Shown here piece by piece: positions 1 to 64,000 of a stretch of DNA of 64,000 bases. Where the stretch lies: NCBI GenBank assembly GCA_002841355.1, contig PHFB01000001.1, forward strand, positions 186,001 through 250,000. The letters are read 5' to 3'. The number at the start of each line of letters is the position of its first letter. Position 1 is the stretch's first letter. The notes beneath the pieces were generated by a model that was not told the DNA's origin, ran no database searches, and was given only the letters and a program-made list of their open reading frames with translations. The stretch comes from Actinobacteria bacterium HGW-Actinobacteria-1. Its GTDB lineage: Bacteria > Actinomycetota > Coriobacteriia > Anaerosomatales > Anaerosomataceae. The position numbers were made by a program, and so were the translations under genes.

Positions 1-105
1 GCCGAGCCCTGCGCTGTGCGATTCGATGTGATCAGCATCAGGGTGCTTGCCGAGGACCGCGCACTGCTGAGGCATCATCGCGACGCTTTCACCGTGGACG
101 GGTGA
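1..105 (+). CDS. yraN: YraN/UPF0102 family protein, C-terminal fragment
   Basis: The window opens inside this gene. Frame 1 reads 34 codons to a TGA at 103-105, one base before the comM start. The residues include VRFDVISIRV and end HHRDAFTVDG, which resembles the conserved RFDVI...I.HI.DAF tail of YraN (UPF0102), a small nuclease-fold protein of unknown role. In many bacteria yraN lies directly before comM and dprA, as here. The N-terminal part is outside the window, so nuclease residues cannot be checked. Family assignment rests on a short tail plus gene order. Confidence 0.72.
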   Translation, partial: AEPCAVRFDVISIRVLAEDRALLRHHRDAFTVDG

Positions 106-106
106 C

Positions 107-1588
107 ATGCCACAGGCAACCGTCTTCGCTGCGACTATCGCCGGTGTCGAAGCGCTCCCCGTGGAGGTACAGGCCGATGTGACGTCCGGCCTACCCGGCT
201 TCGGGATCGTCGGCCTTGCAGACACAGCCGTGCTCGAAGCACGCGACCGTGTGCGAAGTGCACTCCGAGCAGCCGGGTTCGAGTTCCCGAACGCGCGCGT
301 TCTCGTGAACCTTGCCCCGGCGCCTTTGCGCAAGCATGGCACCGGCTTCGACCTGCCGATAGCGCTCGCGATTCTCACGGCGACGCGGCAGATCCCTGCG
401 CAACTCACGGCAGGATCGACGGCGGTGGGGGAGCTCGCGCTCGACGGAAGCGTGCGTTCGGTCGCAGGCACGCTCGCTTACGCGCTTGCGGCTGCCCGCA
501 GCGGACACGACCTCATCGGGCCAGGCGGTGCGCTTGGTGCTGCGCGTGCGGTCGACGGGCTGGCATGCCACCGGCTCGATGCGCTCCAGGAGCTGCGCAC
601 TGGATTCTCCTCAGTCCCGGTGCCCGATCACGGCAGCGATGCACACTACGCCGAACCCGACCTGGCGGATGTCGCCGGGCATGCGTGCGCACGCCGCGTG
701 CTTGAGGTTGCTGCCGCTGGCGGGCACAACCTCCTCATGGTCGGTCCGCCCGGCTCGGGTAAGACACTGCTTGCCCGGCGTTTGCCGGGCGTCCTACCTG
801 CACTTGATGATGCCGAGCGGCTCGAGTCCGCACTGGTCCATTCGGTTGCCGGCCTCAACGAAGCACCCGTCCTTGCGGGTCAGCGGCCGTTTCGTGCACC
901 GCACCACACGTGCTCGGTCGCCGGACTCGCCGGTGGAGGCTCTCCGCCTCGTCCAGGCGAGATGAGTCTCGCGCACAATGGCGTCCTGTTCCTGGATGAA
1001 CTCGCGGAGTTCTCGCCCTCGGCACTGCAGACGCTGCGTCAGCCCATGGAGGACGGATCGCTCACGCTCGTCCGTGCGGAAGGGCGGGTCCGCTATCCCG
1101 CGCGATTCACGCTTGTGGGGGCGATGAACCCCTGTCCGTGCGGATTCCTCGGCGATCCCGACCGTTCGTGCACCTGCGCTGACGGAATCATCAAGCGATA
1201 CAACGCTCGCGTCGGAGGCCCTCTCATGGATCGAATGGATCTGGTCGTGCGCGTCGATCGCATCGATCCGGACCTCTTGCTCGCCGCGGAGCCCGGCGAG
1301 TCATCGTCGATTGTCCGCCAACGCGTCCTTGTGACAAGAGAATTCGCCTTCGCCCGTGGCGGACTGTCGTCTGGACTGTCAGGGGCCGCGCTACTCCACG
1401 CATGCAGGCTCACAGGGAGCACTTCGCGCCTCTTCTCAGAGACCGCAAAACGCAATCACTTCTCGGGTCGTGCGGTCACTCGCGTCCTGCGCGTCGCGCG
1501 CACGCTGGCTGACATGGACGCCGAGAAGCGCGTCACTGCTGCGCATCTGGCCGAGGCCGTCGGATATCGGGGATGGGAGAGTCGATGA
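107..1588 (+). CDS. comM: ComM/YifB family AAA+ ATPase (Mg-chelatase-like)
   Basis: 493 residues, full length for the family. The N-terminal Lon-S5-like domain (about 1-165) is followed by a Mg-chelatase-type AAA+ domain with Walker A GPPGSGKT near residues 213-220, Walker B VLFLDELAEF and the typical AMNPCPCG segment, then the C-terminal Mg-chelatase helical region. Family knowledge: ComM is a hexameric helicase that promotes branch migration during natural transformation. Its ATG lies one base after the upstream stop, and its end overlaps dprA by 4 nt, so the two are co-transcribed and probably act together on incoming DNA. No oddities seen. Confidence 0.93.
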   Translation: MPQATVFAATIAGVEALPVEVQADVTSGLPGFGIVGLADTAVLEARDRVRSALRAAGFEFPNARVLVNLAPAPLRKHGTGFDLPIALAILTATRQIPAQLTAGSTAVGELALDGSVRSVAGTLAYALAAARSGHDLIGPGGALGAARAVDGLACHRLDALQELRTGFSSVPVPDHGSDAHYAEPDLADVAGHACARRVLEVAAAGGHNLLMVGPPGSGKTLLARRLPGVLPALDDAERLESALVHSVAGLNEAPVLAGQRPFRAPHHTCSVAGLAGGGSPPRPGEMSLAHNGVLFLDELAEFSPSALQTLRQPMEDGSLTLVRAEGRVRYPARFTLVGAMNPCPCGFLGDPDRSCTCADGIIKRYNARVGGPLMDRMDLVVRVDRIDPDLLLAAEPGESSSIVRQRVLVTREFAFARGGLSSGLSGAALLHACRLTGSTSRLFSETAKRNHFSGRAVTRVLRVARTLADMDAEKRVTAAHLAEAVGYRGWESR

Positions 1589-2457
1589 CTACACCTGCGC
1601 GATATGAACTCTCGATCGGTGATAGTGCGTATCCCGACTGCCTCCGAGACCTGCCCGATCCCCCGCGCACCTTGTACGTGATGGGCTCACCTGCTTCGCT
1701 CGTTCCGGGACTCGGCGTGATCGGCGCACGAAAGGCGACGCCGTACGGCCTCTCGGGAGCACAGCGGTTTGCTGGCTGGGCGGCCGCCGCCGGTGTCACG
1801 ATCGTCTCTGGAGCCGCCATCGGCTGCGACCAAGCCGCCCAGCTCGCAGCGCGAGCAGGCGCGGGTTCGACAGTCGCGGTGCTCGGATGTGGCGCGGATG
1901 TCGACTACCCCTCCGGGTCTGCGGACTTGCTCTGCGACCTGCGCAAGAACTGCGCGGTAGTCTCAGAACTTCCGTGGGGAGCGCCGCCCGTCCGCTGGTC
2001 GTTCGTCCGCAGGAACCGCATCATCGCCGCCTTCTCAGCGGCGCTGCTCGTCGTCGAGGCGGGGTTGCCGAGCGGCACGTTCTCGACGGCTGACTTCGCG
2101 CTCGACCTGGGGCGTGAAGTTCTTGCGGTGCCGGGTGCGATCACGCATCCCGAATCGCGCGGCGCGAACCGGCTGATCCGCCAGGGTGCTACACCGATCA
2201 CCGACGTGTCCGAACTTGGCGACGCACTGCGACAAGCCGGACTCGAGGTCGGGTTCACCAACGAGAGCGAGCGCATACTCCTCCCGTCAGGGTCACTCGA
2301 GCGTGCACTGCTGGCCGAGGCGCAGCGTCCGGATGACCTAGCCCGAGCGCTGGACTGCGATGTCGTGACGATCGCCCGGCGACTCGGCGAACTGGAGATG
2401 GAAGGGCGGGTGGTCCGCTACAGGGATGGTAGGTACGGCTTTGTCGCAAGCCGATGA
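1585..2457 (+). CDS. dprA: DNA-processing protein DprA
   Basis: 290 residues from the ATG at 1585, which overlaps the comM stop and has GGGAGAG just upstream; an ATG at 1573 is also in frame. The Rossmann-like DprA core carries GVIGARKATPYG near residue 45, SGAAIGCDQAA near 75, and VRWSFVRRNRIIAA, the ssDNA-binding signature region. The last 60 residues look like a winged helix (DDLARALDCDVVTIARRLGELEMEGRV). Family knowledge: DprA protects incoming single-stranded DNA and loads RecA during transformation. Adjacent comM supports a DNA-uptake or recombination role. No comE/comF machinery is in the window. Confidence 0.93.
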   Translation: MTTPARYELSIGDSAYPDCLRDLPDPPRTLYVMGSPASLVPGLGVIGARKATPYGLSGAQRFAGWAAAAGVTIVSGAAIGCDQAAQLAARAGAGSTVAVLGCGADVDYPSGSADLLCDLRKNCAVVSELPWGAPPVRWSFVRRNRIIAAFSAALLVVEAGLPSGTFSTADFALDLGREVLAVPGAITHPESRGANRLIRQGATPITDVSELGDALRQAGLEVGFTNESERILLPSGSLERALLAEAQRPDDLARALDCDVVTIARRLGELEMEGRVVRYRDGRYGFVASR

Positions 2458-2471
2458 GGCTCCCGGGACGG

Positions 2472-2477
2472 TACAAT
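2472..2477 (+). promoter_or_regulatory. Candidate -10 box for trmFO
   Basis: TACAAT lies 14 bp after the dprA stop. Transcription from it would begin near 2484, leaving the GGAGA at about 2494 and the TTG at 2506 as the initiation site. No convincing -35 box is visible at the right distance, so this is a weak call. Confidence 0.35.
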
Positions 2478-2505
2478 GCGAGTGCAACCGACTCCTGGAG
2501 ACCCA

Positions 2506-3873
2506 TTGCCTTCATCAAGCACCCCCGATGCAGTCACTGTCATCGGCGCTGGCCTCGCTGGATCCGAGGCGGCCTGGCAGCTCGCCCTACGTGACATACC
2601 GGTTCGCCTCTTCGAGATGCGGCCATCGACAGCGTCACCGGCACATCACACCGACGCGCTTGCTGAGCTCGTGTGCTCGAACTCGTTCAAGAGCCTGGAT
2701 GCGGCGACCGCGCCCGGCATGCTCAAGCGCGAGATGGAGGCGCTTGGCAGCCTCATCGTTGCTGTCGCCCGCGCAACCGCAGTCCCCGCAGGGGCCGCGC
2801 TTGCCGTAGACCGCGAGGCGTTCTCGGCGATGGTCACGCAGGTCATCGAAAGCCATCCGCTGATCGAACTCGTGCGCACCGAGGCGACCTCCATCCCGGA
2901 TGGGGACGTCATCCTCGCAACAGGGCCGCTCACCAGCCCTGGAATCGAACCGGCGATCTCGGCGCTCGTCGGCGGGGATCGACTCGCCTTCTTCGACGCG
3001 GCGGCACCAATCGTCTCGGCTGATTCGATCGACATGACGGTGGCGTTCCCTGCGTCGCGATACGACAAGGGGGAGGGGGCCGACTACATCAACTGCCCGC
3101 TCAACCGCGAGCAGTACGATGCCTTCCTTGCCGCGCTGCTCACCGCCGAGCGCGTCATACCCAAAGCGTTCGAGCAGAAGGACCTCTTCCAGGCATGCCA
3201 GCCGATCGAGGAGATTGCCCGCTGCGGGCCGGACGCGTTGCGATTCGGTGCCATGAAGCCCGTGGGACTTACCGACCCCAACACGGGGGAGCGGCCCTGG
3301 GCGGTTCTGCAGCTTCGTGCTGAGAACCGCGCGCTTACCGCGTACAACCTGGTCGGCTGTCAGACCAACCTCACCTTCGGCGAGCAGCGACGCATCTTCT
3401 CGATGATCCCCGGTCTCCAGGATGCCGAGTTCCTCCGGTACGGCGTCATGCACCGCAACACCTTCGTTGACGCGCCGCGTCTGCTCGCGCCTGACCTCTC
3501 GGTCCGCACCGAACCGCGCGTACGCATCGCCGGCCAGCTCTCCGGCACCGAGGGGTACCTCGAGGCTGCAGCCGGCGGCATCGTTGCCGCCCTGAGCGTC
3601 ATCGACGCCCGCCAGGGTTCGGTCAGCGTGCCGCTCCCTGCCGATACCGCACTCGGTAGCTTGATTGCATACGCGACCGATCCCGAGACGACGCGCTACC
3701 AGCCGATGCACGTGAACATCGGCATCATGCCGCCCATGCCGTCGGTGCGTTCCAAGCGTCTGCGTCGCGCCGCTGTCGGCGACCGCGCGGCCGCAGCGAT
3801 CGAATCGTACGTTGCTCTCCATGCCGAGACGTTCGCACCCGCACGCAGCGCAGCGGAGGGAATCGCACCGTGA
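2506..3873 (+). CDS. trmFO: tRNA m5U54 methyltransferase TrmFO (folate/FAD-dependent)
   Basis: 455 residues from TTG 2506, chosen because CTGGAGA sits 5 nt upstream and the FAD-binding motif (VTVIGAGLAGSEAAWQ) then begins about 10 residues in. An ATG at 2476 would add ten residues but overlaps the candidate -10 box. Further landmarks are FEMRPS, the ELVCSNSFKS motif with the conserved Cys, GCQTNLTFGEQ and a C-terminal QPMHVNIG(I)MPP segment. The enzyme methylates U54 in the T-loop of tRNA using methylene-tetrahydrofolate. It overlaps xerC by 4 nt, a gene pair common in Gram-positive bacteria. Confidence 0.93.
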   Translation: MPSSSTPDAVTVIGAGLAGSEAAWQLALRDIPVRLFEMRPSTASPAHHTDALAELVCSNSFKSLDAATAPGMLKREMEALGSLIVAVARATAVPAGAALAVDREAFSAMVTQVIESHPLIELVRTEATSIPDGDVILATGPLTSPGIEPAISALVGGDRLAFFDAAAPIVSADSIDMTVAFPASRYDKGEGADYINCPLNREQYDAFLAALLTAERVIPKAFEQKDLFQACQPIEEIARCGPDALRFGAMKPVGLTDPNTGERPWAVLQLRAENRALTAYNLVGCQTNLTFGEQRRIFSMIPGLQDAEFLRYGVMHRNTFVDAPRLLAPDLSVRTEPRVRIAGQLSGTEGYLEAAAGGIVAALSVIDARQGSVSVPLPADTALGSLIAYATDPETTRYQPMHVNIGIMPPMPSVRSKRLRRAAVGDRAAAAIESYVALHAETFAPARSAAEGIAP

Positions 3874-4766
3874 CGACCCCGGGAACCGATGAGCTGGTAG
3901 CCGCCTACCTTGAGTCTCTCGAGGTGGAACGCAACGCGTCGCCCCGAACGGTCGCCGCGTACTCGAGCGATCTCGCGCAGTTCTCGGATTGGCTTGAACG
4001 TCAGAACCTCGCCCTCGCCACCCTCACGTACCGCAACTTGCGCGGCTACCTCGGCGAACTGGACCGCGCGCGCTACTCGCGGCGCACGATCGCCAGGAAG
4101 CTCTCCTCAGTGCGGTCGCTCTTCGCCTTCCTGGTCGACCGCGGCATCGTCGCTGGCAGCCCTGCGGACGTCGTGGCCACGCCGAAGCTCCCAAAGCGGC
4201 TCCCGGTAATCGCGTCATCCGACACGATCGGCGCCCTTATCGACTCACCCGACATCACGACCCCGCTCGGCATCCGCGATCGCGCGATCCTGGAGCTCCT
4301 GTACGCGGGCGGTCTGCGCGTCTCGGAACTCACGGGTCTCGATCTCGGCGACCTCGACCTCTCTCAAGGTCAGGTGCGCGTGATGGGGAAGGGCTCCAAG
4401 GAGCGCATCGTCCCGATTCACAGAATCGCCGCCACGCGCATCTCCGAGTACATCCGCACGGCGCGCCCTAAGCTCGACAAGCATGCCGAGGAGGCGCTCT
4501 TCCTGAACCGTCTCGGCACGAGACTCTCCGCTGACGGCGTCCGCAGGCTCATGAAGCGGTACCTCGAGAAGACGGGTTCAGCGATGGCACTCAGCCCGCA
4601 TGCATTGCGCCATAGCTTCGCCACCCATATGCTGGAGTCTGGAGCGGATCTCCGCTCGGTACAGGAGTTGCTGGGCCACGTTGCCCTGTCCACGACCCAG
4701 ATTTATACTCACTTGAGCGCACGGCGCCTGCAAGACGTTCACAAGAAGGCGCATCCGAGGGGTTAA
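3870..4766 (+). CDS. xerC: Tyrosine recombinase XerC
   Basis: 298 residues, GTG start overlapping the trmFO stop. An N-terminal SAM-like core-binding domain (about 1-90) precedes the catalytic domain with the expected residues: Arg in AGGLRVSELTGL, Lys in GKGSKERIVP, HALRHSFATHML (HxxR), LLGHVALSTTQIYTHL with the His and the nucleophilic Tyr. It resolves chromosome dimers at dif with XerD. It was checked as a possible integron integrase because of the cassette array at 17-29 kb. It lacks the extra IntI-specific helix between the catalytic Lys and the HxxR box, has normal XerC length and sits in a housekeeping operon, so it is not IntI. Confidence 0.92.
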   Translation: MTTPGTDELVAAYLESLEVERNASPRTVAAYSSDLAQFSDWLERQNLALATLTYRNLRGYLGELDRARYSRRTIARKLSSVRSLFAFLVDRGIVAGSPADVVATPKLPKRLPVIASSDTIGALIDSPDITTPLGIRDRAILELLYAGGLRVSELTGLDLGDLDLSQGQVRVMGKGSKERIVPIHRIAATRISEYIRTARPKLDKHAEEALFLNRLGTRLSADGVRRLMKRYLEKTGSAMALSPHALRHSFATHMLESGADLRSVQELLGHVALSTTQIYTHLSARRLQDVHKKAHPRG

Positions 4767-4785
4767 CCACAGAGGGGCATTCTGT

Positions 4786-5577
4786 ATGCGGGCACAGGCG
4801 GGGAGCGACGTCACGATATATTGGGACGCCTTCAAGGGCACGGGCGACCTCATCGCCCGGGAGAAGCTGATTCTCAATTACTCGCCGCTCGTGAAATACG
4901 TTGCAGGCCGCCTCTCCTCCAATCTTCCTCAGAACGTGGACACTTCCGACCTCATCTCGTACGGCGTCTTCGGTCTCATCGACGCCATCGAGAAGTTCAA
5001 TCCCGAGCGCGGCATCAAGTTCGAGACGTACGCCATCGCGCGCATCAAAGGTGCCATCATCGACGAGCTCAGGGCGATGGATTGGGTACCTCGCTCGGTA
5101 CGCGCCCGTGCGCGTGAGATCGAGGGCGCGTACGTGGCACTCGAGAACAAGTTCAAGCGTGTTCCTACCGATGCCGAGGTTGCCGCGTACATGGGCATCA
5201 GCACGAGCGACCTCCACGACATCTTTACGAAGCTCTCGTACACCTCTGTAGTTTCCTTCGAGGAGCTGTGGTCCGGCGGTGGCGACAGGGACGACAAGAA
5301 CAGCCCCGTTGCGACCATCAAAGATGATACGGCCGAGGATCCGGTGCAGGTCTTCGAGAGCGCCGAGGTCAAGGACATCCTCGCCAAGGCGATCGAACGG
5401 CTTCCCGAGCGAGAGAAGGTCGTGATCGCGCTCTACTACTACGAGGGGCTCACGCTCAAGGAGATCGGTGCCGTCCTCGGCGTCACCGAGTCCCGCGTAA
5501 GTCAGCTACACACCAAGGCAGTCCTTCGTCTTCGTGCGCGACTGCACGCTGCTCAGGGCTTCATACCTGCTGGCTGA
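4786..5577 (+). CDS. whiG: FliA/WhiG family RNA polymerase sigma factor
   Basis: 263 residues from ATG 4786. Region 2 is clear (YSPLVKYVAGRL, DLISYGVFGLIDAIEKF, FETYAIARIKGAIIDELR), followed by region 3 (VPRSVRARAREIE) and region 4 with a helix-turn-helix (TLKEIGAVLGVTESRVSQL). This is the sigma-28 (FliA/SigD/WhiG) type that drives flagellar or developmental genes. No flagellar gene or anti-sigma FlgM is visible nearby. The next gene, a response regulator, starts 15 nt after its stop, suggesting a two-gene regulatory unit. Whether the organism uses it for motility or differentiation cannot be told here. Confidence 0.88.
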   Translation: MRAQAGSDVTIYWDAFKGTGDLIAREKLILNYSPLVKYVAGRLSSNLPQNVDTSDLISYGVFGLIDAIEKFNPERGIKFETYAIARIKGAIIDELRAMDWVPRSVRARAREIEGAYVALENKFKRVPTDAEVAAYMGISTSDLHDIFTKLSYTSVVSFEELWSGGGDRDDKNSPVATIKDDTAEDPVQVFESAEVKDILAKAIERLPEREKVVIALYYYEGLTLKEIGAVLGVTESRVSQLHTKAVLRLRARLHAAQGFIPAG

Positions 5578-5592
5578 ACGAGAGGTCCTCCC

Positions 5593-6183
5593 GTGGCGAA
5601 CGAACAGATTCTTGTCGTCGAAGACACCGAGTTGCTCCGCCGCATCTACCAGGACAAGCTTGCCAGCGACGGCTATCGCGTTCTGACCGCCGGGGACGGC
5701 CTTGAGGCTCTCGCTGTCCTGCGGGCCAACCGGGTGGACCTGGTGCTGCTCGACCTCATCATGCCGCGCATGGGCGGTCTCGACGTCCTGCAGTCGATGA
5801 AGGCCGACCCGCGCACGAGCAATCTGCCCGTTGTCGTTCTCACCAACCTCGGCGAGGAGTCCGCCATCAAGCACGCGTTGGAACTCGGAGCCCTCGACTA
5901 CCTGATCAAGAACCAGGCGAAGCCTGCAGACGTTGCCGAGAAGATCAGGCTCGTCCTCGATAATCTCGCAGGCTGCGATGGCGGATCCGAGTCCTTCAAG
6001 CTGGCCATCCGCGATCGCGAGGCAGATGCCGAGTGCTTCATCTCGAAGCTCAAGCTTCCTCGGCGATTCTGGTGCCCTGCGTGCGAGGTCGAGCTCACGC
6101 TTGAGCTCATCCCAAAGTCGGATCGCGAGGGCTGGTTCGACGCTCACCTCATCTGCCCGATGTGCGGGCGCGAATTCGCATAG
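5593..6183 (+). CDS. Response regulator with C-terminal zinc-ribbon-like domain
   Basis: 196 residues from GTG 5593. Residues 1-125 form a CheY-like receiver: acidic pocket VVEDTE, phospho-acceptor Asp in LVLLDLIMPRMGG, Thr in VVVLTN and Lys in YLIKNQ. There is no DNA-binding output domain. Instead the last 45 residues contain FWCPAC and ICPMCGREFA, two CxxC pairs that probably bind one zinc. It follows the sigma-factor gene by 15 nt, so a role in modulating that sigma factor is possible but unproven. No partner histidine kinase is present in the window. Confidence 0.82.
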   Translation: MANEQILVVEDTELLRRIYQDKLASDGYRVLTAGDGLEALAVLRANRVDLVLLDLIMPRMGGLDVLQSMKADPRTSNLPVVVLTNLGEESAIKHALELGALDYLIKNQAKPADVAEKIRLVLDNLAGCDGGSESFKLAIRDREADAECFISKLKLPRRFWCPACEVELTLELIPKSDREGWFDAHLICPMCGREFA

Positions 6184-6366
6184 GCTCTGCGCCGGCGCGC
6201 GACTTCAAGTGCTTGGTGTGCGCGCTCGAGTGTGATACCCTGTCACGGCTCGTAATCATGCACGTCCGTGGACCCGTGCGCGGGTGCCCGAACCGGTAGA
6301 TCCGGCGAGGGTGCGCATTAGGGGATGAAGCGGGCGGACGAAACAACCGACGTAGGAGGATCCACC
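6184..6366 (+). other. Leader/intergenic region upstream of rpsB
   Basis: 183 bp without a gene. It contains GTGATACCC near 6232 as a weak -10 candidate, a short inverted repeat (ACCCG/CGGGT) near 6270-6285 and the strong ribosome binding site TAGGAGGA at about 6354. An autoregulatory S2-binding leader is plausible for rpsB, but no established motif could be confirmed by eye. Confidence 0.4.
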
Positions 6367-7185
<819 letters not shown>

Positions 7186-7245
7186 TACACACCCTTCGGG
7201 AACGCCGTTTCGGCGCGCCCTGAACTTCGAGGAGGCGTAACAGGC

Positions 7246-8148
7246 ATGGAGATCACTGCCAAGATGGTCAAGGACCTGCGCGAGATCACCGGTGCGGGAA
7301 TGATGGACTGCAAGAAGGCTCTCGGCGAGGCCGAGGGCGACATGGAAGCCGCCGTTGATATCCTTCGCACGAAGGGTCTCGCCGCGCTTGCCAAGAAGGC
7401 CGGCCGCGCCACGAACGAGGGTGTCGTCGCCGCATACGTGAGCGAGACCGGCACCGTCGGTACGCTCGTTGAGGTCAACTGCGAGACCGACTTCGTCGCA
7501 CTCAACGCCGGTTTCGCCGGCTTCGTGAACGACCTTGCGGCTCACATCGCCGCAAGCGACCCGGCCGACGTGGCCGCGCTCATGTCCGAGACCTTCACCG
7601 GTCGCGACATCTCCGTGGAGCAGGTTCTCGGCGAAGTCGTCAGCAAGCTCGGCGAGAACATGGGCATCACCCGGTTCCACCGCCGCGTGGTGGCTGGCAC
7701 GGGTGCGCTCGGCAGCTACGTGCACATGGGCGGGAAGATCGGCGTTCTCGTCGAGGTCTCCTTCGCCAATGCCGCGACCGCCGCTAAGCCTGAGGTCGCC
7801 ACGCTGCTTCGCGACATCGCGATGCAGGTTGCCGCTGCCGCACCGATCGCCGCCACGCGCGACGAGGTCGATGCGGATGTCGTGGCCCACGAGCTCTCGA
7901 TCTACCGCGCGCAGGCCGCCGAGTCCGGCAAGCCTGAAGCGATTCAGGAGAAGATGGCTGAGGGTCGTATCCAGAAGTTCTACAAGGAGGTCTGCCTCAC
8001 CGAGCAGGTCTTCGTGAAGGACCCGGAGATCACGATCACGCAGCTGCTCGCACGCGTCTCGAAAGAAGTCGGCGACACCATCGCGATCGTCGGTTTCGAT
8101 CGCTTCGCACTCGGCGAGACAAACGACTCCGAACCGGAGTCCTGTTAA
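7246..8148 (+). CDS. tsf: Translation elongation factor Ts
   Basis: 300 residues. The N-terminal UBA-like domain (KMVKDLREITGAGMMDCKKAL) and the conserved core motif VEVNCETDFVA identify EF-Ts, the nucleotide-exchange factor for EF-Tu. The strong RBS CGAGGAGGCG lies upstream of ATG 7246. Length is normal for the longer (two-core-repeat) form. A perfect GC-rich hairpin follows the stop, closing the rpsB-tsf unit. Confidence 0.97.
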   Translation: MEITAKMVKDLREITGAGMMDCKKALGEAEGDMEAAVDILRTKGLAALAKKAGRATNEGVVAAYVSETGTVGTLVEVNCETDFVALNAGFAGFVNDLAAHIAASDPADVAALMSETFTGRDISVEQVLGEVVSKLGENMGITRFHRRVVAGTGALGSYVHMGGKIGVLVEVSFANAATAAKPEVATLLRDIAMQVAAAAPIAATRDEVDADVVAHELSIYRAQAAESGKPEAIQEKMAEGRIQKFYKEVCLTEQVFVKDPEITITQLLARVSKEVGDTIAIVGFDRFALGETNDSEPESC

Positions 8149-8161
8149 CGGACTGACGACG

Positions 8162-8977
<816 letters not shown>

Positions 8978-8978
<1 letters not shown>

Positions 8979-9535
8979 TGGGCGCAAAGAACCTGCCCGA
9001 AGCGATCGATCACATGAACAAGGCGCTTGCCGCGCTTTCGCACGAGTTCAGCACCGTGCGCACCGGACGCGCATCAGGCTCGCTCCTCGAGAAGATCACC
9101 GTCGAGTACTACGGCACACCCACGCCGCTGCTGCAAATCGCATCCGTGAGCGTCCCCGAGCCGCAGATGCTCGTCATCAGCCCGTACGACAAGAACGCCA
9201 TCGGCGGTATCGAGAAGGCAATCCTTGCATCCGACCTCGGCCTCAATCCGGCCAACGACGGACAGGTCATCCGCCTGCCGTTCCCGCCGCTCACCGAGGA
9301 GCGCCGCAAGGATCTCGTGAAGCTCTGCAAGCACTACGCCGAGGAGAGCCGCGTTGCGGTACGCAACATCCGCCGCGACGTGAACGATCACCTCAAGAAG
9401 CAGGAGAAGGACGCCGAGATCTCCCAGGACGACCTTCGCCGCCTTGAGGTCGAGGTGCAGAAGGCGACCGACTCGCACATCAAAGACATCGACGAGCTGC
9501 TCAAGCGCAAAGAGCAGGAGATCATGGAGGTCTAG
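8978..9535 (+). CDS. frr: Ribosome recycling factor
   Basis: 185 residues. Typical RRF features: the [21 protein letters not shown] segment near the N terminus, [21 protein letters not shown], and the C-terminal helical bundle ([10 protein letters not shown]). It splits post-termination 70S ribosomes together with EF-G. The start overlaps the pyrH stop; AGAGGAGG lies immediately upstream. The order rpsB-tsf-pyrH-frr is conserved in most bacteria. Confidence 0.97.
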
Positions 9536-9540
9536 GCACG

Positions 9541-10320
9541 GTGCCCTCAGACCGCTCTCACCTCGAGAAGTTCTTCTCCTCAAAGCGCGACCGCGATCTC
9601 ATCGGCCTTCTCCGGGCGGATGACGTCCCACGTCACGTTGCCATCATCATGGACGGCAACGGTCGTTGGGCGGCCAAGCGCGGGCTTCCGCGCGCCGCCG
9701 GTCACCGCGCGGGGGTGAAGGCAGTCCGAGAGGTACTCGCTGCTGCGATTGAACTCGGCATCGAGTACCTCACGGTCTACTCCTTCTCGAGCGAGAACTG
9801 GAGCCGACCCGTCGATGAGGTCAACACGCTCATGGGTCTGTTCGTCGAGGTTCTCGAGCGCGAGCTCGACTCTCTTCAGCGCCTTGGTATCCGCGTTCGT
9901 GTGATAGGTCGAGATGACACCGTCCCATCTGAGACGATGAATGCCTTCCGTCGCACCGAAGCGAAGACCGCCGAGAATACCGCGCTCACCTTCGTGGTCG
10001 CCCTCAACTACGGCGGTCGCGCAGAGCTCTCAGATGCCGTTCGCGCTGTCGTGAGCGACGTCGTTCAGGGCAAGCTAGAGGCGACTGCAATCGACGAGAC
10101 CACCATCTCCCAGCACCTCTACACGCGCGGCATGCCCGACCCCGACCTCGTGATCCGGACGAGCGGGGAGATGCGCATCTCCAACTTCCTGCTCTGGCAG
10201 ATCGCATACAGCGAGCTGTGGGTAACCGCGGTCTTATGGCCCGACTTCTCGCGTCACGACCTGCTTCGTGCCGTGATCGACTACCAGCGCCGCGAGCGGC
10301 GCTTCGGAGGCACATCGTGA
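9541..10320 (+). CDS. uppS: Isoprenyl transferase (undecaprenyl-diphosphate synthase)
   Basis: 259 residues, GTG start 5 nt after frr. The cis-prenyltransferase motifs VAIIMDGNGRWAAKRG, GHRAGVKAVRE, FSSENWSRP and the C-terminal DLVIRTSGEMRISNFLLWQ are complete, including the catalytic Asp of MDGNGRW. It makes the C55 lipid carrier (undecaprenyl-PP) used for peptidoglycan and for the exopolysaccharide genes at 47-58 kb. uppP at the right edge of the window recycles the same carrier. It overlaps cdsA by 4 nt. Confidence 0.95.
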   Translation: MPSDRSHLEKFFSSKRDRDLIGLLRADDVPRHVAIIMDGNGRWAAKRGLPRAAGHRAGVKAVREVLAAAIELGIEYLTVYSFSSENWSRPVDEVNTLMGLFVEVLERELDSLQRLGIRVRVIGRDDTVPSETMNAFRRTEAKTAENTALTFVVALNYGGRAELSDAVRAVVSDVVQGKLEATAIDETTISQHLYTRGMPDPDLVIRTSGEMRISNFLLWQIAYSELWVTAVLWPDFSRHDLLRAVIDYQRRERRFGGTS

Positions 10321-11147
10321 CCGAAGCTCCCATGAAACCTCGCACTCTCAAAGACTTCTGGCTGCGCTTGGCCTCGGCGCTCGGCATCGGTGTCGCCTTC
10401 ATCGGTAGCATCGTCTTCATCGGTCCGCTGGGGCTGGCCGTCGTGGTGGCTGTCGTTGCTGTGGCTGCTTCGGCCGAGTTCTACTCCATCCTGCGCCGCG
10501 AACGCCGTCTCCCGAACGAGCTCTTCGGTCTTGCGGCAGTGGCCGCAATGCCGTTCGCGGCGTCGTGGTACGGCACGTACGGTCTTACTGCAGTCGTGAG
10601 CGTGCTCGTCATGGCCTCGCTCCTGTGGCACATCACTTTCAAACAGGTTCGCGCGACCGACACTGCCGTCACGGTGTTCGGCGCGGTGTACGTCGGCTTC
10701 ACGCTTGCGCATCTCGTACTCATCCGCGAGCTCGACGCCGGTACCGAGCTCGCTCTTGCCACCGTCGCCAGCGTCTGGGCGAACGACACGTTCGCGTATC
10801 TCATCGGCTCTGCCATCGGCAAGCACCGGATGGCGCCGCACATCTCCCCGAAGAAGTCGTGGGAAGGGTTCATCGCCGGTACGCTGTTCACAACGGCCGT
10901 CTGGGTCGCTGTCTACTTCGTCGCGGATACGGGCCTCTCGCTTGGCTGGCTCATACTCGTGGGTCTCGCCGCATCCGTCGCGGCAGTGGTGGGTGACTTG
11001 GCCGAGTCTCGCCTGAAGCGCGAGGCGCAGATGAAGGACTCCAGCGCCTGGCTGCCCGGACACGGCGGGTTCCTCGACCGCTTCGACAGCATGGTGCTCG
11101 TCTCGATCGTGACGTACTACATGCTCGTGTTCGCAGGTGCACTGTGA
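10317..11147 (+). CDS. cdsA: Phosphatidate cytidylyltransferase
   Basis: 276 residues from the GTG overlapping the uppS stop; a longer reading from 10218 would run back into uppS and is unlikely. A polytopic membrane protein with several hydrophobic helices and the CdsA signature region NDTFAYLIGSAIGKHR followed by SPKKSWEGFIAG and a C-terminal DLAESRLKREAQMKDSS...PGHGGFLDRFDS. It converts phosphatidic acid to CDP-diacylglycerol for phospholipid synthesis. It overlaps dxr by 4 nt. Confidence 0.94.
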   Translation: MTEAPMKPRTLKDFWLRLASALGIGVAFIGSIVFIGPLGLAVVVAVVAVAASAEFYSILRRERRLPNELFGLAAVAAMPFAASWYGTYGLTAVVSVLVMASLLWHITFKQVRATDTAVTVFGAVYVGFTLAHLVLIRELDAGTELALATVASVWANDTFAYLIGSAIGKHRMAPHISPKKSWEGFIAGTLFTTAVWVAVYFVADTGLSLGWLILVGLAASVAAVVGDLAESRLKREAQMKDSSAWLPGHGGFLDRFDSMVLVSIVTYYMLVFAGAL

Positions 11148-12289
11148 CGACCCCGCTCCGTATAGCCATCCTCGGATCGACCGGCTCCATCGGACGCCAA
11201 GCGCTTGACGTGGTCGCACGCTTCCCACAGCGCGTCCAGGTCGTGGCGCTCGCCGCGGGCACGAATGTGACCGCGCTTGCCGAGCAGGCCGCCACGTTCG
11301 CCGTGCCAAACGTCGCTATCGCCGAGCCAGCGCTTCTCGGCAAGCTTGCTGCCGAGCTGCCCTCGGCATCGGTCTCATGCGGCGCCGAGGCGGTCGTCGA
11401 ACTTGCGACGCTGCCCGACGTCGACCTCGTGCTGAACGCGCTTGTAGGCGCCGCGGGTCTGCGTGCCTCGGTTGCTACGCTCGCCGCAGGCAAGCGTCTT
11501 GCGCTTGCCAACAAGGAGTCCCTCGTCGTCGGGGGAGAGCTTGTCACGTCACTCGCCACCTACCCGAACGCGCTCATCCCGGTGGACAGCGAGCATTCCG
11601 CGATCTTCCAGTGCCTGCTCGGCGAGCCTGCCGAGGACGTCTCGCGCATCTGGCTCACCGCATCAGGTGGTCCGTTCCGCGGACGCGACCTGGCCTCGCT
11701 CGAGCGCGTCACGGTCGCCGAAGCACTCGCTCACCCGCGCTGGACGATGGGGCCGAAGATCACGATCGATTCCTCGACGCTCATGAACAAGGGACTCGAG
11801 GCCATCGAGGCGCACCACCTGTTCGCCGTCGACTACGACACGATCCGCATCGTGGTGCACCCACAATCGTGCGTGCATTCGATGGTGGAGTTCGCCGACG
11901 GCTCGGTGAAGGCACACCTCGGCGCTACAGACATGCGCATTCCGATCCAGTACGCGCTGAGTCATCCCGCGCGCTGGGATTCGCCTGTGGCGCCGGTCGA
12001 TTTCGCGGCGCTCGGCCACCTGGATTTCGAGGAGCCGGACTACGAAGCATTCCCGGCGCTTTCACTCGCGCTCGAAGCGGGTCGTCTCGGTGGGACGATG
12101 CCCGCTGCGATGAATGCTGCGAACGAGATCGCCGTGGCGGCGTTCCTTCGCGGGGACGCCGGATTCATGGATATCCCGCGGGTGGTAGAAACCGTCATGA
12201 GCGCACATGCCGAGCAGCCTCTTGAGAGCATCGAGCAGGTCGAAGCGGTGGACGCGTGGGCGCGTGCCACTGCCGCAGGAGCGCTTTAA
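11144..12289 (+). CDS. dxr: 1-deoxy-D-xylulose 5-phosphate reductoisomerase
   Basis: 381 residues, GTG start. The NADPH-binding GSTGSIGRQALDVV, the central LANKESLVVGG, metal/substrate-binding PVDSEHSAIFQCL, and MNKGLEAIEAHHLF identify DXR, the committed step of the MEP isoprenoid pathway. ispG lies two genes downstream and uppS upstream, so this operon links isoprenoid synthesis to lipid-carrier formation. Full length with no missing motif. Confidence 0.96.
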   Translation: MTTPLRIAILGSTGSIGRQALDVVARFPQRVQVVALAAGTNVTALAEQAATFAVPNVAIAEPALLGKLAAELPSASVSCGAEAVVELATLPDVDLVLNALVGAAGLRASVATLAAGKRLALANKESLVVGGELVTSLATYPNALIPVDSEHSAIFQCLLGEPAEDVSRIWLTASGGPFRGRDLASLERVTVAEALAHPRWTMGPKITIDSSTLMNKGLEAIEAHHLFAVDYDTIRIVVHPQSCVHSMVEFADGSVKAHLGATDMRIPIQYALSHPARWDSPVAPVDFAALGHLDFEEPDYEAFPALSLALEAGRLGGTMPAAMNAANEIAVAAFLRGDAGFMDIPRVVETVMSAHAEQPLESIEQVEAVDAWARATAAGAL

Positions 12290-12357
12290 CCAAGCCGTGG
12301 CGCACGGTTTGCTCCGTGTCCACGTACTGATGATCACTTCGAAAGAAGGCGGATTGC

Positions 12358-13611
12358 ATGGGCGCGATTTTCGGCACACTCGACGTCGTGTTCTGGGGCA
12401 TCGTGACGTTCTCGATCCTCGTCGTGCTTCATGAGGGCGGCCACTTCCTGGCGGCCCGGGCATTCGGCGTGAAGGTCCACGAGTTCATGATCGGCCTGCC
12501 CGGACCGGCGCTGCGCCTGCAGACCAAGAACATGACGTGGGGCATCACCGCGATTCCGCTCGGCGGCTACGTGCGCATCGCCGGCATGGAGCCCGGTGCC
12601 GAGGATGAGCTGCTCGGCGCTGCGCTTCACGCGATTGTGGCGGCTGGCAAGCTCGACGCCGCCAACCTCGCGCGCGTGCTGGAGATTCCTCGCGACCGGG
12701 CCGCGGCACTGCTCACCACGCTTGAGGACTGGGCCGCGATCGTACCGGTTGACGAGTTCGCCTACAAACCGGCCCCCAACGTGGACCGCACCCAAGATGC
12801 GACGACCATGCTCGATACTGCTCGCTCCATCACGTACCGCGGCCTCAAGACGTGGAAGCGCATCGTCGTGCTTGTGGCGGGCGTTGCCGTGAACCTGGTG
12901 ACCGCCATCCTCGTGTTCACCATCGTGCTCTCCACCTTCGGCACGTATCGCGCCTCGCAGGAGTTCGCCACCATCGAGCCTGGCTCTCCGGCAGCGATCG
13001 CAGGACTCAAATCCGGCGACAAGCTCGTCTCGCTCGACGACAAGCCCATCGCATCGTGGGATGAGTTCCTCATCGCAATGGGCAGCACCAAGAGCGGGCA
13101 GACCGTCACCATCGGCGTGGTGCGGGAGGGAGCGCCGATTTCGGCGACCGTGACGCTTGCCGAGAAGGATGGCCACGGGTTCCTCGGCGTGGGTCCGGGT
13201 GCCGAGAAGGTCAAGTACACGGTGTTCGAGGCAGCCGGCCAGGCGTTCACGTACACCGGCATGGTCTTCGCCGCCATCGTGAACTTCTTCCGACCGTCGC
13301 AGTTCCAGCAGTCGGTGCAGTCCTCGCGTGGCGTCGTGGGAATCGCGGTCATGGCAGCCGATGCCGCGAAGGCGGGTCCGCTCGACTACGCGTGGCTCAT
13401 CGCGCTCCTCTCGCTCTCACTTGGCGCGATGAACCTCATGCCGATACCGCCGCTTGATGGCGGCAAGGTCGCGGTCGAGGTCATCGAACGTCTCGCAGGC
13501 CGTCCACTCGGTCGCCGCTTCTCGCTTGCGGTGAGCGCGGCCGGGGCCGTGCTCCTGTTCTCACTCATCGGATACTTGATGTACGCCGACGTGATGCGGC
13601 TCGTCCGCTAG
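12358..13611 (+). CDS. rseP: Site-2 (RseP/RIP) zinc metalloprotease
   Basis: 417 residues. The zinc motif VVLHEGGHFLAARAFG (HExxH) lies in the first membrane helix, a single PDZ domain occupies about 205-275 (EPGSPAAIAGLKSGDKLVSL), and the third zinc ligand motif MPIPPLDGGK sits in a C-terminal helix. It cleaves membrane proteins within the bilayer, such as anti-sigma factors. An insert of roughly 70 residues (about 80-155, including DAANLARVLEIPRDRAAALL) separates the first catalytic helix from the next membrane helix; it is predicted helical and is not part of the minimal RseP core. Position between dxr and ispG is typical. Confidence 0.93.
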   Translation: MGAIFGTLDVVFWGIVTFSILVVLHEGGHFLAARAFGVKVHEFMIGLPGPALRLQTKNMTWGITAIPLGGYVRIAGMEPGAEDELLGAALHAIVAAGKLDAANLARVLEIPRDRAAALLTTLEDWAAIVPVDEFAYKPAPNVDRTQDATTMLDTARSITYRGLKTWKRIVVLVAGVAVNLVTAILVFTIVLSTFGTYRASQEFATIEPGSPAAIAGLKSGDKLVSLDDKPIASWDEFLIAMGSTKSGQTVTIGVVREGAPISATVTLAEKDGHGFLGVGPGAEKVKYTVFEAAGQAFTYTGMVFAAIVNFFRPSQFQQSVQSSRGVVGIAVMAADAAKAGPLDYAWLIALLSLSLGAMNLMPIPPLDGGKVAVEVIERLAGRPLGRRFSLAVSAAGAVLLFSLIGYLMYADVMRLVR

Positions 13612-13632
13612 CGACTGACCGGGGGAGTGCAC

Positions 13633-14709
13633 ATGATCGAGCGTCGTCACACACGGCAGGTCGCGGTCGGCAGCGTGAAGATCGGCGGCGGCGCGCCTAT
13701 CGCCGTGCAGTCGATGACGAACACCGACACGCGCGACTCCGCCGCGACCCTCGCGCAGATCACGCGCCTTGCCGAGGCGGGCTGCGAGATCGTGCGCGTG
13801 GCGATCCCACACGCAGACGCTCTGCCCGGCTTCGGCGAGATCTGCTCGGCAAGCCCGCTGCCGGTCGTCGCCGACATCCACTTCGACCACCGCCTTGCGA
13901 TCGAGGCCACGCGCCTGGGAGCAGCGAAGCTTCGCATCAATCCCGGGAACATCGGCTCGATCGACCGCGTCGATGCCGTCATCGAGGCAGCAGGGGAGGC
14001 CGGCATCCCGGTCCGCATCGGCGTGAACGCCGGTTCGCTTGCCGCCGAGTACGAAGACCGCGACTGGCCGCTTGCCGAGAAGCTCTTCGCGAGCGCCGTC
14101 TCCTTCTGCGAGCACATCGCCGGTCGCGGGTTCGAGGACCTGGTAGTCTCGGCGAAGGCATCGTCGGTGAACGCGACGGTGGACTCGTACCGCCTGCTCG
14201 CCAACGCACTGCCGTACCCGCTGCACATCGGCGTGACCGAGGCCGGCACGAGCCTCTCGGGTACTGTGAAGTCATCGGTCGGACTCGGCATCCTGCTTGC
14301 CGAAGGCATCGGCGACACCCTGCGCGTCTCGCTTACCGCCGACCCTGCCGAGGAGGTCACCGTCGGCTGGGAGATCCTCGCCGCGCTCGACATCCGCCGC
14401 CGGAGTCCGGAGCTCGTGAGCTGCCCCACGTGCGGCCGCTGTGAGGTCGACATGGTGCCGATCGCGCAGGAGGTGGAGCGCCGTCTGCGCACCATGCGCA
14501 CTCCGGTGAAGGTCGCCGTCATGGGCTGCGCCGTGAACGGTCCGGGCGAGGCGCGCGACGCCGATGTGGGCATTGCATCGGGCAAAGGTGTCGGGCTGCT
14601 CTTCCGTCACGGACAGGTGATTCGCAAGGTCCCCGAAGCGGAGATCGTCGAGGCGCTCATGGCCGAAGTCGAAGCACTCGACCGGGAGCTCTCGCAGGGC
14701 GCGAAGTAG
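13633..14709 (+). CDS. ispG: 4-hydroxy-3-methylbut-2-enyl diphosphate synthase (IspG/GcpE)
   Basis: 358 residues from ATG 13633, 5 nt after GGGGGAG; GTG 13627 is the alternative. VGSVKIGGGAPIAVQSMTNTDT near the N terminus, then LPVVADIHFDHRLA and LRINPGNIG, belong to the TIM barrel. The [4Fe-4S] ligands are in CPTCGRC and in GCAVNGPGEA. It performs the penultimate step of the MEP pathway. It lacks the plant-type insertion domain, as expected for bacteria. Confidence 0.96.
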   Translation: MIERRHTRQVAVGSVKIGGGAPIAVQSMTNTDTRDSAATLAQITRLAEAGCEIVRVAIPHADALPGFGEICSASPLPVVADIHFDHRLAIEATRLGAAKLRINPGNIGSIDRVDAVIEAAGEAGIPVRIGVNAGSLAAEYEDRDWPLAEKLFASAVSFCEHIAGRGFEDLVVSAKASSVNATVDSYRLLANALPYPLHIGVTEAGTSLSGTVKSSVGLGILLAEGIGDTLRVSLTADPAEEVTVGWEILAALDIRRRSPELVSCPTCGRCEVDMVPIAQEVERRLRTMRTPVKVAVMGCAVNGPGEARDADVGIASGKGVGLLFRHGQVIRKVPEAEIVEALMAEVEALDRELSQGAK

Positions 14710-14719
14710 CCGCTTTCGC

Positions 14720-14749
14720 GTGGCATGCGCCCCCTCGGACTGCTATCCT
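14720..14749 (+). promoter_or_regulatory. Candidate promoter for the gene at 14786
   Basis: GTGGCA (14720-14725) and TATCCT (14744-14749) are separated by 18 bp, 37 bp before the start codon. It lies right after ispG, so the small dehydrogenase-like gene may be transcribed separately. The -35 match is poor. Confidence 0.4.
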
Positions 14750-14785
14750 GCTAGCGGTAGACCGCTGGTTGTGGAGGGAGTCAAC

Positions 14786-15175
14786 ATGGGGGACGTAGTC
14801 AGAATCGCAATCGTAGGTGGCGGGCGCACCGGTCTGCCGTTGCTTGAGGACTTTCTGAAGCGGCCGTACGTCGAGGTCATCGGCGTTGCTGACAAGGATG
14901 CGTCGAGTCCCGGAGCCAAGCTCGCCCGCGAGAAGGGCATCTTCTTCACCGAGAACGCCGACGTTCTCGCCGCGAAAGCATCGCTCATCGACGTCATCAT
15001 CGAGGTCAGTGGCGACCCCAAGGTCAAGCCTGCGCTCAAGGATGCCTTCCAGGCTCAGGGCAACCGCCACACGATCATCCTGCAGGATGTCGTCGCGCGC
15101 CTGTTCGTCAGCATCATCCAGAACAGCCAGGAGCTGGTGGAGTCGTTCCATCCCGAGGACGAAGGCATCGGCTAG
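14786..15175 (+). CDS. Small Rossmann-fold NAD(P)-binding protein, function unknown
   Basis: 129 residues from ATG 14786 with GGAGGGAG upstream; GTG 14771 is an alternative. The N terminus VRIAIVGGGRTGLPLLEDF is a dinucleotide-binding beta-alpha-beta unit, followed by VIGVADKDASSPGAKLA, the sort of sequence seen in the N-terminal domain of dihydrodipicolinate reductase and homoserine dehydrogenase. No catalytic domain follows: the protein ends about where the nucleotide-binding domain would. It is probably a stand-alone nucleotide-sensing domain. It is flanked by its own candidate promoter and a hairpin. No function is assigned. Confidence 0.75.
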   Translation: MGDVVRIAIVGGGRTGLPLLEDFLKRPYVEVIGVADKDASSPGAKLAREKGIFFTENADVLAAKASLIDVIIEVSGDPKVKPALKDAFQAQGNRHTIILQDVVARLFVSIIQNSQELVESFHPEDEGIG

Positions 15176-15196
15176 GTCCGAACCGCACGTACGCAC

Positions 15197-15228
15197 CGGG
15201 CGCCGGAGAGTCCCGGCGCCCGTTCACT
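15197..15228 (+). terminator. Probable terminator between the Rossmann protein and proS
   Basis: Perfect 10-bp stem CGGGCGCCGG (15197-15206) / CCGGCGCCCG (15213-15222) with a 6-nt loop, followed by TTCACTATC. The T-run is short, so it may act as a weak terminator or attenuator before proS. Confidence 0.65.
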
Positions 15229-15247
15229 ATCATCACAAGGAGCTCTC

Positions 15248-16966
15248 ATGGCAGTCGCACTGAAGATGTCCGGCACGTACACGCCTACGCTCAAGGAAGA
15301 TCCGTCCGAAGCGGAAGTCATCTCGCATCGGCTGCTTCTGCGCGCGGGGATGATCCGCAAGGTCGCCGCCGGCATCTATACGTTCCTGCCGCTTGCATGG
15401 CGCTCCATCCGCAAGATCGAGCAGATCGTCCGAGAAGAGATGGAGGCGATCGGCTCGCAGGAGCTCATGCTGCCGATCGTCCAGCCCGCCGAGCTCTGGC
15501 ATGAGTCGGGTCGCTGGGACCTCTACGGTCCCGAGCTGGCGCGCCTGCAGGACCGCAGCGGTCGCGACTTCTGCCTCGGGCCCACGCACGAGGAGATCAT
15601 CACCGACCTCGTGCGCGATGAGGTTCGCAGCTACCGCGATCTGCCGCTCTCGCTCTTCCAGATCAACATGAAGTTCCGCGACGAGGCGCGTCCGCGCTTC
15701 GGCCTCCTGCGTGGACGCGAGTTCATCATGAAGGACGCGTACTCGTTCCACGCCAGCCAGGAGTCGCTCCAGGAGCACTACGAGGCTCAGGCGCGCGCGT
15801 ACGGCAACATCTGCGACCGTCTCGGACTGGCGTGGCGACCGGTTGAGGCCGACTCGGGACAAATCGGCGGCAAGGTCACAACCGAGTTCATGGCGCTTGC
15901 CGAGAGCGGCGAGGCCGCGCTTGTCTACTGCGATTGCGGCTGGGCCGCGAACGAAGAGGCGGCGGGCACCGTGGTGCCGCGCACGCCCGGCGTCACCGAG
16001 CCCCGCCCGCTGGAGAAGGTGCACACGCCCGAGATCCGCACGATCGCGGAGCTTGCGGAGTTCCTCGGGATACCGGGGCACGACACCGTCAAGACGATGG
16101 CCGGAAAGACCGCCGAGGGACGCCTCGTGTACTTCTGCGTGCCCGGCGACCGCGAGCTCAACCCGATCAAGGCCGACTGGGCAGTGCCCGGCGTGGAGCT
16201 GCTCGACGAGGAGGACTTCAAGACGCTCGGGATCCCGAAGGGGTCGCTCGGCCCTGTGGCACCGCCCGCCGGGACGCTCGTTGTGGCTGACGCGAGCCTG
16301 AAGGACGAGGTCGCGTGGGGCGTGGGCGCGAACGAGAACGACTACCACCTGCTCGGCGCGATGCCCGGCCGGGACTTCGAAGTGGAGCTGTGGGCCGACC
16401 TCGTGCTCGCGCAGCCCGGCGACGGATGCCCCGAGTGCGGCGGCGTCCTCAAGGGCGCGCGCGGCATCGAGGTCTCGCAGGTCTTCCAGCTGGGAACTCG
16501 CTACTCCGAGTCGATGGGCGCAACGTTCACGGCCGAGGATGGCACCGAGCAGCCATTCCTGATGGGCTGCTACGGCGTAGGCATCACGCGCTCGCTGGCG
16601 GCCGTTATCGAGCAGTACAACGACGAGAACGGCATCGCGTGGCCGGTCTCGGTCGCGCCGCTTGAGGTGGCCGTGGTCCCGCTGTCGGTTGGCGACGACG
16701 TGGTCTACCCGGTGGCCGAGCAGATCTGGCGCGAGCTTGCCGCTGCAGGCGTTGAGGTCATCCTCGACGACCGCGACGAGCGCGCTGGCGTGAAGTTCAA
16801 CGACGCCGACCTCATCGGCTGGCCGTACCAGGTCGTCGTGGGCAAGAAGGGCGTGGCCGCTGGCATCGTCGAAGTGAAGACGAGAGCGACAGGGGAGCGC
16901 GCCGAGGTCCCGATTGCCGACGCAGTTGCGATGGTCGCCGAGATGGTCCTGGCCGCGAAGGCGTAG
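15248..16966 (+). CDS. proS: Prolyl-tRNA synthetase
   Basis: 572 residues, bacterial-type ProS with the class II core, an editing (YbaK-like) domain inserted at about 225-390, and the C-terminal anticodon-binding domain. Motif 2 is seen in FRDEARPRFGLLRGREFIMKD split around residue 150, and motif 3 in GCYGVGITRSLAA. ATG 15248 has AAGGAGCT upstream. The usual neighbours downstream of proS are rimP-nusA; here they lie 17 kb away because an accessory island intervenes. No sequence oddity in the gene itself. Confidence 0.96.
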   Translation: MAVALKMSGTYTPTLKEDPSEAEVISHRLLLRAGMIRKVAAGIYTFLPLAWRSIRKIEQIVREEMEAIGSQELMLPIVQPAELWHESGRWDLYGPELARLQDRSGRDFCLGPTHEEIITDLVRDEVRSYRDLPLSLFQINMKFRDEARPRFGLLRGREFIMKDAYSFHASQESLQEHYEAQARAYGNICDRLGLAWRPVEADSGQIGGKVTTEFMALAESGEAALVYCDCGWAANEEAAGTVVPRTPGVTEPRPLEKVHTPEIRTIAELAEFLGIPGHDTVKTMAGKTAEGRLVYFCVPGDRELNPIKADWAVPGVELLDEEDFKTLGIPKGSLGPVAPPAGTLVVADASLKDEVAWGVGANENDYHLLGAMPGRDFEVELWADLVLAQPGDGCPECGGVLKGARGIEVSQVFQLGTRYSESMGATFTAEDGTEQPFLMGCYGVGITRSLAAVIEQYNDENGIAWPVSVAPLEVAVVPLSVGDDVVYPVAEQIWRELAAAGVEVILDDRDERAGVKFNDADLIGWPYQVVVGKKGVAAGIVEVKTRATGERAEVPIADAVAMVAEMVLAAKA

Positions 16967-17074
16967 GAGGAGCGGCGGGTTGGCGCTTACACGGACTGCG
17001 TACGACAACCCACAAAGAGGACAGCTCGCACTCACGCAGAAGATGGATGCTGCGACCGTGGATTCTGCGGTCGG

Positions 17075-17092
17075 GTTAAGTGAGGGTTAGGG
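17075..17092 (+). other. Left boundary of the cassette array (possible attI or R' remnant)
   Basis: Between proS and the first cassette gene the sequence contains GTTAAGT (17075-17081), a perfect GTTRRRY core, and 11 bp on, GTTAGGG (17086-17092), a near match. In the intact sites downstream the GTTAGAC core is followed within 20-110 bp by the next start codon, as here. It could be the crossover point next to a lost integrase or attI. The rest of an attI site is not recognisable, so this is only a candidate. Confidence 0.35.
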
Positions 17093-17111
17093 CCATAGGG
17101 GAGGCGTTGAA

Positions 17112-17690
17112 TTGGGCTTCCGTCTCAGAGACGTCGAGACCGACGACCTTGAGGTCGTTCATGCGGCTGACGCGCGGTATCGCGAACATCTGAGGCGATT
17201 CGACACCGAGTCCAACGGCACCCTGTGGAAGTACTTCTACTGGGACTTCTTCCATGACGGATGGCTGACGCGGTTCTCGGTCGGGGATGACTTGCGGACC
17301 GTCGAGCTCTCGATCGTCTGCCCCAACATCGAGCGGTTCGATGACACTGGCGCGTATGAGTGCGTCGATGCCGCTTTCGACGTCGAGTTGCGACACGTAG
17401 TCGAACTTGCGATGAGCGTCGATCCCCCTGGCGCGGTCGATGAGGAACTGTGTTGCGCGACACTCCTGTACACGGAGATCAACACGTCGCCCTTAGCGGC
17501 TTCGCTATCCGCGGCTGATCCAGATGGCGTCCAGTGGTGCTCGCTGATGATCGAGTTCGACCTCGGCGGTCCAACCCTGTGGCTTGAAGCGGTGTTCCGG
17601 GACGTATCGGTCGTGCCGCAGGAGCCGGTCGCATTCTCGGCCATGGAGGCAGACCCGCGCTTCAAGATTGGGACGTACCCTAGGCCCTAA
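17112..17690 (+). CDS. Cassette 1: hypothetical protein
   Basis: 192 residues from TTG 17112, with AGGGGAGG upstream. The family was not recognised. It looks soluble: no signal peptide or membrane segment, acidic composition, and a beta-rich pattern (LRTVELSIVCPNIERF, EINTSPLAASL, VAFSAMEADPRFKIG). The stop codon TAA (17688-17690) lies inside the R'' core of the following attC site, a packing typical of integron cassettes. It is the first gene after the proS boundary and so should be the most recently acquired if the array grows from the left. Confidence 0.72.
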   Translation: MGFRLRDVETDDLEVVHAADARYREHLRRFDTESNGTLWKYFYWDFFHDGWLTRFSVGDDLRTVELSIVCPNIERFDDTGAYECVDAAFDVELRHVVELAMSVDPPGAVDEELCCATLLYTEINTSPLAASLSAADPDGVQWCSLMIEFDLGGPTLWLEAVFRDVSVVPQEPVAFSAMEADPRFKIGTYPRP

Positions 17691-17770
17691 CCCGCGCATA
17701 CAGCAGACGCGCCAAGCGCTAGACTTGATGAGAGGCATCGGCGCGCAGCTGATGCGCTAATACGTTAGAC
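17685..17770 (+). repeat. attC site 1 (intact)
   Basis: 86 bp. R'' CCCTAAC (17685-17691; first base departs from RYYYAAC) and R' GTTAGAC (17764-17770). Inner arms GCGCATACAGC and GCTGATGCGC pair with one unpaired A. The loop holds GCGCTAGACT and GGCATCGGCGC, shared with the other sites. Confidence 0.88.
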
Positions 17771-17793
17771 ACAGCAGGTGAGACGGGGGACTC

Positions 17794-18450
17794 ATTCCTG
17801 GGGAAGCAACACGCCGCGCGTGGATACGGAGAGGGCTGATTGCCCTGGCCGTTGCCGGCTGGTGTGCCCTGCTGCTGCTCGTCGCCGTGCTTATCCTGCC
17901 AGGACCTCTCGTCCATGCGGTAGGCGTCGTGGCCGGAGAGATTCCCTGGGACGCGCACTTGTTCTACGTAGAGGGGCCCCAGTGGCAGTCGTGGCCGCCG
18001 AAGGTCACCATCGAAGCCGGCTGGCACACGTGCGGGCGCGCGGCCGACGAGTTCGAGACAGGTGGCTTCGTGCTGAGCATCCCGCCGACTGCAAGCAGCG
18101 GGCTGGGATCGCAGCCCAGAGCGGTCTCCGACTGGACAACACTCATCGATTGTCCCGTTCAGGGTTCTGTCGCCTTCTCCGCTCAGGCCGTCGGGACGGA
18201 TTCGGCGGAGATGCCCGGGGATCTTCCCACGCTTTACGTCGAGCTGCCGTCCGGGTACGCCGACACCGCCATCGAACGAACGATCGCAGTCACGGTCCCG
18301 TATGACGTCGTGGTCGTGGATTCCTCGGGTGCGGTTGTAGATCGCACGGTCGTCGAGGAGGCACTGGCCTCCGCTTCCGCGGTCAGGATCGAGGCCCGAG
18401 ACATCGGCGGTTCGCTGTGGGCCAAGCGCATCCAGCTGATGGAGCCGTGA
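17794..18450 (+). CDS. Cassette 2: membrane-anchored hypothetical protein
   Basis: About 218 residues if initiation is at ATT 17794, which lies 4 nt after GGGGG. The first conventional start in frame (GTG 17887) would cut into an obvious signal-anchor (RRGLIALAVAGWCALLLLV), so an upstream start or a small frameshift from the GTG at 17778 is more credible. The rest is extracytoplasmic with beta-rich stretches and two Cys (WHTCGRAADEF and IDCPVQGSVAF) that could form a disulphide. No known family was recognised. attC sites lie on both sides. Confidence 0.62.
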   Translation: MPGEATRRAWIRRGLIALAVAGWCALLLLVAVLILPGPLVHAVGVVAGEIPWDAHLFYVEGPQWQSWPPKVTIEAGWHTCGRAADEFETGGFVLSIPPTASSGLGSQPRAVSDWTTLIDCPVQGSVAFSAQAVGTDSAEMPGDLPTLYVELPSGYADTAIERTIAVTVPYDVVVVDSSGAVVDRTVVEEALASASAVRIEARDIGGSLWAKRIQLMEP

Positions 18451-18469
18451 TGCGCGCTGTCAGTGGCGT

Positions 18470-18556
18470 GTCTAACCCGCGCATACAGCAGATGCGACAA
18501 CCGCTAGACTTGGGTGGAAGGCATCGGCGCACAGCTGATGCGCTAATACGTTAGGC
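18470..18556 (+). repeat. attC site 2 (intact)
   Basis: 87 bp. R'' GTCTAAC (18470-18476) and R' GTTAGGC (18550-18556). Arms GCGCATACAGC and GCTGATGCGC flank a loop with CCGCTAGACT and GGCATCGGCGC. Confidence 0.9.
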
Positions 18557-18577
18557 ATAAGTGAGCGGGGGGTCGCG

Positions 18578-19030
18578 ATGCGCAACGTAGTCCGCTTCGG
18601 AGTCCCGTTCACTTGCATCGTGCTCGTCCTTTCGCTTGCAGGCTGCACTGCCTTTCTTGGTGGGCACGAATCGCCGACGCCGTCGACCGCGCTCGACGTG
18701 ATGCAGGCGATCGTGGATGGCGACTCGCAGACGTTGTCGGCAGCGTACGGGACCGACCTGGGCGACGATGACGTGAGGGTTCTGCGGACGGACCTCTTCG
18801 GCCAGCTTGGGTCGCTCTCGCTGGGAAGCCCTGCCGCTGTCGAGGTACCGGGCGAGCGCTCAGCGACGCGGAGGGTGTATCGGGTCACGACCGGGCTAGT
18901 CGATGACTCAGCCGCCGGTGTCATCGCGGCACCGACGGTCGTACAAAGCGAGTTCGATGTCGTCTTCGGCCTCAAGTCGGGACGCTGGGTCGTGACGGAG
19001 ATCGTGCGCGTTGACGGTGTCGCGCCCTAG
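18578..19030 (+). CDS. Cassette 3: putative lipoprotein
   Basis: 150 residues. A lipoprotein signal peptide ends in the lipobox LAGC (residues about 22-25), so the mature protein should be lipid-anchored outside the membrane. The remaining 125 residues resemble small secreted proteins with an NTF2-like or DUF4878-like pattern (ALDVMQAIVDGDSQTLSAAYG and a C-terminal FGLKSGRWVVTEIVRVDG), but this is only a fold-level guess. ATG 18578 follows GAGCGGGGGGTCGCG. It sits alone between attC sites 2 and 3. Confidence 0.72.
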   Translation: MRNVVRFGVPFTCIVLVLSLAGCTAFLGGHESPTPSTALDVMQAIVDGDSQTLSAAYGTDLGDDDVRVLRTDLFGQLGSLSLGSPAAVEVPGERSATRRVYRVTTGLVDDSAAGVIAAPTVVQSEFDVVFGLKSGRWVVTEIVRVDGVAP

Positions 19031-19069
19031 CAGTGTCTCGCCTGCGCCTGGCTGGGTCGTCGGCACTAT

Positions 19070-19156
19070 GCCTAACCCGCGCATCCAGCTGACGGCCAGG
19101 AGCGCTAGACTTGTTGAGGGCGCAGAAGCCGCAGCTGATGCGCAAGTACGTTAGAC
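19070..19156 (+). repeat. attC site 3 (intact)
   Basis: 87 bp. R'' GCCTAAC (19070-19076) and R' GTTAGAC (19150-19156). Arms GCGCATCCAGC and GCTGATGCGC pair with one unpaired C. The loop begins TGACGGCCAGGAGCGCTAG, a subtype shared with site 6. Confidence 0.9.
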
Positions 19157-19178
19157 ACATGCGGGGAGCTGCCACCGG

Positions 19179-19982
19179 ATGGATACATCACAGGCAATTC
19201 GTGACACTGAGAACGCGTTGCGCGACTTCATCAGCGCGGTGCTGTCTCGCTCACTCGGATCTGATTGGGTGGTTCGGTGCGGAGTATCGCCGGAGCGGCT
19301 CGACCGTTGGGCTGAGCGCAGGACCGCGGAGCTATCGCGTCAGGCTGGAGGAGCAGTTGAAGAGCGCCTCATATACTTCGCAGACTTCTATGACTTGAAG
19401 ACGATTCTGAAGAAGCACTGGGCGGGCGAGTTCTCGGATGTGCTCGGTGACTGGAAGACCATGGACGTCTACTTGTCGCAGCTGGAGTACTTCAGGGATC
19501 CGTCCGCTCACGGACGTGACTTGCTCCCGCATCAACGCGATCTGATATGCGGGATTACGGGGGAGATACGTGGGCGCATCGTGCGCTATCGGAGCAAGCG
19601 CGAGACGGCTCAGGATTGCTTCCCGCGGTTCGAAAGCGTGCGCGACAGCCTTGGGAATGTGTGGACTGCTGGGCAGTCCAGTCGCATCGCGTTGAATACT
19701 GAGATGGTTCTACGTCCTGGCGACACAGTCGACTTCATGGCCGCCGCGCGTGATCCAGAGGATGGCCCGTTGGAGTACTCCGTTCGCGTGATGCCCGGCC
19801 CGTCTCACGAAGAAGTCTGGCAGGTGGAACCCGAGTTTCGTGTGACCATGACGGATGAGCAGATCGGAGACGCCGTCTTTGTCTATCTTCAAGTGCGTAG
19901 CTCGCGCGAATATCACGCGAGGGGCAGGCTTGATGATGAAGTGACCTTCATCTATACGGTCCTACCACGCCGCAGTGTCTAA
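19179..19982 (+). CDS. Cassette 4: Swt1-type HEPN domain protein
   Basis: 267 residues. The N-terminal part (about 1-145) looks like a Swt1-type HEPN domain: alpha-helical, with ADFYDLKTILKKHW and then RDPSAH (Arg106, His111), a match to the RX4-6H motif that forms the RNase active site in many HEPN proteins. The C-terminal part (about 165-265) is beta-rich (LRPGDTVDFMAAARDPEDG) and resembles a cadherin/PKD-like sandwich. HEPN proteins often act in RNA cleavage during phage defence or as toxins; no antitoxin gene accompanies it. The stop codon lies inside the R'' of attC site 4. Confidence 0.68.
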   Translation: MDTSQAIRDTENALRDFISAVLSRSLGSDWVVRCGVSPERLDRWAERRTAELSRQAGGAVEERLIYFADFYDLKTILKKHWAGEFSDVLGDWKTMDVYLSQLEYFRDPSAHGRDLLPHQRDLICGITGEIRGRIVRYRSKRETAQDCFPRFESVRDSLGNVWTAGQSSRIALNTEMVLRPGDTVDFMAAARDPEDGPLEYSVRVMPGPSHEEVWQVEPEFRVTMTDEQIGDAVFVYLQVRSSREYHARGRLDDEVTFIYTVLPRRSV

Positions 19983-20062
19983 CCAGCGCATCCAGCAGAT
20001 GCGGCAAGCGATAGACTGATGGAAGAAGATAGGCGCACTGCTGATGCGCTCATACGTTAGAC
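19977..20062 (+). repeat. attC site 4 (intact)
   Basis: 86 bp. R'' GTCTAAC (19977-19983) and R' GTTAGAC (20056-20062). Arms GCGCATCCAGCAG and CTGCTGATGCGC form the longest inner stem of the set, with one unpaired C. The loop variant is GCGATAGACT. Confidence 0.9.
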
Positions 20063-20086
20063 ACATGCGTGGAGACCGGGGGCAAC

Positions 20087-20908
20087 GTGAGACCGAGAAC
20101 GCACCGCAGGCTTGTGAAGGTCAGCCAGAACGCTTCTGACACTAGAGCGGACTCATCCAGCGATCACGGCGGACTAGTCGCGCTGCTACTCACGGCGGGT
20201 GGCTACGCAGCCATCTACTACTTCCGCATCGGACAAGCCCAGTACTTCACTGTTCCCGCGGAACTCGTTTCGCTGGACTTGAACGACGTCGTAGCGGGTG
20301 GAATCACTCTGACGGTGTTGCTTCTGCTTGTCGTGTTCCTCGGCGACCAGCTCCTGCAGTTTGTGGAGGGCGAGCTTCCAGGTGAGGTCCAGGACCGACT
20401 GAAGGCCCTAGTCATTACCACCTTTTACTTTGCGACGTTTGTGTACCTGCTCGGCGCCCCCGTGATCTGGTATCTCGGTGTCGCAACAGCGGCGGCGACG
20501 TTCGCCTTCATGCAGTTCCTGCTTCCCGTATTTACGGAGCGTCGTGTCTCCGGGTACGCCGCGAAGCTGGAAGCCGATTCACGCAGGACGTCTTCCATGT
20601 CGCATTCTCCACTCGTGAGATTGCTGAGGGGTCATCGGCAGCTGTTCTTGCCGTTCCTTGGAGTGGCGCTGGCGGTGCTCCTGGCTCAGCCGGCCGGTGT
20701 CTACAGTGCTAGGACTCGTGTGTCCTTCACGGTCGTTCCCGGTTCGCCTGATCGTGTCGTGGTCGCAGAATACGAGGGTTCGCTGGTGACGCTTGCTCTG
20801 GACAGGGAGTCTTCGACCTTGAGCGGCCCTGTTGAGGTCCATTCGGCAGAGGGGCTTGCCAACGGTCTTGTGGTAGAAGAGCTTGGGCCGCTGAGAGTGG
20901 TGGAGTGA
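20087..20908 (+). CDS. Cassette 5: multi-pass membrane protein, function unknown
   Basis: 273 residues from GTG 20087, chosen because CCGGGGGCAAC lies just upstream. At least four hydrophobic segments are visible: GGLVALLLTAGGYAAIYYF, GGITLTVLLLLVVFLGD, ALVITTFYFATFVYLLG through the VATAAATFAFMQFLLPV region, and FLPFLGVALAVLLAQPAG. A charged cytoplasmic loop and a C-terminal beta-rich domain of about 70 residues (RVSFTVVPGSPDRVVVAEYEG) follow. No family was recognised. It lies between attC sites 4 and 5 as a single-gene cassette. Confidence 0.7.
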   Translation: MRPRTHRRLVKVSQNASDTRADSSSDHGGLVALLLTAGGYAAIYYFRIGQAQYFTVPAELVSLDLNDVVAGGITLTVLLLLVVFLGDQLLQFVEGELPGEVQDRLKALVITTFYFATFVYLLGAPVIWYLGVATAAATFAFMQFLLPVFTERRVSGYAAKLEADSRRTSSMSHSPLVRLLRGHRQLFLPFLGVALAVLLAQPAGVYSARTRVSFTVVPGSPDRVVVAEYEGSLVTLALDRESSTLSGPVEVHSAEGLANGLVVEELGPLRVVE

Positions 20909-20924
20909 TCTTCCATCGGCAGGT

Positions 20925-21010
20925 GTCTAACCAGCGCATCCAGCAGACGCGGCAGGCGCTAGACTGAGTGGAAGGCATCGGCGCGCAGCTGATGCGCAAA
21001 TGCGTTAGAC
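20925..21010 (+). repeat. attC site 5 (intact)
   Basis: 86 bp. R'' GTCTAAC (20925-20931) and R' GTTAGAC (21004-21010). Arms GCGCATCCAGC and GCTGATGCGC; loop with GGCGCTAGACT and GGCATCGGCGC. Confidence 0.9.
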
Positions 21011-21043
21011 AGAACAACCGTGATCGTCTGGGGGGAGTCCGAG

Positions 21044-23842
21044 ATGCGTCGAACGTTCCTGGTGGGGTTGTCGGTCGCGCTAGTACTTGCATCCGCGCAA
21101 TTCGCCGTGGCAGTGCAACAGCCTGCGGCGAGCTGGAAGTGGGCGTCGCCGCAACCTACGCTTAACGGGCTTAACGCCATCAGCATGCTTCCCTCGCACG
21201 CCGGGTGGACTGTTGGGCAGAGCGGGATGATTCTGCACACGTCGGATGGAGTGACTTGGGCGGTGCAGGACTCGGGAACGTCGGTCGAGCTGATGGACGT
21301 TCATGCGATTGATGCACTTCGCGTGTGGACCGTTGGCGATCAAGGGACCATACTCGCCTCCACCGACGGGGGCGTCACCTGGTCTCCGAGATCGTCTGCG
21401 ACAACAGTGGACCTCAACGCCATCACCTTCACTGATGCCAAACACGGTTGGGCTGTCGGTAGGGACGGAGTGGTGCGTGCCACGACCGATGGCGGCGTTA
21501 CCTGGAAGTCCCAGATCACGCCAACGCCCTATGAGCTGCTGAGTGTGACATTCGCAGACTCCGCGCACGGATGGATTGGTGGAATCGGCGGAGTGCTGCT
21601 TCATACCAATGACGGCGGGGTTCATTGGACCGAACAGGATCCCGGGCCGACAGTCACCTACCCTGGCTGGCACTTGGAGGAGATTCACGCGACCAGCGCC
21701 CTTGTTGCAACCGTCGTCGGGTGGGGCGGTTCGATTCTCAAGACGACTGACGGTGGCGCACACTGGTCATGGAGCAATATCGGTGTCGTTACCGACATCT
21801 ACGCGGGCGCTTTCCTCGGCAGCGAAGGGTGGGTGGTCGGTCACGGTGGCATGGTGCGGCACATCGAAGCCGGTGGCACATGGGATGATCAGCTCACCCC
21901 GACATCTAATGCTCTGCGCGATATCGAGTTCAACGATACCTCGGAAGGCTGGGCTGTCGGCGATGCCGGCACGATTCTTCACACCACCAATGGTGGCGTC
22001 AGCTGGTCAGCGGAGAATGTCGCTTTGATTCCCGGAACCGTGCGTGACGTCTCCTTCGCCACTACCTCCACCGGCTGGGCCGTGGGCGACAACGGGGGCA
22101 TCGTCCGCACGGGCGACGGCGGAGCGACGTGGTCGATGCAGTCATATGCGGAAGCGGATGGGCTCTCGGGCGTGTTCGCTCTGGACAGTCAGAACGCCTG
22201 GGCTGTATCCGACAACGCCGTCATCAGAACGAACGATGGCGGCACGACATGGGCGCCTCAGGAATCGGGAATCTTTGAGTTTGGCACCAACTTCCGCGAC
22301 GTGTGGTTCCAGGATGCTTCAGAGGGTTGGGCTGTCGGAGGCGTGAACATTGACGCCGGCAGCCCCATGGTGCATACCTCGGACGGCGGACGGACGTGGC
22401 AGCAGACGGCCATAACCTCCGGTGTCTCACTCACATCGATCTGCTTCTCCAGCTACGACCACGGATGGGCTGTGGGTCAATTCGGCTGTGTTCTCGAGAC
22501 GACAAATGCAGGGGAGACCTGGACTCGTCGTGATCTGGGTACTCTGCGGACTCTGTCCTCGGTGGCTTTCGCAGATGCGAGCAACGGCTGGATCGTTGGT
22601 GAGCGGGGAACGATCTTTCACACGACCGATGGCGGAGTCACGTGGCAAACTCAGGCGGGTGCTGTGACCGACCTGTACGCCGTCTCATCGTACGACGGCG
22701 TACACGGCTGGGCGGCCGGCGAAGGCGCCAAAGTCGTGTACACCTCGGATGCCGGTCTCCATTGGGTGGAGCAGAATCCTGGGACTCGAAACACGCCTGT
22801 GAACTTCATGTGCATCGAGGCCACTGGACAGGACGAGGCATGGCTGGGTGGGACGGGGGGAGTCCTACTACACACCGTGAATGGCGGCTCGCTGGGAGCA
22901 CTTGGCGTTGAGGCCGTTGCTGGAGACGACAGGTATCAGACTGCCGTCCGAGTCTGCTCGTCCCGTTTCCCGTCCGCGACGACTGTCGTCGTCGCTACTG
23001 GCCAGAACTGGCCCGACGCACTTGGTGGCGCGTCTCTGGCCGGGGCGTATGGTAGCCCAATTCTGCTAACGCGGCCGGACGTGCTTCCCGGAGTCGTAGA
23101 ACAAGAGATTGCGCGCCTAGGGGCGACGAACGCGATTGTCCTCGGCAGCGAGAAGGCAGTGTCGGAAGCCGTCGTCACGAGGCTCCGAGACAGCCTGCAC
23201 CTCTCAGTCAAGCGCATCGGTGGTGCCGATCGATACGAGACCGGAGACGCGGTCGCGGCTGCGACGCTCGAGCGACTGAGCAACAGTAACCAAACATGGG
23301 ACGGCACGATCTTCGTCGCTACTGGCGCCAACTTCCCGGACGCGCTTGCTGCGGCCCCACTTTCTAGTGCGTGGTCGCGCCCCGTACTTCTCGTGGCACC
23401 CACTCGACCAGCGTCGGACGCTAGCGCTCGTGCACGCTCGTTGGAAGCCTCACGAGCATGCCTGCTTGGCAGTAGCGCAGCGGTATCGGTGACGGTCGAG
23501 CAAGCCCTCACGTCGACCCTCTTAGGAGGTGTCCTGCGGCTGCAAGGTGCGACTCGCTATCAGACCGCCGCCGCAATCGCCGAGTATGGCGCAGCCAACG
23601 GCCTTAAATGGGATGGAGTCGCGCTTGCGACGGGCCAGAACTACCCAGATGCGCTTGCGGGCGGAGTCGCGCAGGGGCATGTCGGACGACTGATGCTGTT
23701 GACGCCCAGCACGTCACTAGACAGCGCACCAGCCCGTGATCTTTACGGGCACAAGTCGGCAATCAGGGGAGTGGCATACTTCGGTGGAACAGGTGCCCTG
23801 TCGAACTCCGTTCGCGGGGCCGTGGCCGCGTTGCTCCGGTAG
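21044..23842 (+). CDS. Cassette 6: large secreted YCF48-repeat protein with CWB2 cell-wall-binding repeats
   Basis: 932 residues from ATG 21044, preceded by GGGGGGAG. A signal peptide (RRTFLVGLSVALVLASAQFAVA) is followed by about a dozen repeats of roughly 45 residues with the pattern GWAVG..G.ilhT.DGG.tW, as in photosynthesis-system-II assembly YCF48/sialidase-like beta-propellers. From about residue 625 three cell-wall-binding 2 repeats follow (GDDRYQTAVRV, GADRYETGDAV, GATRYQTAAAI, each with ATG.NxPDAL). It is thus an exported surface protein held non-covalently on the wall, probably an adhesin or scaffold. At about 2.9 kb the cassette is far larger than usual. Confidence 0.85.
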   Translation: MRRTFLVGLSVALVLASAQFAVAVQQPAASWKWASPQPTLNGLNAISMLPSHAGWTVGQSGMILHTSDGVTWAVQDSGTSVELMDVHAIDALRVWTVGDQGTILASTDGGVTWSPRSSATTVDLNAITFTDAKHGWAVGRDGVVRATTDGGVTWKSQITPTPYELLSVTFADSAHGWIGGIGGVLLHTNDGGVHWTEQDPGPTVTYPGWHLEEIHATSALVATVVGWGGSILKTTDGGAHWSWSNIGVVTDIYAGAFLGSEGWVVGHGGMVRHIEAGGTWDDQLTPTSNALRDIEFNDTSEGWAVGDAGTILHTTNGGVSWSAENVALIPGTVRDVSFATTSTGWAVGDNGGIVRTGDGGATWSMQSYAEADGLSGVFALDSQNAWAVSDNAVIRTNDGGTTWAPQESGIFEFGTNFRDVWFQDASEGWAVGGVNIDAGSPMVHTSDGGRTWQQTAITSGVSLTSICFSSYDHGWAVGQFGCVLETTNAGETWTRRDLGTLRTLSSVAFADASNGWIVGERGTIFHTTDGGVTWQTQAGAVTDLYAVSSYDGVHGWAAGEGAKVVYTSDAGLHWVEQNPGTRNTPVNFMCIEATGQDEAWLGGTGGVLLHTVNGGSLGALGVEAVAGDDRYQTAVRVCSSRFPSATTVVVATGQNWPDALGGASLAGAYGSPILLTRPDVLPGVVEQEIARLGATNAIVLGSEKAVSEAVVTRLRDSLHLSVKRIGGADRYETGDAVAAATLERLSNSNQTWDGTIFVATGANFPDALAAAPLSSAWSRPVLLVAPTRPASDASARARSLEASRACLLGSSAAVSVTVEQALTSTLLGGVLRLQGATRYQTAAAIAEYGAANGLKWDGVALATGQNYPDALAGGVAQGHVGRLMLLTPSTSLDSAPARDLYGHKSAIRGVAYFGGTGALSNSVRGAVAALLR

Positions 23843-23881
23843 ACGCTCATGGCTTTCTGAGCGACGAGGAGGGGTGTGTCC

Positions 23882-23968
23882 GTCTAACCCGCGCATACAG
23901 CTGACGGCCAGGAGCGCTAGACTTGTTGGGGGCGCATGGGACACAGCTGAAGCGCAAGAACGTTAGGC
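23882..23968 (+). repeat. attC site 6 (intact)
   Basis: 87 bp. R'' GTCTAAC (23882-23888) and R' GTTAGGC (23962-23968). Arms GCGCATACAGCTG and CAGCTGAAGCGC pair with one unpaired base and one mismatch. The loop TGACGGCCAGGAGCGCTAG matches site 3. Confidence 0.88.
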
Positions 23969-23993
23969 ACAACATCAGAAGGGGGACGGGCGC

Positions 23994-24341
23994 TTGAGCG
24001 AGACTCGCGTCTCATCGACACGATCGGATGAAGCCGCACGGGGGGTATTCGTCGCAAGGGCATCCACAGAGGAGCTCGCCCGGCTGGTCAACGAGCGAGC
24101 GGGCAGCACGACCAATCTAGCAGTCTTGCTGGGGGTGGCAGCGGGCGCGACACTCGGCAGCATGCTTGGGGCGCTGTCTGGCGAGGCGGTCGTTACGTTG
24201 CTGCTGATGGCCGCAGGCGGGGCCCTCGGATTCACAGTCGGACGCTCCGCCGGTGGTGCGATCGAGGCGGCGTTGCGCATTGTCGTCAGAACCGCTATCG
24301 CGGACGACGCGGGTGATCTCCCTGGACTGCAGGCTGACTGA
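23994..24341 (+). CDS. Cassette 7: small glycine-rich membrane protein
   Basis: 115 residues from TTG 23994, preceded by GAAGGGGGACGGG. The N-terminal third is polar; two adjacent hydrophobic Gly/Ala-rich segments follow (TNLAVLLGVAAGATLGSMLGAL and VVTLLLMAAGGALGFTVG), which could form a hairpin membrane anchor. Family not recognised. It begins right after intact attC site 6, but downstream only an R''-like heptamer remains, so this cassette has apparently lost most of its own attC. Confidence 0.62.
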   Translation: MSETRVSSTRSDEAARGVFVARASTEELARLVNERAGSTTNLAVLLGVAAGATLGSMLGALSGEAVVTLLLMAAGGALGFTVGRSAGGAIEAALRIVVRTAIADDAGDLPGLQAD

Positions 24342-24365
24342 CCCATTCAGGGCCGCTTGGTGTGT

Positions 24366-24372
24366 GCCTAAA
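24366..24372 (+). repeat. R''-like half-site (possible attC remnant)
   Basis: GCCTAAA differs from the R'' form GCCTAAC of site 3 by its last base and sits 24 bp after the cassette 7 stop. No inner arms or R' follow before the signal peptidase start. It may mark an attC deletion that fused cassette 7 to the next gene; a chance match is possible. Confidence 0.3.
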
Positions 24373-24397
24373 TCCGCTGGACCAGATTGGAGGGTGC

Positions 24398-24991
24398 ATG
24401 TTTCTCCGTCACAAGCGCGCTCGCGCGGCGGGATCCGAGCCGCGGGAAGAGCAAGTGGCCTCGTTCGGCAGGTGGCTGCTCGAGACAGTCTTCCTCATCG
24501 TCCTCGCCTTCACCATCGCGCAGGCCGCTCGGGCATACGCGATTCAGCCATATGTCGTGCCGACAGGCTCCATGATTCCGACGATCGAGATCCAAGACCG
24601 CGTTCTGGTCGAGAAGATCACATACAGGGTCGTCCGCTCTCCCGCACGAGGCGAGGTCGTCGTTTTCGACAATCCGCACCCGACGTCGGCACTCGACAAG
24701 ATACTCATCAAGCGCGTGATAGCCACGGAAGGCCAAACAGTCGATATCTACGACGATGCTGTTTGGGTCGACGGGGTAGCCCTCGACGAGCCGTACGTGC
24801 ACGGCAAGCCGACATTGCCGGGGACGGTTATGACGCCAATCACCATTCCTGAGGGCCAGGTGTGGCTCATGGGCGACAACCGTACGAACAGCGGTGACAG
24901 CCGCTTCTTCGGTCCACAACCCGTCTCGAAAGTCCGGGGTCGCGCAATCTGGACGTACTGGCCCCCAAAGGAGTTTGGCGAGTTGGAGTAG
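24398..24991 (+). CDS. lepB: Signal peptidase I
   Basis: 197 residues from ATG 24398, with TTGGAGGG immediately upstream; an upstream GTG (24362) has no RBS. A single membrane segment (WLLETVFLIVLAFTIAQAARA) is followed by the catalytic Ser58 in VVPTGSMIPTI and the general-base Lys105 in ILIKRVIA, and by the conserved box LMGDNRTNSGDSRFFGP. It therefore looks like an active leader peptidase that cleaves Sec signal peptides outside the membrane. It lies inside the cassette array, followed by a nearly intact attC, so it is probably an accessory copy. The organism should have another lepB elsewhere. Confidence 0.92.
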   Translation: MFLRHKRARAAGSEPREEQVASFGRWLLETVFLIVLAFTIAQAARAYAIQPYVVPTGSMIPTIEIQDRVLVEKITYRVVRSPARGEVVVFDNPHPTSALDKILIKRVIATEGQTVDIYDDAVWVDGVALDEPYVHGKPTLPGTVMTPITIPEGQVWLMGDNRTNSGDSRFFGPQPVSKVRGRAIWTYWPPKEFGELE

Positions 24992-25017
24992 AGGCCTGAG
25001 GCTCTCGGCGACATCAC

Positions 25018-25100
25018 GCATACCTGGGCATTCAGCAGACACACCAAGCGTAGACTAGGTCTGAGGCATCCCGCGCAGCTGACGCGCATGCATGTTGGAC
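25018..25100 (+). repeat. attC site 7 (nearly intact)
   Basis: 83 bp. R' GTTGGAC (25094-25100) matches GTTRRRY, but the R'' position reads GCATACC. Inner parts are clearly homologous to sites 1-5: GGCATTCAGCAGAC, CCAAGCGTAGACT (one base shorter), GAGGCATC, and CGCGCAGCTGACGCGC. Confidence 0.78.
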
Positions 25101-25124
25101 CGAACCGCGAGAACGGAGTGACGG

Positions 25125-25883
25125 ATGGAGCCCATCAGCGAGGATCGTCGTTCGTTCGCGATGTCCTCGGATGAACTCCGTCGGCGGGAGGGAGCCTTCG
25201 ATCGACTCGGACTGAGTACCATCGTCGCGTTCGCCATCGCCTCCGCCGACCTGTTCGCAGTACATCTCCCGGTGCTGCTTGCCGGAATCGTGTGCCTCGC
25301 GACGCTCGTCGTTGCATCCCGGGTCTGGCTGGCAGCCGGGAATCGCAGGTACGCTCACACGACCTGGGATGTCGGTGATGACACGCTCACACGCATCGAT
25401 GCTCGTTCCGTCCATGAGTATCAGCTGAACTCCATCCGACACGCGCAAGCCAAGAGGAATACCGCTGGCGTCATCCGCGAGATCAAGCTGAGTTTCGACG
25501 ACGGGTCGGCAGTCTATGTGAACGGCCTTGAAGACACCGAGTCGTTTTGGGACTTCCTGAGTTCGAGAGTCACCAGGGCATCCCACGTCTTCGTGCGCGA
25601 GCCGATCGATTACGACCACCCCTTGTTCTACGTCGCTTTGGGCTCCGTGCTCGGCGCTTCGATAAGCCTCATCGTGAGGTTCGCTGCGTCAGCCCCTCAC
25701 CTCAGCGGGCACTGGGTCTATGTGGCACTTGCGGTCTACTCCTTCGCCGTCAGCGTCTACTGGTCGCGCGCCAAACCCATTTCTGGTCGCTACGGACTTG
25801 GAGCGATCACGTGGGATCGTGCGACAGCCGCAATCGCCTTTGTCTGCTTCGTCGGCTCCACGATTGCCGCCGCAATGTTGTAG
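25125..25883 (+). CDS. Cassette 9: membrane protein with a PH-like middle region
   Basis: 252 residues from ATG 25125 with GAACGGAGTGACGG upstream. Four hydrophobic segments are arranged as two pairs: TIVAFAIASADLFAV / LLAGIVCLATLVVASRV, then VALGSVLGASISLIVRFAA / VYVALAVYSFAVSVYW, plus a final IAFVCFVGSTIAAAML. The soluble part between them (GDDTLTRIDARSVHEYQLNS, EIKLSFDDGSAVYVNG) resembles bacterial PH domains, though this is only a pattern impression. Function unknown. attC 7 lies before it and a left-half attC remnant after it. Confidence 0.65.
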   Translation: MEPISEDRRSFAMSSDELRRREGAFDRLGLSTIVAFAIASADLFAVHLPVLLAGIVCLATLVVASRVWLAAGNRRYAHTTWDVGDDTLTRIDARSVHEYQLNSIRHAQAKRNTAGVIREIKLSFDDGSAVYVNGLEDTESFWDFLSSRVTRASHVFVREPIDYDHPLFYVALGSVLGASISLIVRFAASAPHLSGHWVYVALAVYSFAVSVYWSRAKPISGRYGLGAITWDRATAAIAFVCFVGSTIAAAML

Positions 25884-25904
25884 AAGGCGACCTGGGCTCA
25901 GCTA

Positions 25905-25947
25905 GCTCGGCAGTCCAGCAGAAGGCGCCTCTGCACGTAGACATGAC
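25905..25947 (+). repeat. attC remnant (left half)
   Basis: CTCGGCAGTCCAGCAGAAGG and CACGTAGACATGA align with the L'' arm and loop of site 7 (GGCATTCAGCAGAC, GCGTAGACTAG). The right half and R' are missing before the next gene. Confidence 0.5.
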
Positions 25948-25970
25948 CCAAGAGAATCGAGAACCGTATC

Positions 25971-26792
25971 GTGCTACTGAACCTCATCAGTGAGTGGCAA
26001 GGCTGTGAGAGCCGGTGTCTCGAATCAGGTTCTCGCGCCGTTGCGGCCGAACTCTTCGCCGGCCGCGAGTATGTCGACCTCACGATCCCTGTGTGTGACA
26101 CTCCCTCCGTGCGTGACGACGTGTTCGCGTTCGACTGCGTACTTGACCAGGCACGTCACGCCTTGCGTTCCCTGGAGGCGAGATCAGAAGAGCGTGTGTT
26201 CACGGTGGGTGGGACGTGTGGCGCGGAAGCCGCACCCGTCGCGTATCTGTCCCATCGCTACCCCGACCTAGGCGTGATATGGCTCGATGCGCACGGAGAC
26301 CTGAACACTCCCGCAACCTCGCCCAGTGGACACTTCCACGGCATGGTCTTGCGCACGCTGCTCGGTGACGGACCGCCCGATCTCACCGAGCTACTCGCCC
26401 CCGCACTGAGACCGGAGCGCGTTGTCGTTGCCGGGGCGCGCGATCTAGACGTTCCCGAGCGCTCGTTCATCGACTCTGCGGGAATCGGTCTCGTCCAAGG
26501 ATGGCCTCCGGATACAGGCGACATCATCATCGCTCGTCTTCACTCGGCAGCGGTCCGACACGTCTATGTCCACGTCGATGTGGACGTGTTCGACCCAACC
26601 ACTTTCGGTGACGCGCTGTTCAAGGTCGAAGGAGGTCCGGCGCCGGATTCGGTTGCCGCTGCGGTTCGCAGGATCACGAGCGAGTTCGACCTCGTGGGCG
26701 TGGGGCTGGTCGAGTCGTGCGGCCGAGATGAGACCGGGCCTCGTGCGCTCAAAGCGTTCGCACAGCAGGCAGGCGTGTGGCCGGCGTACTAG
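25971..26792 (+). CDS. Arginase/agmatinase/formimidoylglutamase family hydrolase
   Basis: 273 residues from GTG 25971. Ureohydrolase landmarks: WLDAHGDLN (Asp106, His108, Asp110), SGHFHGMVLRTLLG, and HVDVDVFDP (Asp203, Asp205), all of which supply Mn ligands in this family, plus a C-terminal VGVGLVESCG. The first metal motif, normally GGDH, reads VGGTCGAE here, so a His ligand is replaced by Cys as in a GGDC-type subgroup. It probably cleaves a guanidino or amidino substrate; which one is unknown. The start codon has only a weak RBS. Its flanks carry degenerate attC sequence. Confidence 0.82.
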   Translation: MLLNLISEWQGCESRCLESGSRAVAAELFAGREYVDLTIPVCDTPSVRDDVFAFDCVLDQARHALRSLEARSEERVFTVGGTCGAEAAPVAYLSHRYPDLGVIWLDAHGDLNTPATSPSGHFHGMVLRTLLGDGPPDLTELLAPALRPERVVVAGARDLDVPERSFIDSAGIGLVQGWPPDTGDIIIARLHSAAVRHVYVHVDVDVFDPTTFGDALFKVEGGPAPDSVAAAVRRITSEFDLVGVGLVESCGRDETGPRALKAFAQQAGVWPAY

Positions 26793-26873
26793 CCCGTGCT
26801 TCCGGTCGACTCTTGCTCACGCTACGCTGACATGAGACCGCTTGCTCGCAGCGGACCCACGAACACGTTGGTC
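26791..26873 (+). repeat. attC site (degenerate)
   Basis: CACGCTACGCTGACATGAG aligns with the loop (GCGCTAGACTTGATGAG) of site 1, and ACACGTTGGTC (R' GTTGGTC at 26867-26873) ends the region just before an RBS and start codon. R'' and the inner arms are eroded. Confidence 0.5.
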
Positions 26874-26890
26874 ATACCGGAGGAGCTTGG

Positions 26891-27409
26891 ATGTCCGAAG
26901 ACTCGTCCTTCGAGTTGCGCCCGCTGATTGGCAATCCCGAAGATCTGCTCGAGGTTCAGCGCTTACTCGAGAGCGCGCCCGACTACGCCGAAGCGATCCA
27001 GGGTGCGCCGTTCGATTCTCATGAGGCAACCCGTACCTTCGAGGAGCTTCCTCCCGGCGTTGCCCGCTCGGCCAAGACGGTCATCGGTATCTACTCGGGC
27101 AATGAGCTTGCCGGTGTGATCGACCTGATCGATGGTTTCCCCGTACCAACGACCGCGATGCTTGGGCTGCTCCTGATTGCTGGCACCCATCGCCGCCGAG
27201 GTCTCGGCACCCGTGCGGCGCGCGCAGTCGAGGATCTGGTTTCCTCCTGGGGAACGTGTGACCGCATCCGCATCGGGGTCGTCCGCACAAACGAACCCGC
27301 TCTCGTCTTCTGGAAGGCCACCGGCTATTCAGCGACAGGGGAGCAGCGACCCTGGGAGGAGGGTGCAGTGCGCTCAGAGGTGATCGTCATGGAGAAGCTG
27401 ATCGGCTGA
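26891..27409 (+). CDS. GNAT family N-acetyltransferase
   Basis: 172 residues from ATG 26891 with GGAGGAGCTTGG upstream. The GNAT core is visible: ELAGVIDLIDGFP (beta strand), AMLGLLLIAGTHRRRGLGTRAARAVEDL (motif A with the acetyl-CoA-binding R-R-R-G-L-G-T), and VVRTNEPALVFWKATGYSATG (motif B). Substrate unknown. GNATs are among the most common genes in chromosomal integron cassettes, which fits the location. Degenerate attC sequences lie on both sides. Confidence 0.88.
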   Translation: MSEDSSFELRPLIGNPEDLLEVQRLLESAPDYAEAIQGAPFDSHEATRTFEELPPGVARSAKTVIGIYSGNELAGVIDLIDGFPVPTTAMLGLLLIAGTHRRRGLGTRAARAVEDLVSSWGTCDRIRIGVVRTNEPALVFWKATGYSATGEQRPWEEGAVRSEVIVMEKLIG

Positions 27410-27422
27410 CCCGCAGGTGGGG

Positions 27423-27506
27423 CGCCCAGCCGTGCTTTCAGCAGATGCGACAAGCGCTAGACTAAGTGGATGGCATTGGTGCACTGCTCGTGCTCAGACG
27501 TACCCG
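27423..27506 (+). repeat. attC site (degenerate)
   Basis: 84 bp. The left arm and loop are well kept (GTGCTTTCAGCAGATG, CAAGCGCTAGACTAAGTGG, TGGCATTGGTGCAC), but R'' reads GCCCAGC and R' reads GTACCCG, so both core sites are mutated and the site should not recombine. Confidence 0.72.
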
Positions 27507-27528
27507 TCGTGTTTCTGGGAGGTCAATC

Positions 27529-28170
27529 TTGCTAGGGCCCGATCCGGATACGAAACACCCCATGACAGGCTTCCCGCAGGTCTGTTTCATCAAGAACACC
27601 GTTTCTAACCCCAATATCCTTATCGGGGACTTTACCTACTACGACGATCCAGTCGATTCCGAGGACTTCGAGCGAAACGTCCTCTACCACTACCCCTTCT
27701 ATGGCGACAAGCTGATCATCGGCAAGTTCTGCGCCCTGGCCACTGGCGTGCGGTTCATCATGAACGGTGCGAACCACAAACTGACGAGCCCCTCGACGTA
27801 TCCCTTCAGTCTGTTCGGCAACGGGTGGGAGCGCGTCACTCCGTCACTCGAAGACCTGCCCATCAAGGGAGACACGGTTGTTGGAAACGACGTGTGGATC
27901 GGCTACGAGTCACTGGTGATGCCAGGAGTTCACATCGGCGACGGTGCCATCGTCGCCGCACGGTCGGTGGTCGTCTCCGATGTCGCTCCGTACACGATCG
28001 TCGGCGGCAATCCGGCCAGGCCTATTCGGCAACGCTTCTCGCAAGATGTCATCGACCGCCTGCTTGAGATCGCGTGGTGGGACTGGGACGTGCACGAGAT
28101 CACTCACAACCTCGAGGCCATCGTCTCGGGCGACGCGGACGCACTTCTGGCAAGCCAACGAAACGGCTAA
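27529..28170 (+). CDS. Vat-family streptogramin A O-acetyltransferase homologue
   Basis: 213 residues from TTG 27529, chosen because GGAGGT lies 5 nt upstream and the N terminus then aligns with Vat proteins (GPDP...). ATG 27562 is the alternative. A left-handed beta-helix xenobiotic acetyltransferase: FIKNTVSNPNILIGDFTYYD, LYHYPFYGDKLIIGKFC, IMNGANHKL with His83 at the catalytic position, STYPFSLFGNGWE, PIKGDTVVGNDVWIG, then APYTIVGGNPARPIRQRF. Close similarity to Vat rather than to the CatB relatives is clear in the GNGW and NGANH blocks. It acetylates streptogramin A antibiotics in known members. The stop codon lies inside a degenerate R''. Resistance is an inference. Confidence 0.88.
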   Translation: MLGPDPDTKHPMTGFPQVCFIKNTVSNPNILIGDFTYYDDPVDSEDFERNVLYHYPFYGDKLIIGKFCALATGVRFIMNGANHKLTSPSTYPFSLFGNGWERVTPSLEDLPIKGDTVVGNDVWIGYESLVMPGVHIGDGAIVAARSVVVSDVAPYTIVGGNPARPIRQRFSQDVIDRLLEIAWWDWDVHEITHNLEAIVSGDADALLASQRNG

Positions 28171-28247
28171 CCCGGGTATTCGTCGGGTTGTAAGCGGTAG
28201 ACTTGGCCGGTAGGTGTTGGCACGCGGCTGATACCTGAATGCGCTCG
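28165..28247 (+). repeat. attC site (degenerate)
   Basis: R'' GGCTAAC (28165-28171) departs by one base and contains the TAA of the upstream gene. Arms CGGGTATTCG and CTGATACCTG partly pair, and the loop keeps AAGCGGTAGACTTGG. The R' position reads GCGCTCG, so it is lost. Confidence 0.62.
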
Positions 28248-28267
28248 AAGGGGACAGGAGGCATCCG

Positions 28268-28552
28268 ATGCGAATCCAAGCCAACATCGACAACTCGACC
28301 ATCGAGTTCACCCGGAACTGGTTCACCGGACGAGCGACGCTGGTGGTAGACGGAACCCCAACGACACTCGCAAGCCCGTACGCGCTCAAGACGCAGATCA
28401 ATCTCAGCGGTCAGAATCGCTACGTTGCGACGGTCGGGGGTCGCGAGTTGGTCATCGAGCATCGCATGCACTTCCCGTTCCCGGCGTTTCGACCCATGGA
28501 CTTCCGACTCCTGCTCGACGGTGAGTTGCTTGCCGAGCAGAGCGGATTCTAG
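28268..28552 (+). CDS. Small hypothetical protein
   Basis: 94 residues from ATG 28268, with GGGACAGGAGGCATCCG upstream. No membrane segment; a beta-rich pattern (FTRNWFTGRATLVVDGTPTT, KTQINLSGQNRYVATVGG, FRLLLDGELLAE) suggests a small all-beta protein. The family was not recognised. It follows a degenerate attC and is separated from the next gene by only 28 bp, with no attC between, so the two may share a cassette. Confidence 0.7.
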   Translation: MRIQANIDNSTIEFTRNWFTGRATLVVDGTPTTLASPYALKTQINLSGQNRYVATVGGRELVIEHRMHFPFPAFRPMDFRLLLDGELLAEQSGF

Positions 28553-28580
28553 CTACGCCCGGGCCGTAAGTGAGAATCCC

Positions 28581-29042
28581 GTGAGAAACCTCGAGCTGGT
28601 GGTCCCGCCCGACGTCGTCGCGCTCGTCATCGTCGGCGTCATGTGGGGCGTGTCGCGCCTCGGCGCGGCGATTCCGCTCGCTCCCGTCCTCCGCAACCTG
28701 CTGGGAGCAGTTCTCGTGCTCGTTGGACTCGCAGTCATCATCGCTGCGCGCAAAGCGTTCGCACAGCGTGACACCCCCTGGGGGCCACAAACCCCATCGC
28801 GCGCGTCAGCGCTGGTCACCGATGGCGTCTACGGTTTGAGCCGCAACCCCATGTACCTCGGCACGTGGGTCTTCCTGCTCGGCATCGGCGTGATGATGGG
28901 CAGCTACTTCTCGGCGGCCAGCTCGCTCCTCTACAGCGTGTACATCGACCGCTTCCAGATCGTGCCCGAGGAGCGGGCGCTTGCGCTGAAGTTCGGGCAG
29001 GAGTTCGATTCGTACCGCACGGCGGTCCGACGCTGGTTCTAA
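28581..29042 (+). CDS. Isoprenylcysteine carboxyl methyltransferase-like membrane methyltransferase
   Basis: 153 residues from GTG 28581; the reading frame is open further upstream but overlaps the previous gene. Membrane segments VVALVIVGVMWGVSRLG and LLGAVLVLVGLAVIIAARK precede the family hallmark LVTDGVYGLSRNPMYLGTWVFLLG, and the C terminus has IVPEERALALKFGQEFDSYRTAVRRW. This is the ICMT/PEMT-type SAM-dependent methyltransferase fold; bacterial members have unknown substrates, possibly lipids or small hydrophobic compounds. A fragment of attC loop follows the stop. Confidence 0.85.
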   Translation: MRNLELVVPPDVVALVIVGVMWGVSRLGAAIPLAPVLRNLLGAVLVLVGLAVIIAARKAFAQRDTPWGPQTPSRASALVTDGVYGLSRNPMYLGTWVFLLGIGVMMGSYFSAASSLLYSVYIDRFQIVPEERALALKFGQEFDSYRTAVRRWF

Positions 29043-29100
29043 GTCCGTGAACGAGCGCTAGACTTATGAGGACGCGCGGCTGCCTGTGATCCGGCCGATG
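29043..29100 (+). repeat. attC remnant (loop fragment)
   Basis: GAACGAGCGCTAGACTTATG and GACGCGCGGCTG match the loop and the start of the L' arm of the intact sites. No R'' or R' core is left. It is the last recognisable attC-like sequence in the island. Confidence 0.5.
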
Positions 29101-29130
29101 CCCAGCGCGAGACACACGAGAGGGACTACC

Positions 29131-29478
29131 GTGGACAAGCATCGCGTGTTCGGCATGGAGTTCGCGAAGGTCTATCCGCTCTACATCAAGAAGGCGGAAC
29201 GCAAGGGCCGCACGAAGGATGAAGTCGACCAGATCATCTTCTGGATGACCGGATACGACCGTGAGGGGCTGCAGCGGCAGCTCGACGAGCACAGTGACAT
29301 CGAGACGTTCTTCACACAGGCGCCGGCGATGAATCCCAACTGCTCGCTCATCAAGGGCGTGGTCTGCGGTGTACGGGTCGAAGAGGTAGAGGACCCTTTG
29401 ATGCAGAAGATCCGCTTCCTCGACAAACTGGTCGACGAGCTCGCCAAGGGGAAAGCGATGGAGAAGATCCTGCGCTAG
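29131..29478 (+). CDS. DUF2200 family protein
   Basis: 115 residues from GTG 29131, with GAGAGGGA upstream. The sequence [20 protein letters not shown], then the [11 protein letters not shown] block and [20 protein letters not shown], identify DUF2200, a small soluble family widespread in bacteria and frequently found on cassette arrays and plasmids. Its function is unknown. The C-terminal [15 protein letters not shown] is also conserved. A loop fragment of attC precedes it; none is seen after it. Confidence 0.87.
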
Positions 29479-29520
29479 CATCAACACGCACACGTAAACA
29501 CCCCATCAAGGATGGTGAAC

Positions 29521-29976
29521 ATGAGCAATCAGGAGTGGACGCCGGTAACGTTCGAGAACTGCGACCACGTGAAGGGACCCTTCTACCACGGCACGAAGTC
29601 GGTCCTGAAGCCCGGAGATGAGCTGATTCCCGGATTCGGTTCCAACTTCCAGGAAGGCAGGGTCTCCAACAACATCTACTTCACAGCGCTTGTGGACACC
29701 GCGGCCTGGGGAGCCGAGCTGGCAACGGCACTTGCCGGCGTCAAGGATAGAGGCCGCATCTACCGTGTCGAGCCGCTTGGTCCTTTCGAGGATGACCCCA
29801 ACGTCACCAACAAGCGGTTCCCGGGCAACCCGACCAAGTCGTACAGAACCCGCTCGGCATTGCGCGTTATCGACGAACTCGAGGAGTGGGAGGGGCACAG
29901 CCCCGAGGTTCTCAAGCAGATGTTGGATCACCTGGCCCAGCTTCGGGAGCAAGGACTGGACGTCATCGAAGACTAG
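29521..29976 (+). CDS. arr: Arr-type rifampin ADP-ribosyltransferase homologue
   Basis: 151 residues from ATG 29521 (AAGGA 8 nt upstream; ATG 29512 also in frame). Alignment by eye to Arr proteins is strong throughout: GPFYHGTKSVLKPGDEL with the active-site His23, NNIYFTALVDTAAWGAELA with Tyr53, IYRVEPLGPFEDDPN with the Asp pair at 91-92, NKRFPGNPTKSYRT, and the tail EEWEGHSPEVLKQMLDHL. Known Arr enzymes transfer ADP-ribose from NAD+ to rifamycins. arr-2/arr-3 occur as class 1 integron cassettes, so its place at the edge of an attC array is notable. Resistance is an inference. Confidence 0.92.
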   Translation: MSNQEWTPVTFENCDHVKGPFYHGTKSVLKPGDELIPGFGSNFQEGRVSNNIYFTALVDTAAWGAELATALAGVKDRGRIYRVEPLGPFEDDPNVTNKRFPGNPTKSYRTRSALRVIDELEEWEGHSPEVLKQMLDHLAQLREQGLDVIED

Positions 29977-30056
29977 ACGTCGTACGGGTTAGTATGGGAA
30001 GCGGCGGGGTCACAACGACACGTCGAATAGTCGGGGGCTACACGGGGGAGGGCACA

Positions 30057-30776
30057 ATGGCGAAGGCGGGCTTCTGCGAGCAATGCCAGGCGAATGTCTG
30101 GCTGAATGACGATGGCGGCTGCGAACATGGCCATTCGCATGACTCGGTATCGAATGTCTATGAGGTAGATGCGGCCGTCGATCCTACTGCTCCGGAGGCT
30201 ATCCAGACGCTTACGCCGAAGAAGCGACGCTGGTGGGTATTCGCGATCGTTGCTGCCGTCCTCGTGGTCCTCGTCATGGGGGGAGCGGCCGTCGCACTCT
30301 TGAAGCCGCTGGTGAGCCAGAGCACGCAGGTTGCCGCCGAGTGGCAGGCTCGCATTGCCGAGGACTACCCGGGCTGGACGATCGTGGGGTTCAACGTGAG
30401 CACCTTCAGCGGCAACGGCAACTCGGAGACCACCTACAGCTTCGGTTTGAAGCCGCCGGACCGTGACTTCGCGGTGGGCGTCATCTACGTCTCGGAGAAC
30501 GGCGGCGAAGCGATCAACCAGGACGAGATCTTCCGTCCGAAGGGCAAGTACCACGGCCGAGCCGATTCCCTGCTCGACTACATCGACAAGAACTACGTGC
30601 AGAAGGGCCGAACCGTCTCCGCGGTCGAGTGCGATTACTCAGGCACCGTGACCGTGGAGTGGGCGAAGTCGAAGCAGGTCGGTCCGTTCTACTCGAATGT
30701 CGGCTCGTTCGACCAACTCGAATATGAGGCCTCTGGCGACACATGGTCGGTGTCGTTCAGCCCGGACTCGTTCTAG
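30057..30776 (+). CDS. Zinc-ribbon, single-membrane-segment protein (paralogous N terminus with 32171)
   Basis: 239 residues from ATG 30057 with GGGGGAGGGCACA upstream. The first 35 residues (AKAGFCEQCQANVWLNDDGG, then CEHGH) are a zinc-ribbon-like module. A membrane helix follows at about 65-85 (WVFAIVAAVLVVLVMGGAAVA), then an extracytoplasmic domain with DYPGWTIVGFNVSTFSGNGN and a C-terminal YEASGDTWSVSFSPDSF. The same zinc module begins the protein at 32171. No known family was recognised for the outer domain. No attC is visible on either side. Confidence 0.72.
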   Translation: MAKAGFCEQCQANVWLNDDGGCEHGHSHDSVSNVYEVDAAVDPTAPEAIQTLTPKKRRWWVFAIVAAVLVVLVMGGAAVALLKPLVSQSTQVAAEWQARIAEDYPGWTIVGFNVSTFSGNGNSETTYSFGLKPPDRDFAVGVIYVSENGGEAINQDEIFRPKGKYHGRADSLLDYIDKNYVQKGRTVSAVECDYSGTVTVEWAKSKQVGPFYSNVGSFDQLEYEASGDTWSVSFSPDSF

Positions 30777-30812
30777 CCAACACAGCCAAGTCATCACGAG
30801 AGTGGAGCACCC

Positions 30813-31271
30813 TTGAGTAGAGTCGATGACGCCGAACGCTTCTTTGTTGAGCGCTATTCGTGTTCTCAGGCGGTCTTCGCGGCCTTCGCTCCATCGTTCG
30901 GCATCGAGACCTCGGACGCGCTCCGCCTCGCTTCGGCGCTGGGCGGCGGACTTCGAGCGGGAAGTACCTGTGGCGCGGTGTTGGGCGCACTACTCACGTT
31001 GGGGCTGGCACGCTGCGACGAAGCGTGTACGTCCAAGAGCCGTCACGACGTCATGGATGCGGTCGACACGTTCCACAGCAGGTTCCTCGACCGGGTCGGA
31101 AGCCTCGACTGCACCGGCATCCTTGGATATGACGTCCGAATCCCCGAGGAGCGAGAGATCGTGCACGAGCATGGCCTTCGCGACTCCGTCTGCCTTCCGG
31201 CGGTTCGTATGGCCGCCGAGATTCTCGAGGAACTGCTCGTCGACAACGACACGTCACGGAGGACACCATGA
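30813..31271 (+). CDS. C_GCAxxG_C_C family probable redox protein
   Basis: 152 residues from TTG 30813. Four conserved Cys positions fit the C_GCAxxG_C_C family: RYSCSQAVFAAF (Cys17), GSTCGAVLGALLTLG (Cys53, matching GCAxxG), LDCTGILGYD and SVCLPAVRMAAEIL. Family members are small, probably redox-active or metal-binding proteins of unknown function in anaerobes and other bacteria. It overlaps the next gene by 4 nt, so the two are translationally coupled. Confidence 0.82.
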   Translation: MSRVDDAERFFVERYSCSQAVFAAFAPSFGIETSDALRLASALGGGLRAGSTCGAVLGALLTLGLARCDEACTSKSRHDVMDAVDTFHSRFLDRVGSLDCTGILGYDVRIPEEREIVHEHGLRDSVCLPAVRMAAEILEELLVDNDTSRRTP

Positions 31272-31558
31272 AGCGATTCGTGCTCATAGCGGCGCTCGTA
31301 CTCGTGATCGCGCTTCTTGCGGGCTGTGCGCCCAGCACCGTCGCGCCCGAAGCAGGCGCAAAGCCAGCAGGGTTCTGGCTGGGACTATGGCACGGTTTCA
31401 CGGTGCTGTTCACGTTCGTCATATCGCTCTTCAACGACAAAGTCGGCATTTACGCGGTTCACAACGCCGGTGGCTGGTACGACTTCGGCTTCCTGCTCGG
31501 CGTCATGATGTTCTGGGGTGGCGGCGGACGAGGCGCCGCCGGCTCGAAGCGGCGCTAA
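31268..31558 (+). CDS. Conserved small lipoprotein
   Basis: 96 residues. A signal peptide with lipobox LAGC (Cys about residue 19) is followed by a short linker and a hydrophobic part: FWLGLWHGFTVLFTFVISLF, AVHNAGGWYDFGFLLGVMMF, then a Gly/Arg-rich tail. This GFWxGLWHG...NxGGWYxFGFLLG pattern recurs in small lipoproteins or membrane proteins of many phyla, with no known function. It overlaps the upstream redox-protein gene by ATGA. Confidence 0.78.
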   Translation: MKRFVLIAALVLVIALLAGCAPSTVAPEAGAKPAGFWLGLWHGFTVLFTFVISLFNDKVGIYAVHNAGGWYDFGFLLGVMMFWGGGGRGAAGSKRR

Positions 31559-31573
31559 AGGCCCCTGAGAGCG

Positions 31574-32128
31574 ATGACCGAAGACAGCTCGCTGTACTTC
31601 ACCTTGAGCCTCGACTCGCTGCGTGCCATCGGTGGATGGGCCGCGGAATGTGCCGAGCGAGTGCTCCGCGTATACGAATCCGAGCCAGGCTCGGATTCTC
31701 GTCCGCGTGCGGCTATCGAGGGTATCAGGGAGTTCGCTGCTGGAGGCAAGCGCACCGCTCGGTTACGCACACTCGCTCTCGCGGCGCATGCTGCTGCTCG
31801 CGACATCTCGGATCCCGCAGCAGCTGCAGCCGCTCGCGCCGCGGGCACCGCAGCCGCCAGCGCCTACACGCATCCGCTCAAGGACATCCACCAGACGAAG
31901 CACATCGTCGGCGCTGCCGCGTACGCGGCTTTGGCGCTCGAGCTGAGCCGTGGCGAGGAGGGTGCCGCCGATGCCGAGATCCGCTGGGCGATCGATCATG
32001 CTCCTGCCGAGGCCCGCGACGTTTTGCTGGAGATGCCCGCGCGTCAGCCCGGCAAGAGCAGACTGGACACGCTCCTATACCTGGTAGATGCTGGCATCCG
32101 TGATTTGGACGCGCGGATCACGACGTAG
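31574..32128 (+). CDS. Imm5-like putative immunity protein
   Basis: 184 residues from ATG 31574. The alanine-rich helical sequence with LRAIGGWAAECAERVL, RPRAAIEGIREFAAGGKRT, LALAAHAAAR and HIVGAAAYAALALEL matches the pattern of the Imm5-like immunity family of polymorphic toxin systems. No matching toxin gene lies nearby, so it may be an orphan immunity gene, common in accessory arrays. Assignment by eye only. Confidence 0.68.
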   Translation: MTEDSSLYFTLSLDSLRAIGGWAAECAERVLRVYESEPGSDSRPRAAIEGIREFAAGGKRTARLRTLALAAHAAARDISDPAAAAAARAAGTAAASAYTHPLKDIHQTKHIVGAAAYAALALELSRGEEGAADAEIRWAIDHAPAEARDVLLEMPARQPGKSRLDTLLYLVDAGIRDLDARITT

Positions 32129-32170
32129 GCGTGAAACGCGTCATCATGTTCAACGAGGAACGGGGGAGTC

Positions 32171-32671
32171 ATGGCGCGAGCCGGTTTCTGCACTTCTTGC
32201 GGCGCGAACGTGTACTTGGCCGCCGGCGACGCGTGCCCGATGGGCCACGGTACCGAATGCATCCAGAATGTCTATGAAGCTCCGGATCCTGTCGTCGCAC
32301 CAACTGTCCCGCCCAAGAAGAAGAACGCTCTTCTCATCGTGGCAATCGTTCTGGCGCTCTGCCTTCCGGCCTGCGCGCTCGTCGTCGGAATCGTCACCGC
32401 GATCAGCATCCCGGTCTTCAACAGCGCACAGGGTTCTGCCGAGGAGCGTGCGTGTTTCGCCAACCAGCGCGTAATCGAGGGTGCCGCACAGCAGGCGCTC
32501 GCCGCTGACGGGGTACTCCCGTCCGAGATCAGCGATCTTGTCGATGACGGCTACATTCTTGAGGTCCCTACGTGCCTGTCAGGCGGCGAGTACGTCTACT
32601 CCGCCTCCGATGGAACGGTTGAATGCACCTTTCACGGGCGCTACACCGATTCCGAGGACACGTCGTACTAG
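32171..32671 (+). CDS. Zinc-ribbon membrane protein with pseudopilin-like C terminus
   Basis: 166 residues from ATG 32171, with GGGGGAGTC upstream. N-terminal module ARAGFCTSCGANVYLAAGDA, then CPMGH, parallels the protein at 30057. A membrane segment (ALLIVAIVLALCLPACALVVG) leads into IPVFNSAQGSAEERACFANQ and VPTCLSGGEYVYSASDG, resembling the C-terminal part of type IV pseudopilin-like proteins (C.aNqR.ieGA..., p.CPsGG.Y.y). No pilus genes are present. Function unknown. Confidence 0.7.
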   Translation: MARAGFCTSCGANVYLAAGDACPMGHGTECIQNVYEAPDPVVAPTVPPKKKNALLIVAIVLALCLPACALVVGIVTAISIPVFNSAQGSAEERACFANQRVIEGAAQQALAADGVLPSEISDLVDDGYILEVPTCLSGGEYVYSASDGTVECTFHGRYTDSEDTSY

Positions 32672-32705
32672 CCAGTAGCACACCGCGCACGAGAGGATTC
32701 GCTTC

Positions 32706-33104
32706 ATGAAAGAGACGGTCGGATCGCTCAGGCTCTACTTCATCATCGTGGGGGTCGTCAGCGGGTTCCTCAACAGCACGGCACTCATCGTGAGCAGTAC
32801 GATTCTCGGCGCGTTGCTAGCGCTTGTTGGCTGCGCCCTCTCGATCGGGTTCCTGTACGCAGGAATCAAGATGCCTGTTCTTCTGGCAACCAAGCCGATG
32901 CGGATCCAGCAGCTGATCTTCGCGAATATCGGCGTCATCACTCTCGTGGCCGTGATCAACGTGCTGTCCGGCTACATACAGGGCCTTGCCTCCGCAGGCA
33001 TAGGGCTGGCCATCTCGGCGTACCTTCTCTCTAGTGTGAAACGCCTTGCTGCGCAAGTTGCCGCGGAGGCCGAGGTAGTGCCCACTCCCGTGGACGCGTC
33101 GTGA
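32706..33104 (+). CDS. Small multi-pass membrane protein
   Basis: 132 residues from ATG 32706 with GAGAGGATTCGCTTC upstream. Four hydrophobic segments: LYFIIVGVVSGFLNSTALIV, ILGALLALVGCALSIGFLY, IFANIGVITLVAVINVLSGY and LASAGIGLAISAYLLSSV. No family was recognised. It overlaps the following lipoprotein gene by 4 nt, indicating a two-gene unit. Confidence 0.68.
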   Translation: MKETVGSLRLYFIIVGVVSGFLNSTALIVSSTILGALLALVGCALSIGFLYAGIKMPVLLATKPMRIQQLIFANIGVITLVAVINVLSGYIQGLASAGIGLAISAYLLSSVKRLAAQVAAEAEVVPTPVDAS

Positions 33105-33784
33105 TGAAGCGCCTTCTGACCGCGCTTATCATTGCATGCGTGCTGCTTGCTGGCTGTGCAACGGCGAAGGCGCCGGAGACGAAGGCGACAGCTGCATCGT
33201 CGGAAGCACCGGCGTATCTACTGGCCGCTGCGGACTTCACGCTTGCGCTAGAGGTGGGCGACGTCGCAACGCTGACGTCGCTCATCGCGCCGACCGACGA
33301 CGTCGTGACGCGCGAGATCGCCACCGTCGACGGCCAGTCCATCGATACCACCCGCGTCAAACGAAGCTGGAACGGCAGCTTGCTGACTACCATGTACGAC
33401 GACGTGACGATTCTCACGATCGGTGAGGTCACGAAGGTCGTGTCGGGCGTCAAAGGCGCAGATACGATGCCGCTCGTCCTGGTCGAGGTCGACGGGCATT
33501 GGCGTGTTGACACCGTGAACGGACATCCCGCGTACTTCCGGGTGCTGTCGACGACGCCGAGCGGCAGACAGTGCAACGAGAACATGCAGGCGATTCTCAT
33601 TGCTGCCTACGAGAAGCAGTGGGCCTCGGATACGCCTCACTTCCCGAAGACCGTACAGGAACTCGTGCCCGAGTACCTTCCGACGATGCCTGTCTGCGCA
33701 AGCGGTGGGACATACGTTTTCGAAATCGACGAGCCTGTCTGTTCTGTACATGGCGGCGGCTTCAACGACATCAACGGTCCCTAG
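33101..33784 (+). CDS. Putative lipoprotein with pseudopilin-like C-terminal region
   Basis: 227 residues. Signal peptide with lipobox LAGC (Cys about residue 19) followed by a low-complexity linker (KAPETKATAASSEAP), a central domain (FTLALEVGDVATLTSLIAPT, EVTKVVSGVKGAD), and a C-terminal part with RQCNENMQAILIAAYEKQW, LPTMPVCASGG, YVFEIDEPVCSVHGGGF. The tail resembles the Cys-containing end of the protein at 32171. It is the last gene of the accessory island before the rimP promoter. Confidence 0.7.
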   Translation: MMKRLLTALIIACVLLAGCATAKAPETKATAASSEAPAYLLAAADFTLALEVGDVATLTSLIAPTDDVVTREIATVDGQSIDTTRVKRSWNGSLLTTMYDDVTILTIGEVTKVVSGVKGADTMPLVLVEVDGHWRVDTVNGHPAYFRVLSTTPSGRQCNENMQAILIAAYEKQWASDTPHFPKTVQELVPEYLPTMPVCASGGTYVFEIDEPVCSVHGGGFNDINGP

Positions 33785-33805
33785 CGCCAAGCACGCTCGC
33801 GCGGT

Positions 33806-33833
33806 TTGCCGCACGCTTGTGCTGTGGTAGAAT
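33806..33833 (+). promoter_or_regulatory. Promoter of the rimP-nusA-infB operon
   Basis: TTGCCG (33806-33811) and TAGAAT (33828-33833) are separated by 16 bp, 80 bp before the rimP start. It marks the right boundary of the accessory island and the return to housekeeping genes. Confidence 0.62.
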
Positions 33834-33912
33834 CCCCTTTGCACGAACAGAAGCGTCCTTGCGAGAAGTGGGCTTACACCCGCTTCTTTTCGTCTGGAAG
33901 GAGGTCGGAGGC

Positions 33913-34398
33913 ATGGCAAAGGATCTGGCGGCTCAACTCACCGCATTGTTGGAGCCCCTGGCTTCCGGCCACGGCATGGAGATCGTCGCAGTAGAGGTCA
34001 TCGGTCAGGGCGGCTCTCCCGTCGTCCGCGTGTACCTCGACAAAGAAGGCGGCGTCGATATCGACGTGATCTGCTCGGCGAACAACTGGATCTCTGACGC
34101 GCTCGACGCGGCGGACATGATCGCAACGCACTACACGCTCGAAGTCTCGTCTCCGGGAATCGAGCGGCCGCTCACAAAGCGCGCACACTGGGAGCGCTTC
34201 ACTGGTCAGAACGCGACCGTGAAGACCGCACAGCCGATCGATGGACGCAAGACGTTCACCGGACGGATCGACGGCATGGATGGCGACGATATCGTCCTCT
34301 CGGCCGAAAGCACCACCTACCGCATCCCGTTGGATGCAGTGAAGAAAGCAAACCTGAAGGTTGACTTCGGTTCCATCGAAGAAGGGAAGACGCGATGA
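33913..34398 (+). CDS. rimP: Ribosome maturation factor RimP
   Basis: 161 residues from ATG 33913 with AAGGAGGTCGGAGGC upstream; longer readings run back through the promoter. N-terminal domain with ALLEPLASGHGMEIVAVEV and GSPVVRVYLDKEGGVDID, then YTLEVSSPGIERPLTKRAHW, the RimP signature, and a C-terminal SH3-like domain. It assists 30S subunit maturation. It overlaps nusA by 4 nt. Confidence 0.95.
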   Translation: MAKDLAAQLTALLEPLASGHGMEIVAVEVIGQGGSPVVRVYLDKEGGVDIDVICSANNWISDALDAADMIATHYTLEVSSPGIERPLTKRAHWERFTGQNATVKTAQPIDGRKTFTGRIDGMDGDDIVLSAESTTYRIPLDAVKKANLKVDFGSIEEGKTR

Positions 34399-35543
34399 GC
34401 TCGGAACTGATGGACGCGCTACGTCAGCTCGCGCGTGAGAAGAACATCGACGAGATCGAGATGCTCGACAGGCTCGAGTCGACGCTTGCGACCACGTACA
34501 AGAAGACGCTCGACCTGGAGAACGACGCCCGGGTGACCATCGACCGTGAGAACGGCCGCATCCGCGTGTTCGAGCTCGTCCCGGTCGGCGGCACCGAAGA
34601 GGAGCCTGTGTTCGAGGAGAACGACATCACCCCCTCGGACATCTCCCGCTTCGCCGCACAGGCCGCCAAGCAGGTCATCACGTCCGCCATCCGCGAAGCC
34701 GAGCGCGAGCAGATCTTCGAGGAGTACGCGGACCGCATCGGCGACAGCGTGACGGGTACCGTCCAGCAGTCGGACTCGCGCTACACCCTCATCAAGATCC
34801 GCGAGGGCGTTGAGGCGCTTCTTCCGCCGGCCGAGCAGCCCCCGAACGAGCGCTACGATCACAACCAGCGCATCAAGGCGCTCATCATCGACGTCCGCAA
34901 GTCGTCGGCGAACGAGCCGTCGATCGTTGTGTCGCGTACGCACCCGAACCTCATCAAGCGTCTCTTCGAGCTTGAAGTGCCCGAGATCTACGACGGCATC
35001 GTCGAGATCAAGAGCGTGGCACGGGAGCCCGGGCTGCGCAGCAAGATCGCGGTCTCCTCGCGTGAGTCCGGTCTCGACCCGGTCGGCGCGTGCGTGGGCC
35101 CGAAGGGCAGCCGTGTGCGCATGGTCGTGGCCGAGCTGCGCGGCGAGCGCATCGACGTCGTGCCGTGGTCCGAGACGCCCTCGGCGTTCGTGGGTAACGC
35201 ACTATCGCCCGCGAAGGTTTCAACCGTCATCACCAACGACGCGGAGCACACCGCTACCGTGATCGTTCCGGACGACCAGCTCTCGCTGGCTATCGGCAAG
35301 GAGGGCCAGAACGCCCGCCTCGCCGCCAAGCTCACTGGCTGGCGTATCGACATCAAGAGCGTCGCGCAGGCGATGGAGAGCGGCCTTGCGCACGCCATTG
35401 CTGCGGGAGAGACCATGGTCGTTGAGGAAGGCGACGGACGTTGCATCGCCGAGACGAGCGACGGCATCCGCTGCCGCAACAAGAGCCTCCCCGGCAAGCG
35501 CTACTGCAGGATCCACGATAAGGAGGCCGGCGCGTCGGCATGA
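34395..35543 (+). CDS. nusA: Transcription termination/antitermination factor NusA with a Cys/His tail
   Basis: 382 residues. N-terminal RNAP-binding domain, S1 domain (DRIGDSVTGTVQQSDSRYTL) and two KH domains (ACVGPKGSRVRMVVAELRGE; IGKEGQNARLAAKLTGWRID). After the second KH domain an unusual tail carries Cys-x7-Cys-x8-Cys-x2-His (RCIAETSDGIRC, GKRYCRIHD), which could bind one zinc; the standard NusA of this length ends near the KH2 domain. It lies between rimP and rnpM in the usual order and overlaps both by 4 nt. Confidence 0.94.
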   Translation: MSSELMDALRQLAREKNIDEIEMLDRLESTLATTYKKTLDLENDARVTIDRENGRIRVFELVPVGGTEEEPVFEENDITPSDISRFAAQAAKQVITSAIREAEREQIFEEYADRIGDSVTGTVQQSDSRYTLIKIREGVEALLPPAEQPPNERYDHNQRIKALIIDVRKSSANEPSIVVSRTHPNLIKRLFELEVPEIYDGIVEIKSVAREPGLRSKIAVSSRESGLDPVGACVGPKGSRVRMVVAELRGERIDVVPWSETPSAFVGNALSPAKVSTVITNDAEHTATVIVPDDQLSLAIGKEGQNARLAAKLTGWRIDIKSVAQAMESGLAHAIAAGETMVVEEGDGRCIAETSDGIRCRNKSLPGKRYCRIHDKEAGASA

Positions 35544-35815
35544 AAGTGAGGAAGCCGCCGCTTCGTTCGTGTCTCGGCTGCGGTCGGGAAGCGGACAAGC
35601 GTGAACTCGTTCGGTTCGTCCGTACGCAAGACGGCGAGGTGCACGTTGACCCCTCCGGCAAGTTGAACGGGCGCGGCGGGTACGTGTGCGCAACGATGCA
35701 GTGCTTCGAGGCTGCGGTGCGCAAGAAGAGGTTCGCAACGGCGCTCCATGCGAACCTACGCGAAGACGATGTGGAGCGATTGAGACGAGAATTCGAGCAC
35801 ACGCTTAGCACATAG
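35540..35815 (+). CDS. rnpM: YlxR family RNA-binding protein (RnpM)
   Basis: 91 residues. The YlxR signature is RSCLGC-like (PLRSCLGCGREADKRELVRFVR), followed by VDPSGKLNGRGGYVCATMQC. Family members bind RNA; in Bacillus subtilis the protein is reported to interact with RNase P. It sits between nusA and infB as in most Gram-positive genomes. Confidence 0.92.
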   Translation: MKVRKPPLRSCLGCGREADKRELVRFVRTQDGEVHVDPSGKLNGRGGYVCATMQCFEAAVRKKRFATALHANLREDDVERLRREFEHTLST

Positions 35816-35845
35816 CGAACGCTCGCGACCAGGACGGTGACGCCC

Positions 35846-38281
<2,436 letters not shown>

Positions 38282-38287
38282 CCCCTT

Positions 38288-38665
38288 ATGAAGATCACGC
38301 CTCGAACTCGCAAACTGAATGAATCCATACGGGAGGCCCTGGCCTCGATTCTGCTCGAAGAGGTCAGGGACCCCCGTGTCGACTTCGCCACCGTCACTGG
38401 TGCGCGCATCAGCCCGGACATGCGCTATGCGGACATCTACGTCATCACGCATGGCGATCAGGCGCGCTACGACGACCTCATCGCCGGCCTCGAGTCCGCC
38501 AAGGGCCGCATCCGCAACGAACTCGGGAAGCGCGTTGCACTGCGCTTCCTTCCTGCGCTGCGCTTCCACATCGACCAGAGCGTCGATGAAGGCATGCGCA
38601 TCTCGGTCGCACTGCGCGAAGAGGCCGAGCGCCGTCCGATCGCCTCGGACGAGACGGACGAGTAG
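38288..38665 (+). CDS. rbfA: Ribosome-binding factor A
   Basis: 125 residues from ATG 38288. KH-like fold with LNESIREALASILLEEVRDP, FATVTGARISPDMRYADIYV and RFLPALRFHIDQSVDEG, all hallmarks of RbfA, which helps 16S rRNA 5' end maturation. nrnA follows 2 nt after the stop. Confidence 0.95.
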   Translation: MKITPRTRKLNESIREALASILLEEVRDPRVDFATVTGARISPDMRYADIYVITHGDQARYDDLIAGLESAKGRIRNELGKRVALRFLPALRFHIDQSVDEGMRISVALREEAERRPIASDETDE

Positions 38666-38667
38666 CT

Positions 38668-39639
38668 GTGTCCGGCCGCACTGAGCTCCTCGAGCAGGTG
38701 GCCGAGACCCTGCTCGCTGCCGAGAGCATCGCCATCTGCGCGCACGTCGATCCCGATGGCGACGCGATAGGAAGCACACTTGGCCTCGCGCACCTGCTGC
38801 GCGGCTGTGGCGTAGCAGTCACCCCGCTCCTTGCGTCGGGTGACCGTGCTCCGGCGACGTACGCGTTCCTTCCCGGGGCCGACACCTTGCAGGCCGCGAC
38901 CACGAACGTCACATGCGATCTCTTCGTCGCCCTCGACGCACCCGATCCGGCGCGCCTCGGCGACGCGCGCGATCTGGCGCTTAACGCGAGGCGCCTCGTG
39001 GTGATCGACCACCATCCTGACAACAAGTACTACGGCATACTGAACCTGGTCGACGAGCGCGCAGCCGCCACCGGCGAGCTTCTGTGGGAGCTGCTGCCGT
39101 ATCTGGGGTGTGCTCCCGAGTCGATCGCCGCCATGTGTCTGTTCACCGCGCTCATGACCGACACTGGTCGATTCTCGTACGGCAATACCACGCCGGCCGC
39201 ACTCCGCCACGCTGCCGAGATGATCGAGGCCGGCGCCAACGTCGTCGATCTGTACCGTCACGTGTACGAGAACCGTTCGCGTGGCGCCCTCGCGCTGGTC
39301 GCCCGCACGATCGGACGACTCACCTTCGCCAATGCGGGACACGTGGCGTACTCCTGGATCGACACCAACGACTTCGCCGAGACGGGCGCCCTGCCCGAGG
39401 AGACCGAGAACCTCATCGACGAGATCCGGGTCGTAAGCGGAGTCGACGCCGTGGCACTGCTCAAAGTCTCGCACGATTCCGTGCGCGTGAGCCTGCGCGC
39501 CAAGAACGGCTACGACGTGGGTCTTGTCGCGCGTACCCTCGGCGGTGGCGGCCATGCGGCTGCTGCAGGTTTCACCCGTGCGGGAAGCCTGGAATCCGTT
39601 CTCGGCGAGCTGCTTCCGCTCCTGCCATCGGTGGGCTGA
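38668..39639 (+). CDS. nrnA: DHH/DHHA1 phosphoesterase (NrnA-type oligoribonuclease/pAp phosphatase)
   Basis: 323 residues from GTG 38668. DHH domain motifs: AHVDPDGDAIGSTLGL, FVALDAPDPARLG, VVIDHHPDN (the DHH box) and TALMTDTGRFSYGNT; the C-terminal DHHA1 domain ends with GGGGHAAAAGF. It degrades short RNA oligonucleotides and 3'-phosphoadenosine phosphate in characterised homologues. The position between rbfA and truB is standard. Confidence 0.94.
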   Translation: MSGRTELLEQVAETLLAAESIAICAHVDPDGDAIGSTLGLAHLLRGCGVAVTPLLASGDRAPATYAFLPGADTLQAATTNVTCDLFVALDAPDPARLGDARDLALNARRLVVIDHHPDNKYYGILNLVDERAAATGELLWELLPYLGCAPESIAAMCLFTALMTDTGRFSYGNTTPAALRHAAEMIEAGANVVDLYRHVYENRSRGALALVARTIGRLTFANAGHVAYSWIDTNDFAETGALPEETENLIDEIRVVSGVDAVALLKVSHDSVRVSLRAKNGYDVGLVARTLGGGGHAAAAGFTRAGSLESVLGELLPLLPSVG

Positions 39640-39640
39640 C

Positions 39641-40540
39641 ATGGGGCGCAGGGGCGCAACGGGCCTGGCCGGCATACTCCCGGTCGATAAGCCGAGCGGC
39701 ATGACCAGCCATGATGTCGTCGCCAGGATCCGCCGTATGACAGGGGAGGGACGCGTCGGTCACGCCGGCACGCTTGATCCTATGGCGACCGGACTGCTCG
39801 TGATACTGGTCGGTCCGTACACCCGGCTGGAGCCGTATCTCAGCTCCGCGGAGAAGGCGTACGAAGCCACGATCGCATTCGGTTCTGCCACCGATACCGA
39901 TGATGCCGAGGGAACGGTCGTGCGCACCGGAGCGCTGCGCCCCGAACTCCTCGATACAGCGTTCGCTGCAGATACTCTGTCGAACCTCCTCGGCCCGTCG
40001 CAGCAGCGACCGCCGGCGTACTCGGCGATAAAGGTGGGCGGCGAGGTCGCTCACCGTGCTGCCCGCGCTGGCGCACCGCTCGAGCTTGCCGAGCGCGCGA
40101 TCGAAGTCTTCTCGGCCGAGCTGCTTGGTATCGATGCCGAGAACGCTGCATGGCACGTGCGCTTCTGCGTGTCCAAGGGGACGTACATCCGGGCTCTCGC
40201 ACGCGACCTTGGCGAGATGGTAGGCGTTCCCGCGCACCTTGCCGCGCTGCGACGGACCGCGAGCGGAACGCTTCGCATCGAAGACGCCGTGACCCTCGAC
40301 GAGTCCGCCGACATCACCACGCGATTCGTCGACCCCGTCTTGGCTCTCGGACTCGTAGCCGTCGAGGTCGACCCGGCGCTCATCGCGAACGGCTCGGCTC
40401 TGCCTCGCGACACGGCTTCGCAGATTCCGGATGAGACCGATGTTGCCATCGTTTCGGAGGGCGCTCTGCTTGCAATCTACCGTACGACGCCGAGACAGCT
40501 CGCTCCTCGCGTCGTCCTTCCACCGAGGAGCCCGGCATGA
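39641..40540 (+). CDS. truB: tRNA pseudouridine(55) synthase TruB
   Basis: 299 residues from ATG 39641; an upstream-extended reading overlaps nrnA. GILPVDKPSGMTSHDVVARIR near the N terminus, then GRVGHAGTLDPMATGLL with the catalytic Asp of the GTLDP motif, QRPPAYSAIKVGG, and CSKGTYIR-like VSKGTYIRALARDLG identify TruB. It forms pseudouridine 55 in the T-loop. It overlaps ribF by 4 nt. Confidence 0.96.
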   Translation: MGRRGATGLAGILPVDKPSGMTSHDVVARIRRMTGEGRVGHAGTLDPMATGLLVILVGPYTRLEPYLSSAEKAYEATIAFGSATDTDDAEGTVVRTGALRPELLDTAFAADTLSNLLGPSQQRPPAYSAIKVGGEVAHRAARAGAPLELAERAIEVFSAELLGIDAENAAWHVRFCVSKGTYIRALARDLGEMVGVPAHLAALRRTASGTLRIEDAVTLDESADITTRFVDPVLALGLVAVEVDPALIANGSALPRDTASQIPDETDVAIVSEGALLAIYRTTPRQLAPRVVLPPRSPA

Positions 40541-41472
40541 CGGAGATCATCACCTTCAGAAGCGGCATGCCGCCACTGGGCCCGGCCGTGGTGGCCATCG
40601 GCGTCTTCGACGGCGTTCATCTCGGACATCAGATGCTCGTGAAAGATGCGATCGAGCTCGCGCACACGAGTGACGCGCGCGCGGTCGTGCTCACATTCGA
40701 CCGTGACCCGGACCGCGTGGTGATGCCGGACAAGGCTGCTCCGCAGCTCCTGGAACTCGAGGACAAGGTGCGACTGCTTGCCGAGCTCGGCCCCGATATC
40801 GTGCTGGTCGTGCCGTTCGACACTGCGGTGGCTGCGATGACGCCCGAGGCGTTCATCGATCACGTGTTGCTTGCATCCGTGACCCCGATTGCGGTCGCCG
40901 TGGGCCACGATTTCCGCTTCGGAACGCGCGCCTCAGGCGATATCGGCACGCTCCAGGACTCCGGTCGCGTGCACGGGTTCGCCGTACGCTCGCACGACCT
41001 GCTTGAAGCCGATGGGGCGCCCGTCACCTCCACGCGCATTCGGGCGATGCTCGCACAAGGGGACGTCAGTGGTGCAACGCGCTTGCTTGGGAGGCGCCAC
41101 TTCGTCTCCGGTCGGGTAACACGCGGGAGGGGAGCGGGGCATGAACTTGGCGTGCCCACCGCGAACGTGATGACGCACTCATGGACGGCTCTGCCTGCCG
41201 ATGGTGTCTACGCCGGGCGCGCTCGCCTTGGTGACACCTGGCATGATTGCGCCGTCTCGGTCGGCTTGCCGCCGACCTTCCCTGGTGCCTCGGACCTGCT
41301 CGAGGCACACTTGATCGACTACGACGGGCCCGATCTGTACGGCGAGACGCTCACCGTCGAGTTCGTCGGTCGCGTTCGCGATCAGCGGAGATTCTCAGCA
41401 CGCGAGGAGCTCACGGCAGCCATCGCAGCCGACATCACAACCGTCCGTGAGCTGCTGAAATCCGGGGGATAA
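40537..41472 (+). CDS. ribF: Bifunctional riboflavin kinase/FAD synthetase
   Basis: 311 residues. N-terminal nucleotidyltransferase domain (VVAIGVFDGVHLGHQMLV, LTFDRDP, VAVGHDFRFGTRASGD) and C-terminal riboflavin kinase domain (VTRGRGAGHELGVPTANV, ADGVYAGRARLGD, FVGRVRDQRRFSAREEL). It converts riboflavin to FMN and FAD. It closes the rimP operon; a separate promoter precedes rpsO. Confidence 0.95.
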   Translation: MTEIITFRSGMPPLGPAVVAIGVFDGVHLGHQMLVKDAIELAHTSDARAVVLTFDRDPDRVVMPDKAAPQLLELEDKVRLLAELGPDIVLVVPFDTAVAAMTPEAFIDHVLLASVTPIAVAVGHDFRFGTRASGDIGTLQDSGRVHGFAVRSHDLLEADGAPVTSTRIRAMLAQGDVSGATRLLGRRHFVSGRVTRGRGAGHELGVPTANVMTHSWTALPADGVYAGRARLGDTWHDCAVSVGLPPTFPGASDLLEAHLIDYDGPDLYGETLTVEFVGRVRDQRRFSAREELTAAIAADITTVRELLKSGG

Positions 41473-41478
41473 TCACCC

Positions 41479-41507
41479 CTGACGTGCGGAAACTTATCTG
41501 CTATACT
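41479..41507 (+). promoter_or_regulatory. Promoter of rpsO
   Basis: CTGACG (41479-41484) and TATACT (41502-41507) with 17-bp spacing, giving a leader of about 90 nt before the rpsO ATG. Such a leader could bind S15 for autoregulation, but no known motif was confirmed. Confidence 0.65.
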
Positions 41508-41600
41508 TGCGCGGTTGTTCTGGTACCCCTGCCTGGGATTAGCGAGTCACCGCCGCTCTTCTCGGACTCGGGCGAAAACAAGTGAAAGGTGAAAGAGAAT

Positions 41601-41870
41601 ATGGCACTGGAGAAGGACGTAAAGTCCACGATCATCGCCGACCACGCTCGCACCGAGAGCGACACCGGCTCCCCCGAGGTTCAGGTCGCGCTTCTCACGC
41701 AGCGCATCCGTGACCTTACCGAGCACCTCCGCTACCACAAGCACGATCACCACTGCCGCCGCGGGCTGCTCAAGCTCGTCGGCCAGCGCCGTCGCCTTCT
41801 GAACTACCTCAAGAAGAACGACATCGAGCGCTACCGTGCGATCGTCGCCAAGCTGGGGCTGCGCAACTAA
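41601..41870 (+). CDS. rpsO: 30S ribosomal protein S15
   Basis: 89 residues from ATG 41601 with GTGAAAGAGAAT upstream. Typical S15: [55 protein letters not shown]. It is followed by a strong hairpin and pnp, the classic rpsO-pnp arrangement. Confidence 0.97.
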
Positions 41871-41888
41871 TCTTGTGAATCGGCTCGT

Positions 41889-41915
41889 GAAGGCGGGAGA
41901 CTCTCTCCCGCCTTC
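41889..41915 (+). terminator. Terminator/processing hairpin between rpsO and pnp
   Basis: Perfect 12-bp stem GAAGGCGGGAGA (41889-41900) / TCTCCCGCCTTC (41904-41915) with a 3-nt loop. The downstream T-run is weak (CGTGTCAT). It may also be an RNase III-type processing site, as known for rpsO-pnp in other bacteria. Confidence 0.72.
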
Positions 41916-41991
41916 CGTGTCATAGGGGCCACGGCCCCGGGTACGTTCCTGCAAGGACGTAGGAACGACTGAAGAAGAAAGAGGAAGAGGC

Positions 41992-44166
41992 ATGGGAAAA
42001 GTCACTGAAACGTTTGAACTGTACGGCAAGGAATACACGCTTGAGACCGGCGAGCTGGCCAAGCAGGCAGGTGGTGCAGTGCTCGTCCGCCAGGGCGACA
42101 CGATGGTGCTCGTCACCGCCACGGCATCGAAGCAGCCGAAGGACCTGGATTTCTTCCCGCTCACGGTGGATTTCGAAGAGCGGATGTACGCCGCGGGCAA
42201 GCTCCCCGGCGGCTTCATCAAGCGTGAGAGCCGTCCTTCCGAGAAGGCCACGCTCACCGCACGTATGATCGACCGTCCGATTCGCTCGTCGTTCGCCGAC
42301 GGCTTCCGCAACGAGGTCCAGGTCATCGCGACCGTCCTCTCGGCGGATCAGGTCAACCAGCCTGACGTCATCTCGATCATGGGCGCCTCCTCGGCACTGC
42401 TTGCCGCAGGTATCCCGTTCGAGGGTCCGCTTGCGGGCGTTCGCGTGTGCCGCGACGAAGACGGCGAGTTCATCGTGAACCCGTCCTTCGAGGATGCCGA
42501 GCTTTCCGACCTCGACCTCGTGGTCGCGGGTAGCAAGGACGCCGTGTACATGCTCGAGGCCGGCGCGCAGGAGGTCACCGAGGAGGACATGCTCGCTGCC
42601 CTCATGTTTGCGCAGGAGGCAATCGGCAAGTTCTGCGAGGCGCAGGAGAAGTTCCTCGCCAAGCTCGAGATCACGCCGATGGACGTGCCGATCCACGAGA
42701 TCGACGCCGCCTTGAAGGACCGTGTGTTCTCGGCCGGTGCCGAGAAGATGAAGGTCGCCCTGCACAACGCCGACAAGCACGCCCGCATGGGTGACGTCGC
42801 CGCGGTGAAGGACGAGATCCTCGCAACGTTCACGGCCGAGGAGATGGCCGCTGACGGCAAGGACATCAAGGCGCTTCTCAAGCAGCTTGAGAAGAAGACC
42901 ATGCGCGCCATGGTTCTCGAAGAGGGCGAGCGCGCCGACGGCCGCAAGCTCGACGAAGTCCGCCAGATCACGACGACCGCCGGCTTCCTGCCGCTGTCGC
43001 ACGGCTCGGGCCTGTTCACCCGCGGTCAGACGCAGGTCCTCTCGGTGCTTACACTCGGTATGCTTTCCGAGTGGCAGCGCATCGACACGATCGACGTGTC
43101 CGAGGGCAAGCGCTACATCCATCACTACAACTTCCCGCCGTTCTCGACCGGCGAAGTCGGCTTCATGCGTGGCCCGAAGCGCCGCGACATCGGCCACGGC
43201 GCCCTCGCAGAGCGTGCACTGCTCCCGGTCATTCCGGTAGAGGAGGAGTTCCCTTACACCGTCCGCATCGTCTCCGAGGTGCTTGAGTCCAACGGCTCCT
43301 CGTCGATGGGTTCGGTCTGCGGTTCTACCCTCGCGCTCATGGACGCCGGCTGCCCGATCAAGGCTCCTGTCTCCGGTATCGCGATGGGCCTCATCAAGGA
43401 GGGTGACGACGTCGCCATCCTGACCGACATCCAGGGCCTTGAGGACTTCCTCGGCGACATGGACTTCAAAGTCGCAGGCACCGAGAACGGCATCACCGCG
43501 ATGCAGATGGACAACAAGGCCAAGGGCCTGTCGGTAGAGATCCTTCGCAAGGCGCTTATGCAGGCCAAGGAAGGTCGTGCCTTCATCCTCGCCAAGATGA
43601 TGGAGTCCATCGACACTCCTCGCGAGGACCTCAAGCCGTTCGCACCGCGTGTGGTCACCATCAAGATCCCGACCGACAAGATCCGCGACATCATCGGCCC
43701 TGGTGGCAAGATCATCCGTGCCATCATCGAAGAGACCGGCGCGTCGATCGACGTCAACGACGACGGTACCGTCTACGTCGCGTCGCGCGATGCCGGCGGA
43801 CTTGCCGCAGTGGAGCGCATCAAGGCGATCATCAAGGACGTCGAGCCTGGTGAGCACTTCACCGGTCGCGTCGTGTCGATCCAGCCGTTCGGCGCGTTCG
43901 TCGAGCTCATCCCAGGCAAGGACGGCCTGCTGCACATTTCGCGCATGGCCAAGGGCCGCATCGATCACGTTGAAGACGTCATCAACGTCGGCGACGAAGT
44001 CGAAGTCGTAGTGCTCGAGGTCGACGATCGTGGCAAGGTCAGCCTGGACGCCGTGAACAAGTTCGACGTGCCCGAGAAGGCACCGGGCGCACCGAGCTCC
44101 GACAGCCGTCCGCCGCGCCGCGACGATCGTGGCCGCGACGACCGCAAGCCCCGTCGGCACCACTAA
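41992..44166 (+). CDS. pnp: Polyribonucleotide nucleotidyltransferase (PNPase)
   Basis: 724 residues from ATG 41992, with AAGAGGAAGAGGC upstream. Two RNase PH-like domains (FPLTVDFEERMYAAGKLPGG; LTLGMLSEWQRID, YNFPPFSTGEVG), then KH (IRDIIGPGGKIIRAIIEETG) and S1 (GEHFTGRVVSIQPFGAFVEL) domains, and an Arg/Asp-rich tail. It degrades RNA from the 3' end phosphorolytically. A small inverted repeat (CGTTCCT...AGGAACG, 41943-41966) in the leader may be a feedback element. The next gene follows 4 nt after the stop. Confidence 0.97.
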   Translation: MGKVTETFELYGKEYTLETGELAKQAGGAVLVRQGDTMVLVTATASKQPKDLDFFPLTVDFEERMYAAGKLPGGFIKRESRPSEKATLTARMIDRPIRSSFADGFRNEVQVIATVLSADQVNQPDVISIMGASSALLAAGIPFEGPLAGVRVCRDEDGEFIVNPSFEDAELSDLDLVVAGSKDAVYMLEAGAQEVTEEDMLAALMFAQEAIGKFCEAQEKFLAKLEITPMDVPIHEIDAALKDRVFSAGAEKMKVALHNADKHARMGDVAAVKDEILATFTAEEMAADGKDIKALLKQLEKKTMRAMVLEEGERADGRKLDEVRQITTTAGFLPLSHGSGLFTRGQTQVLSVLTLGMLSEWQRIDTIDVSEGKRYIHHYNFPPFSTGEVGFMRGPKRRDIGHGALAERALLPVIPVEEEFPYTVRIVSEVLESNGSSSMGSVCGSTLALMDAGCPIKAPVSGIAMGLIKEGDDVAILTDIQGLEDFLGDMDFKVAGTENGITAMQMDNKAKGLSVEILRKALMQAKEGRAFILAKMMESIDTPREDLKPFAPRVVTIKIPTDKIRDIIGPGGKIIRAIIEETGASIDVNDDGTVYVASRDAGGLAAVERIKAIIKDVEPGEHFTGRVVSIQPFGAFVELIPGKDGLLHISRMAKGRIDHVEDVINVGDEVEVVVLEVDDRGKVSLDAVNKFDVPEKAPGAPSSDSRPPRRDDRGRDDRKPRRHH

Positions 44167-44170
44167 CACC

Positions 44171-45427
44171 GTGGCCGACACCTTCTACGATAGAACCGTC
44201 ACGAGCGGCGGCATCGAGGTCATCACCGAGACCATCGATGCCGTCCGCTCGGTGGCGATCGGCATCTGGTTCGCCGTCGGCAGCCGCGACGAGAGCGCCG
44301 CCGAGGCCGGTATGTCCCACTTCATGGAGCACATGATGTTCAAGGGCACGCCGACCCGCACTGCAGCGGAGATCTCCGAGCACTTCGATCGGCTCGGCGG
44401 CGAACTGAACGCCTTCACCAGCAAGGAGTACACGTGCTTCTACGCACGCGTGCTCGACAACCATGTCAATGACGCCGTCGAGGTGCTCTCGGACATGGTC
44501 GTGAGCAGCCTACTCGCCGACGAGGCGATCACCTCCGAGCGCGAAGTCGTGCTTGAGGAGATCTCGCGCCACGACGACACGCCCGATGACGCGATCCACG
44601 AGCTCTTCGCCTCGGCGCTGCTCTCGGATCACCCGCTCGGATTGCCGGTTCTCGGGCAGCGCACCACGGTCGGCAGCTTCGATCATGCTGCATCGCGCGA
44701 CTTCCACGACCGCCACTACGTGACCGGCAACGTGATCGTCGCCGCGGCCGGCAACGTGAAGCACGAGCAGGTCGTCGATCTGGTGAACCGATTCCTCAAC
44801 CTGCCGGACGGTCCACGCACCCCACGTGGCGAGCGCGAGCCCGAAGTCGCCTCGGCGCTTCGGGTCATCCGCAAGGAGACCGAGCAGGCCCACATCGCGT
44901 GGGGCGTGAAGGGACTGCGCGCCGATTCCGACGAGCGCTTCGCGATGTCAATCCTGGACTCAGTGCTTGGCGGCGGTATGTCGTCGCGCCTGTTCCAGGA
45001 GATCCGCGAGAAGAACGGCCTCGCGTACGCGGTCTTCTCGTACCACTCGCTTTATCTCGACACCGGTCAGTTCACGGTGTACGTCGGCACACGCCCGAGC
45101 AACGCCGAGCAGGCGATCACGCTCATCAAGCAGGAGGTCGACAAGGTTCGCCAGGACGGCATCACCGCCGAGGAACTCGACCGCGCCAAGGAGAGCATGA
45201 AAGGCCAGCTTGTTCTTGGCCTTGAGAGCACCCGGGCGCGCATGTCGCGTCTTGGCAAGTCAGCGGTCACCCATGGCGAGCTGCTCTCCATGAACGAACT
45301 CGTCGAGCGCGTCGACGCCGTTACCGGCGAGGACGTCCGCATGCTCGCCGACAAGCTCTTCTCGGGACCGAAGGTGCTGGCTATGATCGCACCGCTCGAC
45401 GCCGAGGATGTTGCACACCTGCTCTAG
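44171..45427 (+). CDS. M16 family zinc peptidase
   Basis: 418 residues from GTG 44171. The inverted zinc motif HFMEHMMFKGT (HxxEH) near residue 50 and the distal Glu in the EVVLEEISRHDDTPDD segment mark a catalytically competent M16 peptidase; the second half (RLFQEIREKNGLAYAVFSY) is the inactive partner domain. The enzyme is expected in the cytoplasm and acts on peptides of unknown identity. Gene order pnp-M16-dapB is common in Gram-positive bacteria. Confidence 0.92.
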   Translation: MADTFYDRTVTSGGIEVITETIDAVRSVAIGIWFAVGSRDESAAEAGMSHFMEHMMFKGTPTRTAAEISEHFDRLGGELNAFTSKEYTCFYARVLDNHVNDAVEVLSDMVVSSLLADEAITSEREVVLEEISRHDDTPDDAIHELFASALLSDHPLGLPVLGQRTTVGSFDHAASRDFHDRHYVTGNVIVAAAGNVKHEQVVDLVNRFLNLPDGPRTPRGEREPEVASALRVIRKETEQAHIAWGVKGLRADSDERFAMSILDSVLGGGMSSRLFQEIREKNGLAYAVFSYHSLYLDTGQFTVYVGTRPSNAEQAITLIKQEVDKVRQDGITAEELDRAKESMKGQLVLGLESTRARMSRLGKSAVTHGELLSMNELVERVDAVTGEDVRMLADKLFSGPKVLAMIAPLDAEDVAHLL

Positions 45428-45449
45428 CGAGCACAGGGGAGGGAGCCAC

Positions 45450-46220
45450 ATGATCCGAGTCATCGTCACCGGCGCTGCCGGCAGGATGGGCCGGGAGGTC
45501 CTCTCGGCAGTGGGCGCGGAATCCGACATGGAAGTCGTGGCTGCAGTCGATCCGCTGCACGCCGGCGAGCGTGTCGACGACCTCACAGTCATGCCCGATC
45601 TCGCTGCCGCCATCGCCGAGACCAAGCCCGACGTGCTGGTGGACTTCACGCACCCGAGCGTGGTCGCGCTCAACATCAGCGTCGCGCTTGAGGCGGGCGT
45701 GCACTGCGTGGTCGGCACCACCGGGCTTGCGCCCGAGGTCGTGGACGAGCTTGCCTCGGCAGCGCCCGCGGGGACCTGCCTGTTCGTCGCCCCCAACTTC
45801 GCCATCGGCGCCGTGCTGATGATGCGCTTCGCTGCGGAGGCCGCACGCTTTATGCCGCACGTCGAGATCATCGAGCTGCATCACGACCGCAAAGCCGATG
45901 CTCCCAGCGGCACAGCTATGCGCACCGCGCAGCTCATCGCCGAGGCCCGCACGTCGGTGCCTGCCGTTCCGGGTCGTGAGACCGAGATCGCTCCGGGTGC
46001 CCGTGGCGCGCTCGTCGATGAAGTGAGCGTCCACTCGGTTCGGCTCCCCGGACTCGTGGCGCACCAGGAGGTGCTCTTCGGGGGTCTCGGACAGACGCTC
46101 TCGATCCGTCACGACACCATCGACCGCACCAGCTTCATGCCCGGCGTGGTCCTCGCCGTTCGTGAGATCGGCAAGCACAGCGGCCTCGTCGTCGGGCTTG
46201 AGCATTTCATGGGCGAGTAA
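45450..46220 (+). CDS. dapB: 4-hydroxy-tetrahydrodipicolinate reductase
   Basis: 256 residues from ATG 45450 with AGGGGAGGGAGCC upstream. NAD(P)-binding VTGAAGRMGREVLSA, VGTTGL, NFAIGAVLMMRFA, and the catalytic IIELHHDRKADAPSGTA block. It makes tetrahydrodipicolinate in the lysine/meso-diaminopimelate route. lysC follows after 1 nt; dapA, which supplies its substrate, lies 14.6 kb downstream beyond the surface-polysaccharide locus. Confidence 0.96.
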   Translation: MIRVIVTGAAGRMGREVLSAVGAESDMEVVAAVDPLHAGERVDDLTVMPDLAAAIAETKPDVLVDFTHPSVVALNISVALEAGVHCVVGTTGLAPEVVDELASAAPAGTCLFVAPNFAIGAVLMMRFAAEAARFMPHVEIIELHHDRKADAPSGTAMRTAQLIAEARTSVPAVPGRETEIAPGARGALVDEVSVHSVRLPGLVAHQEVLFGGLGQTLSIRHDTIDRTSFMPGVVLAVREIGKHSGLVVGLEHFMGE

Positions 46221-46221
46221 C

Positions 46222-47454
46222 ATGGCGACCCGCCCTGTAGTCGTCATGAAGTTCGGCGGAACGTCGGTGGCGACCACCGAGGGCCGCTCCGCGATCGCTC
46301 GCAGGGTCACTGCTGCGCTTGAGGCGGACCACGCGCCGGTGCTTGTCGTCTCGGCAATGGGACGCAAGGGCGAGCCATACGCCACCGACACGCTGCTCTC
46401 GCTCGTCGAGGGGCTGCCGTCCGACGACCGCGAGCGCGATCTGCTTGCCGCATCCGGCGAGATCGTCTCGGCGGTGCTCATCGCGCACGAACTCCGTGCT
46501 GCAGGCATCGACGCACGCGCCTTCACGGGTGCCGAGGCGGGCATCGGTACCGACGGCGTGCACGGCTCCGCGACGATCACGGACGTCGTGCCCTCGGCGC
46601 TCCTCTCGGCTATCGGCGAGGGTATCGTGCCCGTCGTGGCCGGCTTCCAGGGCGTGGCCCTCGACGGCTCACTCACCACCCTCGGTCGCGGCGGCAGCGA
46701 CACCACCGCCTGCGCATTGGGTGTTGCGCTCGATGCCGAGACGGTCGAGATCTACACGGACGTCGACGGTGTCATGAGCGCCGACCCGCGCACCTGCGAT
46801 GATGCCACGGTCCTCGAGGTCATCCGGGCCGACGAGCTCTTCCAAATGGCGCGCCACGGATCACGTGTCGTTCACACGCCGGCTGCCGAACTTGCTCTGG
46901 GAAGCGGTCTGGCCGTGCGCGTACGCAACACCTTCTCGGACCATCCCGGCACGCTCGTTGCCGACATCTCGGCATATCAGCCCAAGGCGATGGCGACGGC
47001 CGTCTCGAACGTCTCGGGTATCGCGCGCATCCGCGTAACGCTGCCTGCGCCCGAGGGCTCGTCGGAGCACATGGCCGCGCAGGCTCGCGTGTATCGCGCG
47101 ATGGCTGACGCGGGCGTGTCGCTCGACATGTTCACGCCATCTGACACCGCGCTCGTGTTCACGATCGCTGAGAGCGATATCCCGCCGGCATGTGATGTTC
47201 TTGCGCGCCTCGGCATGGACTGCGATGTGCTGGCCGGTCTCGCTAAGGTCACGCTGGTGGGTGCGGGCATGCACGGCGTCCCCGGAGTGATGGCGCGCGT
47301 TGCCGAGTGCCTTGCCGAGGCAGGCGTCAGCGTCCTGCAAACGGCCGACAGCCACACGACCATTTCGGTGCTCGTGGGCGGGCCGACCGCCCGTGCTGCG
47401 GTCGAGGCCCTCCACCACGGCTTCGCACTTGCGAGTTCATCTCCGACAGAGTAG
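46222..47454 (+). CDS. lysC: Aspartate kinase
   Basis: 410 residues from ATG 46222, one base after the dapB stop. VVMKFGGTSVATTEGR at the N terminus, the catalytic domain with TLGRGGSDTTACALG, YTDVDGVMSADPR, and two C-terminal ACT domains (about 265-400) for feedback regulation by lysine and/or threonine. First step of the aspartate family amino acid pathway. A GC-rich hairpin follows. Confidence 0.94.
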   Translation: MATRPVVVMKFGGTSVATTEGRSAIARRVTAALEADHAPVLVVSAMGRKGEPYATDTLLSLVEGLPSDDRERDLLAASGEIVSAVLIAHELRAAGIDARAFTGAEAGIGTDGVHGSATITDVVPSALLSAIGEGIVPVVAGFQGVALDGSLTTLGRGGSDTTACALGVALDAETVEIYTDVDGVMSADPRTCDDATVLEVIRADELFQMARHGSRVVHTPAAELALGSGLAVRVRNTFSDHPGTLVADISAYQPKAMATAVSNVSGIARIRVTLPAPEGSSEHMAAQARVYRAMADAGVSLDMFTPSDTALVFTIAESDIPPACDVLARLGMDCDVLAGLAKVTLVGAGMHGVPGVMARVAECLAEAGVSVLQTADSHTTISVLVGGPTARAAVEALHHGFALASSSPTE

Positions 47455-47462
47455 TGCCCGCT

Positions 47463-47482
47463 CGCGCCCACAGGTGGGCGCG
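47463..47482 (+). terminator. Hairpin after lysC
   Basis: Perfect 8-bp stem CGCGCCCA (47463-47470) / TGGGCGCG (47475-47482) with a 4-nt loop and no T-run. It probably ends or attenuates the dapB-lysC transcript before the exopolysaccharide locus. Confidence 0.5.
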
Positions 47483-47497
47483 GTGTCGTGGTCACGG

Positions 47498-47503
47498 TAT
47501 ACT
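47498..47503 (+). promoter_or_regulatory. Candidate -10 box for the polysaccharide locus
   Basis: TATACT lies 36 bp before the first gene of the locus, directly after the lysC hairpin. A good -35 hexamer was not found. Confidence 0.5.
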
Positions 47504-47538
47504 CCTCACGGAAGACACCGGTCGAGTCGGGGGATGAG

Positions 47539-48339
47539 ATGACCGTTCGAGACGCGCTCCGCATTCTCAAGGAGGAACGCATCCTGCTGTTCGCGATCGT
47601 CGCGCTGACAATCGTCGGCGCGGTGACGGCAGGACGCATCATGCCACAAGATGTGAGCGCTACAGCGCAGGTGCGCGTGTATCAGGACGACCGAGCCGCA
47701 ACCTTGCTCGCGCTTGGCGACACGCCTGCCCCGGTCGACCACGACGTCCTCATGGACACGCAGATCCGCCTGGCCACGAACCCTGCCGTTGCGCGCCGCG
47801 TGGTCGAGCGCCTCGGATTGGCCGACACCCCGGGTGACGTGCTGCAGCGGATATCGGTCTCAGCGCTGGGCCGCTCCACTATGCTGACGATCGAGGCACA
47901 GGCCCCCGACGCCGACTCCGCTGTTGCACTCGCCGACACCTGGATCGCCGAGTACCTTGCGTGGACGGCCGAGAACACCGCTGCTGACCTCGCAGCTGCA
48001 TCGAGCGCCCTAGCGCCTCGGATCACCGCCGCCCAGCAGAGGCTCGCCGAGACCGAAGCGCGCATCAAGACAGGCGGGCACACCAAGGAAGCCGACACCG
48101 CACTCGCTACCGCGGCCTCCGACTACGAGCAGCTGCTCGCGGGTTCGGACCGCCTGCAAACGCTCGCGAGTCTGGATTCCGCGCCCATCGCGGTGGTTTC
48201 AAGCGCCATCGCCGAGGACCGCTCGGAGGTCATCTCGATCGCCATGGATGTGCTCAAGGGGCTGGCAGTCGGTCTAGTGCTGGGCATCTTGCTAGCACTC
48301 CTGCGACATCGCACACCGCCCGCTGCGCAGCCAAGCTAG
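47539..48339 (+). CDS. Wzz/YveK-type polysaccharide chain-length determinant protein
   Basis: 266 residues from ATG 47539 with GGGGGATGAG upstream. Two membrane helices bracket the protein (ILLFAIVALTIVGAVTAG near the N terminus; VLKGLAVGLVLGILLALL at the C terminus), with a periplasm-side alpha-helical region between, including long heptad-like stretches (ITAAQQRLAETEARIKTGG). This is the architecture of Wzz/CapA co-polymerases. There is no tyrosine-kinase domain. It opens the polysaccharide locus. Confidence 0.8.
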   Translation: MTVRDALRILKEERILLFAIVALTIVGAVTAGRIMPQDVSATAQVRVYQDDRAATLLALGDTPAPVDHDVLMDTQIRLATNPAVARRVVERLGLADTPGDVLQRISVSALGRSTMLTIEAQAPDADSAVALADTWIAEYLAWTAENTAADLAAASSALAPRITAAQQRLAETEARIKTGGHTKEADTALATAASDYEQLLAGSDRLQTLASLDSAPIAVVSSAIAEDRSEVISIAMDVLKGLAVGLVLGILLALLRHRTPPAAQPS

Positions 48340-48355
48340 CCGGCATACCGACGCG

Positions 48356-49633
48356 ATGAGGAACGCCGCATCTGTGATCCGCAAGCTGCTCGTGCTGCTC
48401 GTCGGAGAGGGCGCGGCGCGACTCCTTGGTGTGGCGACCTTCGCCGTTCTCGCACGCGCGCTCGGCCTCGCCGACCTGGGTGTCTTCAGCTTCGGCATGA
48501 GCCTGGCGCTCGTGCTCGAATGCGTGATGGACTTCGGCCAGAACGCTCAACTCGGCAGGGATGTGGCCGAGGATCCCGAGCAGGGGCTCTTCCGATTCAC
48601 GCATGCTGCCGCGAACAAGACGCTCATCGCCGCACTGCTCGCTGCGGCGGCGGCGCTCGTGATGAGCATCGGGCGCTTCTCGGTCCACGAGACTACCACG
48701 GTGGTGCTGCTCATCGTATGGGCGGCCGGCCTGTCGGTTCTGGACAGCCTGCGTTCCACTGCACGCTCGCTCGAACGGTTCAAACTCGACAGCACGGTGA
48801 ATGGCGCCGAGTCACTCCTGCGCTTCCTGGCGATCGTGCTCGTGTGGTCGCTCGGCGGCGGGCTCGTCGCGTTCGGACTCGCGTTCGCGCTCGAGTCCTG
48901 GATCTCCGTCGCGATCGTGTGGGGGGTGCTAGGACGCCGGCACGACGCACTGCTGGCGCCACCCGCAAGCGTTGGCGATCTGCAGCGCTTCCTGTGGCGT
49001 TCGGCGCCGTTCGGGATCGCCGTCATGAGCCTCTCGGCGTTCTACAACCTCGATCAGGTCTTCGTGCGCACCATCGTCGGCGCGGCTGCCAACGGACTAT
49101 ACGGCGCCGCAGCACGGATTTCGTTCACGGCGTCCATCGTCGGCAGCCTTCTCGCGATGGTGGCCTATCCCGATCTGGCACGGATGCGGAGCGACCTTGG
49201 AGCATTGCAGAGATACCTCACCAAGGCGCTCTCGTTGGCGGGTGTGATCGGTGTGGTCGCCGCCGCGCTCGCGTTCGTGTGGGCCGCACCGCTGCTCACG
49301 CTGCTCTTCGGCGCCGAGTTCGCCGGTGCGGCCGGAATCCTACGAATACTCTCCCTGGTCATCGTGTTCCGGGGTGTCTCCACCGTGGCGCTCTACGCAG
49401 CCAATGCACTCGGCCAGAGCCGACAGGTCGCGACTGTCGCCATCGCGTTCACCATCGCCAACGTGACAGCGAACCTGGTGCTCCTGCCACGCTTCGGCGC
49501 ATACGCGGCCGCATGGATCAGCGGCATCGGTGAGGTGGCCCTTGCGGCAACACTCGTGACAGTGTCCCTCGTGTATATTCGTGGGTCTCGCTCGCTCATC
49601 GCCTCGGAGGTGACTGCGAATGCTCGTGACTGA
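48356..49633 (+). CDS. Polysaccharide flippase (Wzx/RfbX-like)
   Basis: 425 residues, about 12 hydrophobic segments. The N-terminal LLVLLVGEGAARLLGVATFA and LGLADLGVFSFGMSLAL, together with the later YNLDQVFVRTIVGAAANGLY, are typical for MOP-superfamily polysaccharide exporters. It would flip lipid-linked repeat units across the membrane. Its end overlaps the next gene by 14 nt. Confidence 0.87.
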   Translation: MRNAASVIRKLLVLLVGEGAARLLGVATFAVLARALGLADLGVFSFGMSLALVLECVMDFGQNAQLGRDVAEDPEQGLFRFTHAAANKTLIAALLAAAAALVMSIGRFSVHETTTVVLLIVWAAGLSVLDSLRSTARSLERFKLDSTVNGAESLLRFLAIVLVWSLGGGLVAFGLAFALESWISVAIVWGVLGRRHDALLAPPASVGDLQRFLWRSAPFGIAVMSLSAFYNLDQVFVRTIVGAAANGLYGAAARISFTASIVGSLLAMVAYPDLARMRSDLGALQRYLTKALSLAGVIGVVAAALAFVWAAPLLTLLFGAEFAGAAGILRILSLVIVFRGVSTVALYAANALGQSRQVATVAIAFTIANVTANLVLLPRFGAYAAAWISGIGEVALAATLVTVSLVYIRGSRSLIASEVTANARD

Positions 49634-50828
49634 TTCTCACGAATTCCTGGAACTCTACCGGGGCGACAAGGATTACCGGCTGGGGCAGGCGCTGGTCCAG
49701 CTGAGGCCGGATCTCTCGTTCGTCTCCTTCGCGCCTCGCTCGGTCAGCCCCGTCGAGCGCACGCTCCTCGGCAAGACGCGACTGGACGCCACCGATCTGC
49801 CGGAGTTGCCCGACCGGATGTCGCTCCGGCTTCTCCGATCGGTCGGCATACGCTTCGCCCGGAAGGAAGGCGGAGGCATTTTCTCCCTCATGCCAGGGTA
49901 CGGACGCGCATTGCGGCGCGCTGCGCCTGATGTGATGATCGAGAACCCGTACACGTGGTTGACGCCGCGCAGTTACACGACAGCCCGGGTTGCACGCACC
50001 CTTGGCGTACCTGTCGTCTACTACGATCCGGGTGACGACGTGCCCGTCACCACGATGCAGCGACTCTTGTTGCCGCTCGAGCGCCCGGTGGTGAACCGGG
50101 CCGCCGCAATCATCACCTATAACGCAGTCGGCCGGAATCGCTTCATCACCAAGTACGGCTACCCGGCGGATCGGATCTCAATCATCCCGAAACCTATCGA
50201 CGTGCCGCGCTGGCGACGCCCGGAGTTGCGCGACGAGGCTCGCGCGTCGCTCGGCATCTCCCCGGATACGTTCGTGGTAGCGTATTCCGGACGGCTCACG
50301 AGATTCAGAGGAAGCACCGCGCTCGCCGCTGCTGCTCGCATGGCCAATGCGGACGCGCGCTTCAACGACGTCATGTTCCTCTTCATCGGGGGCACGATGA
50401 GCTCGGATGTCGACGTCGCCGAGTACCGGGGCCCGAACACGATCGTGACGGGCATGATCCCCAACGACGAGATGCCCGCAATGCTGGCAGCAACAGACGC
50501 GATGGTCTTCCCGGATCTCACCACCAAGGCGGGATTCACGACTGCACTTGCCGAAGCGATGGCCGCCGCACTGCCGATCATCGTGGGCGCCAACGCCGAG
50601 CAGGGCTCGGTTCCGCTCGAAGACGGCGTTGATGCGCTCTTCTGCGAGTCCGGCTCGGCCGCCTCGATACTTGACGCCGTCTCCCGACTCAAAGCCGAAC
50701 CTGCGCTTGCACGCTCGCTCGGCGACGGCGCAGGACGCCTCGCCAGCGATACCATGGACTATCCGCGTGTTGCGAGTGCGTATCTCGACATACTGGAAAG
50801 GGTGGTGGCAGATGGCCGCCCGCACTAA
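49620..50828 (+). CDS. Glycosyltransferase family 4-like protein
   Basis: 402 residues from ATG 49620. A GT-B fold: ILRNRFIT-like VGRNRFITKYGYPADRISIIPKPIDV linker, then SPDTFVVAYSGRLTRFRGS and the C-terminal donor-binding region (FPDLTTKAGFTTALAEAMAAALP) with the E-x7-E type arrangement. The sugar specificity cannot be predicted. It overlaps its neighbours on both sides, indicating tight translational coupling. Confidence 0.84.
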   Translation: MLVTDSHEFLELYRGDKDYRLGQALVQLRPDLSFVSFAPRSVSPVERTLLGKTRLDATDLPELPDRMSLRLLRSVGIRFARKEGGGIFSLMPGYGRALRRAAPDVMIENPYTWLTPRSYTTARVARTLGVPVVYYDPGDDVPVTTMQRLLLPLERPVVNRAAAIITYNAVGRNRFITKYGYPADRISIIPKPIDVPRWRRPELRDEARASLGISPDTFVVAYSGRLTRFRGSTALAAAARMANADARFNDVMFLFIGGTMSSDVDVAEYRGPNTIVTGMIPNDEMPAMLAATDAMVFPDLTTKAGFTTALAEAMAAALPIIVGANAEQGSVPLEDGVDALFCESGSAASILDAVSRLKAEPALARSLGDGAGRLASDTMDYPRVASAYLDILERVVADGRPH

Positions 50829-51399
50829 GGACACCACGCCGAACTGGCGCCAGCGTGGCGGCTGGACGCCGGGATGGGAGTTCCGCCGCTGGGGCAAGGC
50901 GTTCATCAGCCGCGTACCGGGTGGTATCGGCAGCTTCCTGAGACGGTCCCTGTACGGGTTCGCTGCCTGTGGCAAAGACTGTCTCCTGCTTGAAGGCGTG
51001 TGGGTCGAATACCCCGAGCGCCTCTCGCTCGGAGAGCATGTGAACATAGCCCGAGACGTGATCATCAATGCGGCGGGTACGGTGCAGATCGACGATTGGG
51101 CGCTCCTCGGCCCGGGAGTCATCATCTACAGCCAGGATCACGTCTTCGACGGCATCGAGGTGCCGATATCGATGGCCGCCGACAAACGCGCGCCAATCCG
51201 TATCGGACGTGGGGCGTGGGTCGCCTCGAGGGCGATCATCACCGCCGGAGTGACGATCGGTGACGGCGCGGTCGTTGCGGCAGGAGCGGTCGTCACGCAC
51301 GATGTGGCACCCAACACGCTCGTTGCGGGCGTCCCTGCTCGCATCATCCGCGAGCGCGTTCCGGCCGAGAAGGGGAGCGCTGGCGACACTCGTGAGTAG
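50812..51399 (+). CDS. Left-handed beta-helix acyltransferase (LbH/MaT-like)
   Basis: 195 residues from ATG 50812. Hexapeptide repeats from about residue 70: LSLGEHVNIARDVIINAAGTV, DWALLGPGVIIYSQDHVFDG, APIRIGRGAWVASRAIITAG, TIGDGAVVAAGAVVTHDVAP, NTLVAGVPARII. The QDHVFDG segment contains the likely catalytic His, as in WcaF/NodL-type O-acetyltransferases. It probably acetylates a sugar of the polysaccharide. It overlaps both neighbouring genes. Confidence 0.85.
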   Translation: MAARTKDTTPNWRQRGGWTPGWEFRRWGKAFISRVPGGIGSFLRRSLYGFAACGKDCLLLEGVWVEYPERLSLGEHVNIARDVIINAAGTVQIDDWALLGPGVIIYSQDHVFDGIEVPISMAADKRAPIRIGRGAWVASRAIITAGVTIGDGAVVAAGAVVTHDVAPNTLVAGVPARIIRERVPAEKGSAGDTRE

Positions 51400-52837
51400 C
51401 GTCCGCGACATCCGGTTCTGGACGACGGCGATCATCGTCGCCGTCATCGTCGGCGCCCTCGCTTCGGCAGCGTTCGTGCCCGTGCTCGCGTTGCTCGTCC
51501 TAAGCGGAGTCGTCGCTCTGGTCGCGCTGCACCCGCGCAACGCGGTCATCGCGTTGGCGCTCGCTTCGCCCTTCTACGACCTTGCCGTCATCCAGGTGTC
51601 CGGCGTTGCCGATATCCGCATCCTTGAGGTGCTGTGGGCCGTCGCGGCCGTCAGCCTCATGTGGAGGATCTCCTCTGGCGCCGAGACCCGCTTCGTGGCG
51701 CCGCCCCGCTGGTTTACGCTGGGCATCGGTGCCCTCGCTGGCTGGTTCTTCGTCGCGGCCCTCGCATCCGGTGCCGGTCTCAGGCCGCTTATCGAGGCCG
51801 TGCAGACCGGGTATCTGGTCGTCATCGCATATCTGGTAGCGGGCGTTGTCTCAGGCACGACCTCCGGCGAGCTCCTCCGCTGGCTTCGGCCCTGGGCCGT
51901 CGTGATGTCGCTCGTGTTGCTGCTGTCGCTTGGTGGATACGTCCTCGGATTCGTCCCGGTTGCGCAGACCATCGTGAAGGTGCCGGAGATGTCCGTCGAG
52001 TACGCAGCAAACGCCGTCCTCGTCCAGGACTCCGGCGCCGCCCAGGTGCAGATTTCCCGCCTCAGCGTCCTCAACCTCGGACCCGTCGGTACCGCTGCCG
52101 CGCTCGTGAGCATCCTCATCGTCGCCTTGGCATTCGCCCTGTCGGATGCGGGGCACAAGAGCGCTCGACTCGCATGGCTCGTCATGGGCAGTGGCGGTCT
52201 CGTTCTGTTGCTCACCTACTCGCGCGCCGGGTGGGCTCTCGCCATCGTTGCCGCCGCACTGTTGATGCTCGCGGCGCGCAGCAGAAAGGCGACGATCACG
52301 CTTTCGCTCTTCGCCCTGGCGCTCGCCGTCTTCGGCAGCCTGCCAAGCGTCGCATCGCGGGTGGAGGACTTCGCGAATGTTGGCGAAGGCTCGTATCAGG
52401 CACACGCCCGAATGTGGGTCACAGCGGCGTACATGATCAGCGAGCACCCCATCTTTGGGTGGGGACCCGGCATGTATGCCGAAGAGGCGAATGCGATGGA
52501 TATCAATTCGTGGATGGCGACGGATATCTCGGCCGATCAGCCCCACAACTGGCTGCTTGAGATCTCAGCCGAGACGGGCGTAGTGGGCGGCATCATCGTG
52601 ATCGCGCTTGTCGGCACCATCCTCATCTACGGATGGCGCCGCCTGAAGAACGCGCAGCTGCCCGTTCTCGCGGTCTGGGTGGCGACCGGTGCGTATGTTG
52701 CGATGAACCTCACACTCAACGCGTTTCGCACCGAGATGATGTGGGTCTGGTTCGGTGCGGTCATCGGATTCTCGGCCTGGCAGTCGCAGGTCGACACGAC
52801 CGCGGCGCCAGAGGAGGAGGACTCATGCGCATCCTAG
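51392..52837 (+). CDS. O-antigen ligase/polymerase-like membrane protein
   Basis: 481 residues from GTG 51392; longer readings run back into the acyltransferase gene. About 12 membrane helices with a large outer loop near the C-terminal half carrying the Wzy_C-type signature: RVEDFANVGEGSYQAHARMWVTA with ISEHPIFGWGPGMYAEEA and a conserved HNWLLEISAETGVVG. Such proteins polymerise or ligate lipid-linked glycans. It could be the polymerase of this locus, since no other Wzy is present. It overlaps the next gene by 13 nt. Confidence 0.83.
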   Translation: MSSVRDIRFWTTAIIVAVIVGALASAAFVPVLALLVLSGVVALVALHPRNAVIALALASPFYDLAVIQVSGVADIRILEVLWAVAAVSLMWRISSGAETRFVAPPRWFTLGIGALAGWFFVAALASGAGLRPLIEAVQTGYLVVIAYLVAGVVSGTTSGELLRWLRPWAVVMSLVLLLSLGGYVLGFVPVAQTIVKVPEMSVEYAANAVLVQDSGAAQVQISRLSVLNLGPVGTAAALVSILIVALAFALSDAGHKSARLAWLVMGSGGLVLLLTYSRAGWALAIVAAALLMLAARSRKATITLSLFALALAVFGSLPSVASRVEDFANVGEGSYQAHARMWVTAAYMISEHPIFGWGPGMYAEEANAMDINSWMATDISADQPHNWLLEISAETGVVGGIIVIALVGTILIYGWRRLKNAQLPVLAVWVATGAYVAMNLTLNAFRTEMMWVWFGAVIGFSAWQSQVDTTAAPEEEDSCAS

Positions 52838-54048
52838 TCGCAAGCAAGTTCTTCTACCCGCGTGGAGGCCTCGAGCGCGTCATGTTCGACGAGATTGAGG
52901 CGCTTGAAGGCGCCGGCCATGAGGTGCTGCACTTCTCGGCACGTCACCCGCTCAACCTGCCATCGCCGTACGAGCGATACTTCGCACCGTATCTGGAGAT
53001 CGGGAGCGGATCCGGACTGGGCGCGGCCGACAAGATCCGGGCCATCGTGCGCATGTTCCGCAACCGTGCCGCCTCAAAGCGATTCGGCGACATGCTCGAC
53101 GACACCCACCCGGACATCGTGCACGTTCACGGCATCCACCGACAGCTCTCACCATCCATACTGCTCGAGGCAGCCAAGCGCTCTATCCCCGTCGTACACA
53201 CGCTGCACGACTATCACCTCATCTGTCCGGCAGACGTGATGCTCCGCGCGGGCGAAGTGCCGTGCCTGCCCCGCGCATGCCATCGTGTGAACTGCACCGC
53301 GGCTATTCGCAACCGCTGCACGCGAGGCAGCCTCGCCGCGTCGGCGATCGCTGCCGCCGAACTCTCGTTCCAGCGAATCACACAGGTCTACGACCGAACG
53401 GTCACGCGGTTCATCAGCCCGAGCCGCTTTCTTGCGGAGCTCATGGCCGAAGGCGGCTGGACCCGCACGCCCATCGACGTGATACCACCGGGCGCCACCG
53501 CGCGTCCGACCCGACCCGGCGGTCATGGAGGGTACGCGCTCTACGCCGGAAGGCTCAGTCCCGAGAAGGGAATCGAAGTCTTCCTCTCTGCCGCACGCGA
53601 GGCCCAGGTGCCAGCAGTCGTTGCCGGGGATGGCCCGCTCTCGGAGAGTCTGCGCACGATGTTCCCTGAGGCCCGGTTCACCGGTCACGTATCGGCCGCC
53701 GAGGTCGACAGGCTACTCGGCGAGGCGCTTGTTGCTGTGGTACCCTCGGTGTCTCTTGAGAACGCCCCGCTGGGCGTGCTCGAGGCGATGGCGGCAGGTG
53801 TTCCTGTGATCGCATCGAGGGTCGGGGGAGTACCTGAGCTTGTTGAGGACGGCACCACCGGATTCCTGGTGGCGCCGGGCGATACGAGCGGGCTCGCCGC
53901 GGCGCTCGCACGAGTCGCATCGGAGGCGGGACTTCGCGAGACGCTTGGGGGCGCAGGTCGCGCCAGAGTGACCGAACGGTTCACGGCCGAGCGGCATCTG
54001 GCGGGATTGCTGGACACATACGCACAAGCAACGGGGGAGCGTTCATGA
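52825..54048 (+). CDS. Glycosyltransferase family 4
   Basis: 407 residues from ATG 52825 with GAGGAGGAGG upstream. GT4 features: FYPRGGLERVMFDEIEALEGAGHE in the acceptor domain, VHTLHDYHLICPADVML with a Cys-rich loop, RFISPSRFLAEL, LYAGRLSPEKGIEVFL and the donor-binding APLGVLEAMAAGVPVIASRVGG-type motif. It adds a sugar to the growing unit; the donor is unknown. It overlaps the radical SAM gene by 4 nt. Confidence 0.88.
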   Translation: MRILVASKFFYPRGGLERVMFDEIEALEGAGHEVLHFSARHPLNLPSPYERYFAPYLEIGSGSGLGAADKIRAIVRMFRNRAASKRFGDMLDDTHPDIVHVHGIHRQLSPSILLEAAKRSIPVVHTLHDYHLICPADVMLRAGEVPCLPRACHRVNCTAAIRNRCTRGSLAASAIAAAELSFQRITQVYDRTVTRFISPSRFLAELMAEGGWTRTPIDVIPPGATARPTRPGGHGGYALYAGRLSPEKGIEVFLSAAREAQVPAVVAGDGPLSESLRTMFPEARFTGHVSAAEVDRLLGEALVAVVPSVSLENAPLGVLEAMAAGVPVIASRVGGVPELVEDGTTGFLVAPGDTSGLAAALARVASEAGLRETLGGAGRARVTERFTAERHLAGLLDTYAQATGERS

Positions 54049-55046
54049 ACGGCTGTGTGATCACGACTTTCAGGTGCAACGCCAAGTGTCACATGTGCAA
54101 CATCTGGCAGCACCAGAGCGATGCCGCCGAGGAACTGCCGGCGCGCTACTACGAGAAGCTTCCTGACGGCCTGGGACGGCTCAACGTCACCGGCGGCGAG
54201 CCGATGCTGCGCGACGACATCATGGATATCATCGGCATCGTCTCCAAGAAGGCGAAGATCATCGAGGTGTCGACGAACGGGTTCTACACGGACCGCATCC
54301 TTGAGATCGCGCACGCGTATCCGAAGACGATGTTCCGCGTCAGCCTTGAGGGACTACCCGAGCTCAATGACCGCCTCAGGGGGACGAAGGACGGCTTCGA
54401 CCACGCGCTTCGGACGATGCTGGGCCTCATCGACTCACCCGCGCGCGACATCGGATTCTCAGTGGTCATCTGCGACAAGAACGCAGATGACCTGCTCGTT
54501 TTGTACAAGCTCTGTGTCGCGCTCGGTGTCGAGTTCGGCAACTCGGTCATGCATAACTCGTGGTACTTCCACAAGGAAGACAACGCCGTGAAGGACCTTG
54601 AGAAGGCGACCGCCGCCGAGAAGGAGTTCATCAAGGCGCTGCTCACGTCGCAGCGTCATGGCCTCAAGATGAAGCTGAAAGATTATCTCCGAGCATATTT
54701 CAATCTCAATATTCTCAACCATTTGGACGATAGACCTAATGTGATGTCCGCGTGTTGTGCAGGTCGAGACCTGTTCTTCGTGGATCCTTGGGGCAACGTC
54801 ACACCATGCAACGGCACTCGCGAACCCTGGACCATGGGGAACCTCAAGGATCAGACGTTCGACGAGATCTGGACCAGCCCACAAGCGGATGAGGTCAGGA
54901 CGCAGGTCGATGCATGCCAGCGCTCGTGCGCATTCATCGGCACTGCACGGTTTGACATGCTGAAGCACCCGGTCAGGCCCTTGAGTTGGATCGCACGTAA
55001 CAAGCTGCTACTCGCAAAGGGGGCCGAGATATCCTACACGCCGTGA
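54045..55046 (+). CDS. Radical SAM/SPASM-domain enzyme of the surface-polysaccharide locus
   Basis: 333 residues. The cluster motif CNAKCHMC (CxxxCxxC) is near residue 10, followed by VTGGEPMLRDD and VSTNGFYTD typical of radical SAM barrels. The C-terminal region has further Cys (SACCAGRDLF, VTPCNGTREPW, VDACQRSCAF) for an auxiliary iron-sulphur cluster (SPASM/twitch). The substrate is unknown; in glycan loci such enzymes modify sugars or peptides. A stretch at about 54690-54745 has distinctly more A/T at third codon positions than the rest. Confidence 0.88.
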   Translation: MNGCVITTFRCNAKCHMCNIWQHQSDAAEELPARYYEKLPDGLGRLNVTGGEPMLRDDIMDIIGIVSKKAKIIEVSTNGFYTDRILEIAHAYPKTMFRVSLEGLPELNDRLRGTKDGFDHALRTMLGLIDSPARDIGFSVVICDKNADDLLVLYKLCVALGVEFGNSVMHNSWYFHKEDNAVKDLEKATAAEKEFIKALLTSQRHGLKMKLKDYLRAYFNLNILNHLDDRPNVMSACCAGRDLFFVDPWGNVTPCNGTREPWTMGNLKDQTFDEIWTSPQADEVRTQVDACQRSCAFIGTARFDMLKHPVRPLSWIARNKLLLAKGAEISYTP

Positions 55047-55082
55047 CCGGACGCAACCGCATGTGAAAGAGGTCTTGCTGCA

Positions 55083-56195
55083 ATGGCACCACGCGTCGCG
55101 GTCATCGGTACGAGGGGGATCCCGGACGTTCACGGCGGGGTTGAGTACCACTGTGAGGAACTCTACCCGCGCCTTGCCGAATTGGGCTTCGACGTCACCA
55201 TCTTCGCTCGAGAGCCGTACATCACATCCGCAATGGAGTATCGCGGTGTTCATGTCGTGCCGCTTCCCGCAGTGCGCCGCAAATCACTCGAAGCGATCAG
55301 CCATTCTGCCCGAGCTGCATGCACGGCCGGCCGCGAGAAGTTCGACATCTGCCACTTCCACTCGGTAGGTCCGGCAGCCACGATTCCCATCGCCAGGCTC
55401 TTCGGCGCCCGCAACATCGTGTTCACGATGCATGGCCCCGACTACGAGCAGCGCAAGTGGGGAAAGAACGCCCGTCGATTCCTCAAGTTCGGTGAGGCCG
55501 TTGGGGCCAAGCACGCAGACGCGATCGTCTCGGTATCTGGACACCTCCAGCGCCGACTCGAGGAGGAGTACGGCCGCCCGGTGCACTACATCCCCAACGC
55601 ACCTCGAGCCATCAAAGCGACGCCGCCAAACGGCACGCTATCCTCGTTCGGCCTTCACGGCAAGGACTACGTTTTGTACGTCGGTCGTCTCGTGCCGGAC
55701 AAGCGCGTGGAGGATCTGATCGAAGCGATGGCCGACGTTCGTCCAGCGGTTCCGGTCGTGGTCGCCGGGCACAGCAGCCATGCATGGGAGTACGGCGCGC
55801 ACCTTCGCGAGGCGGGCGCCGATCGCGCCATCTTCACTGGCTGGCTCGAATGGCGCCAGACACAGGAGTTGTTCACGAATGCGCTCGCACTCGTTCTCCC
55901 ATCGGCGGTCGAAGGCCTGCCGCTAAGCCTGCTTGAGGGTATGGCGCATGGCGTCCCTTGCATCGCATCCGATATCGCAGGCAACCTTGAGGTCCTCGGA
56001 TCGCCTCCCGCAGGTCTGGTGTATCCGGTGGGGGATGCGAACGCCCTGCGTGGCGCGTTGCAGACGGTGCTCAACGACCAGGAAGTCGCCACCCAGCTCA
56101 AGGCGGCGGGACCACGACGCATCTCCGAGGCATACGACTGGGACTCGATCGCGCAGCAGATGGCCGACGTCTACAACGAGCTGCTCGCGCGCTAG
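55083..56195 (+). CDS. Glycosyltransferase family 4 (WsaF/rhamnosyl-type N terminus)
   Basis: 370 residues from ATG 55083. N-terminal RVAVIGTRGIPDVHGGVEYH resembles the conserved start of a GT4 subgroup (IGTRGIPA.YGGFE), with CHFHSVGPAATIPIARLFG and VFTMHGPDYEQRKWG following. The donor domain shows YVLYVGRLVPDKRVEDLIEA and PSAVEGLPLSLLEGMAHG. The end overlaps by 4 nt, tail to tail, with the minus-strand gene. Confidence 0.87.
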   Translation: MAPRVAVIGTRGIPDVHGGVEYHCEELYPRLAELGFDVTIFAREPYITSAMEYRGVHVVPLPAVRRKSLEAISHSARAACTAGREKFDICHFHSVGPAATIPIARLFGARNIVFTMHGPDYEQRKWGKNARRFLKFGEAVGAKHADAIVSVSGHLQRRLEEEYGRPVHYIPNAPRAIKATPPNGTLSSFGLHGKDYVLYVGRLVPDKRVEDLIEAMADVRPAVPVVVAGHSSHAWEYGAHLREAGADRAIFTGWLEWRQTQELFTNALALVLPSAVEGLPLSLLEGMAHGVPCIASDIAGNLEVLGSPPAGLVYPVGDANALRGALQTVLNDQEVATQLKAAGPRRISEAYDWDSIAQQMADVYNELLAR

Positions 56196-56908
56196 CGCAC
56201 TTTCACCTGGATGCGGAACAGCCCGGAGTTGTCAGCGTACATCCCCGGTGCCTCGTTGATGAGCGCGATGACGTGCTCACCGGGCGTACCGACAACGACG
56301 CGCATGCCATCTCGAGCCTCGAGTTCGCTGTACGCGACGTAGTGGGACGAGTCACCAACCCGGAACAGCAACGCACCTACGTTCGCAGTCGGTCGTACCG
56401 GCACGAACGTGTAGTCGTGTCCGGGGTCGCCCTCCGGACCGCATGTCCCGCTCTTCCAGTACCTGATCGAACCGCTGGCCTTCACGAGCAGGATGCCAGA
56501 AGAGCCGATCACACCGACGTCGACGCCTGACTCGGCGCTCGCTGTCAGGTCCACGGTGAGGTTGCCAGCAGTTCCGTACTCAACGATCTCGTCGACAGGC
56601 TCAAGCTCCACGCGCTCGGTCGGGCGCCCATCGGCGGCTATCTCGATCCGCGACTCGACGCGTCCCAGAATCGAGCGCTCCTCGAAGTAGGTGTAGAGGA
56701 CCTTGCGTCCCTCGGCTCCGACCTGTGTGGTGGCCTCGGACCCGATCGGCAGCTTCGCCGAGGCGACGCGCTGCGTCTCGAAGGGGATGGAGACAACCTG
56801 CGACTCGGTCACGAGCTGCGTACGCACCGGGCGGATGAGTGCAACGGCAGCGACGAGCACCAGTATGAGGAGCGCGACCATCACGACGCCTCGGATTCGT
56901 GCTCCCAT
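56192..56908 (-). CDS. Membrane-anchored G5-domain protein with a LecA-like sugar-binding C terminus
   Basis: 238 residues; the start is the ATG whose complement is at 56906-56908, with GGGAGGTT upstream. An N-terminal anchor (VVMVALLILVLVAAVALI) is followed by a G5 domain (about 30-120: VSIPFETQRVASAKLPIGS ... PVDEIVEYGT). The C-terminal 110 residues resemble the PA-IL/LecA galactose-binding fold: LVKASGSIRYWKSGTCGPEG, ANVGALLFRVGD and ALINEAPGMYADNSGLFRIQ. It is the only clear minus-strand gene in the window and lies divergent from the deacetylase. It probably sits on the surface and binds glycans. Confidence 0.78.
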   Translation of the reverse strand: MGARIRGVVMVALLILVLVAAVALIRPVRTQLVTESQVVSIPFETQRVASAKLPIGSEATTQVGAEGRKVLYTYFEERSILGRVESRIEIAADGRPTERVELEPVDEIVEYGTAGNLTVDLTASAESGVDVGVIGSSGILLVKASGSIRYWKSGTCGPEGDPGHDYTFVPVRPTANVGALLFRVGDSSHYVAYSELEARDGMRVVVGTPGEHVIALINEAPGMYADNSGLFRIQVKVR

Positions 56909-57022
56909 ACAACCTCCCCCCGGACGCAGCCTGTAGCGCGAACCACATGATACTGTCTATCGTGGACGCAGAGCCAGCGAGGGCTCGCGATACCACGTGT
57001 CTCGGCAAGAAGGAGCGTGCGC

Positions 57023-57913
57023 TTGAGCACCGGGCCTGTTGACCTCAAGAGTCGTCTTCGCCGCTGCGCCTTTGCCCTCCTCCGGGCGAGCGGAGTGCCA
57101 CTCGTTCTACGGCACACCGTACAGCGTCGACGTCTCACGATCCTGCTCTTCCACCAGCAGGATCCCGTTCGCTTCGAGTCTACGCTGCACGCGCTCAGGT
57201 CCCGCTACTCGCTCGTCGGCATGGCCGAGGCACTCCAGGCGCTCGAGTCCGGCACGATCCACCTGCTTCCGCCGTGCCCGCTCGTGATCACCTTCGATGA
57301 CGGTCGCGCATCGAACGCCGCGCTTGTCCCCGTACTCCGGCGGTATGAAGTCCGGCCCACCGTCTTCGTGACCACCGGCGTCGTAGGAACGAATCGGCAC
57401 TTCTGGTGGACGGCGCTCGATGCAAGCGAGCTCAGACACGCGCAGTCGTTGCCCGAGGCCGAGCGGATCGCCTATCTTCGCCAGCTTGGACATGATCCGC
57501 TCACTGAGCGCTCCACAGCTCAAGCGTTGACGCTGGAGCAGCTCTCGGAGCTTTCCTCAGTGGCAGACATCGAGCCCCATACGCGCACGCATCCTGTCCT
57601 CACCCGGTGCACGGCCGAAGAAGCGCGCGCCGAGATCCAAGGATCCATCGACGACGTCACCACGCTCGTCGGAACCACTCCGCGCGTCTTCGCATACCCG
57701 AATGGCGACGTGAACGACACGGTGAGCGGTATCGTCGCGGCGTGCGGAATCCGCTATGCCGTAACGACCGAACCGGTATACGTCGACAGGCGCTCGGAGC
57801 CCCTGCGACTGGGTCGGATATTCATTCGCGACACCGCGACGAACAGCGAGCTCATCGTCTTCGCAAGCGGGCTTCACGGCATGCTCAAGCGGATGCTGCG
57901 CCGAGCGCCGTAG
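57023..57913 (+). CDS. Polysaccharide deacetylase family protein (NodB-like)
   Basis: 296 residues from TTG 57023 (AAGGAG 7 nt upstream; GTG 57017 is closer and less well spaced). NodB motifs: CPLVITFDDGRASNAALVPVL (motif 1 with TFDDG) and DIEPHTRTHPVLTRC (motif 2, HTxxH), plus PRVFAYPNGDVN (motif 3). Metal ligands Asp and the two His are in place. It likely removes acetyl groups from the surface polysaccharide or from peptidoglycan. The N-terminal 35 residues carry no clear signal peptide. Confidence 0.86.
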   Translation: MSTGPVDLKSRLRRCAFALLRASGVPLVLRHTVQRRRLTILLFHQQDPVRFESTLHALRSRYSLVGMAEALQALESGTIHLLPPCPLVITFDDGRASNAALVPVLRRYEVRPTVFVTTGVVGTNRHFWWTALDASELRHAQSLPEAERIAYLRQLGHDPLTERSTAQALTLEQLSELSSVADIEPHTRTHPVLTRCTAEEARAEIQGSIDDVTTLVGTTPRVFAYPNGDVNDTVSGIVAACGIRYAVTTEPVYVDRRSEPLRLGRIFIRDTATNSELIVFASGLHGMLKRMLRRAP

Positions 57914-58020
57914 CGCATACGCTCCGACAACCGACCGTTCGTCGGAAGAGTGTGTGATTTGACGCAGTTTCTGCTCACAAAACCACCCTGATGTGCCGAC
58001 AATCACAGTGTCAGAGAGTT

Positions 58021-58026
58021 GATAAT
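58021..58026 (+). promoter_or_regulatory. Candidate -10 box upstream of the c-di-GMP riboswitch
   Basis: GATAAT lies between the arms of a 7-bp inverted repeat (57993-57999, 58033-58039) and about 25 bp before the aptamer. The -35 region is not convincing. The repeat might be an operator. Confidence 0.35.
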
Positions 58027-58049
58027 CGCAGATCGGCACGAATCTCCTG

Positions 58050-58138
58050 AAAAAGGCACAACCCGTCGAAAGGCGGGTGTCGCAAAGTCACGGGTCTACC
58101 GGAAGGAACGCCTTCCCATGACAGCCGGACTGCCGGGG
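58050..58138 (+). promoter_or_regulatory. Cyclic-di-GMP-I (GEMM-I) riboswitch
   Basis: The sequence follows the GEMM-I consensus: GGCACA opening P1, stem ACCCGTC-GAAA-GGCGGGT with the GNRA tetraloop at 58068-58071, CGCAAAGTCACGGGTCTACC with the invariant CGCAAAG linker, a second stem GGAAGG/CCTTCC, and ATGACAGCCGGACTGCC, the tetraloop-receptor and P1-closing strand. It precedes the beta-helix/CWB2 gene by about 80 nt and should make that gene respond to c-di-GMP. The direction of control (on or off) is not known. Confidence 0.9.
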
Positions 58139-58154
58139 CCCCGAGATGGATTTT

Positions 58155-58190
58155 GACCCGAGGCTTCCTGGCGACAGGGAGTCCCGGGTC
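58155..58190 (+). promoter_or_regulatory. Long hairpin between aptamer and start codon (expression platform)
   Basis: A 15-bp stem (58155-58169 / 58176-58190) with two G-T wobbles, one mismatch and a 6-nt loop follows the aptamer. There is no T-run, so it may act on translation or as a factor-dependent terminator; an alternative structure with the aptamer strand is possible. Confidence 0.55.
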
Positions 58191-58215
58191 GATGTGCATC
58201 AAGGGGCAGGTACAC

Positions 58216-60711
58216 GTGGGTATTCGCACGACAGGACTCAAGGTCTATGCGAGCAAGGTAGTCATCCTGATGACGGCTCTGGCCGTCATCTCCTCGTTCG
58301 TCAGCGTCCCTGTCGCCTCCGCCGCCGCAACGTCAGTCTCAGTCACGGATTTCGGCGCCAACGGAACCGACACTGGCGACGACACCACCGCCTTCCAGAG
58401 TGCCGTCGACGCAGTTGCGTCCGGCGGTACCGTAACCATTCCGGCCGGCACCTACGTGCTCGGCCAGGTCCGCATCAACAAGCCGCTTGAGATCGCCGGC
58501 GTGGGCGCCACCTCGCTTCTCAAGCTGCGCTCAGGCGCAAACCAGACGCTCCTGGCCATCAGCAACACCACAGGCGTCACGGTTCGCGATCTGGCTATCG
58601 ACGGCAACATCAGCGGTCAGACCGGCGGTTACCCGCACGGTATCCAGTTCTCAGCCACGACCGATTCCATCGTGACCCGCGTGGACATCCGCAACTGCGA
58701 AAAGTCGGCCGTCTCGGTGTACGAAGGTTCCGACCGGGTCAGCGTCACCAACAGCCGTTTCGACAACAACGAGAACGACGTCGAGATCCATTCGAGCGCC
58801 TACAACTACTGCGCCGACAACTACGCTACCAACACGCAGTACGAGTCCTGGGTCAGCTACGAGCAGGCCGGTGGCCCCGGCAAGGCCCACCACAACACCA
58901 TCGTCAACAACGTCTCGATCGGCGCGTACGCCGGCATCAACATCGAGCGCTCGCACGACGATCTCGTGCAGGGCAACACGATCCAGAATGCCAAGTGGGG
59001 CATCATGGTGCAGGGTCGCGACTCCACGTACAGCTACAACGAGACCGTCATCGACAACACCCTCATCGGTGGCGCCAACTCCACGCAGTGGGGCATCACC
59101 GCCGAGAACCCGTCACACACCAACACGATCGCCCGCAACTCGGTATCCGGCTGGCTCGCGACGCCGCTCAACATCCAGTCGACCGATTCGGTCTTCGAGG
59201 GCAACACCATCAGCAACAACCGGACGGCAGTCGCGGTCAAGACGAGCGACGTCATAATCCGCAACAACGTCTTCACCGGCTCCGGTCAGGTCGGCGTCAT
59301 CTTCGGTGACGCACTGAGCGACGTCGTCTTCGAGGGCAACACGGTCAGCGGATCCGCCGAGGAGGGCGTCCTCGTCCTCGAGCCGCTGACTCGCTTCGGC
59401 TTCATCCGCAACACGGTCACGGGCAACGGAACCTCCGCAAGCGGCACGCTCGATGGTGTCTACTCGGTCGCAACATGGATCGACTCGGCACTGCTCGGCA
59501 ACACGATCATCAACCCGGCTGGCGTCGCGGCGCAGAAGCACCCCGTGACCATCCCGACCGGCAGCACAGTCGCAGTCGCGAACAACCAGATGAGCGCCAT
59601 CAGCGCAGCACTCCTTCCCACGGGCACGTCCGGCAAGACCATCACGGTCTCGCAGTTCGTGGCCGAGTCGGGCGTTTGGGAATGCACCGCAAGCGGCATC
59701 CCCGGTACCTGGACGCTTCAGGAATCGATCCCGACCGTCGAGCCCACCCCGGAACCTGCTCCCGAACCACGCCCGATCTCGCAGACCTCGGTGCAGGGCA
59801 ATGACCGCTACACCACCAACGTCGCGGTCTCGCAGGCTGCGTATCCTAATGGCGCGGACGTTGTCATCGTGGCGACCGGCGAGAACTGGCCGGACGCGCT
59901 CGGCGGCGCCACCCTCGCGAACGCCGTTGGCGGTCCGATCCTGCTGACCAAGCGCAACCAGCTTCCCGCAGTCGTACTCGCCGAGATCCGCCGGCTTGGC
60001 GCCACGCAGGCGATCATCCTCGGCGGCACGAGCGCGGTCAGCACCAGCGTAGAGTCGGTGCTGGTGAACGAACTCGAACTGGTGCGCCGTATCGGCGGGA
60101 TCAACCGGTACGCGACGGCGGCTGCAATCGCCGAGGCGTGCGTTGAAGCTCTCGGTGGAACCTACGACGGCACGGTCCTGTGTGCGACCGGCTCGAGCTT
60201 CGCTGATGCGCTGGCCGCGTCGCCGCTCGCGGCTGCCAAGGGCTGGCCGCTCGTGCTCGTGGGCCCCGACGGCGTTGCAGGCATCAGCGCAACGCTCGAT
60301 GCCATCGGTGCAGATAATGCCGTCATCCTCGGCGGCACCAGCGCCGTTCCGGCGAAGGTTGAGACCGGGCTCGCCGCGCGATTCGGCACCGGCAACGTCG
60401 AGCGGATCGCCGGCAGCGACCGCTACGCGACCTCGGCCGCAATCGCCCAGTGGGCGGTCACCAACGCTGGACTCGGCTGGAACAACCTCGCAGTGGCAAC
60501 CGGCGAGAACTTCCCGGACGCACTCGCAGGTGGCGTTCTGCAGGCGGTCGACAACTCCGTGCTACTGCTGACCATGAGCAAGGGGCTCAGCAAGGACGCA
60601 CGCGCATGCATCGCCGATAACCGCGCCGAGATCAACACGGTCAAGTATCTCGGCGGACAGAGCGCCCTCTCGGCCGGCGTGCGCACGGCAGTGGCCGGAG
60701 CCCTTCGCTAG
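58216..60711 (+). CDS. Secreted right-handed beta-helix protein with CWB2 cell-wall anchor
   Basis: 831 residues from GTG 58216 (AAGGGG 9 nt upstream; ATG 58192 is the alternative). Signal peptide (YASKVVILMTALAVISSFVS ... ASA), then a pectate-lyase-like parallel beta-helix of about 480 residues (VTDFGANGTDTGDDTTAFQS, many GNTI, NNV and NNRT turns), a Pro/Glu linker (VEPTPEPAPEPRP) and three CWB2 repeats (GNDRYTTNVAV, GINRYATAAAI, GSDRYATSAAI). It probably binds or cleaves a polysaccharide at the surface. It lies directly behind the c-di-GMP-I riboswitch and after the glycan locus. Confidence 0.88.
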   Translation: MGIRTTGLKVYASKVVILMTALAVISSFVSVPVASAAATSVSVTDFGANGTDTGDDTTAFQSAVDAVASGGTVTIPAGTYVLGQVRINKPLEIAGVGATSLLKLRSGANQTLLAISNTTGVTVRDLAIDGNISGQTGGYPHGIQFSATTDSIVTRVDIRNCEKSAVSVYEGSDRVSVTNSRFDNNENDVEIHSSAYNYCADNYATNTQYESWVSYEQAGGPGKAHHNTIVNNVSIGAYAGINIERSHDDLVQGNTIQNAKWGIMVQGRDSTYSYNETVIDNTLIGGANSTQWGITAENPSHTNTIARNSVSGWLATPLNIQSTDSVFEGNTISNNRTAVAVKTSDVIIRNNVFTGSGQVGVIFGDALSDVVFEGNTVSGSAEEGVLVLEPLTRFGFIRNTVTGNGTSASGTLDGVYSVATWIDSALLGNTIINPAGVAAQKHPVTIPTGSTVAVANNQMSAISAALLPTGTSGKTITVSQFVAESGVWECTASGIPGTWTLQESIPTVEPTPEPAPEPRPISQTSVQGNDRYTTNVAVSQAAYPNGADVVIVATGENWPDALGGATLANAVGGPILLTKRNQLPAVVLAEIRRLGATQAIILGGTSAVSTSVESVLVNELELVRRIGGINRYATAAAIAEACVEALGGTYDGTVLCATGSSFADALAASPLAAAKGWPLVLVGPDGVAGISATLDAIGADNAVILGGTSAVPAKVETGLAARFGTGNVERIAGSDRYATSAAIAQWAVTNAGLGWNNLAVATGENFPDALAGGVLQAVDNSVLLLTMSKGLSKDARACIADNRAEINTVKYLGGQSALSAGVRTAVAGALR

Positions 60712-60848
60712 AGCACCTCGCTCGCCGCGGCTCATCATCGGCAAGGCAACGTCAGCGCCCCGCGTGTCGCACGGTTGTGGCACAATACCCCAGTAGGAAT
60801 ACGCATGTGTCGGGACCAGAGCGTCCCGTTCAGTAGGGGAGTCACGCC

Positions 60849-61742
60849 ATGACCGAGCCTCGATTCGGACGCCTTCTCACCGCGATGGTCACACCGTTCA
60901 CGCCCGACGGAGCACTCGACCTCGATCGCGCACAGGAACTTGCGCTTCGCCTTCTCGACCAGGGGAGCGAGGCGCTCGTCGTCTGCGGCACCACTGGCGA
61001 GTCGCCAACGGTGTTCTACGACGACAAGCTGCGGCTCTTTGAAGCCGTGATCGAAGCCGTTGATGGTCAGGCACCGATCATCGCCAATGCAGGCGACAAC
61101 TGTACCGATGACTCGGTCGAGTTCGCCAAGCAGGTCGTGAAGCTGGGTGTCGACGCCGTCATGGCCGTCGTGCCGTACTACAACAAGCCCCCGCAAGAGG
61201 GGATGTACCGTCATTTCGGCGCCATCGCCTCGGCAGTCGAGGTTCCGGTGGTCTTGTACAACATCCCGGGCCGCTGCGTAGTGAACCTCGACACGGCTAC
61301 CACGCTGAGGCTTGCAGCGGACTTCGAGAACATCGTGGCCGTCAAGGAAGCAAGCTCGAACCTGACGCAGATCGCCTCGATCATCGATGGCGCTCCGGTC
61401 GGATTCGAAGTGCTCTCTGGCAACGACGAGGACACGCTGCCGATGATGGGACTTGGCGCTACCGGCGTCATCTCGGTGGCGTCGCACGTCGTCGGCCCCC
61501 AGATGGCCGAGATGCTCAACGCACAGGCGTCGGGAGACCACACCCGCGCGCTCAAGATCCATCTTGAACTCATGCCGCTGTTCAAGGCGCTCTTCATGAC
61601 CGCGAATCCCATCATGGTCAAGAAGGCGCTTGAGCTTGTCGGCTTCCCGGTGGGCGAGACCCGACTCCCGCTGATTCCCGCATCCGAGGATCAGACCGCC
61701 GAACTTGCGCGGGTCATGCACCACCTCGGCCTCATCGACTGA
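60849..61742 (+). CDS. dapA: 4-hydroxy-tetrahydrodipicolinate synthase
   Basis: 297 residues from ATG 60849 with AGTAGGGGAGTC upstream. LTAMVTPFTPDGALDLDRA, VVCGTTGESPTVFYDDK (GTTGE), VVPYYNKPPQEGMYRHF with the catalytic Tyr, VLYNIPGRCVVNLD and VAVKEASSNLTQI with the Schiff-base Lys. First committed step of the lysine/diaminopimelate branch. The usual Actinobacterial neighbour RNase J follows. Confidence 0.96.
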   Translation: MTEPRFGRLLTAMVTPFTPDGALDLDRAQELALRLLDQGSEALVVCGTTGESPTVFYDDKLRLFEAVIEAVDGQAPIIANAGDNCTDDSVEFAKQVVKLGVDAVMAVVPYYNKPPQEGMYRHFGAIASAVEVPVVLYNIPGRCVVNLDTATTLRLAADFENIVAVKEASSNLTQIASIIDGAPVGFEVLSGNDEDTLPMMGLGATGVISVASHVVGPQMAEMLNAQASGDHTRALKIHLELMPLFKALFMTANPIMVKKALELVGFPVGETRLPLIPASEDQTAELARVMHHLGLID

Positions 61743-61812
61743 TACCCCGCACAGGCGGGTCGAACTCGCACTAACCCTCAGACGCACGAAAAGGAGCACG
61801 ATCGAACAGCAT

Positions 61813-63486
61813 ATGACCACACAGAAGAACCGACTCCGGGTCATCCCGCTTGGCGGGCTCGACGAGATCGGTAAGAACATGACCGTCGTCGAGTACGGAA
61901 ACGACATGGTCGTTATCGACGCCGGCATCATGTTCCCCGACGACGACACACCGGGTGTCGACCTCATCCTCCCGGACTACAGCTACATCGTGAAGCGCAA
62001 GGACAAACTGCGCGGCATCATCATCACGCACGGCCACGAGGACCACACCGGTGCCTTGCCGTACCTTCTGCGCGACCTCGGAACGGCCGTGCCGATTCTC
62101 GGCACAAAGCTCACGCTTGGCCTCATCAAGGGCAAGCTCGAGGAGCATCGGATCAAGAAGCCGAAGCTGCGCGAGATCAAGCCAGGCGGTCACGTGAGCC
62201 TGGGCGTCTTCGGGTTCGATTTCATCGCGATGAACCACTCGATACCGGACGGCGTCGCGGTCTTCGTGCGCACACCTGTCGGGAACCTGCTCCACACCGG
62301 TGACTTCAAGCTCGATCAAACACCGATCGACGGCGTCCCCACGGACTATGCGGGCCTTGCCAAAGCAGCCCGTGCAGGCATCACGCTGCTCATGAGCGAC
62401 TCCACGAACGCCGAGTCCCTCGGACACACGCCCTCCGAGGCGGTCGTCGGCGTCACGCTGCGCCGCATCTTCGACGGCGCGGACCAGCGGATCATCGTCG
62501 CTTCCTTCGCATCGCACATCCACCGTCTGCAACAGGTCTGCGACGCCGCGGTTGCCGCAGGTCGCAAAGTAGCAGTTACCGGGCGTTCGATGGTGAACAA
62601 CACGACGATCGCGCGCGAACTCGGCTACCTGCACATCGCCGACGAGGATATCGTCGACGCCTACGCCATGCAGGGTCTAGCCGCCGACAAGGTCGTCGTG
62701 CTCTCGACGGGAAGCCAGGGCGAGCCGCTCTCGGCGCTCGCGCGCATGGCCAACCGCGACCACAAGACCGTCGAGATCGAGGCCGGCGACACCGTGGTGC
62801 TCTCGGCCACACCGGTCCCAGGCAACGAGAAGGCGGTCAGCCGCGTCATCAACCGGCTGTTCAAAGCCGGTGCGAACGTCATCCACAAGGGTTCGGCACA
62901 GGTTCACGTGTCCGGGCACGCGGCCGCCGAGGAACTCAAGCTGATGCTGAACCTCACGAAGCCGACGTACTTCATGCCGATCCACGGCGAGACGCGGCAC
63001 CTTCACGCGCACGCCAAGCTTGCCGAGGCTGTCGGTATCCCGGAGAACAACATCTTCATCCTGGAGAACGGACAGTCGCTGGAGCTGAACGAGACGCATG
63101 CGAAGCGCGGGGACCATGTCGAGTCCGGCGTCGTGTACGTGGACGGAATCAACGTCGGTGATATCGGTGAGGTGGTCCTTCGAGACCGCCAGCTGCTCTC
63201 AAGTGATGGCATCGCGATGGTCGTTGTCGCCGTTGACGCACAGACCGGCAAGGTCGCAGGCGACGCTGAGCTCGTGCTTCGCGGGCTCGTTCTGTCGGGC
63301 GGCGAGGACGAGGCCGTTATCGCCGAGGCGCGCCAGCGCGTCGCAAAGGTACTGCAACGCACGTCGAAGGAGGGTGTCACCGACCACGGTGTCATCAAGA
63401 AGGCGCTCCGCGACTCTCTCGGTCAGTTCATCTGGGAGCGCAGCCGTCGTCGTCCGATGATCATTCCTATCGTCATGGAGGTCTAG
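61813..63486 (+). CDS. rnj: Ribonuclease J
   Basis: 557 residues from ATG 61813. Metallo-beta-lactamase/beta-CASP fold: RVIPLGGLDEIGKNMTVVEY, the zinc motif TITHGHEDH-like IIITHGHEDHTGALPYLL, MNHSIPDGVAV, LHTGDFKLDQTPI, LLMSDSTNAESLG, STGSQGEP and the beta-CASP HVSGHA and PIHGETRHLHAHA motifs. It has 5' exo- and endonuclease activity on RNA. The longer in-frame reading from 61705 overlaps dapA and lacks homology. It precedes uppP by 4 nt. Confidence 0.95.
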   Translation: MTTQKNRLRVIPLGGLDEIGKNMTVVEYGNDMVVIDAGIMFPDDDTPGVDLILPDYSYIVKRKDKLRGIIITHGHEDHTGALPYLLRDLGTAVPILGTKLTLGLIKGKLEEHRIKKPKLREIKPGGHVSLGVFGFDFIAMNHSIPDGVAVFVRTPVGNLLHTGDFKLDQTPIDGVPTDYAGLAKAARAGITLLMSDSTNAESLGHTPSEAVVGVTLRRIFDGADQRIIVASFASHIHRLQQVCDAAVAAGRKVAVTGRSMVNNTTIARELGYLHIADEDIVDAYAMQGLAADKVVVLSTGSQGEPLSALARMANRDHKTVEIEAGDTVVLSATPVPGNEKAVSRVINRLFKAGANVIHKGSAQVHVSGHAAAEELKLMLNLTKPTYFMPIHGETRHLHAHAKLAEAVGIPENNIFILENGQSLELNETHAKRGDHVESGVVYVDGINVGDIGEVVLRDRQLLSSDGIAMVVVAVDAQTGKVAGDAELVLRGLVLSGGEDEAVIAEARQRVAKVLQRTSKEGVTDHGVIKKALRDSLGQFIWERSRRRPMIIPIVMEV

Positions 63487-63490
63487 CAAC

Positions 63491-64000
63491 GTGAATGTCC
63501 TGCACGCCGCACTCCTCGGAATCATCCAGGGCGCGACTGAGTTCCTGCCCGTCTCATCGTCCGGACATCTTGCACTCGCCTACAACCTGCTCGGCGACAA
63601 GCCGGACCTCACCTTCGAGGTCTTCCTTCACGGCGCCACGCTTATCGCGATGGTGACGTACTTCTGGGCGGATATCGTTCGCCTCCTGAGTGCGCTCATG
63701 CCGGGTCATGCCGACCGCAAGGATGACCGTCGACTTGTGCTCTTCATCATCATAGCTACCGGCATATCCGGCGCCCTCGCGCTCGTGATGTCGCCATACG
63801 TCGAAGGCATCTCCGCTTCGATGACGTGGGTTGCGGTCGGGTTCCTCGGCACCGCGGCGCTTCTTGCCATGAGCGAGATGCTCTCGAAGCGGATGACCAC
63901 GCTGCAGGGACCAGAGAACCTTGGTCCGGTGAGAACCGCGTTCATCGGCGTCCTTCAAGGAATCGCGGTCCTTCCTGGCATCTCGCGGTCGGGCTCGACG
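63491..64000 (+). CDS. uppP: Undecaprenyl-diphosphatase UppP (BacA), N-terminal part
   Basis: GTG at 63491, 4 nt after rnj; the gene runs off the right edge after 170 codons. LLGIIQGATEFLPVSSSGHL contains the E-x-x-x-E-type catalytic and phosphate-binding region, several membrane helices follow (LTFEVFLHGATLIAMVTYF, ISGALALVMSPYV), and the visible end is GIAVLPGISRSGST, the second conserved motif. It recycles undecaprenyl-PP, the carrier made by uppS at 9541, and in other species gives bacitracin tolerance. Confidence 0.94.
   Translation, partial: MNVLHAALLGIIQGATEFLPVSSSGHLALAYNLLGDKPDLTFEVFLHGATLIAMVTYFWADIVRLLSALMPGHADRKDDRRLVLFIIIATGISGALALVMSPYVEGISASMTWVAVGFLGTAALLAMSEMLSKRMTTLQGPENLGPVRTAFIGVLQGIAVLPGISRSGST

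Follow-up and report, generated by a model that had tools for sequence, protein, structure and literature searches.

The question raised by this locus is how integron attC sites and cassette genes, with no integrase gene beside them, came to stand between proS and rimP in a bacterial chromosome, and which integrase would have assembled them. The window, i.e. the whole stretch of DNA that was analysed, comprises 64,000 nucleotides (positions 186,001 to 250,000) of contig PHFB01000001.1 of Actinobacteria bacterium HGW-Actinobacteria-1. The assembly is a draft of 2.44 Mb in 28 contigs, with a completeness of 97.9% and a contamination of 0.2%. In a proS comparison, the gene was 97% identical to that of Actinobacteria MAG 1MN72D_65_13 and 86% identical to that of HGW-Actinobacteria-6. 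The genomes G018 and G017 belong to the genus of the host, and G007 and the Anaerosomatales isolate Yes46-06 to its family. The host is therefore assigned to the order Anaerosomatales (Coriobacteriia, Actinomycetota), which agrees with the probable actinobacterial host that an earlier note had named from gene content.

In several relatives ispG, proS, rimP, nusA and infB are contiguous, proS being followed directly by rimP, nusA, ylxR, infB and rbfA. In the window, the end of proS (16966) and the start of rimP (33913) are separated by plus-strand cassettes totalling about 16.8 kb (approximately 16,970-33,800), and this segment is considered an insertion because the two genes adjoin in the relatives. 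Both flanks belong to the chromosomal ispG-proS/rimP-nusA operon, and all predicted cassette genes are co-oriented with it. The GC content is 61.9% within the insertion and 64.7% outside. The span of 17685-23968 given in the earlier note proved too short; the array is about twice as long and the insertion reaches about 33.8 kb. The leader at 16986-17092 and four eroded attC sites (25018, 26788, 27432 and 28166) had been missed, the latter being added by a second covariance model (R2) made from 67 diverse sites. No attC site was detected with the covariance models among the genes between 28.4 and 33.8 kb. The features are as follows.

15248-16966, plus strand: proS, proline--tRNA ligase, left flank (NF006625, 758 bits); rimP is next in relatives
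16986-17003, plus: distal motif M1 of the leader, CTTACACGGACTGCGTAC, 19 bp after the proS stop; the same motif stands just after intI stops across the order
17062-17092, plus: simple site of the leader with GTTAGGG junction (17086-17092), exactly 100 bp from M1
17112-17690, plus: cassette 1, hypothetical gene (ORF), stop codon within attC R''
17686-17772, plus: attC 1, 105.8 bits
17887-18450, plus: cassette 2, hypothetical gene (ORF; alternative ORF 17778-18305)
18471-18558, plus: attC 2, 100.5 bits
18578-19030, plus: cassette 3, hypothetical gene (ORF), N terminus lipoprotein-like by eye
19071-19158, plus: attC 3, 85.6 bits
19179-19982, plus: cassette 4, gene with HEPN_Swt1 domain (PF18731, 1e-6; PADLOC PDC-M34B, 4e-10)
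19978-20064, plus: attC 4, 98.7 bits
20069-20908, plus: cassette 5, hypothetical gene (ORF), apparent membrane protein by eye
20926-21012, plus: attC 5, 105.9 bits
21020-23842, plus: cassette 6, gene for 940 aa with Ycf48-like repeats and three CWB2 cell-wall domains (PF14870, PF04122)
23883-23970, plus: attC 6, 80.9 bits
23994-24341, plus: hypothetical cassette gene (ORF)
24362-24991, plus: signal peptidase I gene (lepB-like) within the insertion (TIGR02227); an eroded attC comes next
25018-25102, plus: eroded attC 7, 42.1 bits (model R2)
25125-25883, plus: hypothetical cassette gene; a 68% identical relative lies in an array-head locus of G017 (L226)
25971-26792, plus: arginase-family protein (PF00491, 8e-22)
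26788-26875, plus: weak eroded attC, 19.9 bits, E 0.001
26891-27409, plus: GNAT acetyltransferase (PF00583)
27432-27498, plus: eroded attC, 40.3 bits
27466-28170, plus: Vat-family streptogramin A acetyltransferase gene, flanked by two attC remnants (NF000311, 332 bits, cut-off 300)
28166-28251, plus: eroded attC, last detectable, 46.9 bits
28425-33784, plus: remaining insertion with PEMT methyltransferase, DUF2200, Arr (29512-29976) and hypothetical genes
33913-34398, plus: rimP, right flank; homology to uninterrupted relatives resumes at about 33,800

The Arr rifampin ADP-ribosyltransferase also scored above its family cut-off. The array carries resistance-family genes of two kinds, Vat and Arr, in a subsurface lineage. 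An Arr protein 81% identical to that of the window is encoded near attC sites in G017 (L225).

All six proximal attC sites were found where the earlier note had placed them. When the window and the genome were searched with an attC covariance model, as it had proposed, all six scored as attC (81-106 bits); the first model was made from these six sites and three from another contig, and their own scores are partly given by construction. The cores (R'' and R'), the paired arms (L'' and L', with a single unpaired base) and the shared loop were likewise recovered. The nine aligned sites have the arrangement R''-L''-loop-L'-R' and 43 invariant columns in common, and in the consensus fold the R and L arms pair around one extrahelical base, with a six-base spacer between L' and R'. 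Compared with shuffled sequences, the bottom strand folded far better in several sites (z down to -4.5) and modestly better in others (z -1.3 to -2.2). No match to the attC sites was obtained in Rfam. The sites are independently supported because matches to the model are largely confined to the order of the host, occurring in 60 of its 69 genomes versus 2 of about 179 from the rest of the class. In the host genome, the covariance-model search yielded 29 attC sites at E < 0.004, located in four regions on contigs C1 (the window), C5, C14 and C21 and at one lone site, and one attC family is common to the four places. In two cassettes the TAA stop codon (at 17690 and 19982) falls within R'' of the attC site. 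One of the two matches outside the order is a convincing array of about ten attC sites of the same family, scoring up to 94 bits (G069 contig C7, L180; another family of the class), although IntI was not found in that genome.

The window contains XerC but no intI, and its contig extends far past both ends of the array. The earlier note had suggested looking for intI elsewhere in the assembly, and an intact gene was found on contig C5. The encoded IntI is full-length (TIGR02249, 482 bits, cut-off 265) and has the residues R140, K168, R274, H297 and Y306, of which R140, R274, H297 and Y306 are invariant in 29 IntI sequences of the order. The gene order on C5 is rlmKL, intI (co-oriented with the cassettes), a BrnTA pair, attI and a run of attC sites. 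The attI, GCGTTACACAGTCAGTACATTCATTGTTAGGC, lies between intI and the first cassette, and a similar site occurs in many genomes of the order. C5 therefore carries all the parts of a complete integron, namely intI, attC sites and an attI adjacent to intI, and its attC sites are of the same family as those of the window. Besides this integron and the window array, the genome has two further arrays. No LexA box was found upstream of intI in the host genus, neither of the Gram-positive type (8/10 or better) nor of the E. coli type; weak candidates occur elsewhere. The BrnT/BrnA toxin-antitoxin pair is situated between intI and the simple site of attI (L003:2556-3060), and homologues in the same position in several other genomes of the order look as if they were guarding the integron platform.

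The description of the window segment as a chromosomal integron cassette array was correct in that the array is real and chromosomal, but the segment itself lacks intI and is formally a CALIN, usually defined as at least two clustered attC sites with no intI nearby. CALINs are commonly expected to lack attI, which is not part of the formal definition, and this expectation does not hold for the window array. At its head, the motif M1, CTTACACRGACTGCRTA, follows the proS stop by about 20 bp, and a GTTAGG junction stands exactly 100 bp further on. Downstream of intI in the order, M1 (CTTACACAGACTGCATA) occurs 5-90 bp after most intI stops, and a simple site ending in TTGTTAGRC is located about 75-130 bp beyond it. 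The distance of 100 bp from M1 to GTTAG was also observed at proS of G018, at the dinG array of the host and at an intI-adjacent attI. The spacings of orphan leaders (99-146 bp) and intI-adjacent sites (100-154 bp) overlap and often coincide (100, 111, 113). In the window leader, the half formed by the simple site is degenerate relative to the intI-adjacent attI sites.

M1 follows proS in three of 27 family genomes, exactly the three with an attC array there, and it follows lysC, 17-24 bp past the stop, in exactly the four genomes that have an array at that gene. The motif was first noticed in the host, and lysC was examined afterwards as a second locus. With the discovery genomes excluded, M1 was present with the array in 2/2 cases versus 0/24 without it at proS, and in 3/3 versus 0 of about 22 at lysC. 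Of the intI-less array heads, 16 had 4 kb of upstream sequence; seven of these reached 15 bits, as did 9 of 960 shuffled sequences but no reversed control, and in the other nine heads the M1 match was below 15 bits. The leader is evidently part of an attI platform, because cassette insertion at a random site cannot bring M1. Three matches to the M1 pattern (two mismatches at most) within coding sequence of the host genome were taken as chance, and a leader is absent from the lone attC site at C21:395057.

Homology between the window and G018 is 89.6% up to position 17091, followed by unrelated cassettes, i.e. the proximal cassettes at proS have been completely turned over between the two genomes. 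This difference shows that cassette exchange at proS continued after the leader was in place, and the simplest agent of this exchange would be the IntI of the genome acting in trans. Further M1 heads were found at a dinG-like gene (in the host, and in G019 at a contig end), a permease gene (host C14), a carbonic anhydrase gene (G017) and fprA (G016). In G016, fprA is followed by a leader and an array without intI, while in ten family genomes fprA lies directly upstream of intI. In G026, dinG is upstream of intI, and the orphan simple site at lysC of G022 closely resembles the intI-adjacent site of the same genome. No remnants of intI were found at the orphan array heads. The gene order at fprA in G016 supports the loss of intI from an apparently complete integron, and that of G026 suggests such a loss at dinG. 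On contig C1 of G018 (L265, L288), a full dinG-like gene is followed about 2.4 kb on by a second copy of its 3' end and then M1, as if another element had inserted at the end of the gene.

We consider it probable that the proS-rimP array is a chromosomal integron array with its own attI-like head, built in trans by the single IntI encoded on C5. A somewhat doubtful, though by no means negligible, alternative is that a complete integron once stood at proS, lost its intI and has since ceased to recombine. The ancestral fprA locus of G016, with leader and array but no intI, and the eroded distal attC sites of the window would both fit such a history, but the proximal attC sites are intact, G018 has entirely different proximal cassettes at the same place, and intI was found at proS in none of the 27 family genomes. 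The array is unlikely to be an ordinary CALIN, with cassettes inserted at secondary attG sites or left by a decayed integron and a leader that is fortuitous or unused. CALINs occur widely, attG sites can serve as targets of IntI (PMC12444791), and part of the array is eroded; however, insertion at an attG would not bring M1 100 bp upstream of the crossover. Moreover, 24 relatives with an uninterrupted proS-rimP junction lack M1 there, each array at proS and lysC is accompanied by it, and the spacing of the leader equals that of true attI sites. That the contig is mis-binned or chimeric and derives from a proteobacterium or from some other bacterium with integrons is extremely improbable. This idea could draw on the draft state of the assembly and on some IntI homologues of other phyla that are 70-75% identical, but both flanks on the 434-kb contig are the host operon, and the same junction occurs in the independently assembled relatives G018 and G026. 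Ten genomes from five genera in which fprA adjoins intI, and the one-contig genome G009, which carries both intI and attC sites, also speak against it. A chimeric assembly was rejected on synteny, i.e. on the flanks and the insertion point shared by two relatives.

In the preferred reading of an array built in trans, the single C5 IntI would insert cassettes at the GTT of the proS attI-like site by attC x attI recombination. Transcripts of the cassettes would either read through from the ispG-proS operon or start at a promoter within the leader. Such platforms would exist at several sites, proS among them, each immediately behind a conserved gene (proS, dinG-like, lysC and fprA in various species). 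Most of the orphan platforms probably arose from integrons whose intI was lost, or as copies of attI. From sequence comparison we infer recognition of the leader by IntI, its activity in trans and the origin of the leader copies. Whether one chromosomal IntI serving several attI platforms, about 20 bp behind the stops of conserved genes, is a standing architecture of the order is nearly balanced, the chances leaning slightly against. If so, host operons may express captured cassettes, and the recurrence of intI-less arrays at the same loci would be explained by platforms headed by attI.

The earlier note had regarded an integron in this gene order as unusual, but intI is present in about two of every three genomes of the order. 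IntI was detected in 47 of 69 genomes (41 of the 51 of high quality). The rest of the class, about 330 genomes, gave no IntI, and a phylum sample of 396 genomes added 13 more genomes with it. The order fprA-intI in five genera is a sign of long residence, and rlmKL-intI occurs in four genomes of the host genus. As in sedentary chromosomal integrons, the location is stable (fprA-intI and rlmKL-intI) and the attC sites are homogeneous. In the IntI tree, for which the sample was gathered with the IntI of the host as query, the sequences of the order form one clade (95/95) with other Actinomycetota, within which some Planctomycetota, Spirochaetota, Omnitrophota and Thermodesulfobacteriota are nested. 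The inverted-integrase IntI clade of Treponema, planctomycetes and others is represented by rows in this tree. The integrons described here resemble that clade in having intI on the cassette strand and in the grouping of their IntIs with Planctomycetota, Spirochaetota and Omnitrophota, but differ in that most of the retrieved diversity is in Actinomycetota, in a sample gathered with the host's own IntI.

Since 2008 it has been asked whether integrons are truly absent from Actinobacteria (PMC2426708). With IntegronFinder 2.0, complete integrons were absent from Actinobacteria among complete genomes, and incompatibility with the genetic background was suggested (PMC9024848); a 2021 review lists Actinobacteriota among integron-bearing phyla without detail (PMC8618304). 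The frequency of intI in the order, most genomes of which have attC sites, argues that the gap is an effect of the sequencing sample. Freely accessible literature other than preprints yielded nothing relevant on integrons in Coriobacteriia, OPB41 or Actinomycetota, and the word "integron" is absent from the paper founding Anaerosomatales; integrons of this order could already be tabulated somewhere. Archaeal integrons were likewise first seen in draft genomes of a group thought to lack them, but IntI was present in only 6 of 75 integron-bearing archaeal genomes (PMC9668308), compared with 47 of 69 genomes of one order here.

Integrons and CALINs as such are already known, and a Shewanella prophage provides one case of a CALIN that has an attI of its own (PMC9892861). 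That intI-less array is similarly headed by an attI copy with intI nearby, but it concerns a single prophage, whereas here several chromosomal platforms stand at conserved genes in many species and the attI sequence is different. For Xanthomonas, the accessible text describes a sedentary chromosomal integron that is ancestral and stands at a conserved gene (intI downstream of ilvD), with attC sites that are homogeneous and with intI-less arrays (CALINs) at recurrent loci (PMC12444791); in contrast to the actinobacterial host studied here, those integrons are proteobacterial and mostly decayed, and attI-like leaders at CALINs are not described in that text. What appears to be new is an order-wide actinobacterial chromosomal integron with several attI-headed platforms, and attI sites that recur at particular loci without intI suggest an origin for CALINs that can be tested. 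The cassettes at proS of G018 also include DndB-like, ThsB-like TIR and PDC-M50A genes (L170:3490-5800), a candidate defence module delivered by cassettes.

Follow-up and report, generated by a model that had tools for sequence, protein, structure and literature searches.

The question raised by this locus is whether an RNA element in front of a surface protein gene ties synthesis of that protein to c-di-GMP and, if so, at which step. The element lies in the window, by which we mean the whole 64-kb stretch of DNA analyzed, and its host belongs to the Anaerosomatales (Coriobacteriia). Our main reading, to which we give a probability of roughly 0.6, is that a c-di-GMP-I riboswitch of this order would control translation of a beta-helix/CWB2 protein; ligand binding and direction of control are predicted, and use of the sigma factor WhiG and a role in lifestyle are putative. 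A cmscan search of the whole window gave one Rfam match above cut-off, c-di-GMP-I (RF01051) at 58045-58137 on the + strand, with 67.5 bits against a gathering score of 35 (E 4.7e-11) and an alignment covering the full model (1-87), in agreement with the complete aptamer of the preliminary description. RF01051 was again the top match when a 301-base stretch was scanned (E 2.2e-13). The GAAA tetraloop and the CGCAAAG linker that had been pointed out are both present, in the cmscan alignment as in the sequence, at 58068-58071 and 58081-58087. The ligand-contact bases are kept in the window aptamer: by our own mapping of the numbering, G 58055 is presumably the equivalent of G20, A 58084 of A47, and C 58133 of C92. 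Position 20 separates c-di-GMP from cGAMP recognition, and with G at 58055 the 3',3'-cGAMP variant (GEMM-Ib), which requires A, was rejected for the window. The c-di-GMP-I-GGC family (RF03167), which is the best-scoring family for some relatives in the order, was rejected as well, RF01051 being retained as the best match of the clan. By sequence, the window RNA is confirmed as a c-di-GMP-I riboswitch with c-di-GMP as its predicted ligand. The ligand-selecting base is G in 61 of the 63 copies of the order. Both exceptions come from one genome, G049, where A replaces G in L065, before a subtilase, and in L074, before a protein that is GH26-like by eye; judged by this base, they are possibly cGAMP sensors. 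A cGAMP-bound G20A mutant of the c-di-GMP-I class is described in PMC6274999. The closing P1 helix that had been proposed fared less well. Two pairings can be drawn from the 5' strand at 58042-58047 (+), CUCC 58044-58047 with GGGG 58135-58138 and AUCUC 58042-58046 with GAGAU 58143-58147, and the relatives' leaders show no covariation behind either; GAGAU is absent from L049, the sole relative leader of the window type, and the Rfam RF01051 model itself has no P1.

The regulated gene occupies 58216-60711 (+), in the frame of the open reading frame 58153-60711, and encodes 831 amino acids. GTG 58216, with the Shine-Dalgarno sequence AAGGGG at 58201-58206 (+) 9 nt upstream, was taken as the start, since the N-terminus that it gives looks hydrophobic and signal-like by eye. 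The product matches CWB2 (PF04122, three stretches, E 2.5e-49), NosD, Beta_helix, and a pectate-lyase-like family in Pfam. By its domains it is, as had been supposed, a predicted surface protein, with a right-handed beta-helix and three CWB2 cell-wall-binding stretches, and its export is predicted from the N-terminus by eye. Genes for a flippase, glycosyltransferases, an O-antigen-ligase-like protein, a radical SAM protein, and a polysaccharide deacetylase lie upstream, together with one for a Wzz-like protein that scores under its Pfam cut-off, so the placement of the site just after an exopolysaccharide locus holds. Beside the polysaccharide genes, 56192-56908 (-) encodes a protein that looks secreted and combines a G5 domain with a PA-IL-like lectin domain. 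Within 45408-63486, the polysaccharide and riboswitch genes are flanked by apparent dapB-lysC and dapA-RNase J genes (by eye). A homologue of the window gene was found in just 2 of the 69 genomes of the order, and the riboswitch is present in both.

Between the aptamer and the gene stands the 15-bp, GC-rich hairpin already noted in the preliminary description (58155-58190, +), in which GACCCG 58155-58160 pairs with CGGGTC 58185-58190 and nine further pairs follow; it also appears in the computed fold. No T-run comes after it, and no terminator-like site was found at this hairpin on the + strand. In the ligand-free fold of the window leader (-106.7 kcal/mol), the Shine-Dalgarno GGGG has an unpaired probability of 0.00: an anti-Shine-Dalgarno segment, GCCCC 58138-58142 (+), pairs with GGGGC 58203-58207, and GAUG 58145-58148 pairs with CAUC 58197-58200. 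In this modeled fold the hairpin is part of the structure predicted to hide the Shine-Dalgarno sequence. GCCCC is conserved in L049 (genome G026), the sole relative that shares the shorter platform of the window. A competing helix, H4, can be drawn between the 5' flank (58019-58037, +) and 58188-58202 (+; GUCGAUGUGCAUCAA), a strand that overlaps both the hairpin base and the CAUC of the sequestering helix. When H4 was forced, the fold reached -86.9 kcal/mol, and when AUCUC was forced onto GAGAU it reached -89.6 kcal/mol; each partly opened the Shine-Dalgarno sequence. At equilibrium these open folds are disfavored by 17-21 kcal/mol, which is more than ligand binding likely pays, and therefore the predicted switch would have to be kinetic, decided during transcription. 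The canonical helices of the relatives, H1 and H2 (defined below), are not used in the window. Because L049 is the one usable relative, the window platform rests on folding and not on covariation. A role of the hairpin in hiding the Shine-Dalgarno sequence, the order-wide set of riboswitches, and the tie to transcription through WhiG, encoded in the window, and RsiG, encoded elsewhere in the genome, had all been overlooked earlier.

The c-di-GMP-I riboswitch is present in 56 of the 69 genomes of Anaerosomatales/OPB41, at 63 places, and in none of 14 control genomes. The host carries a second copy (G000:C25:50340-50431, 69.6 bits) before the gene of a protein with an HExxH motif. When the downstream frame was picked automatically, 43 of the 63 copies stood before the gene of a small, secreted-looking protein with HExxH near its end; the pick went to the wrong frame for two further leaders, L072 and L075, and contigs equal in length to theirs occur among the HExxH loci (L156 and L152). 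The other downstream products include glycosyl hydrolase-like proteins (GHL15, GH26, and GH5-like), subtilases, and an HD-GGDEF protein 380 bases off. A search of the named genome collection with the HExxH protein gave 40 loci (L137-L176), labeled mostly Coriobacteriia, Anaerosomatales, or just Actinobacteria, with one Slackia and one Aeromicrobium; a riboswitch of the c-di-GMP-I family was found at 35 of the 40, and 2 of the 5 loci lacking one start near a contig or locus end. In one leader region (L035, genome G043), a distance of about 1 kb separates two HExxH genes that have one riboswitch each. A small secreted HExxH protein (PPEP-1) and a surface adhesin of Clostridioides difficile are reportedly each under a c-di-GMP riboswitch, and the host likewise has an HExxH protein and a surface protein in one genome, each with such a riboswitch. 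Unlike in the PPEP-1 case, the HExxH protein examined here (L003:8527-9054) gave no substantial match in Pfam or NCBIfam, and its likeness to zincins is weak: in a structural model, where residues 82-177 are predicted better than the remainder, it resembles minigluzincin/selecase and IrrE zincins with a best E value of 0.11.

The expression platform is best seen in these relatives. By one rule, AAGGGG, AGGGG, or GGGG precedes the start in 43 of the 63 leaders, and 20 have no site of the AAGGGG type. We compared the pairing of each leader's own segments with that of segments swapped between leaders (20,000 permutations) in 38 leaders, leaving out L072, L077, and L078, whose starts were misplaced, and two of the window type. 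H1, formed by the strand behind the aptamer and the strand before the Shine-Dalgarno sequence, gave z = -9.6, and H2, formed by the strand before the aptamer and the Shine-Dalgarno sequence with its spacer, gave z = -7.1 (0 of 20,000 for both); these permutation statistics retain some shared ancestry among leaders. With 10 nonredundant leaders the values were -4.7 and -4.2, again with 0 of 20,000 each. Without its invariant CCCC/GGGG core, H2 was weaker (z = -1.4 with 10 leaders and -4.2 with 38). H4, in which the 5' flank pairs with the hairpin's far foot, gave z = -2.9 (45 of 20,000; 38 leaders) and -2.5 (200 of 20,000; 10 leaders), and unrelated control pairs of segments gave 0.2 to 1.3. 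An extended local P1 (H3) was rejected as the main ON helix, since all fifteen choices of segments gave z = +1.6 to +2.5. RNAalifold, run on 34 of the 38 leaders, paired the CCCC before the aptamer with the Shine-Dalgarno GGGG in all 34, closing the aptamer. H1 and H2 nest together with the full hairpin. Since H4 crosses H2, the open and closed states exclude each other, barring a pseudoknot. In most of 40 leaders folded without ligand, the GGGG is closed (median unpaired probability, 0.015), and its unpaired probability is below 0.1 in 80% of 20 natural leaders versus 35% of 200 with shuffled flanks. The covarying helices of the relatives hide the Shine-Dalgarno sequence. The window shares with other members of the c-di-GMP-I (GEMM-I, RF01051) class the whole aptamer, the contact bases, and the place before a surface protein gene; what differs from that class is that in the relatives the 5' flank reaches over the aptamer and a hairpin arm to cover the Shine-Dalgarno sequence and that most copies follow WhiG-type promoters. 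Six leaders (L046, L050, L056, L057, L065, and L074), before GH26-like and other genes, have no long arm and carry the Shine-Dalgarno sequence directly behind the aptamer; they represent a different platform, possibly of opposite sign.

The sigma-WhiG (flagellar-type) promoter is characterized by TAAA, 15 nt, and GCCGATAA before the transcript start; we scanned with the consensus TNAAG, 13-17 nt, GCCGATA and a cut-off of at least 9 of 11 positions. Such a promoter was found in 55 of 63 leaders of the order, compared with 273 of 12,600 shuffles. The window has a weak candidate at 57975-58002 (+), TCACA, 15 nt, and GCCGACAA (scored as TCACA-N15-GCCGACA), which at 8 of 11 is under the cut-off and has identical letters in L049; no sigma-70-like promoter was found in 57850-58260. 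The riboswitch also occurs in 155 of 396 genomes of a phylum sample (four belong to the order). Outside the order, a promoter lies within 170 bases at 45 of 60 places hand-chosen from the rows listed, one per genome, for family spread and not at random, versus 592 of 12,000 shuffles and 0 of 59 downstream stretches; 23 of the 25 families in this set have at least one promoter-bearing place. A smaller phylum set had the promoter in 12 of 14 loci, 6 of 20 having been dropped when a text pattern missed the aptamer. TPP riboswitches, considered as a promoter control, gave 8 weak matches, all below cut-off, and were left unused. CRP-like sites scoring 8 of 10 or better precede the promoter in 43 of 58 leaders versus 438 of 11,600 shuffles, mostly 35-37 or 57-60 bases upstream of the -10 box; paired CRP-like sites about 22 bp apart precede the WhiG-type promoter in several leaders (e.g., L054, L061, and L069). 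The E. coli aer promoter is reported to use sigma-28 with CRP at -49.5 (PMC2859248). Many relatives are alike in having a CRP-like site some 36 bp upstream of the -10 box, which we estimate to be near -50; unlike at aer, their CRP sites and transcript starts are predicted, and the window has no good site (7 of 10, under the cut-off used).

The proteins for such a circuit are encoded in the host genome. The sigma factor gene whiG lies in the window itself at 4786-5577 (+; NF004935, 374.7 bits with a cut-off of 343; PDB 6pfj, E 1e-93), and FliA/WhiG scored above cut-off in 66 of the 69 genomes of the order. Another FliA/WhiG-like sigma factor is encoded at G000:C17:14840-15496 (134.8 bits, below cut-off), and similar matches occur in many genomes of the order. 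An RsiG of 106 amino acids with a single c-di-GMP motif is encoded elsewhere (L247:1333-1650, minus strand; genome contig C1 near 295765) and matches PF22802 (68.5 bits; cut-off, 27) and RsiG of PDB 7lq4 (E 6.2e-10). Its motif, E(X)3S(X)2R(X)3[Q/H](X)3D, occurs once and in the H variant; H in place of Q is described as permissible (PMC8325347). The idea that RsiG was absent was dropped, since a strict Q motif had given chance sites only and the H variant located the protein. In the parts of PMC8325347 consulted, a single-motif RsiG is named just for Rubrobacteria and Thermoleophilia, and a word search of its main text found no mention of Coriobacteria; the protein seen here is a single-motif RsiG in a Coriobacteriia genome. 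That paper proposes that RsiG-c-di-GMP-WhiG controls type IV pili in Rubrobacter through this promoter type. Like the Rubrobacter and Streptomyces switch, the host has WhiG, a single-motif RsiG, and flagellar-type promoters in front of genes for pilin-like and GGDEF proteins: such a promoter stands before two pilin-like genes, one of them of the type IV kind, and before a gene whose product by eye resembles PAS-GGDEF. The host differs from that switch in that a c-di-GMP riboswitch comes after the promoter. The host genome has 11 GGDEF places, no flagellin was found in it, and cultured Anaerosomatales are described as piliated and nonmotile (PMC9686372). WhiG is the likely reader of this promoter class and would, putatively, also serve the promoter in the window. 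Bdellovibrio resembles the host in having a riboswitch and a FliA/WhiG-type sigma factor in one bacterium, with merRNA, a c-di-GMP riboswitch RNA, alongside a global FliA program; in contrast to the host, its merRNA has no conserved downstream gene and is unmarked for a FliA promoter in the table of that study (PMC3627812).

Most likely, the leader acts by covering and freeing the Shine-Dalgarno sequence. Without ligand, the 15-bp hairpin would bring the GCCCC behind the aptamer and the GGGG into contact, so that the first covers the second; in the competing fold, H4 would form between the 5' flank and the hairpin's far side and free the GGGG; and c-di-GMP would shift the balance between the closed and H4 folds. 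An early reading in which c-di-GMP must close the switch was abandoned once H4 was found, and we now lean slightly toward ON, on the grounds that ligand-free leaders are closed and that H4 offers an open state. The argument from closure is a weak one: a closed fold is also computed for those leaders whose Shine-Dalgarno sequence comes straight after the aptamer. An OFF switch, to which we give somewhat less than even odds, would have c-di-GMP stabilize the aptamer-closing helix, which in the relatives contains the Shine-Dalgarno sequence, and so stop translation at high c-di-GMP. H2, the closing helix under the aptamer, covaries and has the Shine-Dalgarno sequence within it, as such a switch would have it, and with RsiG present and WhiG held at high c-di-GMP the two controls would form a coherent double lock. 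RsiG, together with the seven functional class I switches of C. difficile, all described as OFF (PMC6366702), would favor this direction, but the ligand-free folds of the 40 leaders are already closed and leave little to close, a point that is itself blunted by the closed look of the armless leaders. The same review cautions against extrapolating the sign of a riboswitch (PMC6366702).

Two further readings were weighed. The hairpin could be a terminator and H4 an antiterminator, with the Shine-Dalgarno pairing secondary; some relatives (e.g., L036 and L043) do have TTTTT after the hairpin, and H4 pairs with that stretch, but the lack of a T-run and of a terminator-like site on the + strand of the window makes attenuation unlikely here. 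Still less probable is that the window copy is degenerate and has lost its responsiveness. The weakness of its promoter and CRP-like site, the narrow distribution of its gene, and the count of only 11 functional c-di-GMP riboswitches given for C. difficile (PMC6366702) would fit such a loss; against it stand an aptamer score close to that of the host's other copy, the preserved contact bases, and the joint retention of aptamer and gene in G026. Translational control by a responsive riboswitch is the reading that we prefer. The sessile-lifestyle switch suggested in the preliminary description requires ON with c-di-GMP, a sign that sequence does not settle, and such a role for the window element is therefore a possible one.

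The riboswitch class itself is known; what is new is that its relatives here have a covarying platform, that a WhiG-type promoter is frequent, and that RsiG is present. Judging from titles and the openings of abstracts, we found no published statement linking WhiG to c-di-GMP riboswitches. The leader lies downstream of a putative sigma-WhiG-type promoter in most relatives, and more weakly so in the window, and RsiG would hold WhiG at high c-di-GMP. We tentatively propose, as an idea that may well prove wrong, that c-di-GMP has two points of action on the same transcripts in Anaerosomatales and perhaps across much of the phylum, in that it withholds sigma-WhiG through RsiG and gates translation through a c-di-GMP-I riboswitch in the leader that WhiG has made. 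RsiG and the class I riboswitch, both known c-di-GMP devices, meet here in one genome, and since the promoter stands before most of the riboswitches examined, a direct test is possible of how a single messenger is sensed at two steps in the expression of one gene. If the double control is real and the riboswitch is OFF, the cell would have a sharp double lock; if the riboswitch is ON, the two controls would oppose each other, and surface and secreted proteins would be made only at middle levels of c-di-GMP, as through a band-pass filter.
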